Below, piece by piece: positions 1 through 64,000 of a stretch of 64,000 nt of DNA. The position numbers and the translations under genes are program-made. The DNA comes from Hydrogenophaga crocea (lineage in GTDB: Bacteria > Pseudomonadota > Gammaproteobacteria > Burkholderiales > Burkholderiaceae_C). The notes under the pieces are model-generated. The model worked only from the letters and a program-made list of their open reading frames with translations. It searched no databases and had not been told where the DNA came from. The stretch spans positions 2,108,001-2,172,000 of the forward strand of contig NZ_CP049989.1 of NCBI RefSeq assembly GCF_011388215.1, given 5' to 3'. How positions within the stretch are numbered: the stretch's first letter is position 1; every line of letters starts with the position of its first letter.

Positions 1-123
1 CAGGTCGGACGCCCTGGGCATTTGCGCCGGGTCCTTGATGCCCGCGATCTGGGCATTGCGCCAGTTCTCCAGCGCCTTCGGGGCCGTGGTGTAGTGGCCG
101 TGGCAGTCGATGATCAGTGACAT
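1..123 (-). CDS. Amidohydrolase, probable 4-oxalomesaconate hydratase (LigJ-like), N-terminal part only
   Basis: Only the first 41 codons are in the window; the gene runs off the left edge. The protein begins MSLIIDCHGHYTTAPKALEN. The HGH motif is the metal-binding HxH typical of the amidohydrolase superfamily start, and the surrounding DCHGHY resembles LigJ, which hydrates 4-oxalomesaconate in the protocatechuate 4,5-cleavage (meta) pathway. It starts 35 nt after the stop of the upstream minus-strand binding-protein gene, so the two are probably co-transcribed, with a divergent LysR regulator beyond. The family call rests on the N-terminus alone. Another amidohydrolase (decarboxylase or hydratase) is possible. 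Confidence 0.6.
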   Translation of the reverse strand, partial: MSLIIDCHGHYTTAPKALENWRNAQIAGIKDPAQMPRASDL

Positions 124-158
124 GGGGTCTCCTTAGGGTGTTCTGGTGTTGGAATGAC

Positions 159-878
159 TCAGGCCGCGGCGGACATGCCCTGGCGCTGCTTGGCGGCGTC
201 GGCCTCGGGCGTGTTCATGAAGTCCAGCAGCGCGCGCACCGCGTCGGCGCGCGCGGTGTTCGCGGTGATGCCCGCGCTGAACACGGTGACGATCTGGATG
301 GCCTCGGGCAGCGGGCCCACGATGGTGATGCCCGACACATTGAGCAGCTCGCTCAGTTGCTGAAAGCCCAGCGCCACCTCGCCCTTGGCCACCAGCGAGG
401 CCACGGGCACGCCCGGGGGCGCCTGCACCGTCTTGCCGGCCACCGCGTCGGCCATGCCCCAGCGCTCGAACAGCTTCTGCAGCGCCACGCCGCTCGGGCC
501 GGTGGAGTAGCTGATGCGCTCGGCGGCCAGCACCGCCGACTTCACGGCCGCTTCGTTCGAGAGGTCGGGCACGGGGCTGCCTTCGCGCACGCAGGCGGCC
601 ACGCCGCTGCGCACCAGGTCCACGCGGCCGGGCCGCAGGTGGCCGGCCGCGATCAGCTTGTCGATCGCGTCGCTGGCGAGGATCACCACGTCGAAGGCCT
701 CACCGCCCGCAACGCGCTTGGCCGCGTCCACACCGCCCACCGATTCGATGGCCACGGCCTGGCCGCTGCGCGCGGTGTAGGCCGCGGTGAGCTCGGCCAG
801 CACCAGGCGGGTGGCCATGGACGAAATGCCCCGCAGGGCGCCGGCTGGGGTGGAAGGGGCGGAAGGGGTATCGGGCAT
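159..878 (-). CDS. ModA-like substrate-binding domain protein lacking a signal peptide
   Basis: A 239-residue protein with the type-2 periplasmic-binding fold pattern of the ModA/molybdate group: GEAFDVVILASDAIDKL, then STGPSGVALQKLFERWG, then a VALGFQQLSEL segment and a C-terminal ALLDFMNTPEADA. I chose the ATG at 878 (MPDTPSAP); an in-frame start at 920 would add 14 residues. Neither start gives a hydrophobic signal peptide, so the protein may be cytoplasmic, unlike classical transport binding proteins. It lies upstream of and probably in one operon with the LigJ-like amidohydrolase, and is divergent from a LysR gene. No permease or ATPase is adjacent. A ligand other than molybdate, perhaps an aromatic-pathway intermediate, is inference. 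Confidence 0.7.
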   Translation of the reverse strand: MPDTPSAPSTPAGALRGISSMATRLVLAELTAAYTARSGQAVAIESVGGVDAAKRVAGGEAFDVVILASDAIDKLIAAGHLRPGRVDLVRSGVAACVREGSPVPDLSNEAAVKSAVLAAERISYSTGPSGVALQKLFERWGMADAVAGKTVQAPPGVPVASLVAKGEVALGFQQLSELLNVSGITIVGPLPEAIQIVTVFSAGITANTARADAVRALLDFMNTPEADAAKQRQGMSAAA

Positions 879-972
879 GACCGCGCATTGTGGCCAGCCG
901 CTCGCTGTGCGAAAACCCACACGTCGGGCTATCAGCTAGAACAAAATCCGATATCTCGAATCCCCCAGCCCC

Positions 973-1878
973 ATGGACCTCAAACAACTCGAATACTTCG
1001 TGCGCGTGGCCGAACTCGGCAGCTTCACGCGCGCCGCCATCGCGCTCGACGTGGCCCAGCCCGCGCTGTCGCGCCAGGTGCGCCTGCTCGAGGTGGAACT
1101 GCGCCAGACCCTGCTGGTGCGCAACGGCCGCGGCGCCACGCCCACCGAGGCCGGCAAGCTGCTGCTGGCCCACGGGCGCGGCATCCTGCACCAGGTCGAG
1201 CGCGCGCGCGAAGAGCTGGGTCGGGTGCGCGGTTCGCTCGCGGGCCGGGTGGCGCTGGCGCTGCCGCCCAGCCTGGCGCGCGTGCTCACGGTGCCGCTCA
1301 CACGCGCCTTCCGCCAGCGCCTGCCCGAGGCCAGCCTGTCGATCAGCGAGGGCCTGTCGACCAGCATGCAGGAATGGCTGCTCACGGGGCGCATCGACAT
1401 CGCGGTGCTTTACAACGCGCAGCCCATGCCCGAGATCGAGCTGCAGCCGCTGCGCGAGGAGGAGCTGTGGCTGGTGCAGCCGCGACCGCGGGGTCTGAGC
1501 GAAGACCCCCCGCCCTCGCCGCTGCCGCTGCGCGCGCTGGCCGAGGTGCCGCTGATCATTCCGAGCCGGCCCAACGCACTGCGCATGCAGGTGGAGGCCG
1601 AACTCGCCAACATCGGCTGCCGGCCGAACGTGGCGCTGGAGATCGACGGCGTGTCGGCCATCCTCGACCTGGTGGCCGACGGCGCGGGCGCCGCCCTGCT
1701 CTCGCGCAACGCGGTGGCCAGCTCGATCCGGCCCTCGGCCTACAGCCTGCGCGGCATCACGCCGCCGCTGCGCACGCGGCTGAGCCTGGCCACCAGCTCA
1801 CAGCGACCGGCCACGCTCACGCAGCAGCAGACGCTGGGGCTGATCGCGGAGACGCTGGAGGCAGTGAGCCGGGCCTGA
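973..1878 (+). CDS. LysR-family transcriptional regulator
   Basis: A 301-residue LysR regulator of normal family length. The winged helix-turn-helix is at residues 2-61 (MDLKQLEYFVRVAELGSF, then AQPALSRQVRLLE), followed by a linker helix and the co-inducer-binding domain to the C-terminus. It is transcribed divergently from the ModA-like/amidohydrolase pair with about 94 nt between starts, the usual layout for a LysR protein controlling a neighbouring catabolic operon as well as itself. By position, its targets are probably the genes to the left and its effector a protocatechuate-pathway intermediate; this is inference. Confidence 0.9.
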   Translation: MDLKQLEYFVRVAELGSFTRAAIALDVAQPALSRQVRLLEVELRQTLLVRNGRGATPTEAGKLLLAHGRGILHQVERAREELGRVRGSLAGRVALALPPSLARVLTVPLTRAFRQRLPEASLSISEGLSTSMQEWLLTGRIDIAVLYNAQPMPEIELQPLREEELWLVQPRPRGLSEDPPPSPLPLRALAEVPLIIPSRPNALRMQVEAELANIGCRPNVALEIDGVSAILDLVADGAGAALLSRNAVASSIRPSAYSLRGITPPLRTRLSLATSSQRPATLTQQQTLGLIAETLEAVSRA

Positions 1879-1891
1879 GCGCGCGCAGCGC

Positions 1892-2758
1892 TCAGATCAG
1901 GCCCGCGCTGCGCGCCGCCGCCTCCAGGCCCTTGTAGTTCTCGGGCCGGGTCTCGATGTAGCGCGTGGCGCGGTTGAGCTTGAGGATCTCGGCCTGCTCG
2001 GGCACCGCGGGCGACAGGCCGATCAGCGCGGCCTTGACCTTGTCCTGCATGGCCTTGGGCATGTCGGCGTGCACCGACCAGTTGTAGTTGAAGTAGCCGG
2101 GCGTGGTGTAGAACACATCGACCGCCTTGGTGTCGACCTTGTTCTCGCCCACGAACTTGCGCCACACCGTGATGTCGAGCGCCGCCGCGTCGACCTTGCC
2201 GCTCACCACCGAGGCGATGGTCGCGTCGTGCGCGCCGCTGTAGGCCACGCGCGCAAAGTCTTTCTCGGGGTTGATGTTGGCCTGCAGCAGGAAGCTGCGC
2301 GGCATGAGGTGGCCCGAGGTGCTGCTCTGCGACCCGAACGACACCTGCTTGCCCTTCATGTCGGCCAGCGACTTGATGCCCGAATCGGTCTTGGCGATGA
2401 ACACCGACTGGAACTTGGTGTCTTCCTCGCGCTGCGCGAGCGGCACCACCTTGCCGCCCGAGCGCAGGTGGGCCTGCACGAAGGTGAAGCCGCCGAACCA
2501 CACCAGATCGACCTTCTTGTTCACCAGCGCTTCCACCGCCGCGGGGTAGTCGTTCACCGGCGTGAATTCCACCTTCACGCCGAGCTGCTTCTCGAGGTAC
2601 TGCGCCAGCGGCGTGAACTTGCGCACCTGCTCGGTGGCGGCTTCTTCGGGGATGGTGGTGACGCGGAACACGGTCTGCGCCTGCGCGCCGAAGGCGATCA
2701 GGCCGGCGGCCAGCAGCAGCGCGCCGCGAACGGGTTGGAAGAAGGAACGAAGGCTCAT
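1892..2758 (-). CDS. PhnD-like phosphate/phosphite/phosphonate-type ABC substrate-binding protein
   Basis: A 288-residue protein from the ATG at 2758 (MSLRSFFQPVRGALLLAAGL). An in-frame start at 2818 would put 20 extra residues before the signal peptide. A cleavable signal peptide ends near GAQAQT. The mature protein has PhnD-type features: KFTPLAQYLEKQLGVKVEF, AVEALVNKKVDLVWFGGFTF, and GKQVSFGSQSSTSGHL followed by DATIASVVSGKVDAAALD. Such proteins bind phosphonates, phosphite or other oxyanions in the periplasm for an ABC importer. No phnC or phnE partner is in the window, so it is an orphan here or serves a distant transporter. It converges on the LysR gene with only 13 nt between stops. 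Confidence 0.85.
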   Translation of the reverse strand: MSLRSFFQPVRGALLLAAGLIAFGAQAQTVFRVTTIPEEAATEQVRKFTPLAQYLEKQLGVKVEFTPVNDYPAAVEALVNKKVDLVWFGGFTFVQAHLRSGGKVVPLAQREEDTKFQSVFIAKTDSGIKSLADMKGKQVSFGSQSSTSGHLMPRSFLLQANINPEKDFARVAYSGAHDATIASVVSGKVDAAALDITVWRKFVGENKVDTKAVDVFYTTPGYFNYNWSVHADMPKAMQDKVKAALIGLSPAVPEQAEILKLNRATRYIETRPENYKGLEAAARSAGLI

Positions 2759-2791
2759 GGCGGCTTCCTGGTGAAGAGAGGAAAGGACTCG

Positions 2792-2835
2792 AAAAAACGG
2801 CCGACGCCTTGCGGACAAGGGAAGGCGTCAGGCCG
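2792..2835 (-). terminator. Rho-independent terminator after the nitroreductase gene
   Basis: Read on the minus strand, GACGCCTT and AAGGCGTC pair perfectly (8 bp; plus-strand arms 2803-2810 and 2822-2829) with flanking GGCC pairing. The hairpin is followed by six T residues (A-run at 2792-2797). It lies 11-54 nt after the nitroreductase stop and before the PhnD-like gene, so it should separate their transcripts. Confidence 0.75.
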
Positions 2836-2845
2836 GCGGCGGATG

Positions 2846-3451
2846 TTACTGGGCCGGCGTGTCGCCCGGCGCCACCCAGTCGGTCAGCACCGCATCGGCG
2901 CGGGGTTTGTGGAACTTGGGCTGGCCCTGGCCCTGCGGCGTGCCCAGCACCATCCAGCCCACCAGGCTTTCACCCGGGCGGCAGAAGGCCGACATCACGG
3001 CCTGGGCGCGCACCTTGCTGCCCGAGAGCATCTTGCCGCCGTAGCCCATGGCATGGGCCGCGGTGAGGAAGTTGCTGAGCGCGCCGCCGAGCGCGATCCA
3101 CTGCTCGTGCACGGTGGCCAGGGGGTGGCCGGCGTCGATGCGCGCGATCACGGCCACCAGCAGCGGCGGGTCGGTGGCGCGCGCGCGGTCGCGCAGCGCC
3201 TGCTCGGGGGCCTTGCCTTGCGCCAGCGCCACCCGCTCGAAGAGCGCACCGAGCCGCTCGCGCGCGCCGTCGCGCACCACGGCGAAGCGAAACGGGACCA
3301 GGCCCGCGTGGTCCGGGGCGCGCAGCGCCGCTTCGGTCATGCGCAGCAGATCGGCCGGGCTGGGCGCGGGGCCGCGCAGGTGGCGTGTGCCCACGGAGAC
3401 ACGCGTGAGCCAGGGGGTCAGGGGATCGGCCGGGCAGGCGGGGGTGTCCAT
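2846..3451 (-). CDS. Nitroreductase family protein
   Basis: A 201-residue protein of the FMN-dependent nitroreductase family. It has the N-terminal helix LTPWLTRVSVGTRHLRGPAP, the stretch EAALRAPDHAGLVPFRFAVV that normally contacts FMN, and the central HEQWIALGGALSNFLTAAHAMGYG followed by ESLVGWMVLGTPQ. Members reduce nitroaromatics, quinones or flavins with NAD(P)H; the physiological substrate cannot be told from sequence. The ATG at 3451 is 22 nt past the coaBC stop on the same strand, so it is probably the second gene of a coaBC transcript that ends at the terminator around 2800. Confidence 0.85.
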   Translation of the reverse strand: MDTPACPADPLTPWLTRVSVGTRHLRGPAPSPADLLRMTEAALRAPDHAGLVPFRFAVVRDGARERLGALFERVALAQGKAPEQALRDRARATDPPLLVAVIARIDAGHPLATVHEQWIALGGALSNFLTAAHAMGYGGKMLSGSKVRAQAVMSAFCRPGESLVGWMVLGTPQGQGQPKFHKPRADAVLTDWVAPGDTPAQ

Positions 3452-3473
3452 TCGGGGCACGGGCTCGCGGCGC

Positions 3474-4685
3474 TCAGCCCAGGCGCTGCGCGATCTCGGC
3501 CACCAGCGCGCGCGCCAGCGAGAGCTTGTCGGCACGGGGCAGCTCGCGCGCGCCCTGCGCGTCCACCAGCAGCAGCGCGTTGTGGTCGAGTCCGAAGGTG
3601 TCGGGGCCGATGTTGCCCACCAGCAGCGGCACGCCCTTGCGCGCGCGCTTGGCCTGGGCGTGGGCCAGCAGGTCGTGGCTTTCGGCGGCAAAGCCCACGC
3701 AGTAGAGCGCGCCACTTTGCGCGCGCGCGCTGGCGGCCACGCCGGCGAGGATGTCGGGGTTCTCCACGAAGGCCAGCGCGGGCACGGCGCCGCTGCCGTC
3801 CTTCTTGATCTTCTGGCCGGCCTCGGTGGCGGGCCGCCAGTCGGCCACCGCGGCGGCGGCGATGAACACGTCGGCCGCGTCGGCGCTGGCCTGCACCGCG
3901 CGCTGCATGTCGAGCGCCGATTGCACGTTCACGCGCTGCACACCGCGCGGCGTGGGCAGGGCCACGGGACCGGCGACCAGCGTCACCTGTGCGCCCGCCT
4001 CGCGCGCCGCCCGCGCGATGGCGAAGCCCATCTTGCCGCTGCTGCGGTTGGTGATGCCGCGCACCGGGTCGATGGCTTCGAAGGTGGGGCCGGCGGTGAT
4101 CAGCACGTGGCGGCCCGCGAGGCGCTTGGGCTGGAAATGCGCGATCAGCTCGTCAAGCAGCTCGTGCGGCTCGAGCATGCGGCCGTCGCCGGTTTCGCCG
4201 CAGGCCTGCTCGCCCGAGCCCACGCCCAGCACCACGGTGCCGTCGGCGCGCAGTTGCGCGAGGTTGCGCTGCGTGGCCGGGTGGGCGTACATCTCGCGGT
4301 TCATGGCGGGCGCCACGATCAGCGGCACGCGCTCGATCGGGCGCGCCAGGCACAGCAGCGAGAGCAGGTCGTCGGCGCGGCCGTGCAGCAGCTTGGCCAT
4401 GAAATCCGCGCTCGCGGGCGCGATCACGATGGCGTCGGCCTCGCGGCTGAGGTTGATGTGGGGCATGTTGTTGCCCTCGCGGGCGTCCCACTGCGAGCTG
4501 TAGACCGGCCGGCCCGACAGGGCCTGCATGGTTACCGGGGTGATGAAGTGTTCGGCCGCTTCGGTCATGACCACCTGCACCGTGGCGCCGGCCTTGATCA
4601 GGCCGCGGCAGAACTCCGCCGCCTTGTAACAGGCCACCCCGCCGCTGAGGCCGAGCACGATGTGTTTTCCCGCGAGATCGCTCAT
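3474..4685 (-). CDS. coaBC: Bifunctional phosphopantothenoylcysteine decarboxylase / phosphopantothenate-cysteine ligase
   Basis: A 403-residue cytoplasmic enzyme of coenzyme A synthesis. It ligates cysteine to 4'-phosphopantothenate (CoaB, C-terminal half) and decarboxylates the product to 4'-phosphopantetheine (CoaC, N-terminal FMN half). The CoaC part shows [16 protein letters not shown], the catalytic His motif [17 protein letters not shown] and the PAMNREMY flap. The CoaB part shows [22 protein letters not shown] chose the ATG at 4685 ([13 protein letters not shown]); the open frame extends upstream but family alignment supports this start. It is divergent from pyrG and followed closely by the nitroreductase gene. 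Confidence 0.96.
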
Positions 4686-4699
4686 GGGGCGCAATGTAG

Positions 4700-6469
<1,770 letters not shown>

Positions 6470-6508
6470 TACCTGTCGATCGTTTTTTCTGAACCTGAGG
6501 ACCCTTGA

Positions 6509-7795
<1,287 letters not shown>

Positions 7796-7800
7796 CGCCC

Positions 7801-8076
7801 GTGGCCAACCGCCTGATCCCCGGCCTGCTCGTGGCACTGTTGCTGGTGCTGCATGCACAGCTGTGGTTCGGGCGCGGCAGCGTGCCGCAGGTGAAGAAGC
7901 TCGAGCGCGAGCTCGTGGCCCAGCAAAAGGCCAACGCCGACGCGCAACAGCGCAACCAGCAGATCGCCAGCGAGCTGCGCGATCTGCAGGAAGGCCTGGA
8001 AATGGTCGAAGAGCTCGCGCGGCGCGAGCTGGGCATGGTCAAGCCCAACGAAATCTTCGTGCAGATCGCGCGCTGA
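7801..8076 (+). CDS. ftsB: Cell division protein FtsB
   Basis: A 91-residue bitopic membrane protein starting with GTG only 5 nt after the eno stop. It has one membrane segment (residues about 5-22, LIPGLLVALLLVLHAQLWFG), then a coiled coil rich in Gln, Glu and Ala (KLERELVAQQKANADAQQRN), and the conserved tail ARRELGMVKPNEIFVQ. FtsB forms the divisome FtsQBL complex in the inner membrane and periplasm. Gene order eno-ftsB is widespread in proteobacteria and supports the call for this short, GTG-initiated frame. Confidence 0.9.
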   Translation: MANRLIPGLLVALLLVLHAQLWFGRGSVPQVKKLERELVAQQKANADAQQRNQQIASELRDLQEGLEMVEELARRELGMVKPNEIFVQIAR

Positions 8077-8093
8077 GCCGCGCGCCCTCGCCC

Positions 8094-8738
8094 ATGCTCA
8101 GCGTCGCGCTGCTCGGCGGCGAATCCAGCGGCAAGAGCACGCTGGCACGGCAGCTCCATGAGGCCCTGGCGGCGCAGGGGCTGGCCACGGCCCTGGTGCC
8201 CGAGCACCTGCGCGCCTGGTGCGAGGCCGCGGGCCGCGCGCCCCTGGCGCACGAGCAGGCGGCCATCGCGGCCGAACAGACCGCCCTCATCGAGCAGGCC
8301 CGCGCCGGCGTGGTCATCGCCGACACCACTGCCCTGGTGGTGGCGGCCTACAGCGAGCACTACTTCGGCGACCGCAGCCTCTGGCCCGAGGCGATCGCGG
8401 CGCAGCGGCGCATCGGCCTCACGCTGCTCATGGGCCTGGACCTGCCCTGGCAGAGCGACGGCTTCTTCCGTGAGAGCCCTGCGGTGCGCGAAGCCATCGA
8501 CGCCCTGCTGCGGCGCGAGCTGCAGGCCGCGGGCGTGGCCTACCAGACCATCTACGGACAGGGCCCGCAGCGCCTGCGCGCCGCGCTCGCGGCGGTGGCC
8601 ACGGCCCTGGGCCGCGACCTGTTGCCCGACGACCCGGCGCTGCGCGAGGGCAGGGGCCGCTGGCAGTGCGAGGCCTGCAGCGACCCCGAGTGCGAACACC
8701 GTCTGTTTCGCGCGCTCATCGCGCGCCGCAGCGGCTGA
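8094..8738 (+). CDS. AAA-family ATP-binding protein, NadR C-terminal-like kinase
   Basis: A 214-residue P-loop protein with Walker A GGESSGKS near the N-terminus and a VIADTTALVVAAYS acidic strand. The overall pattern (EHLRAWCEAAGRAPLAHEQ, then DLPWQSDGFFRESPAVREAI) resembles the ribosylnicotinamide-kinase domain of NadR, here standing alone. It may phosphorylate nicotinamide riboside or another nucleoside; this is inference. The C-terminus carries three Cys and a His in WQCEACSDPECEHR, which looks like a small metal site and is not part of the kinase core. It begins 17 nt after ftsB and its stop abuts the convergent hslO stop. Confidence 0.72.
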   Translation: MLSVALLGGESSGKSTLARQLHEALAAQGLATALVPEHLRAWCEAAGRAPLAHEQAAIAAEQTALIEQARAGVVIADTTALVVAAYSEHYFGDRSLWPEAIAAQRRIGLTLLMGLDLPWQSDGFFRESPAVREAIDALLRRELQAAGVAYQTIYGQGPQRLRAALAAVATALGRDLLPDDPALREGRGRWQCEACSDPECEHRLFRALIARRSG

Positions 8739-9716
8739 TCAGTGCTGCTGGTCGCTGCCGGGCGGCTGGTTCTGCGCCTGCAGGAAGATCTGCGCAGCGT
8801 CCACCGGGTCGAAGGCGTAGCCCGCACCGCAGAACTCGCAGTTCACCTGCACGCCGCCCTGCTCCTCGATGATGGACTCGACCTCGTCGCGGCCGAGCGA
8901 GCGCAGCATGTTGCCCACGCGCTCGCGCGAACAGGTGCAGGCAAAGCGCGGCCCCGTGTTGCCGTGCAGCGGTTCGAAGCGGCGCAGGTCTTCTTCCCAG
9001 AACAGGCGCCGCAGGATGGTCTCGGCGTCGAGCGTGAGCAGCTCTTCGCGCTTGAGGCTGGAGGCGAGGATGGCGATGCGGTTGTAGTCCTCGTTGCGGC
9101 CGATCTGGTCCTCGTCGCGCTGGGTCGACTGGCCCGCGAGGTTGGCCTCGCCCTGCAGCGGCAGGCGCTGGATCAGCAGGCCCGCGGCCATCTGGTCGTT
9201 GGCGGCCAGCACCAGCCGGGTGTCGAGCTGCTCGCTCTGCAGCATGTAGTGCTCGATCACCTCGCTGAGCTTCTCGAGCTTTTCGTGGCGGTCGCCGAAC
9301 AGCGGCACCACGCCCTGGTAGGGCTGCTGGCCGGGCTGGCGGTCCTTGGGGTCGAGCGTGATCGCGCAGCGGCCCTGGTTGTTCACGTTGACCATGTGCG
9401 ACAGCGGCGCGTCGTCGGCCACCTCGCCGGTCACGGTGGCGGTGGCGCGCAGCCGCAGGTCGGGCTGGATCTCGGCCACCGCGAGCTTCACCGGGCCGTC
9501 GCCCTGGATCTGCATGACCAGCGCGCCGTTGAACTTGATGTTGGCCTGCATCAACGTGGCCGCGGCCGTCATCTCGCCGAGCAGCTCGGTCACGGCCGCC
9601 GGGTAGCCGCCGGCCTGCTCACGGCGCTGCAGGATCTCCTGCCAGGCGTCGGTGATGCGCACCAGCATGCCCCGCACGGGCAGGCCTTCGAACACGAATT
9701 TGTGGAGCTCGGACAC
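8739..9716 (-). CDS. hslO: 33-kDa redox-regulated chaperone Hsp33
   Basis: A 325-residue cytoplasmic holdase chaperone activated by oxidation. The four zinc-binding cysteines are present as CxC (Cys260, Cys262) and CxxC (Cys293, Cys296), in CTCSRERVG and NCEFCGAGY. The N-terminal chaperone domain includes RGMLVRITDAWQEIL and MQIQGDGPVKLAVAE. The chosen start is a GTG at 9716 (VSELHKFVFEG, initiating as Met). It follows the gamma-carbonic-anhydrase-like gene on the same strand by 35 nt, with a possible terminator between them. Confidence 0.95.
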   Translation of the reverse strand: MSELHKFVFEGLPVRGMLVRITDAWQEILQRREQAGGYPAAVTELLGEMTAAATLMQANIKFNGALVMQIQGDGPVKLAVAEIQPDLRLRATATVTGEVADDAPLSHMVNVNNQGRCAITLDPKDRQPGQQPYQGVVPLFGDRHEKLEKLSEVIEHYMLQSEQLDTRLVLAANDQMAAGLLIQRLPLQGEANLAGQSTQRDEDQIGRNEDYNRIAILASSLKREELLTLDAETILRRLFWEEDLRRFEPLHGNTGPRFACTCSRERVGNMLRSLGRDEVESIIEEQGGVQVNCEFCGAGYAFDPVDAAQIFLQAQNQPPGSDQQH

Positions 9717-9732
9717 GGGTTTCCTTCGAACG

Positions 9733-9764
9733 AAAGACCGGCAGATGGCGCTCAGCCGGTCTTT
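9733..9764 (-). terminator. Perfect 10-bp hairpin overlapping the end of the carbonic-anhydrase-like gene
   Basis: Arms AAAGACCGGC (9733-9742) and GCCGGTCTTT (9755-9764) are exact inverted repeats with a 12-nt loop. On the minus strand the 3' arm ends in TTT after the stop codon of the carbonic-anhydrase-like gene. On the plus strand the hairpin is followed by TTTTTC. It could attenuate transcription into hslO. Confidence 0.5.
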
Positions 9765-10276
9765 TTCAAGCCTTTGCGGTAACGCTCGGCGTTTTCAACG
9801 TAGTGGGCGGCGCTGCGGCGCAGGCCCTCGATCTGCTCGGGCGTGAGCTGGCGCACGACCTTCGCGGGGCTGCCCAGGATCATGGAGCCGTCGGGGAATT
9901 CCTTGCCCTCGGTGACCAGGGCACGGGCGCCCACCAGGCAGTTCTTGCCGATCTTCGCGCCGTTGAGCACGGTGGCGCCGATGCCGATCAGCGTCTCGTC
10001 GCCGATCTGGCAGCCGTGCAGCATCACCTGGTGGCCGATGGTCACGCGCTCGCCCACCACCAGCGGAAAGCCGTAATCGGCGTGCATCACGGTGCCGTCC
10101 TGCACATTGCTGTGCTTGCCCACGGTGATGGTCTCGGTGTCGCCACGCAGCACGGCGCCGAACCACACGCTGCTGCCTTCGGCGAGCTGCACGTTGCCCA
10201 TCACCTGGGCGCTGTCGGCCACCCAGGCCGAATCGGCCACTTGCGGGGCAACGCCATCGAGTTCGTACAAGGCCAT
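9752..10276 (-). CDS. Gamma-carbonic anhydrase family protein (left-handed beta-helix)
   Basis: A 174-residue hexapeptide-repeat protein of the YrdA/CaiE group. Repeats of the [LIV]GxxxxI type form a left-handed beta-helix: [37 protein letters not shown], then [20 protein letters not shown]. The metal-binding histidines are in MHADYG and GHQVMLHGC, followed by a C-terminal helix with [21 protein letters not shown]. Members bind zinc or another metal, but many lack measurable carbonic anhydrase activity, so the reaction is uncertain. It is divergent from the DUF455 gene with a 60-nt gap. Confidence 0.88.
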
Positions 10277-10336
10277 CGGGGTCTCCTGCGGATGGGTGTC
10301 GGAAAGGCTGGGGATCGCAAACCTAGAATTGTAGGG

Positions 10337-11188
10337 ATGCCCCCCACCCCATCGCTGCGCCGCGAGGCCCTGGCTGCGCTGTGCACCGCCGAACCGGCCG
10401 ACAAGGCCGCGCGCACGCACGCGCTCTGGCAGCGCTGGCGCGCCCTGGGCGCCGACGACGCCGCGGCCTGGGACACCGCCAGCGACCTCGTGCCCGACCC
10501 CGCCCAGCCCCTGCCCGGCCGGCCCGAACGGCCGGTGCTGGTGGCGCCGCACGCGGTGGCGCAGCGATCGCCGTTCACGCGCGAAGGCCTGGCCGCGCTG
10601 GTGCACGCCATCGCGCACATCGAATTCAACGCCATCAACCTGGCCCTCGACGCGGTCTGGCGCTTCGCCGCCATGCCCACCGATTTCTACCGCCAGTGGC
10701 TGCAGGTGGCGCACGAAGAGGCCACGCACTTCGGCCTGCTGAGCGAGCAGTTGCAGGCCCTGGGCCACGCCTACGGCGACTTCCCCGCGCACAACGGCCT
10801 GTGGGAAATGTGCGTGAAGACGCAGCACGACGTGACCGCGCGCATGGCCCTGGTGCCGCGCACATTGGAAGCGCGCGGGCTCGACGCCACGCCGCTGATC
10901 CAGGCGCGCCTGAAGCAGGTGAACACGCCCGAGGCGCGTCGCGTGGTGGAGATCCTCGACCGGATCCTGCGCGACGAGATCGGCCACGTCGCCGTGGGCA
11001 ACCGCTGGTACGCCTGGTTGTGCGAACGCCAGGGCCTGGCGCCGGTGGCGCACTACCGGCAGCTCGCGCGGCTGCATGCCGCGCCGCGCCTGCGCGGGCC
11101 CTTCAACCTCGAGGCCCGGCGCTCGGCCGGCTTCAGCGAGGCCGAGCTCGCGGAGCTGGAGGGCGCGCCGGCCGAGCGGACCGGGTAA
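10337..11188 (+). CDS. DUF455 family ferritin-like protein
   Basis: A 283-residue protein with the ferritin-like metal pattern of DUF455. Carboxylate/His ligands appear in [17 protein letters not shown], in [17 protein letters not shown] and in [15 protein letters not shown], consistent with a di-iron four-helix bundle. Some relatives are annotated near tRNA-modifying MiaE-type hydroxylases, but no activity can be assigned from sequence. I chose the ATG at 10337 ([15 protein letters not shown]); the longer open frame upstream lies antisense to the neighbouring gene. It is divergent from the gamma-carbonic-anhydrase-like gene. Confidence 0.85.
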
Positions 11189-11335
11189 TACCGAAGACCC
11201 CATCGCACGCGCGCCGTCCCCGGCGGGCGTGGCGTTCATGATGAAACCAGCACACAAGATGCCCGCTTCAAGGAAAACCCGCCTGTGTCGATACCCCCAA
11301 TGGCATAGCATGACCCATCGCCATCGATACCGCGC

Positions 11336-12364
11336 ATGACCAACAGACGCATAGAGCTCGATGACTACCTGGGGCAGGCCTTCCACCGCATCCCGGTGGC
11401 CATGATCGTGGTGAACCAGCGTGGCGAGATCACGCGGGTCAACCAGCTGGCCGAAACCACCTTCGGCTACGACGCGCCCGAGCTCATCGGGCGCCCGGTC
11501 GAGGTGCTGATCCCCACGCGCTTTCGCGCGGCGCACCCGGGCTACCGCCAGGGCTTCCTCGCCGAAACCACGGCGCGCCCCATGGGCCTGGGCCGCGACC
11601 TCAGCGGCCTGCGCAAGGACGGCAGCGAATTCCCGGTCGAGATCGGCATCAACCCGGTGGAGACCGGCGAAGGCACCATGATCCTGTCGGTGATCCTGGA
11701 CCTGTCGGAGCGCAAGCAGGCCGAAAAGCGCATCCAGGACGCGCTCACGCAGAAAGACCTGCTGCTGCGCGAGGTGCACCACCGCGTGAAGAACAACCTG
11801 CAGGTGATCCACAGCCTGCTCGACCTGCAGGCGCTCAAGCTGAGCGACAACGAGGTGGTGGAGGTGCTGCGCGACAGCCAGAACCGCATCCGCTCGATGT
11901 CGCTGATCCACCAGACGCTCTACCAGTCGCGCAACTTCGCGCGCGTGGACTTCCAGCGCTTCCTCGACGACCTGCTGCCCAGCCTCACCGAGTCGTACCG
12001 CTCGGTGGCCGGCAAGGTCGACATCGTCGTCGACGCGCACAAGGTGCAGCTGCCCATCAACGAGGCCATTCCCTGCGGTCTGGTGATCAACGAGCTGGTG
12101 AGCAATGCGCTCAAGCACGGCTTCGCCCAGGGGCGCAGCGGCCGCATCGAGGTCTCCATCCAGCAGCTTGCCGAGCGCCAGGTCGAGCTCTCGGTGAGCA
12201 ACGACGGCGAACCCATCGCCGCCGACCTGAACCTTGAACACACGCCCTCGCTCGGCCTGCAGCTGGTGCAGCTGCTGGCGCGTCAGCTCAATGGCAGCCT
12301 GCAGGTGCAGCGGGCCGCGCCCACGCGGTTCACGCTGCGCTTTGCACTCGGAGGCGACACATGA
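11336..12364 (+). CDS. PAS-domain sensor histidine kinase of the HisKA_2/HWE type
   Basis: A 342-residue soluble kinase. Residues about 10-130 form a PAS domain ([21 protein letters not shown], then [17 protein letters not shown]). The phosphoacceptor helix has the HisKA_2 signature [18 protein letters not shown], followed by a HATPase domain with [12 protein letters not shown]. No transmembrane segment is visible, so it probably senses a cytoplasmic or PAS-bound signal. Its stop overlaps the next gene's ATG in an ATGA, so kinase and downstream receiver-kinase are translationally coupled and probably act as one pathway. Confidence 0.88.
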
Positions 12365-13836
12365 GCGCGCAACCCAAGATCCTCATCGTCGAGGACGAAG
12401 GCATCGTCGCCTTCAACCTGCAGCAGCGCTTGCAGCAGATGGGCTACCAGGTCACCGGCCTGGCCGAATCGGGCAACGAAGGCCTGTCGCTGGTCTCGAG
12501 CCAGCGGCCCGACCTGGTGCTCATGGACATCCACATCAAGGGCGAGATGGACGGCATCGAGCTCGCGCGCATGCTCACGCGCGACCACGCGCTGCCCATC
12601 ATCTACCTCACCGCCTACTCGGAAGACACCACGCTGGAGCGCGCGCGCCAGACACAGCCCTACGGCTACCTCATCAAGCCGTTCTCCGAACGCGAGCTGC
12701 ACGCCACCATCCAGATGGCGCTCGAACGCCACCAGGTGCAGACCGCGCTCAGGGACAGCCAGCAGCTGCTGAGCCAGGCGCTCGAGGCCGCGCTGATGGG
12801 CACGATCGAGATCGACCTGGCGCAAGACACCGTGCGCATGAACGGCGCGCCCGGCGCCACGCTGGGCTTCGTGCCCGGTCAGGCCCAAACCGTCGACGCC
12901 TTCCTGGCCAGGCTGAGCGCCGCCGACCGCGAGCAGATGCGCGAAGACCTGCGCCCCGGCGTGAACCGGCGCCACGTGCTCAGCCTGGTGAGCACCGAAG
13001 GCCTCGAACACTGGCTGCAGATCGACGTCACCACCACCGACGACGGCCGCATGCGTGGTGTGGTGCAGGACGTGAGCGCGCGCGAGCGCGCGCGCCTGAC
13101 CATGCTGCGCACCAACGAACAGCTCGAAGAGCGCGTGGCCGAGCGCACCGCCGAACTGCGCCAGCACGTGCAGGAACTCGAGGCCTTCAGCCACACCGCC
13201 GCGCACGACCTGCGCTCGCCGATCCGCGCCATTGCGGGCCTGGGCGAGATCCTCATGGAGATGCACGGCGAGCAGCTTGGCGACGACGGCCGCCAGATGC
13301 TCGACCGCATGCGCCAGGCCGCGCGGCGCATGGGCGAACTCATCGAGGCCTTGCTCGGCCTGTCCAAGCTGTCGCGCGCGCCGCTGCACCCGCAGCCCGT
13401 GGACCTGGCCGTGATGGCGCGCGAGATCGGCGAGGCCTTGCGCCAGGCCGAGCCGGGCCGGGCGGTCGACTTCGACACACCCGACTCGCTGATGGCCACC
13501 GCCGACCCGGCACTGATCCGCAGCGTGCTCGACAACCTGTTGCGCAACGCCTGGAAGTTCAGCCGCGAGCGCGAACGCGCCCACATCCGCTTCAGTGCCG
13601 AGGAGCAGGACGGCGAGCCGGTCTACGCGGTGAGCGACAACGGCTGCGGCTTCGACATGAAGCACGGTGCGCAGCTCTTCAGCCCCTTCTTCCGCCTGCA
13701 CAGCGAACAGACCTATGGCGGCACCGGCCTGGGCCTGAGCATCGCGCAGCGCATCGTGGGCCGGCACGGCGGCCGCATCTGGGCCGAAGGCCGGCCGGGC
13801 GAAGGCGCCACGATCCGTTTCACCCTCGGCGCGTGA
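12361..13836 (+). CDS. Receiver-domain hybrid histidine kinase
   Basis: A 491-residue protein. An N-terminal receiver domain (residues 4-125) has the phospho-acceptor Asp in [17 protein letters not shown] and the conserved Lys in [11 protein letters not shown] middle PAS-like segment follows, then a coiled coil and HisKA helix ([19 protein letters not shown]). The C-terminal HATPase domain has the N, G1 and G2 boxes ([32 protein letters not shown]). Having the receiver first suggests it takes phosphate from the coupled upstream kinase and then controls its own kinase output. No cognate DNA-binding regulator is adjacent. Confidence 0.88.
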
Positions 13837-13870
13837 ACCTCGCGGCCGCTCGGAGATCGCAAGGGGTGCC

Positions 13871-14446
13871 ATGCGACGCAGACACCTCTTCTTCGCCCTG
13901 GGCGCCCTGATCGGCGTGCCCACCGCCGCGCACGCGGGCGACGCCGACGCCGACAGCGGCAAGCCGCCCGGTTACGCGGTGAGCACCGCGCAATTGCAGC
14001 AGATGGTGGCGCAGCGTTTCCCGCTGCGCTACCCGGTGCACGGCGTGCTCAATCTCGACGTGCAGGCCCCGCGCCTGCAGATGCTGCCCGAGCAGAACCG
14101 CCTGCGCGCCGCGATGGCGGTGGAGGTGGCGGGCCCGCTGCTCTCGCGCGTGCACCCGGGCAGCTTCGACGTGGACTTTGCGCTGCGCTACGAGGCCAGC
14201 GACCGCACCGTGCGCGCCCACCAGCTGCGCCTGGCGCGGCTGAACTTCCCCAACATGCAGCCGCCCGCGCAGGAGCTGCTCAACACCTACGCCCCCGCCG
14301 TGGCCGAGCGCGCGCTGCAGGAAGTGGTGCTGCACCAGCTGCAGCCGTCCGACCTGCGCGCCATCGACGCCATGGGCATGCAGCCCGGGCCGATCACGGT
14401 CACGAAAGACGGGCTGGTGATCGCGCTGGTGCTCAAGCCGCTGTGA
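13871..14446 (+). CDS. DUF1439 family exported protein
   Basis: A 191-residue protein with an N-terminal signal peptide (MRRRHLFFALGALIGVPTAAHA). The mature part resembles the DUF1439 family: YAVSTAQLQQMVAQRFPLRYP, a central beta-rich region LNLDVQAPRLQMLPEQNRLR, and a C-terminal PITVTKDGLVIALVLKPL. Relatives are small periplasmic lipid-binding-like or YceB-like proteins of unknown role. It lies 34 nt after the hybrid kinase on the same strand but has no obvious functional link to it. It converges on xerD. Confidence 0.75.
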   Translation: MRRRHLFFALGALIGVPTAAHAGDADADSGKPPGYAVSTAQLQQMVAQRFPLRYPVHGVLNLDVQAPRLQMLPEQNRLRAAMAVEVAGPLLSRVHPGSFDVDFALRYEASDRTVRAHQLRLARLNFPNMQPPAQELLNTYAPAVAERALQEVVLHQLQPSDLRAIDAMGMQPGPITVTKDGLVIALVLKPL

Positions 14447-14452
14447 GCGGCC

Positions 14453-15370
14453 CTAGCCCCGCGGGTGGTGCTGCGCCACCACGCTCTTGAGCCGCTCGCG
14501 CGCCACGTGGGTATAGATCGTGGTGGTCGAGATGTCGGCGTGGCCGAGCAGCATCTGCACGGCGCGCAGGTCGGCGCCGTGGTTGAGCAAATGGGTGGCG
14601 AAGGCGTGGCGCAGGGTATGCGGCGACAGCGGCGCGGTGATGCCGGCCTGCACGGCGTACTTCTTCACGAGCTGCCAGAACATCACGCGCGACATGGCCT
14701 CGCCCGCGCGCGCGCCGCGCGAGGTGACGAACAGGTCTTCGCTCGACTGGCCCTGCAGGATCGCGGGCCGGCCCTCGCCCAGGTAGCGCTGCAGCCACTG
14801 CCCCGCCACCGCGCCGAAGGGCACCAGTCGCTCCTTGTTGCCCTTGCCGGTGATGCGCAGCACGTGTTCGCTCAGGCCCACGTGCCAGGTCTTGAGCGTG
14901 ACCAATTCGCTCACGCGCAATCCGCTTGCGTACATCAGTTCGAGCATGGCGCGGTCGCGCAGGCCCAGCGGCGTGGCCGCGTCGGGCGCGGCGAGCAAGG
15001 CCTCGACCTGGGCCTCGCTCAGCGTCTTGGGCACGCGCAGCGGCTGGCGCGCAGGCAGCAGGCGCAGCGTGGGGTCGGTGGCGATCAGGTGCTCGCGCAG
15101 GGCCCAGCGGAAAAAGCGCTTGAACACCGTGAGCCGGCGGTTGGCCGTGGTGGCGCGCGTGGCCGCGTGGCGCGCGGCGAAGTAGGCCTGGATGTCGCTT
15201 TCCTGCGCGGCGGGCAGGGCCGTGCCGCGTTCGCCCAGCCACTGGGCGAAGAGCGCGAGGTCGCGGCGGTAGGCGTCGAGCGTGTTGCGCGACAGGCCTT
15301 CTTCGAGCCAGAGGCTGTCGATGAAGGCCGACAGCGACGCGTGTTCGCTGCCGGCGGGGGCGTCGGGCAT
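14453..15370 (-). CDS. xerD: Site-specific tyrosine recombinase XerD
   Basis: A 305-residue tyrosine recombinase that, with XerC, resolves chromosome dimers at dif in the FtsK-linked system. The N-terminal SAM-like domain is FIDSLWLEEGLSRNTLDAYRRDL. The catalytic domain has Arg in YASGLRVSELVTL, Lys in TGKGNKERLVPFG, His/Arg in HTLRHAFATHLLNHG, His in LLGHADISTT and the nucleophile Tyr in TIYTHVAR. All active-site residues are present. Length and residues fit chromosomal XerD better than a phage or transposon integrase, and no element surrounds it. Confidence 0.95.
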   Translation of the reverse strand: MPDAPAGSEHASLSAFIDSLWLEEGLSRNTLDAYRRDLALFAQWLGERGTALPAAQESDIQAYFAARHAATRATTANRRLTVFKRFFRWALREHLIATDPTLRLLPARQPLRVPKTLSEAQVEALLAAPDAATPLGLRDRAMLELMYASGLRVSELVTLKTWHVGLSEHVLRITGKGNKERLVPFGAVAGQWLQRYLGEGRPAILQGQSSEDLFVTSRGARAGEAMSRVMFWQLVKKYAVQAGITAPLSPHTLRHAFATHLLNHGADLRAVQMLLGHADISTTTIYTHVARERLKSVVAQHHPRG

Positions 15371-15382
15371 CGGCGCTCGGGG

Positions 15383-16360
15383 TCAGTCCAGCTTGAGCTG
15401 CTGCTTGGCGACCACCTGCTTGTAGACCTCGAACTCGGCCTTGATCTGGGCCGCGAACTCGGTCGGCGAGTTGCCCACCACGAGCGAGCCGGTGTCCTCG
15501 ATGCGCTTGCGCACCGCCGGGTCCTTGAGCGCTTCGACCGCGGCGCCGTGGATCTTGTTCACCACCTCGGGCGCCATGCCCTTGGGGCCGATGAGGCCGT
15601 AGTAGGCCATGCGGTTCACGGGCTCCAGGCCCACCTCCTTGAAGGTGGGCACGTTGGGCAGCGCGGCCACGCGCTGCGGCGCGGCCACCACGATGGCGAT
15701 CAGGCGGCCGCTGAGGATGTGCGGCAGCGCCGAGGGCAGGTTGTCGAAGATGATGGGCACCTGGCCGCCCACGGTGTCGTTGAGGGCCGGGCCCGCGCCG
15801 CGGTAGGGAATGTGCGTGATGAAGGTGTTGGTCAGGCTCTTGAACAGCTCGGTCTGCAGGTGGCCGATGCCGCCCGTGCCCGAGCTCGCGTAGCTGTAGC
15901 GGCCCGGGTTCTTCTTGATGACGTCGAGGAAGCCCTTGAAATCCTTGGCCGGGAAGCTCGGGTGCACCGCGATCACGTTGGGCGTGGCGGCGATGTTGAT
16001 GATGGGCGTGAAGTCGTTGAGCGTGTCGTACGGGATCTTGGGGTTGATCGCCGGGTTGGCCGCGGTGGTCGAGACCGTGGCCACGCCGATGTAGTGGCCA
16101 TCGGGCGCCTGGCGCGAGAGCTCCTGCGCGCCCACCACGCCGCCGCCGCCCGCGCGGTTGAGCACGATCACGCTCTGGCCCAGGGCTTTGCCCAGGGGTT
16201 CGGACATGACGCGGCCGATGATGTCGGTGGTGCCGCCGGGTGCGAACGGCACCTGCAGCGTGATCGTCTTGCTGGGGAACGCCTGCGCCAGGGCAAGGCC
16301 CTGGGTTCCGAGTGCAGCAAAAGCGGCGGCACTGGCCAGGGCGGTGCGACGGTTCATCAT
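15383..16360 (-). CDS. Bug/TctC-family tripartite tricarboxylate transporter substrate-binding protein
   Basis: A 325-residue periplasmic binding protein. Tandem ATG codons at 16360 and 16357 follow an AGGAG ribosome-binding site; a signal peptide runs to GLALAQ. The mature protein has the Bug signature KTITLQVPFAPGGTTDIIGR, YSYASSGTGGIGHLQTELF, and ITHIPYRGAGPALNDTVGGQ. Such proteins are highly multiplied in Burkholderiales and bind carboxylic acids for TctAB or other uptake or sensing systems. No tctAB genes are adjacent, so it is a stand-alone member whose ligand is unknown. It lies 12 nt past the xerD start on the same strand, and is divergent from an AEC transporter. Confidence 0.92.
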   Translation of the reverse strand: MMNRRTALASAAAFAALGTQGLALAQAFPSKTITLQVPFAPGGTTDIIGRVMSEPLGKALGQSVIVLNRAGGGGVVGAQELSRQAPDGHYIGVATVSTTAANPAINPKIPYDTLNDFTPIINIAATPNVIAVHPSFPAKDFKGFLDVIKKNPGRYSYASSGTGGIGHLQTELFKSLTNTFITHIPYRGAGPALNDTVGGQVPIIFDNLPSALPHILSGRLIAIVVAAPQRVAALPNVPTFKEVGLEPVNRMAYYGLIGPKGMAPEVVNKIHGAAVEALKDPAVRKRIEDTGSLVVGNSPTEFAAQIKAEFEVYKQVVAKQQLKLD

Positions 16361-16415
16361 GGGTTGGTTCTCCTGAGGGGATGACACGGATGTGAAGCGC
16401 CGACTTTACCCAGTT

Positions 16416-16434
16416 GAACGCGCCTGGCGCGTTC
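16416..16434. promoter_or_regulatory. Perfect inverted repeat in the divergent tctC-like/AEC control region
   Basis: GAACGCGC and GCGCGTTC are exact 8-bp arms with a 3-nt centre, in the 120-nt region between the TctC-like gene (start 16360) and the AEC transporter (start 16481). The position suggests a shared regulator-binding site. No regulator gene is adjacent. Confidence 0.4.
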
Positions 16435-16480
16435 GGGACACTACATAAGGGGAAACCCGGCGTAAGGCTATGCTCGCGCG

Positions 16481-17395
16481 GTGAACTTTGCCCAACTGCT
16501 CTTCCCCGACTTCTCGCTCATCCTCTGCGGCTACCTCGTGTGCCGCTTCACCAAGCTCAACCGCACCGTGTGGGAGCAGGTGGAGAGCCTGGTGTATTAC
16601 TTCCTGTTCCCGGTGCTGCTGTTCCACAGCATCGTGAAGAGCCCGCTCGATCTGTCGGCCGCCTCCAGCCTGGTGGGCGCGGCGATCTCGCTCGCGGTGT
16701 GCGCCATCGCCCTCACCTATTCGCTGCCGCACTGGCCGCTGCTGGGCCGCTTCATCGACGTGCGGCTGCACGCCGCGAGCGCGCAGGTGGGCTTTCGCTT
16801 CAACTCCTTCATCCTGCTCGCGCTGGCCGACCGCGTGGCCGGGCCGCAAGGCCTGCTGATGGTGGCCGTGATCATCGGTTTCTGCGTGCCGATCTTCAAC
16901 ATCGGCGCGGTCTGGCCCATGGCACGCCACGCCAACAAGGGCTTCGCGCGCGAGCTGGTGCGCAACCCGCTGATCGTGGCCACGGCCTCGGGTCTGGTGG
17001 CCAACCTGCTGGGCTTTTCCATGCCGGGCTGGCTCGAACCCACGGTGAACCGCATCGGCCAGGCCTCGCTGGCGCTGGGCCTGATGGCCGCGGGAGCGGG
17101 CATGCAATTCGGCTCCATGGCCGCGGGCAAGGCGCTCGCGGCGGCGGTGCTCGCGGTGAAGCACTTTGCGGTGCCGCTCATGGCCTTCGGCCTCGCGCGC
17201 CTGTTCGGGCTCGACCCGGTGCAGACCGCGGTGCTGCTCACCTTCTCGGCCGTGCCCACGGCCTCGAGCTGCTACGTGCTCGCGGCGCGCATGGGCTACA
17301 ACGGCCCTTATGTGGCAGGGCTGGTCACGCTGTCCACGCTGCTGGGTATGCTGAGCCTGCCGTTTGCGCTCGGTGTGCTGGGCGCGCCGCGGTGA
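16481..17395 (+). CDS. AEC (auxin efflux carrier) family transporter
   Basis: A 304-residue inner-membrane protein with a GTG start (VNFAQLLFPDFSLILCGYLV) and about ten hydrophobic segments in the two-times-five arrangement of AEC carriers. Typical features include LVYYFLFPVLLFHSIVKSP in the first repeat and NPLIVATASGLVANLLGF opening the second, with AVPTASSCYVLAARMGYNG near the end. Bacterial members export or import small carboxylates such as malonate or malate; the substrate here is unknown. Its 3' end overlaps the convergent unknown gene by 71 nt. Confidence 0.9.
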   Translation: MNFAQLLFPDFSLILCGYLVCRFTKLNRTVWEQVESLVYYFLFPVLLFHSIVKSPLDLSAASSLVGAAISLAVCAIALTYSLPHWPLLGRFIDVRLHAASAQVGFRFNSFILLALADRVAGPQGLLMVAVIIGFCVPIFNIGAVWPMARHANKGFARELVRNPLIVATASGLVANLLGFSMPGWLEPTVNRIGQASLALGLMAAGAGMQFGSMAAGKALAAAVLAVKHFAVPLMAFGLARLFGLDPVQTAVLLTFSAVPTASSCYVLAARMGYNGPYVAGLVTLSTLLGMLSLPFALGVLGAPR

Positions 17396-19037
17396 GGGCG
17401 GGATCGTGAACCGCCTGGTTGAGGTCGATGAGATCCATGGGGTCGTGTTCGGGCGTCTTCAGGCCAACGGTGTCGAGCGCCGCGCGCACCGGTGAAAGGG
17501 GCACGGGCGCGCCGCCGGCCGCCCGCGGGGCCTGATCGTCGGGGCCCCGATACCGCAGGTGCATGACCTCGATGCAGAACCGCGCCAGTGCCCGATTCTG
17601 GGCCTTGGTGTGGCACACGGCGTCCCAGTCCTGCTGGGCCAGATTGGCGAGCCGATGCAGCACGGGCTCGAGCGCGGCCACGCCCGAGCCCGCCTCCCCG
17701 GGCACGGCGTCGGGCATCGATGCGGGCCATTGCAGCACCAGGCGGCACAGCATGGCCGTGGCGCACAGGGCTTCGATGTCCTGCGCCGCCGGCGCCTGGA
17801 TGCGCTCCAGCCACGCGAGCTGGTCGGGCAGCCCATCGGCCAGCCGCGCGAGCAGCAGGCGCATCGCCTGAGGCGCGCACACCGTGGCGCCGGTGTCCAG
17901 CAGGGTCAGCTGCAGGCCCGTGAGCGCCACCCGGTGCGGGTGCGGCCAAGGGCTGTCCGGCGGCGGGGGCATGCGCCGCTCAATGGCATTCAGCATCCGG
18001 GTGAAATCGACGCCGAGCAGCCACCGGCTCTCGCGCAACTCCAACAGCCCGAGGCTCAGGATGCGCAGGCAGGCGAAGTCGCACCGCGCCCAGTCGGCGC
18101 GGTCGAAGCGCTCGACCAGGGCGTTGCGCGCGGCGCGCAGCGCGCGTTCGATGTCCGGGCATGCCATGAACCCGCTGCGGGCGATGCGCGCCAGAAAGCG
18201 AAAGGCCGTGCTCACCTCGGCCGGGCCCGTGAGGCTGCGCTCGGTCTGCCCCGCGCGGTGCAGCAGGTTATCCAGCGACACCTCGAGCGCGCAATGGAAA
18301 TCGCGGGTGCAGAACGCCCCGGCGTGGCGCTCGTCCAGCAGCATCTGAACGGTGACGATCAGTTCCTGGACCGCCTCGGAAGGCAGCCCCGCCAGCAGGG
18401 GCGGCGACAGCCGTTGCAGCAGACAGGGCAGCGCGTCGTCCAGCGCCCATTGCAGCCGTTGCGGCGCCGCGTGCGGGAGCTCGCTCAGCAGCGCTCGGTT
18501 GATCAGCACCCGCCGCACGCCCAGGAAAACGCCGACCACCTCGGTGGCGGACAGCGGCAGATCGGTGCTGCCCAGCTGCGTGAGCAGAAAGGGCAGGCTG
18601 TCCGACAGCGCCCGCTGGGCGATCGGGTGCTTGCAGAGCGGGCCGCGCACATCGCCCAGGAGCGCTTGCACCGTGGAAAACGCCTCCACCACGGGCAGGG
18701 GCGCGTTCCACGGGTTGTGGTGGGCGGTGTGCATCAGCGCCTCGCAGGCCCGGGCGAACAGCGTGGCCACCAGGTGCTCGCCCAGGTACGCCGTCAGGCG
18801 CTGATGGTCGACCTGCCGGACCAGATCGAACGCCGACGCGATGTCGTCTGGATCGGCGGGTCGGGCCGCGGCACGCCCGAGCGGGTTGGCGCGATCGAGC
18901 CGTGCGTTCAGCGTGGCGCACGCGCGCTGGAAATCGCCGCGCTCGCGGCGCGTCAGTGGCGCGGGGCGCGTAGCCGCCGCGGACGGCAGGGGCTGGGCGT
19001 TTGACGGTGGACCGGATGTGCTGCTGCGAACGTTCAT
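17325..19037 (-). CDS. Large protein of unknown function, predicted all-helical
   Basis: A 570-residue protein from the ATG at 19037 (MNVRSSTSGPPSNAQPLPSA); an upstream in-frame start at 19103 is possible. The first 30 residues are Ser/Pro/Ala-rich and low-complexity. The rest is a long run of Leu/Ala-rich helices with no membrane segment or signal peptide (FDLVRQVDHQRLTAYLGEH, then VVEAFSTVQALLGDV, then RLLLARLADGLPDQLAWL). The periodic helical pattern suggests an alpha-solenoid, and the flexible N-terminus is compatible with a type III effector; both are inference. I recognise no family. Its last 71 nt overlap the convergent AEC gene. Codon use matches the neighbours. Confidence 0.7.
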   Translation of the reverse strand: MNVRSSTSGPPSNAQPLPSAAATRPAPLTRRERGDFQRACATLNARLDRANPLGRAAARPADPDDIASAFDLVRQVDHQRLTAYLGEHLVATLFARACEALMHTAHHNPWNAPLPVVEAFSTVQALLGDVRGPLCKHPIAQRALSDSLPFLLTQLGSTDLPLSATEVVGVFLGVRRVLINRALLSELPHAAPQRLQWALDDALPCLLQRLSPPLLAGLPSEAVQELIVTVQMLLDERHAGAFCTRDFHCALEVSLDNLLHRAGQTERSLTGPAEVSTAFRFLARIARSGFMACPDIERALRAARNALVERFDRADWARCDFACLRILSLGLLELRESRWLLGVDFTRMLNAIERRMPPPPDSPWPHPHRVALTGLQLTLLDTGATVCAPQAMRLLLARLADGLPDQLAWLERIQAPAAQDIEALCATAMLCRLVLQWPASMPDAVPGEAGSGVAALEPVLHRLANLAQQDWDAVCHTKAQNRALARFCIEVMHLRYRGPDDQAPRAAGGAPVPLSPVRAALDTVGLKTPEHDPMDLIDLNQAVHDPALTAARPAHRAQTAGSAYPAAWTA

Positions 19038-19157
19038 GGGGCTTGTTTCAAAAAACACGCCCGGACCGGGGCGCGCAGCGCCATGAGTGCGCGGCGCAGC
19101 CACCTGGTTCCGTGGCCGACCCTTGCAGAAGCAAGTGCGGCCGGCCCCGGGGTGCTC

Positions 19158-19829
19158 CTAAACCCCGAGCAGGTTCTGCCGCACGTGCAGCAGGTGCGCC
19201 AGCGTGTGCTCGCGCGCGCGCGCCGCGTCGCGCTCGCGCAGCGCGTCCACGATCGCACGGTGCTCGGCCTGGTAGGCCAGGCGACGCTCGGGCGTGACGC
19301 TCTTCTTCTTGAGCTGGCCCCAGTCGCCCTGCGCGCGCACCGTCTTCATGAGCTGGAAGACATTGGCCACGAAGCTGTTGTGGGCCGCGTCGGCAATGGC
19401 CTGGTGCAGCTCGGCGTCCCAATGTTCGAAGGCCTCCAGCGTCTGCGCCTGCTCGGCCTCGGCGCAACACTGCTCCATGCGGCGCAGGTCGGCCGCGTTG
19501 GCGTTGCGGATCGCCATCTCGATGATGGCGGGCTCGAGCGCGAGCCGCGCCTCCATGAGCTCGGCCGGGCTGGTGGTCTGCGACGAGTCCTGCACCACGC
19601 GCTGGCCCAGGCGCAGGCCCGCGTGTTCGGCCACGTAGGTGCCGCTGCCCACGGTCTGCTCGATCAGGCCCTGCTGCTTGAGCTCGAGCAAGGCCTTGCG
19701 CACCGTGGTGCGGCTCACGCCGTGCTGTTCCGAGAGCTCGCGTTCGGTGGGCAGGCGGTCGCCGGCGCGCCACTGGCCGCTGTGCAGCTTGTCGAGGATC
19801 GCGTCGCGCAGGGGATTGGCCAGGCTCAT
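19158..19829 (-). CDS. GntR/FadR-family transcriptional regulator
   Basis: A 223-residue regulator. The N-terminal winged helix includes GQWRAGDRLPTERELSEQHG followed by SRTTVRKALLELKQQGLI. The C-terminal all-helical FCD effector domain has ARLALEPAIIEMAIRN, FHWDAELHQAI-like histidine positions (HWDAELHQAIADAAHN) and EHRAIVDALRERDA. FCD regulators usually respond to carboxylic acids. It is divergent from an FAH-family hydrolase plus TctC-type binding protein, with palindromic TTGGTAC-type half-sites in the 157-nt spacer. It probably controls both directions. Confidence 0.92.
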   Translation of the reverse strand: MSLANPLRDAILDKLHSGQWRAGDRLPTERELSEQHGVSRTTVRKALLELKQQGLIEQTVGSGTYVAEHAGLRLGQRVVQDSSQTTSPAELMEARLALEPAIIEMAIRNANAADLRRMEQCCAEAEQAQTLEAFEHWDAELHQAIADAAHNSFVANVFQLMKTVRAQGDWGQLKKKSVTPERRLAYQAEHRAIVDALRERDAARAREHTLAHLLHVRQNLLGV

Positions 19830-19931
19830 GCGCGCGACTGTACCAAACCAGACCAATTCACCAAGCCCGAGCCCACCCCGGGGCTTACCCGTAGCGCTGC
19901 GCCGCGGTCTTCGACTACGATGGGCGCTCTG

Positions 19932-19945
19932 GTACCAATTGGTAC
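19932..19945. promoter_or_regulatory. Probable GntR/FadR-type operator
   Basis: GTACCAATTGGTAC is a perfect 14-bp palindrome in the divergent GntR-FAH spacer, followed directly by a further TTTTTGGTA half-site. A related but imperfect GTACCAAACCAGACCAATT element sits at 19840-19858 beside the regulator's own start. FadR-family regulators commonly bind TGGT-N-ACCA type sites, so this is the likely binding region. Confidence 0.6.
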
Positions 19946-19986
19946 TTTTTGGTATTTCACTGAAACCGCAACACCGAGGAGCCGTT

Positions 19987-20847
19987 TTGCGCATCGCCAC
20001 CTTCATCCACCAGGGCCAACGCCGCGTTGGCCAGGTTTCGGCCGATGGCCTGTCCGTCACCGCGTTCGCGCTGCCGCCCGAGCAGGCCGCGCTCGGCGCG
20101 CTCGCGCTGATCGGCGCGGCCACGCCCGCCACCGAGGGCGCGGCGATCGCGCTGTCGTCGGTGCGGGTGGAAGCGCCCATCCCGCGCCCGCGCCGCAACA
20201 TCTGGTGCGTGGGCCGCAACTACCACGAGCACGCCAAGGAGCTGCAGGGCTCGGTGTTCAAGAACAACAACGCCAACCCCGCGGCCTGGCCCATCGTGTT
20301 CACCAAGGTGCCCGAGTGCGTGGTGGGCCCGACCGACCCCGTGCAACTGCCCGGCGACGCGGTGTCGGCCCAGATCGACTACGAGGCCGAGCTCGCGGTG
20401 GTCATCGGCACCGGCGGCAAGAACATCGCCAAGGCCGACGCCATGCGCCACGTGTGGGGCTACACCGTGGTCAACGACGTGACCGCGCGCGACGTGCAGA
20501 TGCGCCACCAGCAGTGGGACATGGGCAAGAGCTTCGACACCTTCTGCCCCATGGGCCCGTGGATCGTGACCGCCGACGAACTCGACGGCCAGCACACGCG
20601 CGTGCGCTGCTGGGTCAACGGCGAGCTGCGCCAGGACGGCCGCACCGAAGACCTGATCTTCGACATCCCGACGCTGATCGAAACCGTCTCGCGCGGCATC
20701 ACGCTGTACCCGGGCGACGTGATCGCCACCGGCACGCCCGCGGGCGTGGGGCTGGGCCTGAACCCGCCGCAGTTCCTGCGCAACGGCGACGTGGTGCGCA
20801 TCGAGATCGACGGCATCGGACAGATCGAAAACCGCTTCGTGGCCTGA
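19987..20847 (+). CDS. Fumarylacetoacetate hydrolase (FAH) family protein
   Basis: A 286-residue enzyme. The best start is TTG at 19987, preceded by GAGGAG and giving LRIATFIHQGQRRVGQV; no ATG fits the family N-terminus. The catalytic domain contains NIWCVGRNYHEHAKEL, the metal-binding acidic set in QIDYEAELAVVIGTGG, YTVVNDVTARDVQ, and VIATGTPAGVGLG. FAH-family enzymes hydrolyse or decarboxylate/isomerise acylpyruvate-type products of aromatic or sugar-acid breakdown. It is followed 32 nt later by a TctC-type binding protein and is probably repressed by the divergent GntR regulator. The exact substrate is unknown. Confidence 0.88.
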   Translation: MRIATFIHQGQRRVGQVSADGLSVTAFALPPEQAALGALALIGAATPATEGAAIALSSVRVEAPIPRPRRNIWCVGRNYHEHAKELQGSVFKNNNANPAAWPIVFTKVPECVVGPTDPVQLPGDAVSAQIDYEAELAVVIGTGGKNIAKADAMRHVWGYTVVNDVTARDVQMRHQQWDMGKSFDTFCPMGPWIVTADELDGQHTRVRCWVNGELRQDGRTEDLIFDIPTLIETVSRGITLYPGDVIATGTPAGVGLGLNPPQFLRNGDVVRIEIDGIGQIENRFVA

Positions 20848-20879
20848 GCCACGGCCCCCCCCCAGAGGAGACAACACGC

Positions 20880-21860
20880 ATGAACCGACAACAGTTCCAC
20901 CGCGCCGCCGCCGCGGCCCTGCTGGGCCTGGCCACGCTGGCCAGCGCCTGGGCGCAAGACGCCTACCCGAGCAAGCCCGTGAACATGGTGGTGCCCTTCC
21001 CGCCCGGCGGCGTGGCCGACGTGGTGGGCCGCCCCGTGGCCGAGGCCATGGCGCGCCACCTCAACCAGTCCGTGGTGGTGGTCAACCGCGCGGGCGCGGG
21101 GGGCGGCATCGGCATGGCCCAGGTGGCCAAGGCCGCGCCCGATGGCTACACCGTGCTGATGGCGCTGTCGTCGCTGGTGGTGCTGCCCGAGGCCGACCGC
21201 ATCCTGCAGCGCGCGCCCATGTTCGAGATCAACCAGCTGATCCCGATCGCGCGCATGACGGCCGACCCCACGGTGCTGGTGATGCGCGCCGACAGCCCCT
21301 GGAAAACCTATGCCGACTTCGTGGCGCACGCGCGCGCCAACCCCGGCCGCGTGACCTTCGGCTCCTCGGGCAACTACGGCACCATGCACGTGCCCATGGA
21401 GCAGCTCAAGGCGGCCACCAACACCTTCATGCTGCACGTGCCCTACACCGGCGCGGGGCCGGCCATCGTGGGCCTGCTCGGCGGCCAGGTGGATGCCATC
21501 GCCACCGGGCCGGCGAGCGCGGTGCAGCACATCAAGGGCGGTCGGCTGCGCGCGCTCGCGCACTGGGGCGAGGGCCGGCTCGCGCTGCTGCCGGACGTGC
21601 CGAGCTTCAAGGAGCTCGGCGTGAACATCGGCTATTCGCAGTGGGCCGGCCTGTTCGCGCCCGCGGGCACCCCGCCCGCGGTGGTGGACAAGCTGCGCGA
21701 GGCCGCGCGCGCCGCGGTGCGCGACGAGCGCACTATCCAGACCATGACCAGCGCGGGCACGCAGTTCCAGTACCAGGACGCGGCCGAGTTCGACGCCTTC
21801 GTGAAGGCCGACGCCGCCGCCATGAAGGCGGTGGTGCAGCGCATCGGCAAGGTGAACTGA
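20880..21860 (+). CDS. Bug/TctC-family substrate-binding protein
   Basis: A 326-residue periplasmic binding protein with a signal peptide (MNRQQFHRAAAAALLGLATL, cleaved near SAWAQD) and the Bug signature KPVNMVVPFPPGGVADVVG. Further hallmarks are PGRVTFGSSGNYGTMHVPME and LHVPYTGAGPAIVGLLGGQ. AGAGG lies just before the ATG at 20880. It is co-directional with the FAH-family gene, so it probably captures the acid that the hydrolase pathway consumes. It converges on the lipoprotein gene at 21876. Confidence 0.92.
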   Translation: MNRQQFHRAAAAALLGLATLASAWAQDAYPSKPVNMVVPFPPGGVADVVGRPVAEAMARHLNQSVVVVNRAGAGGGIGMAQVAKAAPDGYTVLMALSSLVVLPEADRILQRAPMFEINQLIPIARMTADPTVLVMRADSPWKTYADFVAHARANPGRVTFGSSGNYGTMHVPMEQLKAATNTFMLHVPYTGAGPAIVGLLGGQVDAIATGPASAVQHIKGGRLRALAHWGEGRLALLPDVPSFKELGVNIGYSQWAGLFAPAGTPPAVVDKLREAARAAVRDERTIQTMTSAGTQFQYQDAAEFDAFVKADAAAMKAVVQRIGKVN

Positions 21861-21875
21861 GGCCGGCGCGCGCGC

Positions 21876-22538
21876 TCAGCGTGCGCGCGGGGCCACGGTG
21901 TCGATGCGCCGCTGAAGGCGCTCGACCGTGGCGGTGTCGCCCGCGGCCAGCGCCGCGCGCTGCTGCACCATGAGCCAGGCCAGCAAGGGCCGCGACCACC
22001 CCTGTTCGCTGGCCGTGTCCGCCGCGAGCCGCTGCAGCGCCGGGCTCGCCTGGCCGCGCTGCAGGGCCGCGCCCGCGGCCACCAGGCGCGTCACGGGATC
22101 GTCCACGTGCTGCAGCGCGGTGGCGGCGTCGGCCGCGAGCAGCGCCGCGCGGTGCGCGGGCGGCAGCCGCTCGGCGTCGCCGGGCAGCGGCGCGTTCGAG
22201 AGGTAGCGCGCGTAGGCCGCGTCATCGGGCGCGGCGTCCACCGCCAGGGCGCTGAAGCCCGTGCAGGGGCCGAAATCGAGCGTGGCCACGCGCAGCGCGC
22301 AGCGGTGCAGTTCGGCGCGGGCCACCAGGCCGGGCTGGCCGGTGCGCGCGAGCGCGGCGCGCGCGCGGCCGAATTCGGCGGCCTCCACCGCGTCGCGGCC
22401 TTCGAGCCAGGCGATGGCCGCGGCGTCGAGGCCGCTGCGCGCGGTGGTCTGCCACGCGGGCGGCGGCGGGTTCGACGAACAGGCCGCGAGGGCCAGCGAC
22501 AGGGCACACGCGGGCAGGGACAGGCTCAGGCGTTTCAT
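21876..22538 (-). CDS. Lipoprotein of unknown function in the MCE operon
   Basis: A 220-residue predicted lipoprotein: a signal peptide with lipobox LAAC (MKRLSLSLPACALSLALAAC) followed by SSNPPPP. The mature part is Ala/Leu-rich and helical (GLDAAAIAWLEGRDAVEAAE, AALLAADAATALQHVDD), possibly TPR-like. It does not look like the usual DUF330/PqiC partner of MCE systems. Its ATG overlaps the MCE gene's stop (ATGA), so it is translationally coupled to it and probably acts at the outer membrane with it. No closer family is recognised. Confidence 0.7.
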   Translation of the reverse strand: MKRLSLSLPACALSLALAACSSNPPPPAWQTTARSGLDAAAIAWLEGRDAVEAAEFGRARAALARTGQPGLVARAELHRCALRVATLDFGPCTGFSALAVDAAPDDAAYARYLSNAPLPGDAERLPPAHRAALLAADAATALQHVDDPVTRLVAAGAALQRGQASPALQRLAADTASEQGWSRPLLAWLMVQQRAALAAGDTATVERLQRRIDTVAPRAR

Positions 22539-23569
22539 GGCAGGCGGATCTCCGAGCCGCGCGGATCGCGGGCGAACGGCCACTTGCGGTTCACCTCGTC
22601 GATCAAGCCGTCGATCTTGCGCAGGCTGCTTTCCACATCGGCACGCAGCGTGCCCAGGTCGGTGGTGGCGGCGCGCGTGTTGCTGGCCACGCCCTGGGCC
22701 TCGACCAGCACCGCGTCGAGCTTCTGCAGGCTGCCGCGCGCCTCCTGCAACAGGCCGTTGAGCTGCGACACGCTCGCGCGCACGTCGCCCACCACGCTGC
22801 CCTCCCCGGGGGCCGCGCCCTGGCCGAAGACCTGCCGGTCGGCATTGGCCACCAGGCCGTCAAGCCGCGCGGCGAGCGCGTCGGCGCGCGCGATCAGCGC
22901 GTTGCTGCGCGCCAGCGCCTCACCGAGCTGTTTGGCGTCGGCCTCGTTGCCCACCAGCACACCGAGCGCGCCGTGCGGGCCGTTGAGCTTGTCGGTGGTG
23001 GCCTGCAGGTTGGCCAGCGTGCGGTTGATGGCTGCGCCCTCGCGCGTCATGGCGTTGAGGTTGTCGAGCAGCGCGCGCACCGAGGCCGTGAGCTGCGGGA
23101 TCTCGGCCGCCACGTCGCCGCGCAGCACGGTGCGCTCGGCGCCCGGGGGCAGCGGCGGGTCGTCGAGCACGCCGCTGAAGGCGCGGATGCGCGTGCCGCC
23201 CACGAGGCCGCGCTCCATGGTGAAGATGCTCGAGGTGCGCAGCCACTTGGCGTCTTTTTCCGCCACGTCGATCAGGATGCGCGCATTGCCGTCGGCCCCG
23301 AGCTCCACGCGCGTGACACGGCCGATGGGAAAGCCCGCGAAGGTCATGTCCAGGCCCACGTTCACGCCCTCGGCGTCGTCGGCGATCAGCACCAGGCGCT
23401 GCGTGGGATCGAAGGCGCCGCGCGCGAACAGCACGTAGAGCGTGGAGCCCAGCACCAGCAGCAGCGTGAGCGCCATGAGCAGCGCGGCCTTGAATTCGAG
23501 CGCGCGCACCGGCGGCGGTTCGGGCACCAGGGGCTCGTCGGGCTCGGGGGCGCGTTCGGTGGGCTGCAT
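22535..23569 (-). CDS. MCE-domain protein (MlaD-like)
   Basis: A 344-residue inner-membrane protein. A proline-rich cytoplasmic N-terminus is followed by one membrane segment near residues 28-48 (AALLMALTLLLVLGSTLYVLF). The MCE domain comes next, with RLVLIADDAEGVNVGLDMTF, AGFPIGRVTRVELGADG, then a long periplasmic helical region. MCE proteins form hexameric tunnels that move phospholipids or other hydrophobic molecules between membranes with an MlaE permease and an MlaF ATPase. The permease gene is 2 nt upstream and a lipoprotein is coupled downstream, but no ATPase gene is adjacent. Confidence 0.88.
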   Translation of the reverse strand: MQPTERAPEPDEPLVPEPPPVRALEFKAALLMALTLLLVLGSTLYVLFARGAFDPTQRLVLIADDAEGVNVGLDMTFAGFPIGRVTRVELGADGNARILIDVAEKDAKWLRTSSIFTMERGLVGGTRIRAFSGVLDDPPLPPGAERTVLRGDVAAEIPQLTASVRALLDNLNAMTREGAAINRTLANLQATTDKLNGPHGALGVLVGNEADAKQLGEALARSNALIARADALAARLDGLVANADRQVFGQGAAPGEGSVVGDVRASVSQLNGLLQEARGSLQKLDAVLVEAQGVASNTRAATTDLGTLRADVESSLRKIDGLIDEVNRKWPFARDPRGSEIRLP

Positions 23570-23571
23570 GT

Positions 23572-24384
23572 TCAGTAATAGTTGCCGGCGAGCGAGGCGA
23601 TCTCCACCATCAGCAGCACCGAGAACAGCCGCGCGAACGCGGTCATGTCGCTGTGCGCGCGGTAGCGGCCGTGTTCGTCGGGCTCGGCCGCGCCGGCCAG
23701 CGGCACCACCGCCACCGCGAGGCTGAAGAAGGCGGTCTTGAGCACGAAGATCAGCGAGACCACGGGGCTGAACACGCGCCCCACGTCGTGGGTGTAGGAC
23801 GGCAGGGCCCAGGGCGAGAAGCCGTGCACGAGCAGGTAGGTGAGCACCAGCGCCACCACGCCCGACAGCGAGGCCAGCAGCACCACCGCGTGGCCGCTGG
23901 CCAGCGCGCGCGGCAGCAGCGTGCCCGCGAGCCCGGCGATGCCCGGGATGTGCCGGCCCGCGCGCTGGCGCGCATCGAGCTGCTGGCGCAGCTGCTCGGC
24001 ACCCGGCATGGCGTGGCGCAGGGCCACGAACAGCGCGGCGAACAGCGGAATGAGTTCGAGCACCAGGGTCCGCACCAGCACCTCGAGCGCGTACTGCGAC
24101 AGGCCGTAGCTCGCGGCCGTGGCCGTGACGATGCGGATGATGACCAGGCTGATCAGCGCCGACAGCACCAGGAACCAGGGCAGCATGGGCCACACCGCCA
24201 CCACCAGGTGCGACAGCACCTGGCGCGCGCGCGGCCCGGTATAACTCGAGGGCGAGAGCATGAGCACCACGATCTGCGCCGCCATCTGCAGCGTGTGCCA
24301 CCAGGCCCGCACCTGGGCGCGCCGGCGCCGCACCTGGCGCAGCAGGCTGCTGTCGATGTCGGCAATGGCACGCATGCGACGCAT
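23572..24384 (-). CDS. MlaE-family ABC permease
   Basis: A 270-residue membrane protein of the MlaE/YrbE permease family. It has an N-terminal interfacial helix and about five membrane segments, including VVAVWPMLPWFLVLSALISLV, ALEVLVRTLVLELIPLFAAL and VVLLASLSGVVALVLTYLLV. It should form the membrane core of a lipid transporter with the MCE protein encoded 2 nt downstream. Two near start codons exist (24384 and 24375). The expected MlaF-type ATPase is missing: the upstream neighbour is a divergent acyl-CoA synthetase, so the ATPase must be elsewhere. Confidence 0.85.
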   Translation of the reverse strand: MRRMRAIADIDSSLLRQVRRRRAQVRAWWHTLQMAAQIVVLMLSPSSYTGPRARQVLSHLVVAVWPMLPWFLVLSALISLVIIRIVTATAASYGLSQYALEVLVRTLVLELIPLFAALFVALRHAMPGAEQLRQQLDARQRAGRHIPGIAGLAGTLLPRALASGHAVVLLASLSGVVALVLTYLLVHGFSPWALPSYTHDVGRVFSPVVSLIFVLKTAFFSLAVAVVPLAGAAEPDEHGRYRAHSDMTAFARLFSVLLMVEIASLAGNYY

Positions 24385-24447
24385 GATAGCCAGCGCTTGT
24401 GCCACGCTCGCGCGCTCGAAGGTAAGCAAACGCAGGAGACACCCGAG

Positions 24448-26016
24448 ATGACCACCGCCCTCGCCCCGGCCGTGCGCCGCCAGACCATCGCCGATGCGCT
24501 GCACCGCACCGCCCTGCGCCTGCCCGACAAGCTCGCCATCGCCTGCGGCGACACGCGCTGGAGCTATGCCGACTTCAATGCCCTGGTGACGCGCCTGGCC
24601 GCCGGCCTGGCGCAACTGGGCGTGGCCGAGGGCGACAAGGTGGCCGTGCTGGCGCGCAACTCGCACGGCTTCGCGGCGCTGCGCTTCGCGCTCGCGCGGC
24701 GCGGCGCGGTGCTGGTGCCCATCAACTTCATGCTCAAGGCCGACGAGGTCGCCTACATCCTGCGCCACGCGGGCGCCAAGACCCTGGCCACCGACAGCGG
24801 CCTCGCCGAACTCGCGCGCGCGGCCGCCGCGCTCGACACCGCGGTGGAGCGCTTCATCTGGCTGCCCAGCGAAGACCCCACCGAGCCCGATCCGGCCATG
24901 CACCGATTCGATCACCTCGCCGCCTGCGCCGACCCGCTGCCCGAGGTGTCGCTGCAAAGCACCGACGTGGCTCAGATCGTCTACACCAGCGGCACCGAGT
25001 CCATGCCCAAGGGCGCCATGCTCACCCACGACGCGGTGCTGTGGCAGTACGTGAGCTGCGTGATCAACGCCGAGATCGCCGAGGCCGACGTGGCGCTGCA
25101 CGCGCTGCCGCTGTACCACTGCGCCCAGCTCGACGTGTTCTTCGGGCCCGCGATCTACATCGGCAGCAGCAACGTGATCACGGGCAAGCCCGTGCCCGAC
25201 CACCTGCTCAACCTGCTCGAGCAGCACCGCATCACGAGCTTCTTCGCGCCGCCCACGGTGTGGATCGCGCTGCTGCGCTCGCCGGCCTTCGACGCCGCGC
25301 GCCTGAAGCACCTGGCCAAGGGCTACTACGGCGCGTCCATCATGCCGGTGGAGGTGTTGAAGGAGCTCGCCGCGCGCCTGCCCGCGGTGCGGCTGTGGAA
25401 CCTCTACGGCCAGACCGAGATCGCGCCGCTGGCCACCCTGCTCGGCCCCGACGACCAGCTGCGCAAGCCCGGCTCCTGCGGCAAGGCGGTGCTCAACGTG
25501 GAAACGCGCGTGGTCAACGAGGCCATGGAAGACGTGCTGCCGGGCGAAGTCGGCGAGGTGGTGCACCGCTCGCCGCACCTGATGCTGGGCTACTTCAACG
25601 ACCCGGAAAAAACCGCGGCCGCGTTCTCCGGCGACTGGTTCCACAGCGGCGACCTCGCCACGCTCGACGACGAGGGCTACATCACCATCGTCGACCGCAA
25701 GAAGGACATGATCAAGACCGGCGGCGAGAACGTGGCCAGCCGCGAGGTCGAAGAAATGATCTACCGCCTGACGGCCGTGAGCGAGGTGGCGGTGATCGGC
25801 CTGCCCGACCCGAAGTGGGTCGAGGCCGTGACCGCGGTGATCGTGGTGAAGGCCGGCCACACGCTCAGCGAAGACGAAGTGATCGCACATTGCGCCGCGA
25901 ACATGGCGGGCTTCAAGGCCCCCAAGCGCGTGGTGTTCACCGAAGCGCTGCCCAAGAACCCGAGCGGCAAGCTGCTCAAGCGCGAGCTGCGGCTGCGGCA
26001 CGCGCAGCAGGGCTGA
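24448..26016 (+). CDS. Acyl-CoA synthetase (AMP-binding family)
   Basis: A 522-residue adenylate-forming enzyme activating a carboxylic (probably fatty or aromatic) acid to its CoA thioester. Motif A10-type IVYTSGTESMPKGAMLTH binds ATP phosphates; WNLYGQTEIAPL, FHSGDLATLDDEGY and DRKKDMIKTGGENV are the adenylation core; and the C-terminal catalytic Lys lies in NPSGKLLKREL. The ATG at 24448 follows a GGAGA. The large open frame upstream of it is antisense to the permease gene. It is divergent from the MlaE-like operon, with 63 nt between starts. Confidence 0.93.
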   Translation: MTTALAPAVRRQTIADALHRTALRLPDKLAIACGDTRWSYADFNALVTRLAAGLAQLGVAEGDKVAVLARNSHGFAALRFALARRGAVLVPINFMLKADEVAYILRHAGAKTLATDSGLAELARAAAALDTAVERFIWLPSEDPTEPDPAMHRFDHLAACADPLPEVSLQSTDVAQIVYTSGTESMPKGAMLTHDAVLWQYVSCVINAEIAEADVALHALPLYHCAQLDVFFGPAIYIGSSNVITGKPVPDHLLNLLEQHRITSFFAPPTVWIALLRSPAFDAARLKHLAKGYYGASIMPVEVLKELAARLPAVRLWNLYGQTEIAPLATLLGPDDQLRKPGSCGKAVLNVETRVVNEAMEDVLPGEVGEVVHRSPHLMLGYFNDPEKTAAAFSGDWFHSGDLATLDDEGYITIVDRKKDMIKTGGENVASREVEEMIYRLTAVSEVAVIGLPDPKWVEAVTAVIVVKAGHTLSEDEVIAHCAANMAGFKAPKRVVFTEALPKNPSGKLLKRELRLRHAQQG

Positions 26017-26022
26017 GCCCCC

Positions 26023-27099
26023 TCAGCGCTGCGCCAGCGCCCAGGCCACGTGCTCGCGCACCAGCGCGCTCGGGTGCTCGGCGCGCGCCCGCAGCGCCCG
26101 GGCCAGCGCCGGGTCGCCGGTGGTGCGCCAGGCGTTGCCCAGGCCCACGGCCAGGTTGCGCAGCCAGCGCTCGTGGCCGATGCGGCGGATGGCGCTGCCT
26201 TCGGTGCGGCGCAGGAACTCGGCTTCGCTCCAGCCGAACAGTTCGATGAGCGAAGCGCCCGCGAAGCCCTCGCGGGCGTCGAAATCGGGCAGCGTGGCCC
26301 GCTGCGCGAACTTGTTCCAGGGGCAGGCGAGCTGACAGTCGTCGCAGCCGTACACGCGGTTGCCCAGGGGCGCGCGCAGGTCTTCGGGGATGGGGCCGGC
26401 GTGCTCGATGGTGAGGTAGCTGATGCAGCGCCGCGCGTCCACGCGGTACGGCGCGGTGATGGCCTGCGTGGGGCACAGGTCCTGGCAGGCGCTGCAGCTG
26501 CCGCAGTGTTCGCTCACGGGCTCGCTCGGTGGCAGGGCCAGGTCCACGTAGATCTCGCCCAGGAAGAACATCGAGCCCGCCTCGCGGTGCAGCGCGAGCG
26601 TGTGCTTGCCGCGCCAGCCGATGCCGCTGCGCGCGGCCAGTTCCACCTCGAGCACCGGCGCCGAATCGGTGAACACGCGGTGGCCGAACGGGCCCACCGC
26701 GGCAGCGATGCGATCGGCCAGTTGCTGCAGCCGCGCGCGCAGCACCTTGTGGTAGTCGCGGCCCCGCGCGTACACCGACACCACGGCCTCGTGCGGCCGC
26801 TGCTGGCGCTGCCATTCGGCGTCCACCCAGCCCTCGGGCGTGTCGCGCGGCAGGTAGTCCATGCGCGCGGTGATCACGCTCAGCGTGCCCGGCACCAGCT
26901 CGGCCGGGCGCGCGCGTTTGAGGCCGTGCGCGGCCATGTAGGCCATCTCACCGTGGCATCCAGCCGACAACCAGGCCATCAAGCCCGGTTCGGCGGCGCT
27001 CAAATCCACCCCGGCCACCCCGATTTGGGAGAATCCGAGCTGTCGTCCCCAAGCACGCAACTGCGAGACGAGTTGAGCAGCATCCACAACAGCCTTCAT
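26023..27099 (-). CDS. queG: Epoxyqueuosine reductase
   Basis: A 358-residue cobalamin- and Fe-S-dependent enzyme that reduces epoxyqueuosine to queuosine in tRNA. Two 4Fe-4S cysteine sets are visible: CGSCSACQDLCPTQA and CDDCQLACPWNKF, with C232-type ISYLTIEHAGPIPEDLR between them. The N-terminal domain has SGCHGEMAYMA-like AGCHGEMAYMAAH, and the catalytic Asp region is in VFTDSAPVLEVELA. The C-terminal HEAT-like segment ends AWALAQR. Its start region overlaps the head-to-head tsaE frame, so the two genes share a very compact divergent control region. Confidence 0.94.
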   Translation of the reverse strand: MKAVVDAAQLVSQLRAWGRQLGFSQIGVAGVDLSAAEPGLMAWLSAGCHGEMAYMAAHGLKRARPAELVPGTLSVITARMDYLPRDTPEGWVDAEWQRQQRPHEAVVSVYARGRDYHKVLRARLQQLADRIAAAVGPFGHRVFTDSAPVLEVELAARSGIGWRGKHTLALHREAGSMFFLGEIYVDLALPPSEPVSEHCGSCSACQDLCPTQAITAPYRVDARRCISYLTIEHAGPIPEDLRAPLGNRVYGCDDCQLACPWNKFAQRATLPDFDAREGFAGASLIELFGWSEAEFLRRTEGSAIRRIGHERWLRNLAVGLGNAWRTTGDPALARALRARAEHPSALVREHVAWALAQR

Positions 27100-27660
27100 G
27101 GGGCGCCGATCGTAACAACGGCGGCCCCCGCCCGGCCCGACCCCCAGCCCGACACCTGGCAGGGCCGCTGGGCGCACGAGGCAGACACCCAGGCCTTCGC
27201 CCAGCGCCTCGCCCTGTGCCCGGCGCTGGCGCGCGCCACGCTCGCGCTGCACGGTGACCTCGGGGCGGGCAAGACCACCTTCGTGCGCCACCTGCTGCGC
27301 GCGCTCGGCGTGCGCGGGCGCATCAAGAGCCCCACCTACGCGGTGGTCGAGCCCCACAGCGCCATCGACTGCCCGCTGATGCCGCCGGGCGAGCCGCTGT
27401 CCATCTGGCACTTCGACTTCTACCGCTTCAGCGACCCGCGCGAATGGGAGGAAGCGGGCTTTCGGGAACTGTTCGCCAGCCCCGGCCTCAAGCTGGTCGA
27501 ATGGCCCGAGCGCGCCGAGGGCTTCCTGCCCCCCATCGACCTCGACCTGCACATCGACCCCGACCCGATGCCCACAGACCCCGAGCACGACGACGCCCGC
27601 ACGGTGCGCGCCCAGGCCCGCACCCCCCTCGGCCAGACCTTGCTGGCCAGCCTGGCATGA
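27073..27660 (+). CDS. tsaE: tRNA threonylcarbamoyladenosine biosynthesis ATPase TsaE
   Basis: A P-loop ATPase (up to 195 residues) needed with TsaB and TsaD for t6A37 modification of tRNA. Walker A is LHGDLGAGKTTFVRHLLRAL, followed by GRIKSPTYAVVE, WHFDFYRFSDPREWEEAG and LVEWPERAEG, all TsaE hallmarks. No ATG exists in the 5' part; the frame is open far upstream, and TTG at 27073 is the most plausible start. It overlaps the queG start by 27 nt on the opposite strand. The stop overlaps the amiC ATG as ATGA. The family is certain; the start is not. Confidence 0.88.
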   Translation: MSSIHNSLHGAPIVTTAAPARPDPQPDTWQGRWAHEADTQAFAQRLALCPALARATLALHGDLGAGKTTFVRHLLRALGVRGRIKSPTYAVVEPHSAIDCPLMPPGEPLSIWHFDFYRFSDPREWEEAGFRELFASPGLKLVEWPERAEGFLPPIDLDLHIDPDPMPTDPEHDDARTVRAQARTPLGQTLLASLA

Positions 27661-29123
27661 CCGAAGGCCGCGGCTTCACCCTGCCCCGCCGCTCGCTGCT
27701 GCGCGCGGGCTCGCTGGTGCTGCTGCTGGGCGCGGCCCACCTGGCGCGCGGCGCCAGCGTGCTCGCGGTGCGCCTGTGGCCCGCCGAGGACTACACGCGC
27801 GTGACCATCGAGAGCGACGTGCCGCTCAAGGCGCGCTCCTTCCTGGTCGACGAGCCGCCACGGCTGGCGGTGGACATCGAAGGCGTCGACCTGCTGCCCG
27901 GCCTGCGCGAACTGGTGGCGCAGCTGCGCGCCGACGACCCCAACATCGCGGGCCTGCGCGTGGGGCAGAACGCGCCCAACGTGGTGCGGCTGGTGATCGA
28001 CCTCAAGCACACCATCAAGCCGCAGATCTTCAACCTCGAACCGGTCGCGGCCTACCGGCACCGGCTGGTGTTCGACCTCTACCCCACGCAGGCGCCCGAC
28101 CCGCTCGAGCAGCTCATCGCGCAGCGCCTGAAGGAGCGCGACGCCGCGAGCCAGCGCGCGGCCGACGCCATGGCGCGCGAAACCGGCCCGCTCGCGCAGT
28201 CCACGCCGGCGCCGGCCACGCCCCTGGGCGGCCCCGCGGCCGACCCGCTGGGCGAGCTGATCGCGCGCGCCAACCGCCCCGGCGCCGATCTCAAGCCGCC
28301 CGGCCCGCACGACGACAGCCCGGTGATCGAGCCCACGCCGCCCGCGGGCATTGCGTCCAAGCGCCGGCCCGGCACGGGCACGGCCCCGGCGCGCAAGACC
28401 GAGCGCCTGATCGTGGTCGCGCTCGACCCGGGCCACGGCGGCGAAGACCCCGGCGCCATCGGCCCGCGCGGCACGCAGGAGAAGGTGGTGGTGCTGCAGA
28501 TCGCGCGCAAGCTGCGCGACCGCATCAACGCCGCCACGGTCAACGGCAGCCCCATGCGCGCCTACATGACGCGCGACCAAGACTTCTTCGTGCCGCTGGG
28601 CACGCGCGTGAGCAAGGCCCAGCGCGTGCGCGCCGACCTGTTCATCAGCATCCACGCCGACGCCTTCATGAGCCCCAAGCCCGCGGGCGCGAGCGTGTAC
28701 GCGCTGAGCACGCGCGGCGCGAGCTCGGCCGCGGCGCGCTGGATGGCCGACAAGGAGAACGCGTCCGACCTCGTGGGCGGCGCCAACGTGAAGGTGAAAG
28801 ACGCCACCGTGCAGCGCGCCATGCTCGACATGAGCACCACCGCGCAGATCAACGACAGCCTGAAGATCGGCAGCAAGCTGCTGGGCGAGGTCGAGCGCGT
28901 GGGCAAGCTGCACAAGCCGCGCGTGGAACAGGCCAACTTCGCGGTGCTTCGCGCGCCCGACATCCCCAGCGTGCTGGTCGAAACCGCCTTCATCAGCAAC
29001 CCCGACGAAGAGCGCCGCCTCAACGACCCGAAGTACCAGAACGAACTCGCCGACGCGCTGGTGCGCGGCATCGTGAAGTACTTCGAGGCCAACCCGCCGC
29101 TGGCGCGCACGCGGCAGATCTGA
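27657..29123 (+). CDS. amiC: N-acetylmuramoyl-L-alanine amidase (AmiC-like)
   Basis: A 488-residue exported amidase that cleaves septal peptidoglycan during daughter-cell separation. A twin-arginine-type signal (LPRRSLLRAGSLVLLLGAA) precedes an AMIN domain at residues about 35-145 (VTIESDVPLKARSFLVDEP). A Pro-rich linker leads to the Amidase_3 catalytic domain with LDPGHGGEDPGAIGPRGTQE, DLFISIHADAF and VLVETAFISNPDEE, which hold the zinc His/Glu residues. The export signal and AMIN domain match AmiC/AmiA practice. It is translationally coupled to tsaE (ATGA), the common tsaE-amiC order. Confidence 0.94.
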   Translation: MTEGRGFTLPRRSLLRAGSLVLLLGAAHLARGASVLAVRLWPAEDYTRVTIESDVPLKARSFLVDEPPRLAVDIEGVDLLPGLRELVAQLRADDPNIAGLRVGQNAPNVVRLVIDLKHTIKPQIFNLEPVAAYRHRLVFDLYPTQAPDPLEQLIAQRLKERDAASQRAADAMARETGPLAQSTPAPATPLGGPAADPLGELIARANRPGADLKPPGPHDDSPVIEPTPPAGIASKRRPGTGTAPARKTERLIVVALDPGHGGEDPGAIGPRGTQEKVVVLQIARKLRDRINAATVNGSPMRAYMTRDQDFFVPLGTRVSKAQRVRADLFISIHADAFMSPKPAGASVYALSTRGASSAAARWMADKENASDLVGGANVKVKDATVQRAMLDMSTTAQINDSLKIGSKLLGEVERVGKLHKPRVEQANFAVLRAPDIPSVLVETAFISNPDEERRLNDPKYQNELADALVRGIVKYFEANPPLARTRQI

Positions 29124-29197
29124 GGGTGCCGCGCCCTCGATGGCGGGGTCGAACCCGCACTACCCACGGGGGGTACGTAGCACTACCGCCTTCTAGA

Positions 29198-29214
29198 GTA
29201 CCAACTTTTGGTAC
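29198..29214. promoter_or_regulatory. Inverted repeat upstream of hicAB, probable HicB operator
   Basis: GTACCAA and TTGGTAC form perfect 7-bp arms around a 3-nt centre, 15-31 nt before the likely hicA GTG start. HicB antitoxins usually autorepress from a palindrome at the promoter. The half-site is the same as in the GntR operator at 19932-19945. Confidence 0.55.
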
Positions 29215-29228
29215 CATTTTCTCCGAAC

Positions 29229-29483
29229 GTGAAGCGAAGCCACGAACGCACGTTGAAGCTGATCTTCGACCACCCGATCAGTGCCAACCTGGCCTGGAAG
29301 GACATCGAGGCCTTGTTGGGCGCGCTGGGAGCCGACATCTCCGAACGCGAAGGCAGTCGGGTGGCCGTGGTGCTGTTCGGCGAGGTGCGTGTGTTCCACC
29401 GGCCACACCCTTCACCGCACACAGACAAGGGAGCCGTTGCCAGCGTGCGGCGCTGGCTGGAGCAACACGGAGTGAAGCCATGA
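29229..29483 (+). CDS. hicA: HicA-family toxin (mRNA interferase), GSR variant
   Basis: An 84-residue double-stranded-RNA-binding-fold toxin. The chosen GTG start gives VKRSHERTLKLIFDHPISAN, which fits the family; an in-frame TTG at 29208 lies inside the operator palindrome and is less likely. Core motifs are LAWKDIEALLGALGA, REGSRVAVVLFG and VFHRPHPSPHTDKGAV. In classical HicA the catalytic His follows Gly-Ser (GSH); here that site is Arg, as in a known subgroup with an FHRPHP motif that may supply the His. HicA blocks growth by cleaving mRNA. It overlaps hicB by 4 nt (ATGA). Confidence 0.82.
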   Translation: MKRSHERTLKLIFDHPISANLAWKDIEALLGALGADISEREGSRVAVVLFGEVRVFHRPHPSPHTDKGAVASVRRWLEQHGVKP

Positions 29484-29812
29484 ACCTGATGACCGTCGAC
29501 GGCTACCAAGCCCGCATCGAGTACGACGCCGATACGGATCTGTTCCGCGGCGAGATCCTCGGGCTCAACGGCGGCGCCGACTTCTACGGACGCAACCCGC
29601 GCGAACTGCGCGCCGAATTCCGCAAATCGCTGTCGGCATTTCTTGAGGTTTGCAAAGAGAGGGGCATCGAGCCGCGCCGAAGCTATTCGGGCAAGTTCAA
29701 CCTGCGCATTCCGGCTGAACTCCATGAGCGGCTGGCCATCGTGGCCCAGGCCGAGGGCAAGAGCATCAACACCGTGGCGCAGGAGGCGCTGCAACAGCGG
29801 CTGGCCGCCTGA
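29480..29812 (+). CDS. hicB: HicB-family antitoxin
   Basis: A 110-residue antitoxin. The N-terminal partially degenerate RNase H-like fold is visible in YQARIEYDADTDLFRGEILG and FRKSLSAFLEVCKERG. The C-terminal ribbon-helix-helix/Arc-type DNA-binding region is SGKFNLRIPAELHERLAIVA with KSINTVAQEALQQRL. It should neutralise the coupled HicA and autorepress through the palindrome at 29198-29214. It starts inside the hicA stop (ATGA), and its own stop overlaps the yggU ATG by 1 nt (TGATG). Confidence 0.88.
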   Translation: MNLMTVDGYQARIEYDADTDLFRGEILGLNGGADFYGRNPRELRAEFRKSLSAFLEVCKERGIEPRRSYSGKFNLRIPAELHERLAIVAQAEGKSINTVAQEALQQRLAA

Positions 29813-30045
29813 TGGCTGCGCCCGGCCGCGTCATCGAGGTACTGGTCAAGCCCAACGCCCGCAGCAGCGAACTCAGCGACAACGGCGACGGCACCTGGAC
29901 CGCGCGGCTCAAGGCCGCGCCCGTGGATGGCAAGGCCAATCAGGAGCTGATCGCGCTGGTGGCGCAGCACTTTGGCTGCGCCAAGGCCGCGGTGAGCATC
30001 AAGACCGGCGCGTCGGGGCGGCGCAAGCGGCTGGTGGTGGGCTGA
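29812..30045 (+). CDS. yggU: DUF167/YggU family protein
   Basis: A 77-residue small cytoplasmic protein of the UPF0235 family: IEVLVKPNARSSELSD, then RLKAAPVDGKANQELIALVA and SIKTGASGRRKRLVVG. These are the standard YggU blocks with the normal length. The function of the family is unknown; it is a compact alpha/beta fold often encoded near housekeeping genes. Here its ATG overlaps the hicB stop (TGATG), so it is translationally coupled to a toxin-antitoxin pair, an unusual context. It converges on the dioxygenase operon with 12 nt between stops. Confidence 0.9.
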   Translation: MAAPGRVIEVLVKPNARSSELSDNGDGTWTARLKAAPVDGKANQELIALVAQHFGCAKAAVSIKTGASGRRKRLVVG

Positions 30046-30057
30046 AGCCCGCCGCGC

Positions 30058-30564
30058 TCACACCGGATAGATCAGCGAGTTCAGCACCATCTCGCTGTCG
30101 TACACGCAGTGGCGATCGAGCAGCTTCCAGCCGGCCTCGGTGACCACGAAGGCGTCCACATAACGGCCCACCTGGTACACCTCGCTCGGGTTGCCCGGCT
30201 TGGTGCGGAACACCGCGTAGTTCGCTTCGGCGCGCACCGGGTCGTCGGCCGTGCCGGCGCCGTCGTGCGTGATGCGCGCAGGGCCGATCACGTGGCGCGT
30301 GTAGTACGGCGCGTGGTAGATGGTCTGCGTGGCGCCCACGATGCGGTCGCGCATCATGGCCTGGCTCTCCAGGCGCAACAGGCACAGCGGCAGGCCGCGC
30401 TCGGCGTTCTCGCGCGCCTGCACGCGGTAGCAAGCGTCGGCCACGAACAGCTCGGGCCATTCGGCGAAGCGGCGCTGGTCGAGCACGCCGGCGTAGGCGC
30501 CGTTGAAGCGGTCGATCGCGTGATGGCGTTGCAGCGATCGCAGTTCGTCGTTGTGGTTGTCCAT
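30058..30564 (-). CDS. Aromatic-ring-hydroxylating dioxygenase, small (beta) subunit
   Basis: A 168-residue SnoaL-like beta subunit. Typical segments are DRFNGAYAGVLDQRRFAEW, DACYRVQARENAERGLPLCL and RITHDGAGTADDPVRAEANY, ending in DRHCVYDSEMVLNSLIYPV. Beta subunits stabilise the alpha3-beta3 hexamer of Rieske oxygenases such as anthranilate or salicylate oxygenases. Its ATG overlaps the alpha-subunit stop by one nucleotide (TGATG), so the two are made in a fixed ratio. No ferredoxin or reductase gene follows in the window. Confidence 0.88.
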   Translation of the reverse strand: MDNHNDELRSLQRHHAIDRFNGAYAGVLDQRRFAEWPELFVADACYRVQARENAERGLPLCLLRLESQAMMRDRIVGATQTIYHAPYYTRHVIGPARITHDGAGTADDPVRAEANYAVFRTKPGNPSEVYQVGRYVDAFVVTEAGWKLLDRHCVYDSEMVLNSLIYPV

Positions 30565-31898
30565 CACAGCCCCATCGCCTTGCGCCAGTAGGCGTACATC
30601 GAGCGGATCAGCGTCTCGGTGACCATGTGCTCGGTGGGCGGCTGGCCCACGCCGTCGGCCTTGCCGCCGAGCTCGCACAGGGTGCTGCCGTCGGCGCCCC
30701 ATTGCCGGAAACCGTCCTGGCTGAACTCGATGACCTCGCCGTCGTCGGCGCTCACGAAGCCCGCGGGGCCGAACAGGTTGGCCTGGCGCAGGCGGCGCGT
30801 GGTCATCTCCTCGGTGTCGTCGGCAAAGCCGAAGTGCGTCCACACGAAATCGAACTCACCCGGGCCGCGCGGCACGATGTGGCGCGTGGACAGCGAGTTG
30901 ACCTGCTGCTGGATGATGACGCTCGGGAACAGCGTGATCATGGTCACCGTGGGGGTGATGGTCTGGCCCGGCTGCTGCGGGTCGGCGATGGTCCACCACG
31001 GCTCGGGCACCACGTCGAGCAGGCGCGGGTCGTTGAGCTTCATGTCGGCCTTGAAGCTGGTCACGCCCTGGGTCACGGTCTTGTTCTCGCCGCCGTCGTT
31101 GCGGCGGCTGATCATCACGGCGTGGCGGCCGTGCGCGTCCATCACCATGCGGCTTTTCTGGTCGGCGCGCCACAGGCCGAAGGTGACGAACCAGGTGTGC
31201 AGCAGGCCCGGGTGGTACGGGTCCTTGATGTTCTCCTGCATCAGCTTCCAGTTGCCCGGAATGCGCTGTCGGTTGTAGCCCAGCAGCTTGAGTTCGCGGC
31301 CCGCGAAGATGCGGTCGAGCCAGGGCTTGAGGGCATCGCCCAGGTAGGCCTCGAGCGGCTCGGCCTCGTCGCTGAAGGTGGCGAACACCAGGCCGTGCAG
31401 CACGGCCACACGCAGCTTGGTGAGGCCGTTCTTCGAGAGGTCGAAGTCGGCCGGCATGCCGCCGTTGACGCAATCGCCGTCCTTCACGCCGTCCTTGAAG
31501 GGCAGGCCCGCGAGGTCGCCGTTGAGCTTGTAGGTCCACTGGTGGTAGGGGCAGACGAAGCTGCGCGCGTTGCCCACCTGGCCGTCCATGGGCGGCTGGC
31601 AGAAGCGCACACCGCGGTGGGCGCAGCGGTTTTCCACCACGCGGATGCCGGGGTCGCTGCCGCGGTCCTTGGGGGCCACGCGGTCGCGCACCATGATCAC
31701 CTGGCGCTCGCCCACCCAGCTGAGCTTGTAGTCGCCGGTGTTGGGGATCTCGACCGCCAGGCCCACGTAGCACCAGTGCGGGCCGTGGAACAGGCGGTCG
31801 AGTTCGCGCTGGTAGAGCGCCGGGTCGGTGTAGGCCCCGAAGGGCACGCGGCTGGTGCCGCTGCCATGCCAGTGCAGCGGCGCTTCGGGCGCGTTCAT
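30564..31898 (-). CDS. Aromatic-ring-hydroxylating dioxygenase, large (alpha) subunit
   Basis: A 444-residue Rieske oxygenase alpha subunit. The Rieske cluster motif is ENRCAHRGVRFCQ followed by CPYHQWTYKLNG, with 21 residues between His and the second Cys pair. The mononuclear iron motif is NIKDPYHPGLLHTWF. Similarity by eye is strongest to salicylate 5-hydroxylase NagG and anthranilate/halobenzoate dioxygenases, so an aromatic carboxylate is the likely substrate (inference). Electron-transfer partners must be encoded elsewhere. Its ATG overlaps the stop of the upstream dedA-like gene (ATGA), an unexpected coupling. Confidence 0.9.
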   Translation of the reverse strand: MNAPEAPLHWHGSGTSRVPFGAYTDPALYQRELDRLFHGPHWCYVGLAVEIPNTGDYKLSWVGERQVIMVRDRVAPKDRGSDPGIRVVENRCAHRGVRFCQPPMDGQVGNARSFVCPYHQWTYKLNGDLAGLPFKDGVKDGDCVNGGMPADFDLSKNGLTKLRVAVLHGLVFATFSDEAEPLEAYLGDALKPWLDRIFAGRELKLLGYNRQRIPGNWKLMQENIKDPYHPGLLHTWFVTFGLWRADQKSRMVMDAHGRHAVMISRRNDGGENKTVTQGVTSFKADMKLNDPRLLDVVPEPWWTIADPQQPGQTITPTVTMITLFPSVIIQQQVNSLSTRHIVPRGPGEFDFVWTHFGFADDTEEMTTRRLRQANLFGPAGFVSADDGEVIEFSQDGFRQWGADGSTLCELGGKADGVGQPPTEHMVTETLIRSMYAYWRKAMGL

Positions 31899-32548
31899 GC
31901 GGTCTCCTGTTGCTGTTGGCGGCGGGCCTTCCAGGCCCCGAAGAGGGCGATGAGGCCGGGGACGATGATCAGCGCCCAGATGATCTTGCTCAGGTTGGCC
32001 TGCACCCAGGGCAGGTTGCCGAACAGGTAGCCCGCGCCCACCAGGCCGATCACCCAGATCAGCGCGCCGATCACGTTGTAGGCGGTGAACTTGGCGCGCG
32101 TCATCTCGGCCACGCCCGCCACGAAGGGCGCGAAGGTGCGGATGAAGGGCATGAAGCGCGCGAGGATGATGGTGATGCCGCCGTAGCGTTCGTAGAACGC
32201 GTGGGCCTGGTTGAAGGCGTTCTTGTTGAACAGCCGCGAGTTCTCCCACTGGAACACCTTGGGCCCGAAGTAGCGGCCGATGCTGTAGTTGGTCTGGTCG
32301 CCGAGGATGGCGGCGATCACCAGCAACACCATGGCCAGCGGCAGGCTCATGAGGCCCGCGCCGCACAGCGTGCCCACCACGAACAGCAGCGAGTCGCCGG
32401 GCAGAAACGGCATGACCACCACACCCGTCTCGGTGAAGATGATGAGGAACAGCAGGGCATACACCCAGGGCCCGTAGGCCTGCACGAAGGCCTGCAGGTG
32501 CTGGTCGACGTGCAGGATGAAGTCGATGAGGAAGGTGATCAATTCCAT
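31895..32548 (-). CDS. DedA-family membrane protein
   Basis: A 217-residue inner-membrane protein with the DedA/VTT (SNARE-associated) domain: GPWVYALLFLIIFTETGVVV, then MPFLPGDSLLFVVGTL, IAAILGDQTNYSIGRYFG, and the Arg-containing ILARFMPFIRTFAPFVAG. About five to six membrane segments are visible, ending in a Gln-rich cytoplasmic tail. DedA proteins are lipid scramblases or flippases supporting membrane and envelope homeostasis. It is the first gene of a minus-strand operon and is coupled by ATGA to the dioxygenase alpha gene. It is divergent from mutL, with 39 nt between starts. Confidence 0.9.
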   Translation of the reverse strand: MELITFLIDFILHVDQHLQAFVQAYGPWVYALLFLIIFTETGVVVMPFLPGDSLLFVVGTLCGAGLMSLPLAMVLLVIAAILGDQTNYSIGRYFGPKVFQWENSRLFNKNAFNQAHAFYERYGGITIILARFMPFIRTFAPFVAGVAEMTRAKFTAYNVIGALIWVIGLVGAGYLFGNLPWVQANLSKIIWALIIVPGLIALFGAWKARRQQQQETA

Positions 32549-32587
32549 GGCGGCGGATTATCCGCGCCCCTTCCTACAATCCCTGGA

Positions 32588-34465
32588 ATGACCGATTCGC
32601 CCCTGCGCCGCCCCATCCGCGAACTGCCCGACGAGCTGATCAGCCAGATCGCCGCGGGCGAGGTGGTGGAACGGCCGGCCTCGGTGGTGCGCGAGCTGGT
32701 GGACAACGCGCTCGACGCCGGCTCGACCCAGATCACCGTGCGCCTGCTCGGGGGCGGCGTGCGGCTGATCGCGGTGGAAGACGACGGCATCGGCATTCCC
32801 AAGGACGAACTCGCGCAGGCGCTCAAGCGCCACGCCACGAGCAAGATCAGCAGCCTCGCCGAGCTCGAGGCCGTGGGCACCATGGGCTTTCGGGGCGAGG
32901 CGCTCGCGGCCATCGCCTCGGTGGCCGAGGTCTCGCTGCTCTCGCGCACCGGCGACGCGCCGCACGCCTGGCTGCTCGACGCGCGCAGCGGCGAGCTCTC
33001 GCCCGGCGCGCGGCAGCGCGGCACCACGGTGGAGGTGCGCGAGCTGTTCTACGCCACGCCCGCGCGGCGCAAGTTCCTCAAGAGCGACACCACCGAACTC
33101 GCGCATTGCGTCGAGGCCGTGCGCCGCCACGCGCTCGCGCGGCCCGATGTGGGCTTTGCCATCTGGCACGAGGGCAAGCTGGTGGCGCAATGGCGCGCCT
33201 CGCTCGTGGCCCGTGGCGAAGACGCCCTGGAAGCCACGCGCGCGCGCCTGGCCGACGTGCTCGGCGACGACTTCGTCACCGAGGCCGTGACGCTGCAGTG
33301 GCCGGCCGACGGCTCGCTCGCGCGCGGCCTGCGCGTGCGCGGCTTCGCGGGCGTGCCCGATGCCGCGCGCTCGCGCGCCGACCAGCAGTTCGCCTACGTG
33401 AACGGCCGCTACGTGCGCGACAAGGTCATCGGCCACGCGGCGCGCGCGGCCTACGAAGACGTGCTGCACGGCCACCGCCAGCCGGTGTACGCGCTCTACA
33501 TCGACATCGACCCCGCCCGGGTTGACGTGAACGTGCACCCCACCAAGATCGAGGTGCGCTTTCGCGACAGCCGCGAGGTGCACCAGGCGGTGCAGCAGGC
33601 CGTGCAGAGCGCGCTCGCGGTGCCGCGCGCGGGGCAGGCCCTGGCCGCCCTGCCCGCTGCGGCCGCGGTGCCTGTTGCACCCCTTGCACCCGCCGAGCCC
33701 GCCGAGCCCGCGTGGGCCCCGCCGGTGCGCCAGGCCGGCTTCAGCTTCGCGCCGCGTGAACCCGAGGCCGGCCAGCGCGTGAGCGACGTGGCGGCGTTGT
33801 GGGCGCCCGCGGCCGACACCGCCACGGCAGCCCCCGCTTTCAGGAGCGCTGCACCCGCCGCGGCCCCGCTCCCCGAGGGCGACTGGCCGCTGGGCCGCGC
33901 CATCGCGCAGCTGCAGGGCGTGTACGTGCTGGCCGAGAACGCGCACGGGCTGGTGATCGTGGACATGCACGCGGCGCACGAGCGCATCGTCTACGAGCGG
34001 CTCAAGCGCCAGCTCGACGCGCGCGCGGTGCAAAGCCAGCCGCTGCTGATCCCGGCCACCTTCAGCGCCACGCCCGAAGAAGTGGCCACCGCCGACACCG
34101 CGGCCGCCACGCTCGCGGCCCTGGGCCTGGAGGTCACGCCGCTGTCGCCGCGCACCTTGGCGGTGCGCGCCGTGCCCACCACGCTGGCGCAGGGCGACCC
34201 GGTGGCCCTGGCGCGCAGCGTGCTGGGTGAGCTGGCCCAGCACGAGGCCACCCAGGTGCTGCAGCGCGCGGAACACGAACTGCTGGCCACCATGGCCTGC
34301 CACGGCGCGGTGCGCGCCAACCGCCGCCTCACCCTCGACGAAATGAACGCCCTGCTGCGGCAGATGGAAGTCACCGAGCGCAGCGACCAGTGCAACCACG
34401 GCCGGCCCACCTGGCGGCAGCTGGGGCTGCGCGAGCTCGACGCCCTGTTCCTGCGCGGGCGCTGA
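32588..34465 (+). CDS. mutL: DNA mismatch repair protein MutL
   Basis: A 625-residue MutL. The N-terminal GHKL ATPase has IAAGEVVERPASVVRELVDN, ALDAGSTQI, EDDGIGIPKDEL and GTMGFRGEALAAIASV. An Ala/Pro-rich linker is at residues about 350-430. The C-terminal dimerisation domain contains DMHAAHERIVYERLKRQ, which matches the DQHA(x)2E(x)4E endonuclease motif except for Met at the Gln position, plus ACHGAVRANRRLTL and CNHGRPTW. The protein may therefore be a nicking MutL, as is usual outside the MutH-containing gammaproteobacteria. I chose the ATG at 32588. Confidence 0.96.
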   Translation: MTDSPLRRPIRELPDELISQIAAGEVVERPASVVRELVDNALDAGSTQITVRLLGGGVRLIAVEDDGIGIPKDELAQALKRHATSKISSLAELEAVGTMGFRGEALAAIASVAEVSLLSRTGDAPHAWLLDARSGELSPGARQRGTTVEVRELFYATPARRKFLKSDTTELAHCVEAVRRHALARPDVGFAIWHEGKLVAQWRASLVARGEDALEATRARLADVLGDDFVTEAVTLQWPADGSLARGLRVRGFAGVPDAARSRADQQFAYVNGRYVRDKVIGHAARAAYEDVLHGHRQPVYALYIDIDPARVDVNVHPTKIEVRFRDSREVHQAVQQAVQSALAVPRAGQALAALPAAAAVPVAPLAPAEPAEPAWAPPVRQAGFSFAPREPEAGQRVSDVAALWAPAADTATAAPAFRSAAPAAAPLPEGDWPLGRAIAQLQGVYVLAENAHGLVIVDMHAAHERIVYERLKRQLDARAVQSQPLLIPATFSATPEEVATADTAAATLAALGLEVTPLSPRTLAVRAVPTTLAQGDPVALARSVLGELAQHEATQVLQRAEHELLATMACHGAVRANRRLTLDEMNALLRQMEVTERSDQCNHGRPTWRQLGLRELDALFLRGR

Positions 34466-34544
34466 CACCCCTGTGACGCGGTTCACGGGGCCTCAGGGCA
34501 AGCCCGGGTGAACTTTTGGCGCGGTGTTTGCATCCTTTGCGGGC

Positions 34545-35417
34545 ATGACGCGCCTGCTCCTTGCCCTCTTTGCCGCCCTGGCCTTGCTGGCCGGCTGCGC
34601 CACACTGGACGAAAAGCAACGGGTCTGGATCTTCCAGCCCTCCGACCGCACCTGGAGCGGCGGCAGTTACGCCGCCGAAAGCATGGACGACGTGTGGATC
34701 GATTACACGTCGTCCATCACCGACGAACCGGTGCGCCTGCACGGTTTGTGGGCGCCGCACGAGAACCTGGCCACGCGCAGCGATGCGCCCGTGCTGCTGT
34801 ACCTGCATGGGGCGCGCTGGAACGTCACCGGTTCGGCCATGCGCATCCGCCGCATGCAGGAGCTGGGCTTTTCGGTGCTGGGCATCGACTACCGCGGCTT
34901 CGGCCGCAGCAGCGCGGGCCTGCCGTCCGAGAAGATGGCCACCGAAGACGCGCGCGCCGCCTGGGACTGGCTGGCGCAGAAGTACCCGCAGCGGCCCCGC
35001 TACGTCTTCGGCCACTCGCTGGGCGGCGCGATCGCGATCAACCTCGCGGCCGAGGTGGCCGACGAAAAAGGCACCCTGGTCGAAGGCACCTTCACCTCCA
35101 TCCCCGACGTGGTGCGCACCTTCAAGTGGGGCTGGCTGCCGATCTCGCCGCTGATCACGCAGCGCTTCGAATCGGCCAAGCGCGTGGCCGACATCGGCTC
35201 GCCGCTGCTGGTGGTGCACGGCAGCGACGACCAGCTGATCCGCCCCGAACTGGGGCGCCAGCTCTACGAAGCCGCCAAAGGCCCCAAGCGCTTCGTGCTG
35301 GTGGAAGGCGGCTCGCACCACAACACCAACTCGGTGGGCCAGGGGCAATACCGCGAGGCGCTGGCCGAGCTCTACGGGCTGGGCGACGCGGTGCGCGTGG
35401 TCAACGCAACCCGCTAA
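34545..35417 (+). CDS. Alpha/beta hydrolase lipoprotein
   Basis: A 290-residue protein. The ATG at 34545 gives a lipoprotein signal, MTRLLLALFAALALLAGCAT, with lipobox LAGC; a GTG at 34524 is also in frame. The hydrolase fold shows the oxyanion strand LYLHGARWNV, the nucleophile elbow FGHSLGGAI, the Asp in VVHGSDDQLI and the His in VEGGSHHNTN, so the Ser-Asp-His triad is complete. It is probably a membrane-anchored periplasmic esterase or peptidase of unknown substrate. It converges on the next gene with a 17-nt overlap. Confidence 0.85.
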   Translation: MTRLLLALFAALALLAGCATLDEKQRVWIFQPSDRTWSGGSYAAESMDDVWIDYTSSITDEPVRLHGLWAPHENLATRSDAPVLLYLHGARWNVTGSAMRIRRMQELGFSVLGIDYRGFGRSSAGLPSEKMATEDARAAWDWLAQKYPQRPRYVFGHSLGGAIAINLAAEVADEKGTLVEGTFTSIPDVVRTFKWGWLPISPLITQRFESAKRVADIGSPLLVVHGSDDQLIRPELGRQLYEAAKGPKRFVLVEGGSHHNTNSVGQGQYREALAELYGLGDAVRVVNATR

Positions 35418-36936
35418 CGGGCGCGGAACCGGGCGCGGCCGCGAGCGCGTGCGCCACCATGCCTTCGAACAGCCCGGGGTCTTCGGCCGCCAGGGCATCG
35501 AGGAAATGCAAGGCCATGAACAGCGGGTGCGAAAGGTTCGACGCGTGCCGCGCCATGACGGTGCTCACCGTGTCGCGCAGGCCCTGCGCCGACAGCGCGG
35601 GCAAGCGCACCGCGCTGGTCTCGGTCGAGTATTCGTACTCGCTGTCGTCCACGCCGTGCTCGTCGCCGCCGCGCGGCATCACCGCCAGGCCGTAGAACTC
35701 GGGCTTGCCGCCCCGGTGCAGCATGCGGGCGTGGCCCGTCACCACGATGCTCAGGCCGCGGCGCCCGGTCAGCGAGGACCAGTTGCCCACCCAGGTTTCT
35801 TCGAGCATCTCGCGCAGCATGCCCATCTCGATGAAGCGGTCGCCGGCCTCGGTGTAGTCGGACCAGTCGAGCGAGCCCGAGCCCGAAGGCGCGAGCATGC
35901 CGCCCGAGGCCAGGCTGAGCAGCGACTGGCCCACGAAGTACAGGTGCCCCTGCGCTTCGCCAGCCGCGGCGCGCGACACGCCCAGCGCCATCACCGACAC
36001 CCCCAGCTGGCCCGAGGTCGACGACTGGGCCAGGGGCCGCAGCTCGTCGCTGCGCGCGCTGCGCTTGAAGCCGGTGGACACGCCATCGAACATCGGGTGC
36101 CCCGCCGCGTCGAGCACCTCGATACCGGTGATGTGGCCCGTGACCAGGTCCGACAGGTAATCGGTGCGCTGCACATGCAGCACCGGATCGCCCCGCAGGC
36201 CGGCCGGCGTCAGGTCGTCGCACAGCCGCAGCTTCTGCTCGTTGGCCAGGCGGCCGCTGGTGTAGGCCGGCAACGCGCTGACCACCGGGATCTGCAGGCG
36301 CCGCGACAGCTCGGGCACGGCCCAGAGCGGGAAATTCCAGGCGCCCCGCGCGAGGGCGGGCGACCAGCGCCCCACCCAGCGCCCGAGCGCGGGCCAGCGC
36401 TGCGCGCCCGGCGCCGGCTCGAAGCGCGCCACCGGCAGGCCGCGGGCCGAGCGCTCGCGCAGCAGGCGCGACACCTCGGGGCTGTACACCGAGCAGCCCG
36501 CAAAGCGCGTGCGCTTGAGCACGTCGACCGCGTGGCCGCCGAAACACTTGCGGTAACCCGCCTCGAGCAGTTCGGGCGGCAGCGCCACCGCTTCGAGGAA
36601 GTGCGCCATGTCTTCGGCCGGCAGCGGTTGCAGCCGGCCGCCGCTGGCCTCTTCGATGCTGCGGCGGGTGGCGATCACGTCCTTGAGCAGCGACGCCAGC
36701 GTCCAGCCGACCAGGGCCGCGACGATCCACAGGCTGAATTGCCGGCGCTGTTCGAACAGATCGAGCGCCGAGCTCACCAGCGAAAAGCCGATCGTGGCCG
36801 CGCCGAGCCACAGCGTCCAACGCGGCTGGTGGCGCAGGTAGAGCGTGAGGTACCAGCGGTTGACGATCCGCGGCTGCTTGCGCTTTTGCGGCAGCGCGGC
36901 GCGGGCGATGGCATCGGCGGGGGCAAAGGGCGTCAT
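35401..36936 (-). CDS. Membrane protein of unknown function with a weak Nudix-like motif
   Basis: A 511-residue protein. Two adjacent hydrophobic segments lie near residues 40-62 ([19 protein letters not shown]) and 68-85 ([18 protein letters not shown]), so the rest is probably cytoplasmic. In the second half, [14 protein letters not shown] preceded by [12 protein letters not shown] resembles a degenerate Nudix box (REXXEE), and the flanking [21 protein letters not shown] fits that fold. The leading Gly-Gly part of the box is not clear, so catalytic activity is doubtful. I recognise no close family. It is divergent from the MFS gene. Confidence 0.65.
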
Positions 36937-36974
36937 GGGGGCGGTGGTTCGGGCGGCGCGGGGGTCGGGCGACT

Positions 36975-38261
36975 ATGCCATCTGCTACCCTCGACCGGAT
37001 GTCTGTCTCTCCCTCGCCAACCCCCATGTCCGCGGGCCTGGTGGTGCTGGTGCTCACGCTGCTGCTGGGCATACAGCCCGTCACCACCGACCTGTACCTG
37101 CCCGCGCTGCCCACCCTCACCGCGGGCTTCGGCGCCGCGGTGGCGCAGGCCCAGCTCACGCTCACCGCGCTGCTGCTCGCCTTCGGCACCTCGCAGCTCG
37201 TGTGGGGCCCGCTGTCCGACCGCTTCGGCCGCAAGCCGGTGCTGATCGCGGGCATGGGCCTGTTCGTGGTGGCGGCGGTGGGCGCGGCGTCGTCCACGTC
37301 CATGGGCCAGCTCATTGCCTGGCGCATCGTGCAGGGCGTGGGCATGGGCGCGGCCGTGATGTGCGCGCGCGCCGTGGTGCGCGACCTCTACGCGCCCGCC
37401 GAAGGCGCGCGCGTGATGAGCAAGGGCCTCACCGGCCTGGGCGTGATCGCCTGCTGCAGCGCGCCGCTCGGGGGCCTGCTGTCGGACCTGTTCGGCTGGC
37501 GCGTGGCGCTGCTCGCGGTGGCCGCGTTCGGCGCGGCCACGCTGGCGCTGCTGGTCTGGCGCTTCCACGAAACCGTACCGCAACGCAACCCGCAGGCCCT
37601 GCAGCCCGCGCGCCTGCTGCACACCTGGCTGCAGATCGCTCGCCACCCCACCTTCCTGACCTGGACGGTGCTGGCCACCGGCTCCTACGCGGGCCTGTTC
37701 ACCTTCCTCGCCTCGTCGTCCTTCGTGCTGATTGGCGTGCTGGGCCTGAGCAAAACCCAGTACGGCGTGATGATGTTCACCATGTCGCTGAGCTACATCG
37801 TGGGCACCTTCATCTGCCGCCGCCTGCTGCCGCGCCTGGGCGTGCGCCGCACCGTGGCCACGGCGGCCGTGGTCACGCTCACGGGCGGCACGCTCATGGG
37901 CGTGCTGCCGCTGCTGGGCGTGCAGACGCTGTGGAGCGTGGTGCTGCCCTTCTACCTGTTCATGCTGGGCCACGGCGTGCACCAGCCCTGCGGCCAGAGC
38001 GGCGCGGTGGCGCCGTTCCCGCAGGCCGCGGGCGCGGCCTCGGCGCTCGCGGGTTTCATCATGATGGTGGTGGCCTTCGGCGTCGGCGGTTGGCTCGGCC
38101 TCGCGCTGGCGCGGCCCGAGCTCGGCGCCGGCACCGTGCGCCCGCTCACCGACGGCGTGTGGTTCTGGAGCACGCTGATCGCGGTCACCGCCTGGACCCT
38201 GGTGCAGCGCCACGGCGAAGCCCACACCCCGCCGCAGCGCCAGGGCGTCGCCACGCCATGA
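36975..38261 (+). CDS. Bcr/CflA-type multidrug efflux MFS transporter
   Basis: A 428-residue, 12-helix inner-membrane drug:proton antiporter of the Bcr/CflA subfamily. It has [17 protein letters not shown] in helix 1, the MFS motif [18 protein letters not shown] between helices 2 and 3, and the antiporter-type [16 protein letters not shown] in helix 5. Three in-frame ATG codons (36975, 36999, 37026) occur before the first helix; the latter two would shorten the N-terminus. Its stop overlaps the miaA ATG (ATGA), so expression is coupled. Confidence 0.9.
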
Positions 38262-39229
38262 ACGCCCCCGCGCCACTGCGTTGCATCGCGCTGGCCGGCC
38301 CCACGGCCAGCGGCAAGACCGCCGCGGCGCTGGCGATCGCGGCGCGCTGGCCGGTGGAGATCGTGAGCGTCGATTCGGCGCTGGTCTACCGCGGCATGGA
38401 CATCGGCACCGCCAAGCCCAGCGCGGCCGAACGCGCGGCCGTGCCGCACCACCTGATCGACATCCTCGAGCCCACGCAGGCCTACAGCGCGGCCGACTTC
38501 GTGCGCGACGCCACTCGCCTGGTCGGCGAGATCGCCACGCGTGGGCGCACCGCGCTGCTCGTGGGCGGCACCATGCTCTACTTCAAGGCCCTGCTCACCG
38601 GGCTCGACGACCTGCCCGCGGCCGACGCCGCGGTGCGCGAACGCCTGGAGGCGCGCGCCCGCGCCGAGGGCTGGCCCGCGCTGCACGCCGAGCTGCAGCG
38701 CGTGGACCCGGTGAGCGCCGCGCGCCTTTTTCCCAACGACGCGCAGCGCATCCAGCGCGCGCTCGAGGTGTTCGAGGTCTCGGGCCGGCCGCTGTCGGCC
38801 TTTCACACCGGCCGCGGCGCCGACCCGCACAGCCCGCTGCGAGAAGAACACCTGATCGCGCTCGAACCCGCCGACCGCGCCTGGCTGCACGCGCGCATCG
38901 CCGCGCGTTTCGACGCCATGCTCGCGGCCGGCTTCGTCGACGAAGTGCGCGCCCTGCGCGCGCGCGGCGACCTGCACCCCGAGCTGCCGGCGATGCGCTG
39001 CGTGGGCTACCGCCAGGCCTGGGCCGCGCTCGACGCCGCGCCCACCCCCGACGCCGCCGCGCTCGCCGAACTGCGCGAGCGCGGCATCTTCGCCACGCGC
39101 CAGCTCGCCAAGCGCCAGCTCACCTGGCTGCGCTCGCTGCCGCAGCGCCGCGTGATCGCGGCCGACGCGCCCGATGCGCTCGCGCAGGTGATGGCCGCCG
39201 TGGCGGGCTGGCTGGGAGAACCCGCATGA
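38258..39229 (+). CDS. miaA: tRNA dimethylallyltransferase
   Basis: A 323-residue enzyme transferring a dimethylallyl group to A37 of tRNAs reading UNN codons. The Walker A is [15 protein letters not shown], followed by [30 protein letters not shown] and [18 protein letters not shown], and a C-terminal [16 protein letters not shown] tRNA-binding region. Length and motifs are intact. It begins inside the MFS gene's stop (ATGA) and ends inside the next gene's start (ATGA), forming a three-gene coupled run. Confidence 0.97.
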
Positions 39230-39876
39230 GCTTGCTCGTGGAAGGCCTGGCCAAGCGCTACGGCGACACGCCGGTGTTCGGCAACGTGCATCTGCGCCTC
39301 GAACCCGGCGAGTTCGTGGCCGTGGTGGGCGAATCGGGTGTGGGCAAATCGAGCCTGCTCAACTGCCTGGCCGCGCTCGACACCTGGAGCGAGGGCCGCA
39401 TCACCCACGACGGCACCGACCTCGGCGCGCTCGACGAAGCGCAGCGCGCGCACTGGCGCCGCCGCCACCTGGGCTTCGTGTTCCAGGCCTTTCACGTGCT
39501 GCCGCACCTGGACGTGGCGCAGAACGTGGCCCTGCCCCTGCTGCTGCTGAACCAGAGCGACGACGCGCGCGTGGCCGCCATGCTCGACGCCGTGGGCCTG
39601 CAGGGCATGGGCGCGCGGCTGCCGGCCTCGCTCTCGGGCGGACAGCTGCAGCGCGTGGCGATCGCCCGCGCGCTGGTGCACCGCCCCGCCATCGTGCTGG
39701 CCGACGAGCCCACCGGCAACCTCGACCCCGACACCGCGGCCCGCGTGATGGACCTGCTGCAGGCACAGACGCGCGAGCACGGCAGCTCGCTGCTGCTGGT
39801 GACGCATTCGGACGCGGCGGCGGGGCGGGCGGATCGGGTGCTGCGGCTCACACGCAGCGGCCTGCAGCGAGACTAA
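39226..39876 (+). CDS. ABC transporter ATP-binding protein (LolD/MacB-like), without its permease
   Basis: A 216-residue ATPase. Walker A is [15 protein letters not shown], the Q-loop [12 protein letters not shown], the signature [16 protein letters not shown], Walker [12 protein letters not shown], and the switch His in LLVTHSDAA. This is the LolD/MacB/FtsE subgroup that works with an FtsX-like permease. It is coupled to miaA by ATGA. No permease follows: the coding sequence ends at 39876 and the next 500 nt are non-coding before the low-G/C-bias island starts. An insertion may have separated it from a partner, or the partner lies elsewhere. Confidence 0.88.
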
Positions 39877-40023
39877 CTCAGCGTTTCGCTGCCGCGGCTT
39901 CGACAGGCCACTTGACGGGTGCAACCGCAGGCTGGCTCGCCTGGCAACTGGCGAGAGCGTGCAGACCCGAACAAGGTGACGGCATACGGGCGAACGCTCG
40001 CTATCGGCTCTCACGGTTTAAGG

Positions 40024-40046
40024 CACCAAAAAGTGTTTATTTGGTG
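40024..40046. promoter_or_regulatory. Inverted repeat in the island's upstream region
   Basis: CACCAAA (40024-40030) and TTTGGTG (40040-40046) are perfect 7-bp arms around a 9-nt A/T-rich centre. It could be an operator for the island transcript or a hairpin; nothing in the sequence decides which. Confidence 0.35.
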
Positions 40047-40152
40047 TTGGCTCGGAGGGTAATGGACCGAACGAATCAGTTGCCTGGGGTTACACAACGC
40101 ATGCAGGCGCGCTTGACCGCGCCGACACCAGCAACATGTTCAGGGAGGACAT

Positions 40153-40203
40153 ATGACCACCGCCGCATTGGTGCGCTCCGCAGGTTCTGATCGCGTGAGC
40201 TAG
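40153..40203 (+). CDS. Possible 16-residue peptide
   Basis: ATG at 40153 is preceded at a good distance by a strong AGGGAGGA ribosome-binding site and encodes MTTAALVRSAGSDRVS before a TAG. It could be a leader peptide, a regulatory upstream frame or the remnant of a truncated gene. The 42-residue frame 40062-40190 overlaps it in another phase. Nothing in the peptide identifies a function. Confidence 0.25.
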   Translation: MTTAALVRSAGSDRVS

Positions 40204-40321
40204 CGCAGATCAGCTTCCTAAATCCCGTTTGGCTCATACAGATATGTCTGCCGTGATCGCAGATGTAAGTGCCTGCGCGCGCGGCATTGCTGCACACATC
40301 AACCATCGCTACTTCGTCAAG

Positions 40322-40362
40322 TGGCGGTGGCGTTCACCCCCATAAGTGCATAGCCACCGCCA
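40322..40362. promoter_or_regulatory. Perfect 10-bp inverted repeat just before the putative precursor gene
   Basis: TGGCGGTGGC (40322-40331) and GCCACCGCCA (40353-40362) are exact inverted repeats with a 21-nt loop, ending 45 nt before the 40408 start. It could be an attenuator, an operator or an mRNA-stabilising 5' hairpin of the island operon. There is no T-run, so it is not a simple terminator. Confidence 0.45.
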
Positions 40363-40407
40363 AACGTCAGGCCTCATTGGCCTTTCACTTCTTCAAAGGA
40401 ACTTCCC

Positions 40408-41118
40408 ATGAATTCGAATGCGATCGACTTGAGTGCGTCCAATTGGTGCCGGGACATGCGGGAGATCTTCCGCCACAGCCCCACCGCTTTCAGCGAGTTC
40501 TTGCAGCAACCAGTCATTGCTATTGGTGAGCTTGGCTTCGACGACGATGTGCGCCTTAGCGATGGCGCTGTCAGCAAAGTCAGCACAATCCTGGCCAGTC
40601 TTTCCGCGCTAGAACTCAATCAGGTGATCGAAGCCGTCAGTCCCATCACATATCGCGCAGGCGATGGAGGAGGAGGTGGGGGTGACGGAACATGCTCAGG
40701 CGATGCCGGAGGCACTGGCAGCGATTGCGGCGATACGGGAGACACGGGCGACACCGCAGGCGTCGCCTCGGCCGTCGCTGTGGCCTCAAACGTCGCTGTA
40801 GTAGGCGAAGTGGCTGTGGCCGTCGCTGCGGTGGTCGTCGCAGTCTATGGGGGGGCAGTGGAGAACCCCTCGGTTCTGGTGCTGTCGCCAAAGATGGGCA
40901 TTGAATGGTCGCCGGACTTTGCTGACTCGGATGCCTACCGTCATATGGCAGACGAAGGCCTCACGGACCGACGCAAACGCGCATTGATCAAGCAGCGTCT
41001 CATCGAATCCCGCACCGCAGAAGGTCGACTGGAGGTCGAGATGATGGGCAAGCAGGCGTGGTTCGAAATCGCCCAACAGGGCAGCACGATTCGCGTTCTG
41101 TCGGGCGGCATGCTGTAA
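40408..41118 (+). CDS. Putative RiPP precursor: leader-like N-terminus, Gly/Asp/Thr/Cys-rich core, V/A-rich segment
   Basis: A 236-residue protein of no recognised family, with AAAGGAAC as ribosome-binding site. Residues 1-80 are ordinary and helical (REIFRHSPTAFSEFLQQP, then ILASLSALELNQVIEAVSP), resembling a long RiPP leader. Residues 84-118 are almost only Gly, Asp, Thr, Ser and Cys, with seven Gly in eight positions near 87-92 and a triple GDT repeat at 108-116. Cys96 and Cys107 lie in this part. Residues 119-150 are a Val/Ala-rich hydrophobic stretch. Residues 151-236 look like a small folded domain (WSPDFADSDAYRHMADEGL, ending STIRVLSGGML). First gene of the island, 59 nt before the radical SAM gene. 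The precursor role is inference. Confidence 0.5.
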   Translation: MNSNAIDLSASNWCRDMREIFRHSPTAFSEFLQQPVIAIGELGFDDDVRLSDGAVSKVSTILASLSALELNQVIEAVSPITYRAGDGGGGGGDGTCSGDAGGTGSDCGDTGDTGDTAGVASAVAVASNVAVVGEVAVAVAAVVVAVYGGAVENPSVLVLSPKMGIEWSPDFADSDAYRHMADEGLTDRRKRALIKQRLIESRTAEGRLEVEMMGKQAWFEIAQQGSTIRVLSGGML

Positions 41119-41177
41119 ATGAAGAGACCAGAGTGGGCCGGCGGCTCACTCTTCTTCCGAAGAACAGAAAGCACACC

Positions 41178-42239
41178 ATGACGCCGCTGTTTCCCAGGAT
41201 GCTCACCATTCTCACCACCAACACATGCACCGCCGAGTGCGGGCATTGCACCGTTCACTCATCTCCTCAGCGTTCAGGTCGCCTTTCGCTAGAGGCCATG
41301 ACGAAGGTCATTGACGAACTGCATACTGCCGATGGCTTGCAGGTTGTGGTGTTCGCGGGTGGCGAACCCACGCTGCTCAAGGAGAACTTGCTTGAGGCCA
41401 TCGCCCACTGCGATTCCCTGGGCATATCGACCCGCATGGTCACCAATGCATCCTGGGCCGTCAGCGACCATGCAGCGCGACGCATGGTGCGCAAGTTACG
41501 CGAAGCAGGCCTAGCCGAATTGAACCTCAGCGCGGACGACTTCCACCTGCCATACATCTCATTCGACAATATCAAGCGGGCGTGGCGAGCAAGCAAGGGA
41601 CAGGGCTTTCTCAATGTGGCTATCGCAAATTGTCATGGACCGCGCAGCCAGATCACGCCCGAGTTCATTCGCCGGGAACTAAACGAGCCAGACATCGACG
41701 TTCGTTTCGACGAAGACGGAAGCCAGACGCAACCGCGCTCGACGCACGACGACGGGTCCACCTACATGCTCTCCAATGGTCTACTACAGCGCATAGGGCG
41801 TGCCCGAAACACGCTTAAAGACGAAGATCTGATCTTCCCTGCATCGCAGACGCAGTTGAATCGCCCTTGTCCCTGGGCGGTTCGGTCCGCCGCTCTGGCG
41901 CCCAATGGCCATCTTGTCGCCTGCTGTGGCATCGAAGCTGCCGGTAACGAAGTCCTTGATTTCGGCAGCACCGATGAAGAGAGCGCGTCCGCGAAGGCAC
42001 GCAAAGCTTCGCAAGATGTACTGATCAAGGGGATCGCAACGCTCGGCCCATACATGCTTCTCCATTTGGCGGGTGCGCTCGACCGCCATCGCACGGTAAG
42101 CACACGTGACCGATATGCCTCCATGTGCGAGGCCTGCGAAGATCTTGTGCGGCAGCCCAGCGCGGTTTCGGTATTGCGCAAGCACTGTTCCGTGGTCGAA
42201 CGCGAACTGGCGGCTGCCCAAGCGAAGGAGGCCCGGTGA
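41178..42239 (+). CDS. Radical SAM protein with SPASM-like auxiliary cysteines
   Basis: A 353-residue enzyme. The 4Fe-4S/SAM site is TTNTCTAECGHCTVH (CxxxCxxC, Cys17, Cys21, Cys24), followed by VVFAGGEPTLL (GGEP, 61-64). Extra cysteines in the C-terminal half, Cys231 (RPCPWAV), Cys249-Cys250 (VACCGIE) and Cys317/Cys320 (SMCEACEDL), resemble a SPASM/twitch auxiliary cluster of peptide-modifying maturases. It probably makes C-C, C-S or epimerised residues in the upstream protein. No clear RRE (peptide-binding wHTH) domain is visible at the N-terminus. The open frame continues upstream, but the ATG at 41178 fits the family start. It is 28 nt before the hydrolase gene. Confidence 0.85.
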   Translation: MTPLFPRMLTILTTNTCTAECGHCTVHSSPQRSGRLSLEAMTKVIDELHTADGLQVVVFAGGEPTLLKENLLEAIAHCDSLGISTRMVTNASWAVSDHAARRMVRKLREAGLAELNLSADDFHLPYISFDNIKRAWRASKGQGFLNVAIANCHGPRSQITPEFIRRELNEPDIDVRFDEDGSQTQPRSTHDDGSTYMLSNGLLQRIGRARNTLKDEDLIFPASQTQLNRPCPWAVRSAALAPNGHLVACCGIEAAGNEVLDFGSTDEESASAKARKASQDVLIKGIATLGPYMLLHLAGALDRHRTVSTRDRYASMCEACEDLVRQPSAVSVLRKHCSVVERELAAAQAKEAR

Positions 42240-42267
42240 CTGACCGGAAAACTCAAACGTATTCTGA

Positions 42268-43824
42268 ATGTCGGGAATGAAACTCTCCGAGAACTTCTTT
42301 TTCGACGTCACTATTGCGGGCAAGTTGCTGGCAGAGTCCTCCGCGCTGTGGTTTCCGAATGCCGACGCTAGTGGGAATTTCCTGCTCCTCGCAAGAACCA
42401 GAAGCTTGGAGGGACCAGCAAAAGACGCCTGCACTGCTCACAGTCTCACGGCGTACACGGCGCAGGGCCATGTATCGGGCTTTTCGGTGCGCTACGGAGA
42501 TGGCAAGTGGGTGCGGTACCAGATCGATGCTTCGGGCTATCGCGTGCTTTGGTCGAGTTTCGGAGAACCGGTTTCAACGTCAGGACCCGCCATTTGTACT
42601 ATTCTGGAGCACAACAACATCGCGGCCCTTGTGTTGCTGATGCGCATGGCTTCATCGCAATTGGCACCCGGCGAGCGCAAGGCCTGCGCAGTGCTACTGC
42701 CAGAACTCAATAGGACGACCGAATTGCAGCTGGTGAGGCAGGCAGATGAGGTGCTCTGCGAAACACTTGGCCTGCGCTACGCACCACCACTGCACGGGCG
42801 AGCTGAAAGCCTGCAGTTCGTGGAAAGCCGGGCGCTGCTCAGGCAAAGGCAGAAGCCAGACGAAGCAGAACTCGTCGAGGAAGGGCTGGCTTTGGCTGAG
42901 CTCCAAAGGCAGTTGGGGTCAGACGTCTATAGGTCATCCTCGCCAACGAGCATACGGTTCAGCGACTGCTTGGCGGCAGCGGGCGCAGACACACCGCCAT
43001 TGGCGGCCTTGTTCACTCCAGCCGTGGGCACGTCCCGCGGCTTGTTCGTGTTGATCGGTGGCTCGGGCGAGTACGACTCTCGAGGTTACACGCGGCTAGG
43101 CGAGAACCTTGGGTACCGCCATTGGATCACCCACATGGCGCTCCACGGCCTTGACGTTCTATCGGTCGGGCGAACCAATGACGCTGCGATGGACTTCGAG
43201 GTCTACCGGACTGCATTGCTTCGGCTGATCTCCCTGCATCGCCCAATTCAGACGCGAGCTTTGGTGCTGGCTGGTCATAGCCTGGGCGGACTGGTGGTGG
43301 CCGACATCGCACCCGACATGCATGGGCTCGCTGCGGTGGTCATTGCGGCTTGCCCTGCCCGAGGATTGCGAAAGACGATCCTGCGCCAGTCCTTCGCGCA
43401 GTCTCTGAGTCCATGTCGGTCCGCACAGCCACGCGACCGCACTGTGCTGCGCCAGCAGGCACAGGCGTTCGACCGATTGATCCACGGCGAGGCATCGTCG
43501 CCAGCAGCCGAACTCCGGCGCGGCGATCGCGCACTGATCACGCACTTTGCGGAATGTCAGGCACCCTTGCTACTTGAACGCTGGCCGGCCAATACCCCGC
43601 TGCTGATCATGCACGCCGACGGCGACGAAAAGGTCAACATCAGCGACGCGCACCGATGGCATACGGCCGCGGTCAAGAAGGGCTTGAGGGCAGAAAGTTA
43701 CCTACTGCAGGGCAAGGACCATGTCTTTGGACTGATGGCGCCCGAGGCAGACCCTGCCGAGGTCCTGAATTCGGTCACCGACTTTCTGCGCGGGCCGCTG
43801 TCGACCTGGCGAGCGCCGTCGTGA
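42268..43824 (+). CDS. Alpha/beta hydrolase with a long unique N-terminal region
   Basis: A 518-residue protein. Residues 1-240 match no fold I recognise. Residues 250-512 are an alpha/beta hydrolase: GLFVLIGGSGEYDSRGY, MALHGLDVLSVGRTN, the nucleophile elbow AGHSLGGLVV (Ser338), Asp in IMHADGDEKV (451 or 453) and His in QGKDHVFGLM (His485). The triad is complete. In this context it could remove a leader peptide, hydrolyse a maturation intermediate or act as an immunity esterase; none can be proved. ATG 42268 and 42277 are both possible starts. The 3' end overlaps the next gene in GTGA. Confidence 0.75.
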   Translation: MSGMKLSENFFFDVTIAGKLLAESSALWFPNADASGNFLLLARTRSLEGPAKDACTAHSLTAYTAQGHVSGFSVRYGDGKWVRYQIDASGYRVLWSSFGEPVSTSGPAICTILEHNNIAALVLLMRMASSQLAPGERKACAVLLPELNRTTELQLVRQADEVLCETLGLRYAPPLHGRAESLQFVESRALLRQRQKPDEAELVEEGLALAELQRQLGSDVYRSSSPTSIRFSDCLAAAGADTPPLAALFTPAVGTSRGLFVLIGGSGEYDSRGYTRLGENLGYRHWITHMALHGLDVLSVGRTNDAAMDFEVYRTALLRLISLHRPIQTRALVLAGHSLGGLVVADIAPDMHGLAAVVIAACPARGLRKTILRQSFAQSLSPCRSAQPRDRTVLRQQAQAFDRLIHGEASSPAAELRRGDRALITHFAECQAPLLLERWPANTPLLIMHADGDEKVNISDAHRWHTAAVKKGLRAESYLLQGKDHVFGLMAPEADPAEVLNSVTDFLRGPLSTWRAPS

Positions 43825-44258
43825 AATTCAGCTCTGTTGCTGTTGTACTCGCACACCGTGTCCCTGAGCTCTGGGCGCAATGCCGGCCGCTTATCCAATC
43901 GGCCATTGCCACGTCACCGGACCGGGGCAACGTTGATCGCATCTACGACCAGCTGCTTATGGGAGAGCGGGAATTACTCGTAGGCCTGGATTCGCTGGGC
44001 GCCGTGCAAGCAGTTTTGGTGTTGCGGTACCAGCCCGAGCGCGACGGCTTCATCGTCCATATCCAGGCCGCTGCCGGTCGCGGCCTGTTGTCCGCAAGGG
44101 ATGAGTGGGCAGAGCTGCTCCGATGGCTTTGCACGAAAAAGGTCAAACGCATTCAGTTGCACTGCCAGGCGGCCCAAGAGCGGCTGTGGCGAAGAATGGG
44201 ATTTGAAACAGCCTACCGCGTAATGTGGTTCGAAATGCCGGCGCAGGGGGAGAAATGA
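43821..44258 (+). CDS. GNAT-like protein
   Basis: A 145-residue protein starting with GTG at 43821, overlapping the hydrolase stop by 4 nt (VKFSSVAVVLAHRVPELWAQ). The pattern is that of a small GNAT acyltransferase: an N-terminal helix pair, a beta segment GLDSLGAVQAVLVLRYQ, and a C-terminal LHCQAAQERLWRRMGFETAYRVM, which corresponds to the GF-containing acceptor-side strand of GNATs. A clear Q/RxxGxG/A acetyl-CoA loop is not obvious, so activity is uncertain. It may acylate the peptide product or a self-protection target. It is coupled to the ABC gene by ATGA. Confidence 0.6.
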   Translation: MKFSSVAVVLAHRVPELWAQCRPLIQSAIATSPDRGNVDRIYDQLLMGERELLVGLDSLGAVQAVLVLRYQPERDGFIVHIQAAAGRGLLSARDEWAELLRWLCTKKVKRIQLHCQAAQERLWRRMGFETAYRVMWFEMPAQGEK

Positions 44259-45961
44259 TGGTGTTGCGCGAGAGCCTTGGTGGCGTTCGCCAGCTTCTGG
44301 AGCCACTAGCGATGTACCGCCGTGCGATTGTCTCGATCTTCTCGGCCGCTTTGCTCGTGCAGGTACTCGCGCTGGTGAGCCCATTGCTGAGCCAAATGAT
44401 CGTCGACCATGCCGCAGGGCTTGCGATGCATGGCGACGCCTTTTACATCGTCTTTGGCTACGGCCTGGTGCTGATGACGGCGGCGATCGCGGAATGCATT
44501 CGAAGCCTTTGGGTCAATGCGGTGCTGGCGCGGCTCGAAGCCGATGCCCACCCTCAGGCTTATTCGGTGGTCTTCGGCTCGTTCTCGCGCGATGCCTTGC
44601 AGCTCAATACGTCGGAAGTGATTTCTCGGTTCCAGTCCTTGCGCACTGCGCACCAGGGCGTCGGCAACATCCTGGTCGAAGGCGTGGTGGACAGCTTATA
44701 CGTGGTGACCATATTGGCAGCCCTGGTGGTCTATGACAGCCTGATCGCGTCGGCGGCTGCATTGGCAGTGACGATCTACTTCGCAGCGAGACTGCTCGTG
44801 GGCAGGCGCCTGACCAAGGTGACGCGCGAGATAGCCCAAGCAGACGCGTCCCAGGTGGCGTACCTGAAAGATGAGGTGGACGCTCATCAGTCGGTGCGTT
44901 TCTTCGATGCCCACTCGGGCCGCAGAGCCGACTGGAATGCTCTTGTGACCGGGCGTTTGCGCAAGGAGGCAGAGCGTGCGAGGACCACTGCACTATTGCG
45001 CTGCATCCAGCAGTTCAGCATCGGCGCCATCTCGGTGATCACGATTGCGGTCGGCGCTCATCGTGTTGGCATTGGTGAACTTCCCCTCGGGGCAATGTTC
45101 GCCCTGATCGGATTGACCTATGCAATGTTCACCCGCATGACCGTTCTGACCGAGCGCTTGTCATCGCTGGATGTGCTGAACGTGCACTGGCGCCGTTTCC
45201 GCGAACTGGCCCATCGGCCCAGTCAGCCAAGGCGAGCCCTCGTTCGCCTGTGCGATCCCGATGCGGGTTGGCAGCCCGGTCTGCATATTCATGACTTACG
45301 AGTAGCCTTTGCCGGACGCACGGTGCTTGATCTGAAGCCTGTTGTTTTCCCTAGGGGTAAGCTCACCGTGATCGTGGGGCGATCGGGCGAGGGCAAGACG
45401 ACGCTGGTACGAGCAATCACGGGACTGGTGCCATGTGAATCGCTGGAAATGAGTTGCGTGGCACAACCAGCGGATACAGACACGGGTCTGGAATCGGTAT
45501 GGAACGAGCGCCAATGGAGCCGCCACTGCGCAGCTTGCTTTCAAGGCGACGCCTTGTTCGACGGCGTTCCGATCGCGCAGAACATCGCGTGCTACGACCC
45601 GGCGCTCGACATGGAGCGCGTCGAACGCGCCGCACGCTTGGCCTGCATCGAGGCGGATATCGTGCGCCTGCTGGGTGGCTATCACGCCCCCACGGCGGTG
45701 CAAAAGCTGTCGGAGGGCCAAGCGCAGCGCCTGTTGGTGGCCCGTGCCCTCTACCGGGCGCCGCTGGTGCTGCTGCTCGACGAGGCCACGTCTGCCTTGG
45801 ACGAACACACCGAGGGCGCAATCATCGAGAACGTCAAGGGGCTTGGTGTGACCGTGATTGCAGTAGCCCACCGACCGCAGTGGATTAGGGCAGCAGATGC
45901 GGTGCTGCGGCTTTCCAACGGCAGTTTGCGGTTTGTCTCCCCCAAGGAGGACACTGCATGA
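44255..45961 (+). CDS. ABC exporter, fused membrane and ATPase domains, no C39 peptidase
   Basis: A 568-residue half-transporter. Residues 20-300 hold about six membrane helices (IVSIFSAALLVQVLALVSPL, VVTILAALVVYDSLIASAAA, ISVITIAVGAHRVGIGELPL). The ATPase domain has Walker A VGRSGEGKTT (375-382), signature LSEGQ (485-489, with Glu in place of the usual Gly), Walker B LVLLLDE (504-510) and His539. It lacks the N-terminal C39 peptidase of bacteriocin PCAT exporters, so any leader must be removed by another enzyme. With the HlyD protein encoded at 47039 it should form an export channel for the cluster's product. It starts at the ATG in the upstream stop (ATGA). Confidence 0.88.
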   Translation: MMVLRESLGGVRQLLEPLAMYRRAIVSIFSAALLVQVLALVSPLLSQMIVDHAAGLAMHGDAFYIVFGYGLVLMTAAIAECIRSLWVNAVLARLEADAHPQAYSVVFGSFSRDALQLNTSEVISRFQSLRTAHQGVGNILVEGVVDSLYVVTILAALVVYDSLIASAAALAVTIYFAARLLVGRRLTKVTREIAQADASQVAYLKDEVDAHQSVRFFDAHSGRRADWNALVTGRLRKEAERARTTALLRCIQQFSIGAISVITIAVGAHRVGIGELPLGAMFALIGLTYAMFTRMTVLTERLSSLDVLNVHWRRFRELAHRPSQPRRALVRLCDPDAGWQPGLHIHDLRVAFAGRTVLDLKPVVFPRGKLTVIVGRSGEGKTTLVRAITGLVPCESLEMSCVAQPADTDTGLESVWNERQWSRHCAACFQGDALFDGVPIAQNIACYDPALDMERVERAARLACIEADIVRLLGGYHAPTAVQKLSEGQAQRLLVARALYRAPLVLLLDEATSALDEHTEGAIIENVKGLGVTVIAVAHRPQWIRAADAVLRLSNGSLRFVSPKEDTA

Positions 45962-46518
45962 CGATTGCTGTTCATGACGGCTTTCTTGCTCGCCATCACG
46001 TGGCCATGCTTTTCGAGCGATTGAACGAACGGGGCTGGACCTATGGATGGATGGCGGATCGATCCTCGAACAGGCCGGCGCGCCACTGGCATGTCAATCT
46101 GGCCGACAACGGTTTCCAGGCGGAACAATCGTGCCTACCCGAACTGGAGACCTTGAGTGCTTGGTCCGACTTGCTGCCGCTTTGGGGCTCGATCGCCAAG
46201 ATGCTGCCTCAGGGCCATCAACCGACACGCATCTATGCGAACGCGCATACCTACGGTGTGGATGGTGCGCTGCACACCGATTGCCCACCGGGAACAGGGG
46301 GGCGCACCGCACTGATCTACCTCAATCCTGTGTGGAAGCCTGATTGGGGAGGCGTCACCCTGTTCACTCCGGCCGAGAGCGACCCCTTGTCCGTCATGCC
46401 CAAGCCGGGGCGCTTGGTGATATTTCCTGGCGACGTACCCCATTGCGCATTCGCGCCCACGAAGTCGTGTCATGACCTGCGGGTAACACTCGTCTTCAAG
46501 AGCAAGGTCCTCCCATGA
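45958..46518 (+). CDS. 2OG-Fe(II) oxygenase (prolyl-4-hydroxylase-like)
   Basis: A 186-residue double-stranded beta-helix oxygenase. The iron facial triad is His106-x-Asp108 in ALHTDCPPG and His162 in GDVPHCAFAP. The 2-oxoglutarate-binding Arg is Arg175 in DLRVTLVFK. TALIYLNPVWKPDWGGVTLF is the typical core strand pair. It probably hydroxylates or desaturates a peptide side chain in the island product. It is coupled on both sides by ATGA overlaps (45958 and 46515), so it belongs tightly to the operon. Confidence 0.85.
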   Translation: MTIAVHDGFLARHHVAMLFERLNERGWTYGWMADRSSNRPARHWHVNLADNGFQAEQSCLPELETLSAWSDLLPLWGSIAKMLPQGHQPTRIYANAHTYGVDGALHTDCPPGTGGRTALIYLNPVWKPDWGGVTLFTPAESDPLSVMPKPGRLVIFPGDVPHCAFAPTKSCHDLRVTLVFKSKVLP

Positions 46519-47042
46519 GCAGGCTGCTGTTCACCGCACGCGCTTTACTCGACTCACTGTCGCTTGATCTGGTGCCGCACGGAAATGGCCAACTGCACGA
46601 TCACCTGGTACGAACAGCCGCGTACCTACACGGCTGGGGATTCGACGACGAGGTGTGCGCTGCTGGGATGTTTCACAGCATCCTAGGTACCAGCCATTAT
46701 TCGTATAGGGCGCTGCCACTGCACGACATGCCTCGACTTGTGAGCGCAATCGGTTCACACGCTGCACGCCTGGTTGGCCTGTTTGCGGTGGCCAGGCGAC
46801 CCGTAGGTCCGGCCCATGCTCTCGTGACAGGACGTCTTGGTTTGTTGCACGGCGGGGAGGAAGCAGTTTCGCCCCGAGAAGCATGCGACCTTGTGTCGAT
46901 TGAGTACGCGAATTTGGTGGACCAGGGTGGCGAGGCGGCGCTGCTGAAAGAGCTTCACCACTTGCCCCTGAGCCCGATGACGCGCGCCAACGATGCCGTG
47001 ATGCGCTCCTGGGGTTCGGCTCTGCTGGCCCTGCGGGCATGA
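46515..47042 (+). CDS. DUF6817/HD-like helical protein
   Basis: A 175-residue all-helical protein. GQLHDHLVRTAAYLHGWG followed by EVCAAGMFHSILGTSHYS gives an HD-domain-like His/Asp metal set (His28, Asp29, His30, His54), matching what I recall of DUF6817. The second half has a conserved-looking YANLVDQGGEAALLKELH. Such proteins are met near oxygenases and natural-product genes, with unknown chemistry; a metal-dependent hydrolase or oxygenase role is possible. It is coupled to both neighbours by ATGA overlaps. Confidence 0.6.
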   Translation: MSRLLFTARALLDSLSLDLVPHGNGQLHDHLVRTAAYLHGWGFDDEVCAAGMFHSILGTSHYSYRALPLHDMPRLVSAIGSHAARLVGLFAVARRPVGPAHALVTGRLGLLHGGEEAVSPREACDLVSIEYANLVDQGGEAALLKELHHLPLSPMTRANDAVMRSWGSALLALRA

Positions 47043-48232
47043 AGGCATCGGCTGACGAGTTCGAGCCTCGTCTCGCATCATGGGTGGGTATCTTGATCAC
47101 ACTCGGAGTGGTCGCCTATCTTTTGTTCGGTGTGAGTGTCGCTGCACGGGAGGTGGTACACGGACGCGTGCTTTACCAAGGTGCTATCACGCACCTTGCC
47201 GCGCCGATTGATGGCTATATAGAGGGAGTCTTCGTGCAATCTGGCCAACGCGTCAAAGCGGGCGACAAGCTTCTGTTGATCCGCCATGGCAGACACGTGG
47301 CAGAAAACGGCACGGGCCTGGCCGACATCGAACGGACGCTTGAGCGCCGTGTTCACCTGACAGCAGAACGCAGCCGTTCACAACGCCGCCTGCTGATGTT
47401 CGAACATGACCAGTGGGACGGTCGGGAACGCGCGCAAGCGCGCGAAATCGAGGCGCTCGGCAGGCAGATCGCACTGGTCGAAAGGCTCATATCGTTGCAG
47501 GCGAAGGCGATGGAGCGAACTCGGCAGATGATTGAGCAAGGCTTCTATTCGCAGGCACTCGGAGAGGACAAAGAGCGTGAGGCGGTCGACCTTCAACTGC
47601 GCTTGCAGGAGTTGCAAAGATCGCGACAGACCAGTGAGTCCTTGCAACGCGAAGCCAGCAGTCAACGGCAAGCGAATGCACAGCGCCTGGCCCAACTGGA
47701 CATGGAAACCGCCACTGAACAAGAGTCTTTGGCCTTTCAACAGGGCGAGCTTGCCATGAAGAACAGCGCTGTTCTTGTGGCCCCTTCAGATGGCTTGGTG
47801 GACAGCCTTGCAGTCAGGATTGGCGACGATGTCAAGGAGAAGCAACGCATGGTGGCGGTCAGAAAGGTGGATGAGAACTTCCGCATCGAGCTTGATGTTC
47901 CATCCACTGCCGCGGGCTTTCTGCGGGTGGGGCAGCGGGTCGATGTGAAGTACGACGCCTTTCCCTACCTCAAGTACGGCTTTGGCAAAGGCGAAGTCAC
48001 CTTTATTGGAACAACCTCAGTTCAGGATAGCCTGGACGAAACCCGTTCGGGTGAGGCCGTCTTTAAAGCTGTGGCGCAAGCGTCTTTGCCCACCGGACTC
48101 GCCCGGACGGGCGATTACCAACTGCGCGATCGCATGGGGGTTCAGGTTGAAGTGGTTGTGATGGAGCGGGCGCTGTATCAGTGGATCTTCGATCCCCTGA
48201 TCGCTGCGCGTAGATATCTCGCCGGGGACTGA
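47039..48232 (+). CDS. HlyD-family membrane-fusion/adaptor protein
   Basis: A 397-residue periplasmic adaptor. An N-terminal membrane anchor at residues 14-36 (SWVGILITLGVVAYLLFGVS) is followed by a first biotin/lipoyl half motif (GAITHLAAPIDGYIEGVFVQSGQRV), a long coiled coil (residues about 95-245) and a second half motif (SAVLVAPSDGLVDSLAVRIGDDV). A beta-barrel region with AGFLRVGQRVDVKYDAFPY closes it. It should bridge the ABC exporter to an outer-membrane channel, which is not encoded in the island. Last gene of the operon, coupled to the previous one by ATGA. Confidence 0.9.
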   Translation: MKASADEFEPRLASWVGILITLGVVAYLLFGVSVAAREVVHGRVLYQGAITHLAAPIDGYIEGVFVQSGQRVKAGDKLLLIRHGRHVAENGTGLADIERTLERRVHLTAERSRSQRRLLMFEHDQWDGRERAQAREIEALGRQIALVERLISLQAKAMERTRQMIEQGFYSQALGEDKEREAVDLQLRLQELQRSRQTSESLQREASSQRQANAQRLAQLDMETATEQESLAFQQGELAMKNSAVLVAPSDGLVDSLAVRIGDDVKEKQRMVAVRKVDENFRIELDVPSTAAGFLRVGQRVDVKYDAFPYLKYGFGKGEVTFIGTTSVQDSLDETRSGEAVFKAVAQASLPTGLARTGDYQLRDRMGVQVEVVVMERALYQWIFDPLIAARRYLAGD

Positions 48233-48320
48233 GGCCACCGGCTGCGCACCATGTGTCGGTAGGCGACGCGCGCATTCAGCATCGACCGGCTGACGCTTTC
48301 CACATCTGTCAGCATAGGCG

Positions 48321-48343
48321 GCCTGGCAAGTAGCTGCCCAGGC
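48321..48343 (+). terminator. Imperfect hairpin 88 nt after the island operon
   Basis: GCCTGGCA and TGCCCAGGC can pair with one bulged C around the loop agtagc. There is no T-run, so a factor-independent terminator is doubtful, but it is the only hairpin between the HlyD gene and zwf that I can see. Confidence 0.25.
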
Positions 48344-48381
48344 AAAGCCTCCCCATTCAAAGTCACCACCCGTAACTCACA

Positions 48382-48396
48382 GGTAACTTTATTACA
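48382..48396. promoter_or_regulatory. HexR-like palindrome upstream of zwf
   Basis: The 15-mer GGTAACTTTATTACA, 43 nt before the zwf start, is close to the TGTAAT-N3-ATTACA type operator described for HexR, the KDPG-sensing regulator of Entner-Doudoroff genes in proteobacteria. The genes downstream are exactly its usual targets. Several further GTAAC/GTAAT half-sites surround it (48371, 48415). hexR itself is not in the window. Confidence 0.55.
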
Positions 48397-48438
48397 TTAC
48401 CATCACCCCACCGTGTAACCCAAAACAAGCCTCACGCC

Positions 48439-49907
<1,469 letters not shown>

Positions 49908-49911
<4 letters not shown>

Positions 49912-50624
49912 ACGAGCCCTCGCGCCTGCACCCCTGCGCCTCGCCGGCCGCGCTCGCGCACGGCCTGGCCGCGTGGATCGCCGAGCGGCTGCGCGCGGCC
50001 ATCGCCGCGCGCGGCCACGCGGTGCTCGCGGTGTCGGGTGGCAAGTCGCCGGTGCCGCTGTTCGAAGCGCTGCGCACACAAGCGCTCGACTGGCCGCGCG
50101 TGCGCATCACCCTGGTCGACGAGCGCTGCGTGCCGCCCGGGCACGCCGACAGCAACACCGCGCTCGTGCGCACCCACCTGCTGCAAGGCCCGGCCGCCGC
50201 GGCCACGTTCGTGCCCTGGTTCGACGCCCTGCCCGCGGCCTTCGACCCCGCCGACGCCACCCTGCAGCGCCTGGCCGACGGCGCGAACGCGCGCCTGGCC
50301 CACCAGCCCTGGCCCTGGGACCTCGCCGTGCTCGGCATGGGCGAAGACGGCCACACCGCCTCGCTCTTTCCCGGCGCCGACGGCCTGGCCCACGCGCTGC
50401 ACGCCAGCGGCCCCGTGGCCTGGACGCGCCCCGCCACCGCGCCGCACGCGCGCCTCACCCTCACCCTGCCCGCGCTGCTCGCCACGCGGGAACTGGTCTT
50501 GCCCCTGATCGGCCCCACCAAGCTGCGCGTGTTCCAGCAGGCCCGGCTGGCGCAAGACGAAGCGCTGCCGGTCTCGCACCTGCTGCACCAGCACCACACG
50601 CCGGTCCACGTCTGGCTGGCCTGA
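49908..50624 (+). CDS. pgl: 6-phosphogluconolactonase
   Basis: A 238-residue SugarP_isomerase-fold hydrolase opening 6-phosphogluconolactone to 6-phosphogluconate. Family marks are [36 protein letters not shown], and [19 protein letters not shown] with the catalytic His. It starts with GTG inside the zwf stop (GTGA), so it is translationally coupled. The codon before the family start ([10 protein letters not shown]) and the overlap fix the start well. edd follows 13 nt later. Confidence 0.93.
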
Positions 50625-50637
50625 ACAACCCACCGCC

Positions 50638-52461
<1,824 letters not shown>

Positions 52462-52478
52462 TGCCCGGAGACCCCGAG

Positions 52479-53141
52479 ATGACCGACACCTCCACCAACC
52501 CCAACACCCCCGCCCACCTCCAGCACCCGCGCTTTCGCTCGCGCGTGGTTCCCGTCATCGTGCTCAACGACCCGCAGCACGCGGTGCCGCTCGCGCACGC
52601 GCTGCTCGAAGGCGGCATCGACGTGATGGAGATCACCCTGCGCTCGGACGCCGCGCTCGACGCCATCGAGGCGGTGGCCAAGGCCGTGCCCGAGATGCAC
52701 CTGGGCGCGGGCACGGTCACGCGCGCCAGCGACGTGCCGCGCATCATCGACGCGGGCGCGCGCTTTGCGCTCTCGCCCGGCTGCACCGACGCGCTGGTCG
52801 ACGCCATGCGCGCCACCGGCCTGCCCTTCATCCCGGGCGTGATGACGCCCGGCGAGGTCATGCGCGCGCGCGACCACGGCTTCACGCTCATGAAGCTCTT
52901 CCCGGCGCAGCAGGCCGGCGGCATCGCCATGCTCAAGGCGCTGGGCGCGCCGCTGCCCGACGTGCGCTTCTGCCCCACGGGCGGCGTGGGCCCCGACAAC
53001 CTGCGCGAGGTGCTGGCCCTGCCCAACGTGGCCATGGCCGGCGGCTCGTGGCTCACGCCGGCCGACGCGCTGCAAGCCGGCGACTGGCCGCGCATCACGG
53101 CGCTGGCGCGCGAGGCGGCCGCCATCGCTCGCGGACAATGA
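52479..53141 (+). CDS. eda: KDPG aldolase (2-keto-3-deoxy-6-phosphogluconate aldolase)
   Basis: A 220-residue class I aldolase splitting KDPG into pyruvate and glyceraldehyde 3-phosphate. The active-site Glu is in [14 protein letters not shown] and the Schiff-base Lys is in [14 protein letters not shown], with PTGGVGPDN binding phosphate. The chosen ATG at 52479 has GGAG nearby. An in-frame ATG at 52461 overlapping the edd stop (TGATG) would add MPGDPE. Its stop overlaps the pgi start (ATGA). Confidence 0.95.
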
Positions 53142-54742
53142 GCCCCATGCCGCAGACCCCGCCCACCCCCTGGCCCCTGCCCGTCACCCTGCCCGCCTGG
53201 CAGCACCTGGCCGCGCTCGCGAGCGAGCAGCAGGTGCCGCTGCGCGAGCGCCTCACCGAGCCCGACCGCGCCGAACGCCTCACCTGGTCGGCCGCGGGCA
53301 TCACGCTCGATGCCAGCCGCCAGGCCATCGGCAGCGAGATCGAGCAGGCGCTGCTGCAGCTCGCGGCGCAGAGCGACCTCGCGGGCCAGCGCGAGGCCAT
53401 GTTCCGCGGCGACCCCATCAACACCACCGAACAGCGCCCCGTGCTGCACGTGGCCCTGCGCGGCGACGCCGCGGGCGGCCCCTGGGGCCTCGAGGTGCAG
53501 GCCCTGGTGCAGCGCGAGCTCGACCGCGTCTGCCGCTTCGCCGACGAGGTGCGCGAAGGCATCGTGCGCAGCGCCTCGGGCGAGGCCTTCACCGACGTGG
53601 TCAACATCGGCATCGGCGGCTCCGACCTCGGCCCGCGCATGGCCGCCGACGCGCTGGCCCACCTGGCCGGCCCCACGCCGCGCGTGCACTACGTGTCCAA
53701 CCCCGACGCCTGGGCGCTCTACAGCGTGCTGCGCGGGCTCGATGCGAAACGCACGCTGCTGATCGTGTCGAGCAAGACCTTCACCACGCAGGAAACGCTC
53801 ACCAACGCCGCGAGCGCGCGCCAGTGGCTCACCGACCAAGGCGTGCCCGCCGACGCGATCGCCCGGCACCTCGTGGCCATCACCGCCTCGCCGGCCAAGG
53901 CCGCCGAACTCGGCTACCCCGCCGAGCACACCTTTCTGTTCTGGGACTGGGTGGGCGGTCGCTACTCGCTGTGGTCGGCGCTGGGCCTGCCGCTGGCGCT
54001 GGGCATCGGCGGTGCGGCCTTCAAACGCTTGCTCGCGGGCGGCCGTGCCATGGACGAGCACTTCCGCCACGCGCCGCTGGCGCAGAACCTGCCGGTGCGG
54101 CTCGCGCTGCACGGCATCTGGAACCGCAACTTCCTGCAGCGGCCCACCCAGCTCATCGTGAGCTACGCCTCGCGGCTGGTGCGCTTCGTGCCCTTCGTGC
54201 AGCAGATGGACATGGAGTCCAACGGCAAGCGTGTGCACCTCGACGGCAGCGAGGCCACGGTCGACACCGGCCCCATCGTCTGGGGCGGCCTGGGCATCGA
54301 CGGCCAGCACGCCTACTTCCAGCTGCTGCACCAGGGCCGCCACCAGGTGCCGGTGGATTTCATCGGCGTGCAGAGCGAAGACACGCCGCTGCCGCAGGCC
54401 GCCACGCACCACGGCGTGGTGAATGTGAACCTGCGCGCGCAGGCCCAGGCCCTCGCGCTCGGCCGCACGCGCGCCGAGACCGAGGCGCAGCTGCTGAAAG
54501 ACGGCGCCGACGCCGCCACCGCACAGGCCCTGGCGCCGCACCGCGAATTCCCGGGCAACGTGCCCAGCCACATCCTCTGGCTCGACCGGCTCGACCCCGA
54601 GCGCCTGGGCGCGCTGATCGCGCTCCACGAGCACAAGGTGTTCACGCAGGCCGCGATCTGGCGCATCAACGCCTTCGACCAATGGGGCGTGGAGCTGGGC
54701 AAGTCCATGGCCCGGGCGCTCGAGCGCGAAGGCCGGGGCTGA
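53138..54742 (+). CDS. pgi: Glucose-6-phosphate isomerase
   Basis: A 534-residue enzyme interconverting glucose 6-phosphate and fructose 6-phosphate. Signature segments are [53 protein letters not shown] and [10 protein letters not shown]. All the sugar-phosphate contacts of the family are present. The ATG at 53138 overlaps the eda stop (ATGA). As the last gene of the operon it lets fructose 6-phosphate feed back into the Entner-Doudoroff route, the usual cyclic arrangement when phosphofructokinase is absent (inference). Confidence 0.97.
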
Positions 54743-54852
54743 ACACCGACACGCGGGTCGGACCGGTCCTACAGGACCGGCCCCCGGGCCGGCCTAGCAT
54801 GGCATGACACCCGGCGGCGCAGCGGCGCCGCCCTGCCATGAGAGGACACGCC

Positions 54853-55269
54853 ATGAACCTTCGCAAGACCCTGGTCACCCGCCACCTGATCGCGGCCGCG
54901 GCCATCGCCCTCACGCTGCCCGCCTGGGCCGCCGACACCACCCCGGCAAAACGCGGCGCCAGTGCCGACACCACCTACCGCCAGGAACGCGCGGCCTGCG
55001 CCGCCATGACCGACGCCGACGCGCGCAAGAGCTGCCTGCGCGACCTGGGCGCGGCGCGCCAGCAGGCGCAGCGCCAGGGCCGCGCACCCGCGCCCTCGGC
55101 CGAACAACTGCAGCAGAACGCGCTGCAGCGCTGCACCGTGCACAAGGACACCGAGCAACGCGCCATCTGCGAGCGCATGGTGCGCGGCGAAGGCCAGGTG
55201 TCGGGCTCGGTGAGCGGCGGCGGCCAGCTGCGCTCGCTCGAAACCCTCGAAGAGCCCATGACCCGCTGA
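54853..55269 (+). CDS. Small exported protein with four cysteines, function unknown
   Basis: A 138-residue protein with a signal peptide ([20 protein letters not shown], cleaved near PAWAADT). The mature part is short and charged, with Cys residues in [20 protein letters not shown] and [17 protein letters not shown], spaced as two CX(n)C pairs that could form disulfides. It is likely periplasmic. An in-frame ATG at 54838 would add five residues. No family is recognised. It lies 110 nt after pgi and 176 nt before the chemotaxis receptor. Confidence 0.75.
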
Positions 55270-55307
55270 GGGCAGCGCGGCGCCCGCGGGGGGCTCGCGC
55301 CGCGCGT

Positions 55308-55321
55308 TTGATCCAGATCAA
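55308..55321. promoter_or_regulatory. FNR/ANR-type box
   Basis: TTGATCCAGATCAA is an exact match to the TTGAT-N4-ATCAA consensus of FNR/ANR/DNR regulators and is fully palindromic. It lies 125 nt before the chemotaxis-receptor start and 39 nt after the preceding gene, where it could activate the receptor gene when oxygen is low. Confidence 0.6.
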
Positions 55322-55325
55322 GGCG

Positions 55326-55349
55326 CCGTCGGGCAGCCGCCCGACGGCC
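55326..55349. other. Perfect 10-bp hairpin beside the FNR-type box
   Basis: GCCGTCGGGC and GCCCGACGGC are exact arms around the loop AGCC, 4 nt after the FNR-like palindrome. No T-run follows on either strand. It may be a terminator-like stop for the upstream gene or a 5' leader hairpin of the receptor mRNA. Confidence 0.4.
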
Positions 55350-55445
55350 TCAAGTCGCCGGTGCAGAAGGCCGAAATCGAACCACGGCCTCAAAGGGCCG
55401 CGAACCCCCTGGGCGGCCGCCGCCCCTCACCGATTGCGCCCCACC

Positions 55446-56849
55446 ATGCCCTCCCGCCTCGACCCGAACGACACCCTGATCCTGATCGCCATCGGCGTGG
55501 TGGCCGCCGCCGCGGCCGCCTACGGCATCGTCTACGACGGGCTGGGTCTGGCGCTTGGGGTGGGCGCGCTGCTGCTCGGCGCGGCCACCGGCGTGGCCCT
55601 GGTCTCGCAGGGCGGCCTGGGCAGCCGCATCGGCCTGCCCGCGATCGGCATGGCCATGGTGGCGCTGGCCATCCACGTGGCCCGCGGCCACACCGAGGCG
55701 CACTTTGCGGTCTTCGCTTTCCTGGCCGTGACCACCGTCTACCGCCACTGGCTGCCGGTGCTGGCCGGCGCGGCCACCATCGCGGTGCACCACCTGAGCT
55801 TCAACTACCTGCAGCAATGGGGCTGGGGACCGATCTGCTTCACCGAGCCCAGCCTGCTGATCGTGGTCGAGCACGCCGCCTACGTGGTGGGCGAAGCCGC
55901 CATCCTCATGATGCTGGCCGCGCGCTCGCGCGCCGACTTCGCGGCCAACGAACAGCTCTCCGACATCGCCACCCGCCTGGTCACGCCCGATGGCGCGATC
56001 GACTTCGGCGCCGCGCAGCTCGAGCGCCCCGCGCCGGCCGCCGCCCGCATGCTCGAGGTGCTGGGCCGCATCGAAGACGCCATCGCCACGGTGCGCGCCA
56101 GCACCGACTCGATCGCCAACGCGTCGAGCGAGATCGCCCAGGGCAGCATCGACCTGAGCCAGCGCACCGAGCAGACCGTGGGCAACCTGCAGGAAACCGC
56201 CAGCGCCATGGACCAGCTCACCGGGGCGGTGCGCCAGTCGAGCAGCGCGGCGACCAAGGCCGACGAAATGGCGCGCTCGGCCTCCGAGGTGGCGCGCCGC
56301 GGCGGCGAGGTGGTGCAGCAGGTGGTGACCACCATGGAAGACATCCACGCCGCCAGCCGCAAGATCGGCGACATCATCGGCACCATCGACGGCATCGCGT
56401 TCCAGACCAACATCCTCGCGCTCAACGCCGCGGTGGAAGCCGCGCGCGCGGGCGAGCAGGGCCGCGGCTTCGCGGTGGTGGCCGGCGAGGTGCGCAACCT
56501 CGCGCAGCGCAGCGCCGAAGCGGCCAAGGAGATCAAGGTGCTGATCGGCAACAGCGTCAGCCGCGTCGAAACCGGCAGCCAGCTCGTGGGCCATGCGGGC
56601 ACCACCATGCAGGACATCCTGGGCAGCGTGCGCGGCGTGACCGACATCATCGGCGAGATCTCCACCGCGTCGGCCGAGCAAAGCACGGGCATCGGCCACG
56701 TCAACGACGCGGTGGTGCAGCTCGAAAGCATGACGCAGCAGAACGCCGCGCTGGTCGAAGAATCGGCCGCGGCCGCGGGCAGCCTGCGCGAGCAGTCGGC
56801 GCGGCTGGCCGAGGCGGTGAGCATGTTCCGCCTGCGCGCCCTCAGGTGA
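55446..56849 (+). CDS. Methyl-accepting chemotaxis protein with an all-membrane sensor domain
   Basis: A 467-residue receptor. Residues 1-165 are about five to six hydrophobic helices ([59 protein letters not shown]) with no large periplasmic loop, so the signal is sensed in or through the membrane. A short linker leads to the methyl-accepting signalling coiled coil. Its hairpin tip is [20 protein letters not shown] followed by [20 protein letters not shown]. No clear HAMP domain is seen. An FNR-type box upstream suggests oxygen-linked expression, so an aerotaxis or redox role is plausible (inference). Confidence 0.88.
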
Positions 56850-58422
56850 CCGGCGCGGGGTTGAACAGCACCAGCTGGTTGTGCAGCTTCCAGCGTTCGG
56901 CCCAGGTTTTCTGGCGGCCGCTGGCCACGTCGAGCATGTAGCGGAACAGCTGCCAGCCCACGTCTTCGATCGTGGCCTCGCCGTCGGCGATGGTGCCGGC
57001 GTTGATGTCCATCAGATCGTGCCAGCGCCGCGCGAGCTCGGTGCGCGTGGCCACCTTGATCACCGGCACCGCGGCCAGGCCATAGGGCGTGCCGCGGCCG
57101 GTGGTGAACACGTGCAGGTTCATGCCCGCGGCCAGTTGCAGCGTGCCGCAGATGAAATCGCTCGCGGGCGTGGCCGCGTAGGTCAGGCCGCGGGCCCTGA
57201 GCTTCTCGCCCGGTGAGAGCACATTGGCGATCGGCGCGCTGCCCGATTTCACGATCGAGCCCATGGCCTTTTCAACGATGTTGGAGAGCCCGCCCTTCTT
57301 GTTGCCCGGCGTGGTGTTGGCGCTGCGGTCCACGCTGCCGCGTTTCAGGTAGTCGTCGTACCAGGCCATCTCGCGCACCATGGCCTGCGCCACCTCGGGC
57401 GTGGTGGCGCGCGCGGTGAGCTGGGCGATGCCGTCGCGCACCTCGGTGGTTTCCGAGAACATCACGCTCGCGCCCGCGCGCACCAGCAGGTCGGTGCAGA
57501 AGCCCACCGCCGGGTTCGCGGTGACGCCGCTGAAGGCGTCGCTGCCACCGCACTGCACGCCCACCACGAGCTCGCTCGCGGGCACGGTCTCGCGGCGGCG
57601 CGCGTTCAGGCGCTTCAAATGCACCTCCGCCTGACGCACGATCGAGTCCACCATGGACATGAAACCGACGTGCGCATCGTCCTGCAAACAGACGACGTCC
57701 AGAGCGTCGGGCTCAACCCGTTGGTCGGCAATGGGGATGCTGCCCGGCGGCAGCAGCCGCTCGGGCTGCAGCTTCTCGCAGCCCAGGCTCACCACCATCA
57801 CCTCGCCACCGAAGTTGGGGTTCTGGCTGATGTGGCGCAGCGTGCGGATGGGGATCACCGCGTCGGGCGCGTCGATGGCCACGCCGCAACCGTAGCCGTG
57901 TTCGAGGGCGACCACGTCGTCCACATTCGGGTACCGCGGCAGCAGCTCGGCCTTGATGCGCTGCACCGCGAAGTCGGTGACGCCGGCCACGCACTGCACC
58001 GTCTGCGTGATGGCCAGGATGTTGCGCGTGCCCACCGAGCCGTCGGGGTTGCGGTAGCCCTCGAAGGTGAAGCCTTCCAGCGGCGGCAGCGGCCCGCGCT
58101 GCAGCGTGGCCATGGGCAGGTCGTCGAGGCCGCGCGCCTCGGGCATCTGCAGCCGGCGCTCGTGCACCCAGGCGCCCGCGGCGATGTCCTCCAGCGCGAA
58201 GCCGATGGGCACGCCGTAGCGCAGCACCGCCGCGCCGCGCGGCAGCGCCACCAGCGCCACCTTGTGGCCCTGCGGCACCTTCTCCACCAGCACCGGCCCG
58301 CCGGGCAGCGCCGTGCCCGCGGGCAGGCCGCCGTCGTTGGCCACGATGGCCACGTTGTCCTCGGGATGCATGCGGATGGTCAGCGGCGCGCGGGCGGCCA
58401 CCGGCGCAAGGGTTTCGGCCAT
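56842..58422 (-). CDS. garD: Galactarate dehydratase
   Basis: A 526-residue enzyme dehydrating galactarate (mucate) to 5-keto-4-deoxy-D-glucarate. Long stretches match E. coli Gar[71 protein letters not shown], and the shared C-terminus [18 protein letters not shown]...FNPAPVT. N-terminal SAF-like and C-terminal dehydratase domains are both present. Its promoter faces the LacI regulator across a 97-nt spacer containing a TGGTACCGGTACCA palindrome. Its 3' end overlaps the chemotaxis receptor by 8 nt. Confidence 0.94.
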
Positions 58423-58492
58423 TCGGCGTCTCCTATGATGCGGCGCGCCTTCGGCGGTCCGGCCCCCTGGCCGGGGGCTTACGCAAGGCGCT

Positions 58493-58506
58493 TGGTACCG
58501 GTACCA
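58493..58506. promoter_or_regulatory. LacI-type operator between garD and its regulator
   Basis: TGGTACCGGTACCA, a perfect 14-bp palindrome, 14 nt before the LacI-family start and 71 nt before the garD start. The same sequence occurs twice at 59588 and 59619, so it is almost certainly the regulator's site. Confidence 0.75.
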
Positions 58507-58519
58507 TTCTACGCCGCAA

Positions 58520-59548
58520 ATGAAAGACTCCGACAACAACCGGCGTGCCCGCCGCGGCAGCGGCGCCATCACCGTGCGCGACGTGGCCCGGCTCGCGGGC
58601 GTCGCGCCCATCACGGTCTCGCGCGTGCTCAACACGCCCGCCCAGGTCTCGCCCGACGTGCGCCAGAAGGTGCTAGAGGTGGTCCAGAAAACCGGCTACG
58701 TGCCCAACCGCCTGGCCGGCGGCCTGGCCTCGTCGCGCAGCCGGCTGATCGCCGCGGTGGTGCCGAGCACCGTGATGTCGGTGTTCATGCCCACCATCGA
58801 GGCCCTCAACGACACCCTGTTCGGCGCCGGCTACCAGCTCATGCTGGGCCAGTCCGACTACTCGCCCGAGCGCGAAGAGGCCCTGCTCGAAGCCATCGTG
58901 GGCCGCCGGCCCGACGGCATCCTGCTCACCGGCATCCTCGGCCCCAGCCCGGGCCGCACGCGGCTGCTGGCCTCGGGCATTCCGGTGGTGGAAACCTGGG
59001 ACCTCACGCCCACGCCGGTGGACATGCTGGTGGGCTTCTCGCACGCCGACATCGGCCGCGAGGTCGCGCGCTTCCTGCTGGCCAAGGGGCGGCGGCGGCT
59101 GGCGCTGATCCGCGCCGACGACGAGCGCGCCGAGCGCCGCGCCGCCGCCTTCATCGATGCGGTGGAGCGCGCCGGCCACGGCCCGGTGGCGGTGGTGAAC
59201 GTGGGCGCCTCGCGCTCGCTGCGCAGCGGCCGCGAAGCCCTGGGCCGCCTGCTCGACACCGCGCCCGACACCGACGCCGTGTTCTGCAGCTCCGACCTGC
59301 TCGCGCTCGGCGTGGCCACCGAGGCGCGCGTGCGCGGCCTCGATGTGCCCGGCCGCATCGCGCTCATGGGCTTCGGCGACGTGCCCTTCGCCGCCGACAT
59401 GGCGCCCGGCCTGAGCACGGTGCGCATCAACGGCGCCGAGATCGGCCGCCTGGCCGCGCGCTGGCTCATCGACCGCGCCGAGGGCCGCCCTGTGGAGCAG
59501 CCCGTGCGCGACATGGGCTTTTCCATCGTCGAACGCGAGACCACCTGA
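58520..59548 (+). CDS. LacI-family repressor of the galactarate/glucarate genes
   Basis: A 342-residue LacI/GalR regulator. The helix-turn-helix and hinge are in [19 protein letters not shown], followed by [19 protein letters not shown] and [11 protein letters not shown]. The periplasmic-binding-like effector domain runs from about residue 65 ([21 protein letters not shown]) to the end. It is divergent from garD and precedes the uptake-gudD-garL-garR genes. The three identical palindromes in both flanking control regions indicate autoregulation and repression of both directions; the inducer is probably galactarate, glucarate or a pathway intermediate (inference). Confidence 0.92.
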
Positions 59549-59587
59549 GGCCCCGGCCTCGGGAGATGCCCGGTTGACGCCCCGGAT

Positions 59588-59601
59588 TGGTACCGGTACC
59601 A
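59588..59601. promoter_or_regulatory. LacI-type operator, downstream pair, first copy
   Basis: TGGTACCGGTACCA identical to the site at 58493. It lies 69-82 nt before the TctC-type gene and 31 bp from the second copy, about three helical turns, so both sites face the same side of the DNA. Confidence 0.75.
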
Positions 59602-59618
59602 TGCCCGACGTTTTGATT

Positions 59619-59632
59619 TGGTACCGGTACCA
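59619..59632. promoter_or_regulatory. LacI-type operator, downstream pair, second copy
   Basis: A third identical TGGTACCGGTACCA, 38-51 nt before the TctC-type gene start. With the 59588 copy it forms a tandem repressor site for the downstream operon. Confidence 0.75.
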
Positions 59633-59669
59633 TTTCAAGGCCCTTCAGACCCCTACACGGAGACAAACC

Positions 59670-60620
59670 ATGAAGAAGCTGCTGCTCGCGCTGGGCACCG
59701 CCATGACCCTGACCTCGGCCATGGCCTGGCCCACCAAGACCGTCACCCTCGTGGTGCCCTTCCCGCCCGGCGGCTCCACCGACCTGATCGCGCGCACGCT
59801 GCAGCCCAAGCTGGCCGAGAAGTTCGGCGGCACCTTCGTGGTGGACAACAAGCCCGGCGCCACCGGCACCATCGGTGCGGCCCAGGTGGTGCGCTCGGCC
59901 CCCGACGGCCACACGCTGTTCGTGTCCTCGCTCGGCCCCTACGTGATCGCGCCGCACCTCACCAAGGTCACCTACGACGCCACCAAGGACTTCGACTACA
60001 TCACCGTGGCCGTGCAGGCCCCCAACGTGCTCGTGGTGCCCGCCGCCTCGCCGCACAAGACCATGGCCGACGTGATCGCCTGGCAAAAAGCCAACCCCGG
60101 CAAGATGACCTTCGCGTCGTCGGGCAACGGCAGCAGCGACCACCTCACCGCCGAGCTCTACTGGCAGCAGACCGGCACCAGCGGCATCCACGTGCCCTAC
60201 AAGGGCGGCGGCCCCGTGATGACCGACCTGCTGGGCAACCAGGTCGACTCCTCGTTCATGAACATCAACACCGCCATGCCGCAGATCCAGGCCGGCAAGC
60301 TGCGCGCGCTCTCCATCACCAGCGCCACGCGCTCGCCGCTGCTGCCCAACGTGCCCACGCTCGAAGAGCTCGGCATCAAGGACGCCAACGTCTACTCGTG
60401 GCAGGCCGTGGCCGCGCCCAAGGGCATTCCGGCCGACCTCAAAGCCAAGCTGCAGGCCGCCATCAAGGACGCGCTCAACGACCCCGCGATCAAGCCCAAG
60501 CTGCTCGAACTCGGCTTCGAGATCGTGGCCAACACGCCCGAGCAGTTCACCGCTTTCCAGGCCGCGGAATTCGCGCGCTGGAAGAAGCTGATCGAGAGCC
60601 GCAACATCAAAGCCGACTGA
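59670..60620 (+). CDS. Bug/TctC-family substrate-binding protein of the glucarate operon
   Basis: A 316-residue periplasmic binding protein with signal peptide MKKLLLALGTAMTLTSAMAW and Bug signature VTLVVPFPPGGSTDLIART. Further marks: GKMTFASSGNGSSDHLTAEL and IHVPYKGGGPVMTDLLGNQ. By operon position and shared LacI operators it should bind glucarate or galactarate for uptake (inference). No TctA/TctB membrane genes are present. It is followed 21 nt later by gudD. Confidence 0.92.
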   Translation: MKKLLLALGTAMTLTSAMAWPTKTVTLVVPFPPGGSTDLIARTLQPKLAEKFGGTFVVDNKPGATGTIGAAQVVRSAPDGHTLFVSSLGPYVIAPHLTKVTYDATKDFDYITVAVQAPNVLVVPAASPHKTMADVIAWQKANPGKMTFASSGNGSSDHLTAELYWQQTGTSGIHVPYKGGGPVMTDLLGNQVDSSFMNINTAMPQIQAGKLRALSITSATRSPLLPNVPTLEELGIKDANVYSWQAVAAPKGIPADLKAKLQAAIKDALNDPAIKPKLLELGFEIVANTPEQFTAFQAAEFARWKKLIESRNIKAD

Positions 60621-60641
60621 GCTTTTCCGACCGAGCCTTCA

Positions 60642-61997
60642 ATGCTGAACCCCGTCCCCGTCGGCGCCACGCCCCGCATCACCGAGCTCATTGCCATTCC
60701 CGTCGCGGGCCGCGACGGCATGCTGCTCAACCTGAGCGGGGCGCACGCGCCCTTCTTCACGCGCAACCTGCTGATCCTGCGCGACAGCGCCGGCCGCACC
60801 GGCGTGGGCGAGGTGCCCGGGGGCGAGAAGATCCGCCAGACCCTGGAAGACGCGCGCGAGCTGGTGGTGGGCCGCGCCATCGGCGACCACCAGCGCGTGC
60901 TGCGCGACATGCAGGCCCGCTTCGCTGACCGCGACCGCGGCGGCCGCGGCCTGCAGACCTTCGACCTGCGCACCACCATCCACGCCGTGACGGCCGTGGA
61001 ATCGGCGCTGCTCGATCTGCTGGGCCAGCACCTGAACGTGCCGGTGGCCGCGCTGCTCGGCGAAGGCCAGCAGCGCGAATCGGTGGAGATGCTGGGCTAC
61101 CTGTTCTTCGTGGGCGACCGCACGCTGACCGACCTGCCGTACACCGACCCGGCGAGCGAGCCCGACGGCGCCGACGCCTGGTGCCGCCTGCGCCACGAGA
61201 AAGCCATGACGCCCGAGGCCATCGTGCGCCTGGCCGAAGCCGCGCGCGAGCGCTACGGCTTCAACGACTTCAAGCTCAAGGGCGGCGTGCTGCGCGGCGA
61301 CGAGGAGGTCGACGCCGTGATCGCGCTGCACGAGCGCTTTCCCGACGCGCGCGTGACGCTCGACCCCAACGGCGGCTGGCTGCTGAAAGACGCGATTCGC
61401 CTGGGCCAGCGCATGCGCGGCGTGGTGGCCTATGCCGAAGACCCCTGCGGCGCCGAAGACGGCTTTTCGGGCCGCGAGGTGATGGCCGAGTTCCGCCGCG
61501 CCACCGGCCTGCCCACGGCCACCAACATGGTCGCCACCGACTGGCGCCAACTGAGCCACGCGCTCGCGCTGCAAAGCGTGGACATTCCCCTGGCCGACCC
61601 GCACTTCTGGACCATGGCCGGCAGCGTGCGCGTGGCCCAGACCTGCCGCGACTGGGGCCTGACCTGGGGCTCGCACTCCAACAACCACTTCGACGTGTCG
61701 CTGGCCATGTTCACCCACGTGGGCGCGGCGGCGCCGGGCAAGGTCACCGCCATCGACACCCACTGGATATGGCAGGATGGGCAGCGCCTGACCCAGGAAC
61801 CGCTGCAGATCGTGAACGGCCATGTGCAAGTGCCCCGCAAGCCCGGACTGGGCGTGACGCTCGACATGGCCGAGGTGGAAAAGGCCAACCGCCTGTACCA
61901 GCAACACGGCCTGGGCGCGCGCGACGACGCGATCGCCATGCAGTGCCTGATCCCCAACTGGCGCTTTGACCCGAAGCGCCCCTGCATGGTCCGCTGA
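60642..61997 (+). CDS. gudD: Glucarate dehydratase
   Basis: A 451-residue enolase-superfamily enzyme dehydrating D-glucarate (and often L-idarate) to 5-keto-4-deoxy-D-glucarate. It has the GudD start [20 protein letters not shown], the catalytic Lys region [19 protein letters not shown], metal ligands in [11 protein letters not shown] and VAYAEDPCG, and the second base region [19 protein letters not shown]. Length is normal. Its product is the same as that of GarD, so both sugar acids converge on the aldolase encoded next. Confidence 0.95.
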
Positions 61998-62025
61998 ACC
62001 CGATCCCTTCACCCCACACGAACAC

Positions 62026-62796
62026 ATGAGACCGAACCGACTGCGCGAGATCTGGGCCCAGGGCGGCGCCGTGATCAACGGCTGGCTGGCCATTGCCAAC
62101 AGCTTCTCCGCCGAAACCATGGCCCACCAGGGCTGGGACTCGCTCACCATCGACCTGCAGCACGGCGTGGTGGACTACGCGGGCATGGTGCCCATGCTGC
62201 AGGCCATCTCCACCACCAACACCGTGCCCGTGGTGCGCGTGCCCTGGCTCGAGCCCGGCATCATCATGAAAACGCTCGACGCGGGCGCCTACGGCGTGAT
62301 CTGCCCCATGGTGAACACGCGGGCCGACGCCGAGAAGCTCGTGGCCTACACGCACTACGCGCCGCAAGGCACGCGCAGCTTCGGCCCGGTGCGCGCCCTG
62401 CTCTACGGCGGCGCCGACTACCCGCAGCACGCCAACGACACCATCGTGGCCTTCGCCATGATCGAGACCGCGCAGGCGCTCGAGAACCTCGACGACATCC
62501 TGGCCACGCCGGGCCTCGACGCGATCTACATCGGCCCCTCGGACCTCTCGCTCGCGCTCGGCTGCAAGCCCGCCTTCGACGACCTCGACCCCAAGGCCGC
62601 CGAGGCGGTGCAGCACATCCTCAACCGCGCCAAGGCGCACGGCGTGGTGGCCGGCTGCCACAACGGCACGCCCGAGGCCGCGCTCAAGCGCATCGCCATG
62701 GGCTTCCAGTTCGTCACCATCAGCTCCGACGCGCGCCTGATGGCCGCGGGCGCGCAGCAGGTGGTGAACACCATGCGCGCGGGCGTTCGCGCCTGA
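62026..62796 (+). CDS. garL: 5-keto-4-deoxy-D-glucarate aldolase (HpcH/HpaI family)
   Basis: A 256-residue class II aldolase cleaving 5-keto-4-deoxy-D-glucarate to pyruvate and tartronate semialdehyde. HpcH/HpaI marks: GWDSLTIDLQHGVVDYAGM with the catalytic His, the Arg in VVRVPWLEPG, the metal Glu in FAMIETAQALENLDD and Asp in AIYIGPSDLSLALG. A related role as 4-hydroxy-2-oxo-acid aldolase is possible on sequence alone, but its place between gudD and garR favours GarL. It lies 28 nt after gudD. Confidence 0.88.
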   Translation: MRPNRLREIWAQGGAVINGWLAIANSFSAETMAHQGWDSLTIDLQHGVVDYAGMVPMLQAISTTNTVPVVRVPWLEPGIIMKTLDAGAYGVICPMVNTRADAEKLVAYTHYAPQGTRSFGPVRALLYGGADYPQHANDTIVAFAMIETAQALENLDDILATPGLDAIYIGPSDLSLALGCKPAFDDLDPKAAEAVQHILNRAKAHGVVAGCHNGTPEAALKRIAMGFQFVTISSDARLMAAGAQQVVNTMRAGVRA

Positions 62797-62825
62797 CCAC
62801 CCAACCCCCAACTCCCCTTAGCAGC

Positions 62826-63722
62826 ATGAAACTCGGATTCATCGGCCTCGGCATCATGGGCACGCCCATGGCGCTGCACCTTGCCAACGCGGGCCACCAG
62901 CTCTTTGTGCACACGCGCCGCAGCGTGCCCGAGGCCATCACCGCCGCGGGCGGCGTGCGCGCCGAGAACGCGGCCGCCGTGGCGCGCGAGGCCGAGGTGG
63001 TCTTCACCATGGTGCCCGACACGCCCGACGTGGAAGCCGTGCTGTTCGGCCCCGGCGGCGTGGCCGAAGGCCTGCAAGGCGCGGGCGGCGCGCGCAAGGT
63101 GGTGGTGGACATGAGCTCCATCTCGCCCATGGCCACCAAGGCCTTCGCGCAGCGCATCAACGCGCTCGGCGCCGACTACATCGACGCGCCCGTGTCGGGC
63201 GGCGAAGTGGGCGCCAAGGCCGCGTCGCTCACCATCATGTGCGGCGGCGACGAAGCCGTGTTCCACCGCGTGAAGCCCCTGCTGGAGCTGATGGGCAAGA
63301 ACATCACGCTCGTGGGCGGCAACGGCGACGGCCAGACCACCAAGGTGGCCAACCAGATCATCGTGGCGCTGAACATCGCGGCCGTGAGCGAGGCCCTGGT
63401 GTTCGCGAGCAAGGCCGGCGCCGACCCGGCCAAGGTGCGCCAGGCCCTCATGGGCGGCTTCGCATCCAGCCGCATCCTGGAAGTGCATGGCGAGCGCATG
63501 ATCAAGCGCAGCTTCAACCCGGGCTTTCGCATCAAGCTGCACCAGAAGGACCTGGGGCTGGCGCTGCAGGGCGCGCGTGAACTGGGCGTGGCGCTGCCGC
63601 AGACGGCGGGTGCGGCGCAGCTGATGCAGGCCTGCGCCGCCAACGGCCTGGCCGAGCTGGACCACTCGGCGCTGGTGCAGGCGCTGGAGCTGATGGCCCA
63701 GCACCCGGTTGCCAAGGGCTAA
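62826..63722 (+). CDS. garR: Tartronate semialdehyde reductase (2-hydroxy-3-oxopropionate reductase)
   Basis: A 298-residue beta-hydroxyacid dehydrogenase reducing tartronate semialdehyde to glycerate with NAD(P)H. The Rossmann start is KLGFIGLGIMGTPMALHLAN; the substrate motif is IDAPVSGGEVGAKAASLTIM; the catalytic Lys lies in NGDGQTTKVANQI; and the C-terminal GFRIKLHQKDLGLAL completes the family pattern. It lies 29 nt after garL, ending the visible pathway. No glycerate kinase follows in the window. It converges on the last gene. Confidence 0.94.
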   Translation: MKLGFIGLGIMGTPMALHLANAGHQLFVHTRRSVPEAITAAGGVRAENAAAVAREAEVVFTMVPDTPDVEAVLFGPGGVAEGLQGAGGARKVVVDMSSISPMATKAFAQRINALGADYIDAPVSGGEVGAKAASLTIMCGGDEAVFHRVKPLLELMGKNITLVGGNGDGQTTKVANQIIVALNIAAVSEALVFASKAGADPAKVRQALMGGFASSRILEVHGERMIKRSFNPGFRIKLHQKDLGLALQGARELGVALPQTAGAAQLMQACAANGLAELDHSALVQALELMAQHPVAKG

Positions 63723-64000
63723 GGCGCCTCAAACAGCAAGCGCCGGCCCGGGGCATCGCCCACGGGCCAACCATCGGTGGTGCGCAACTGCGGATCGCGG
63801 CCCCGCTGAAACAGCAGCGGGCCCACGGCGGGCGATTCGCCCGGCGCGGGCGCCCACAGCGCGCCCATCCAGTCCAGGGCCCAGCGCGGGCCGGCGCCGC
63901 GCCGCGGTGCAAGGCGCGCAATGCCGCTCAAGTCCGCCGCGGGCATCTGGGCCAGCAGATCCAGCAGGCTCGCGTCCCAACCCACCAGCGTGGTCTGCGA
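63719..64000 (-). CDS. Unrecognised protein, C-terminal part, cut by the window edge
   Basis: The frame is open from the right edge of the window to a TAG at 63719-63721, giving at least 93 C-terminal residues (SQTTLVGWDASLLDLLAQMP and on to DAPGRRLLFEAP). A GTG inside the frame at 63985 is not needed as a start because the frame continues past the edge. The segment is Pro/Gly/Arg-rich with no membrane helix or known motif. Its stop overlaps the garR stop (converging). Function unknown. Confidence 0.55.
   Translation of the reverse strand, partial: SQTTLVGWDASLLDLLAQMPAADLSGIARLAPRRGAGPRWALDWMGALWAPAPGESPAVGPLLFQRGRDPQLRTTDGWPVGDAPGRRLLFEAP

Follow-up and report, generated by a model that had tools for sequence, protein, structure and literature searches.

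An eight-gene operon on an inserted island

The window analyzed here is a 64,000-nucleotide stretch of the Hydrogenophaga crocea genome. It contains an operon of eight genes, all on the + strand, in which five 4-nt overlaps (43821-43824, 44255-44258, 45958-45961, 46515-46518, and 47039-47042) join the last six. GC content is 58-62% per gene and GC3 is 0.65-0.72, whereas GC3 reaches 0.95-0.97 in four genes of the flanks, whose identities (MFS, zwf, pgl, and edd) were read from their translations rather than from a family search. When the window was compared by blastn with stretches fetched from four relatives, the segments matching positions 37826-39851 and 48382-50235 lay only ~110 bp apart in relative G1175; therefore, 39852-48381 is an insert. 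The corresponding gap in relative G1160 is ~150 bp, and the low-GC island of 8.5 kb is absent from both. The initial annotation had described this gene arrangement, base and codon use less G/C-biased than in the flanks, and horizontal acquisition, all of which were borne out. Promoter-like and terminator-like motifs occurred at a frequency near chance.

Behind the genes for a small Gly-rich protein and a radical SAM enzyme, Pfam agreed with the names first given to an alpha/beta hydrolase (42268..43824; PF12697, 8.8e-9; PF00326, 1.4e-6), an ABC exporter (44255..45961; PF00664 and PF00005), a 2OG-Fe(II) oxygenase (45958..46518; PF13640, 1.1e-7; prolyl 4-hydroxylase structure, E=2.6e-4), a DUF6817 protein (46515..47042; PF20680, 1.2e-16), and an HlyD-type membrane fusion protein (47039..48232; PF16576, 2.1e-15). 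The GNAT-like label of the remaining small protein (43821..44258, GTG start) gained no such support, as no family was found for it in Pfam, NCBIfam, or PHROG. For the ABC exporter, the best NCBIfam model was the NHLP bacteriocin exporter (171 bits versus a cutoff of 853), and Pfam recognized no N-terminal peptidase domain. Two other labels for the oxygenase were rejected. The NCBIfam “FlmC” match reached 71 bits versus a cutoff of 240, and the Flagellimonas FlmA paper, in its accessible part, deals with peptide arginases and offers no explanation for that match (PMC12703449); the PHROG label “DNA endonuclease V” is contradicted by the Pfam 2OG domain.

A predicted precursor and its radical SAM enzyme

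The Gly-rich protein (236 aa; 40408..41118) ranked first of the 602 ORFs in the window when these were scored with leader and follower profiles built excluding the window's own family (leader, E=0.0035; follower, E=3.5e-5). On this profile evidence, it is a three-part precursor whose leader and follower share homology with those of precursors at other such loci. The predicted leader spans residues 1-84 (40408..40659) and is followed by a variable Gly/Asp/Cys linker (residues 85-116; 40660..40755), a Val/Ala-rich predicted core with approximate ends (residues 117-150; 40756..40857), and the follower (residues 163-236; 40894..41115). The core is the best-conserved stretch in comparison with three homologues, and it occupies the same position as the V/A/N cores of precursors at other loci. 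This corrects the earlier emphasis on Gly: the Gly-rich stretch of the small protein is a variable linker in front of the conserved Val/Ala core. The follower of a Collinsella precursor corresponds to DUF5969 (PF19394), for which Pfam gives no function, whereas the window follower had no match in a Pfam search. Matches of the precursor to microcin B17 (16 bits versus a cutoff of 70) and to a PHROG tail protein look like composition noise.

For the radical SAM enzyme (353 aa; 41178..42239), the best NCBIfam model was TIGR04078, YydG (1.7e-25), at 90 bits with the next model at 51, although this score is far under the family cutoff of 300 and the match covers mainly the first 140 residues. YydG was also the top NCBIfam model for both relatives' enzymes tested, and the best PDB matches were the EpeE/YydG structures 8ai1-8ai6 (E ~1e-23). 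The initial annotation had pointed to extra cysteines in this enzyme. In an alignment of the window enzyme with 41 of 120 listed homologues (208 were found), C231, C249, C250, C317, and C320 are present in 42/42 sequences and C17, C21, and C24 in 41/42. A second alignment stretch, weak by itself (i-Evalue 0.82), pairs the CC and CxxC motifs with those of EpeE; within it, the second Cys of the CC pair was tentatively equated with the hydrogen donor Cys223 of EpeE via an inferred numbering offset. The best-fitting identity for this enzyme is that of a YydG/EpeE-type epimerase, which sharpens the earlier description. PoyD was absent among the best 25 of the 59 NCBIfam matches, a comparison made by family models. 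Antiviral viperin was also considered (PADLOC pVip models, 45 bits; NCBIfam prokaryotic viperin, 41 bits versus a cutoff of 180) and was rejected because YydG scores 90.

Extra cysteines behind a radical SAM core could also signify an enzyme that forms thioether or carbon crosslinks of the sactipeptide, ranthipeptide, or cyclophane type, perhaps using the two Cys of the window linker, and a V/A-rich stretch near a distant enzyme (L047) does contain two Cys. We regard this as unlikely. The predicted window core has no Cys, nor does any of 21 core stretches trimmed by eye, and the linker of homologue P0123 is shorter and, like its core, Cys-free. SPASM and sactisynthase models reached at most ~40 bits versus 90 for YydG among the best 25 of 59 NCBIfam matches.

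Related loci and the pattern in their cores

Related loci were split, by our own choice, into 29 close loci (L003-L028 and L061-L063; best segments 34-52% identity) and 33 distant loci (L029-L060 and L064, including L055 at 33% and also L051, L053, and L060, whose 40-42% segments are short). Their hosts include Vibrio, Rhizobium, Collinsella, Actinomyces, and a Klebsiella plasmid. In 22/29 close loci, the radical SAM enzyme has a homologous precursor in its vicinity; consequently, homologues of the enzyme are not consistently found without the small protein. A HemK-like methyltransferase is nearby in 23/29 close loci versus 0/33 distant ones, a B12 radical SAM enzyme in 11/29, and an SdpI relative in 5/29. 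One B12 enzyme tested scored above the cutoff of TIGR03975, a RiPP C-methyltransferase, and one methyltransferase tested, from Klebsiella, had its best PDB matches to 7rc2-7rc6, which we take to be AerE of aeronamide. At L006, a weak homologue of the alpha/beta hydrolase follows the radical SAM gene. By contrast, the synteny hoped for among close relatives in the Burkholderiales did not appear: in overlapping samples of larger groups (399 family, 399 order, and 398 phylum genomes), the only genome with a homologous enzyme was that of the window itself.

A scan of IMG/VR returned one weak relative. The precursor profile was searched over 5.8 billion proteins and gave seven matches, but only 8000 word-sharing candidates were scored, which makes it a poor guide to breadth. 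For the follower, a regular expression picked up precursors in only 7/30 loci, and profiles were used instead.

The GNAT-like, DUF6817, and hydrolase proteins have at most candidate roles, which leaves some room for a non-peptide pathway, one whose enzymes yield a different metabolite and in which the 236-aa protein has a structural or carrier function. We consider this very improbable, as precursor and enzyme are co-conserved across distant phyla with a common leader, core, and follower architecture. The reading of the operon as one for RiPP biosynthesis plus export, as first proposed, is well supported, and the check on co-occurrence with the small protein, first set as its refutation test, came out in its favor.

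The 21 core stretches came from close loci other than those of Fibrobacter, and they excluded L014, P0123, and the near-duplicate Collinsella precursors L026, L027, and L063. In the 19 that contain Asn, 421/427 Asn pairs are even-spaced, compared with 49% in shuffles. Such spacing is what one would expect of polytheonamide-like beta-helical peptides with alternating L and D residues. When 9575 ORFs were scanned automatically for at least four same-parity Asn, 23 were returned, comprising 18 precursor candidates from close loci, one from a distant Vibrio locus, and four others. With its single Asn, the window core falls outside the scope of the parity test; its alternation of big and small residues is non-significant (p=0.11), and p<0.05 was reached in 6/21 cores. 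Three Fibrobacter loci have Pro/Ile-rich cores, and the enzyme family therefore need not always make beta-helices.

Proposed product and its relation to known peptides

We think it likely that the operon directs the synthesis and export of a ribosomal peptide containing D-residues. In the pathway envisaged, the ribosome would produce the 236-aa precursor, and the radical SAM enzyme would take C-alpha hydrogens from the Val/Ala core while a Cys gives hydrogen back from the opposite face, leaving D-residues, probably at alternate positions given the homology to EpeE and the relatives' cores. The 2OG oxygenase, a candidate core hydroxylase, probably hydroxylates the core. Because the ABC transporter has no recognized peptidase domain, the alpha/beta hydrolase is the candidate peptidase that probably helps to cut off leader and follower. 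The ABC and HlyD proteins would export the product, probably via a housekeeping TolC. The least certain step is the last, in which the product would probably form a beta-helix and target membranes, working as a bacteriocin or cytotoxin.

The closest known enzymes belong to the epipeptides (YydF/EpeX with YydG/EpeE, Bacillus subtilis), in which Val is among the epimerized residues, according to the available part of PMC8326336. The accessible text of PMC7026026 describes two epimerizations in YydF and a 17-residue product that permeabilizes membranes. The window resembles this system in its best enzyme model and the weakly aligned C-terminal motifs, but its enzyme scores below the YydG cutoff, and the precursor is not of the short YydF-like type, having a core of ~34 aa between a large leader and a follower; export here is assigned to ABC and HlyD proteins. 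The polytheonamides and aeronamide (proteusins with a PoyD-type epimerase) offer a second comparison. The relatives' Val/Ala/Asn/Gly-rich cores include the GANANA repeat, present in L003, and the available portion of PMC7157528 describes a polytheonamide-like core with such repeats. Asn-methyltransferase-like and B12 C-methyltransferase-like genes of the relatives, and the 2OG oxygenase of the window, add to the likeness; the YydG-type enzyme and the conserved follower behind the core set these loci apart. A nitrile hydratase-like (NHLP) leader had no match in the window precursor and was sub-threshold in 2/5 relatives' precursors tested. Among the eight window genes, Pfam and NCBIfam found no methyltransferase, B12 radical SAM enzyme, or SdpI gene, nor a peptidase domain in the ABC protein, and this operon is a compact variant without methyltransferases.

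Judged from sequence comparisons, the operon probably yields a membrane-active peptide with D-residues. A D-residue peptide that serves in signaling or at the cell surface, and not as a membrane toxin, is a less probable outcome, though one to be taken seriously: it would agree with the lack of a recognized SdpI-type immunity gene in the window operon and with the small share of related loci that have one. Against it, in the cluster on the Klebsiella plasmid an SdpI-family gene adjoins the precursor, with a colicin-like gene close by; YydF permeabilizes membranes, and polytheonamides are membrane-active and cytotoxic in the accessible part of PMC11285071.

No named RiPP class had been recognized with this composition, and the open-access literature searched contained no description of such a combination. 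On balance, we lean toward a widespread class, unnamed in that literature, in which a YydG-type rather than a proteusin epimerase sets alternate D-residues in Val/Ala/Asn-rich cores to give polytheonamide-like beta-helical membrane peptides, in both gram-negative and gram-positive bacteria. Some of its clusters would be plasmid-borne, and its precursors would combine a leader with a conserved DUF5969-like follower. Polytheonamide-type channel peptides are known chiefly from symbionts of sponges, along with a small number of cultured bacteria, and are made by proteusin machinery. If the class is real, it would represent a second, apparently independent enzyme lineage making similar peptides in common bacteria. 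Ribosomal peptides with D-amino acids would then be available from culturable bacteria, DUF5969 would acquire a role, and one could directly test whether beta-helical peptides have evolved repeatedly.

Operon layout and insertion site

The initial annotation described an operon of eight same-strand genes at 40408-48232, and all eight ORFs are present there on the forward strand, with the 4-nt overlaps that were said to join the last six genes seen at all five junctions. They encode a candidate precursor, a radical SAM enzyme, an alpha/beta hydrolase, GNAT-like and ABC proteins, a 2OG oxygenase, a DUF6817 protein and an HlyD protein. Base and codon use is also, as claimed, less G/C-biased than in the flanks: GC3 in the operon is 0.65-0.72 (per-gene GC 58-62%), versus 0.95-0.97 in four flanking genes, MFS, zwf, pgl and edd, named by reading their translations.

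Comparison with relatives bears out the proposed horizontal acquisition. In the related genome G1175, the flanks are 84-87% identical to those of the window and lie ~110 bp apart (blastn), and the same arrangement is found in G1160, with the flanks ~150 bp apart (blastn). Since the flanks nearly adjoin in G1175, window 39852-48381 is an insert, relative both to that genome and to G1160. In two further relatives, G114 and G1172, the site is occupied by ~6 kb that has no blastn match to the insert; by reading of its ORFs, the G114 segment looks like a sugar ABC-type operon. With the site near-empty in two relatives and otherwise filled in two, the zwf side is therefore a variable site. Within the genus, the site flanked by zwf and a lolD-like ABC gene (both named by reading) varies among relatives L068-L071: two are nearly empty, two hold ~6 kb of other genes, and the window holds the island.

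Radical SAM enzyme and precursor

The top NCBIfam model for the 353-aa radical SAM protein is YydG (EpeE, the epipeptide epimerase), which scores 90 bits (cutoff 300) over the first 140 residues, with the runner-up at 51 bits; the Klebsiella and Vibrio enzymes, both of the two relatives tested, give the same ranking. The top PDB matches of the enzyme family profile are likewise YydG structures (8ai1-8ai6, E about 1e-23). A second, weak stretch of that alignment (i-Evalue 0.82) pairs the C-terminal CC and CxxC motifs with YydG, and in it C250 of the window enzyme faces chain residue 248, the second cysteine in the CC motif. We take native EpeE to be 319 aa long against a chain of 344, a 25-residue offset that would make chain residue 248 Cys223. 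Cysteines C231, C249, C250, C317 and C320 occur in 42 of 42 aligned enzyme sequences, and C17, C21 and C24 in 41 of 42, the remaining row being truncated. According to the review PMC8326336, Cys223 of EpeE is the proposed H-donor.

In the alignment of the 236-aa window protein with its homologues P0122 and P0123, the N-terminal and C-terminal parts are conserved; between them come a Gly-rich linker that varies (without Cys in P0123) and then a nearly invariant stretch around SAVAVASNVAVVGEVAVA. ORFs with Val/Ala/Asn-rich cores occur close to the enzymes in organisms as far apart as Vibrio ruber, Phaeobacter, Actinomyces oris, Cellulosimicrobium and Collinsella, and most of these ORFs align over leader and follower. 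Profiles were made from 11 relatives' precursors, with the window family and the core taken out after joint alignment; the window precursor ranks first of 602 window ORFs for both leader (E=0.0035) and follower (E=3.5e-5). Sub-threshold NHLP-clan matches occur in two of five relatives' precursors. The epimerase and precursor assignments are both likely.

Related loci and companion genes

Radical SAM homologues consistently lacking the small protein would have counted against the initial annotation; the check favoured it. A homologous precursor was found in 22 of 29 close loci (full precursor profile, E<=1e-5), 11 of them outside the profile seeds, of which L026 and L063 are nonetheless near copies of seeds. 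No match at that threshold was found in the 33 distant loci, where weaker profile matches and V/A-rich ORFs are still present; the Vibrio loci L053 and L057, whose enzymes are more distant, encode larger proteins containing V/A-rich stretches downstream, ~1 kb past the point where the enzyme match begins. Among close loci lacking a profile match, L004 starts ~140 bp before the enzyme match, and L006 carries a different precursor candidate. This ORF (L006 4512-4931) adjoins the same enzyme and has a V/A/N core behind a different leader, which we take to resemble a peptidoglycan-binding domain. In L010 and L012, neither the profile nor the Asn-parity ORF scan revealed a precursor. The Fibrobacter loci have the same enzyme family and candidates with a weakly matching leader and Pro/Ile-repeat cores (L011 4002-4988; L015 9185-9979; L016 9236-9979), and complete the set of close loci without a profile match. 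The match in L014 spans the leader and the beginning of an extended Gly-rich ORF.

A HemK/PrmC-like methyltransferase, counted at E<=1e-20 and no more than about 3 kb from the enzyme, accompanies 23 of 29 close versus 0 of 33 distant loci, and B12 radical SAM enzymes, counted anywhere in each stretch, 11 of 29 versus 1 of 33. The Klebsiella methyltransferase best matches PDB 7rc2-7rc6 (E 3e-14; titled 'Methyltransferase family protein'), presumably AerE, and the L009 B12 enzyme lies above the cutoff of TIGR03975, RiPP C-methyltransferase. A paper search returned no confirmation that these PDB codes belong to AerE. In PMC11285071, PoyE and AerE are described as Asn methyltransferases, and PoyB/PoyC B12 C-methyltransferases, of polytheonamide-type peptides.

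The L062 cluster (10859-21621; Klebsiella sp. PL-2018 plasmid pmk4, NZ_CP077677.1) encodes SdpI, precursor, radical SAM, methyltransferase, a 562-aa protein, an HlyC-like acyltransferase, HlyD, an ABC protein (719 aa, annotated 'peptidase domain-containing') and an alpha/beta hydrolase, which suggests an acylated product. A colicin-like gene lies close to this cluster. The Vibrio cluster shares the SdpI-family, HlyC-like, HlyD and ABC genes, and SdpI relatives occur in 5 of 29 close loci. For the window ABC protein, Pfam returned no peptidase family. The window hydrolase has a GHSLGG motif and weak homologues in L006, L008 and L009, directly after the enzyme in L006 only; the Klebsiella and Vibrio clusters have another alpha/beta hydrolase.

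Conserved synteny across Burkholderiales, which the initial annotation proposed to look for, was not seen: the enzyme was found in its own genome only, among 399 family (E<=1e-30), 399 order and 398 phylum genomes (both E<=1e-40), samples that overlap and each include that genome. Pattern-based scanning with the enzyme alignment as query found 58 loci in the species-genome collection and seven records in the plasmid collection, four of which entered the locus comparison.

Core sequences and predicted product

Of 21 cores, trimmed by eye, 19 contain at least three Asn, and in these 19, Asn pairs up to 12 residues apart are even-spaced in 421 of 427 cases, with (AN)n-type repeats contributing much to this parity; shuffled cores average 49% (maximum 58%, 5000 shuffles). 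Core by core, p is below 0.005 for 11 of the 19 and 0.05-0.36 for the remaining eight, which hold three to six Asn. When 9575 ORFs were scanned automatically for V/A/N-rich 30-aa windows with at least four same-parity Asn, 23 were returned: 18 close-locus precursor candidates, one ORF from a distant Vibrio locus, and four others. At five or more Asn, 15 of 16 were precursors. Even spacing would be the parity that an L/D beta-helix needs. L003 has GANANA repeats alongside a YydG-type enzyme; the polytheonamide-like proteusin reported in PMC7157528 combines a core with three GANANA repeats and a PoyD-like epimerase.

The window core has one Asn, hence falls outside the parity test, and the absence of a methyltransferase from the window is consistent with this Asn-poor core. 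Alternation of large and small residues gives p=0.11 for the window and 0.02 for P0122, and six of the 21 cores fall below p=0.05.

The open PubMed Central literature yielded no description of this gene combination and no class name. We read the window operon as, quite probably, a RiPP operon for a D-residue product that sits on an acquired island, and as a compact representative of a class with a wide, scattered distribution. Judging from sequence, alternating D-residues and membrane action are plausible for the predicted product. The Collinsella precursor (L063 7240-7965) is annotated DUF5969, and this Pfam domain is its follower, which gives the DUF5969 family a possible role.
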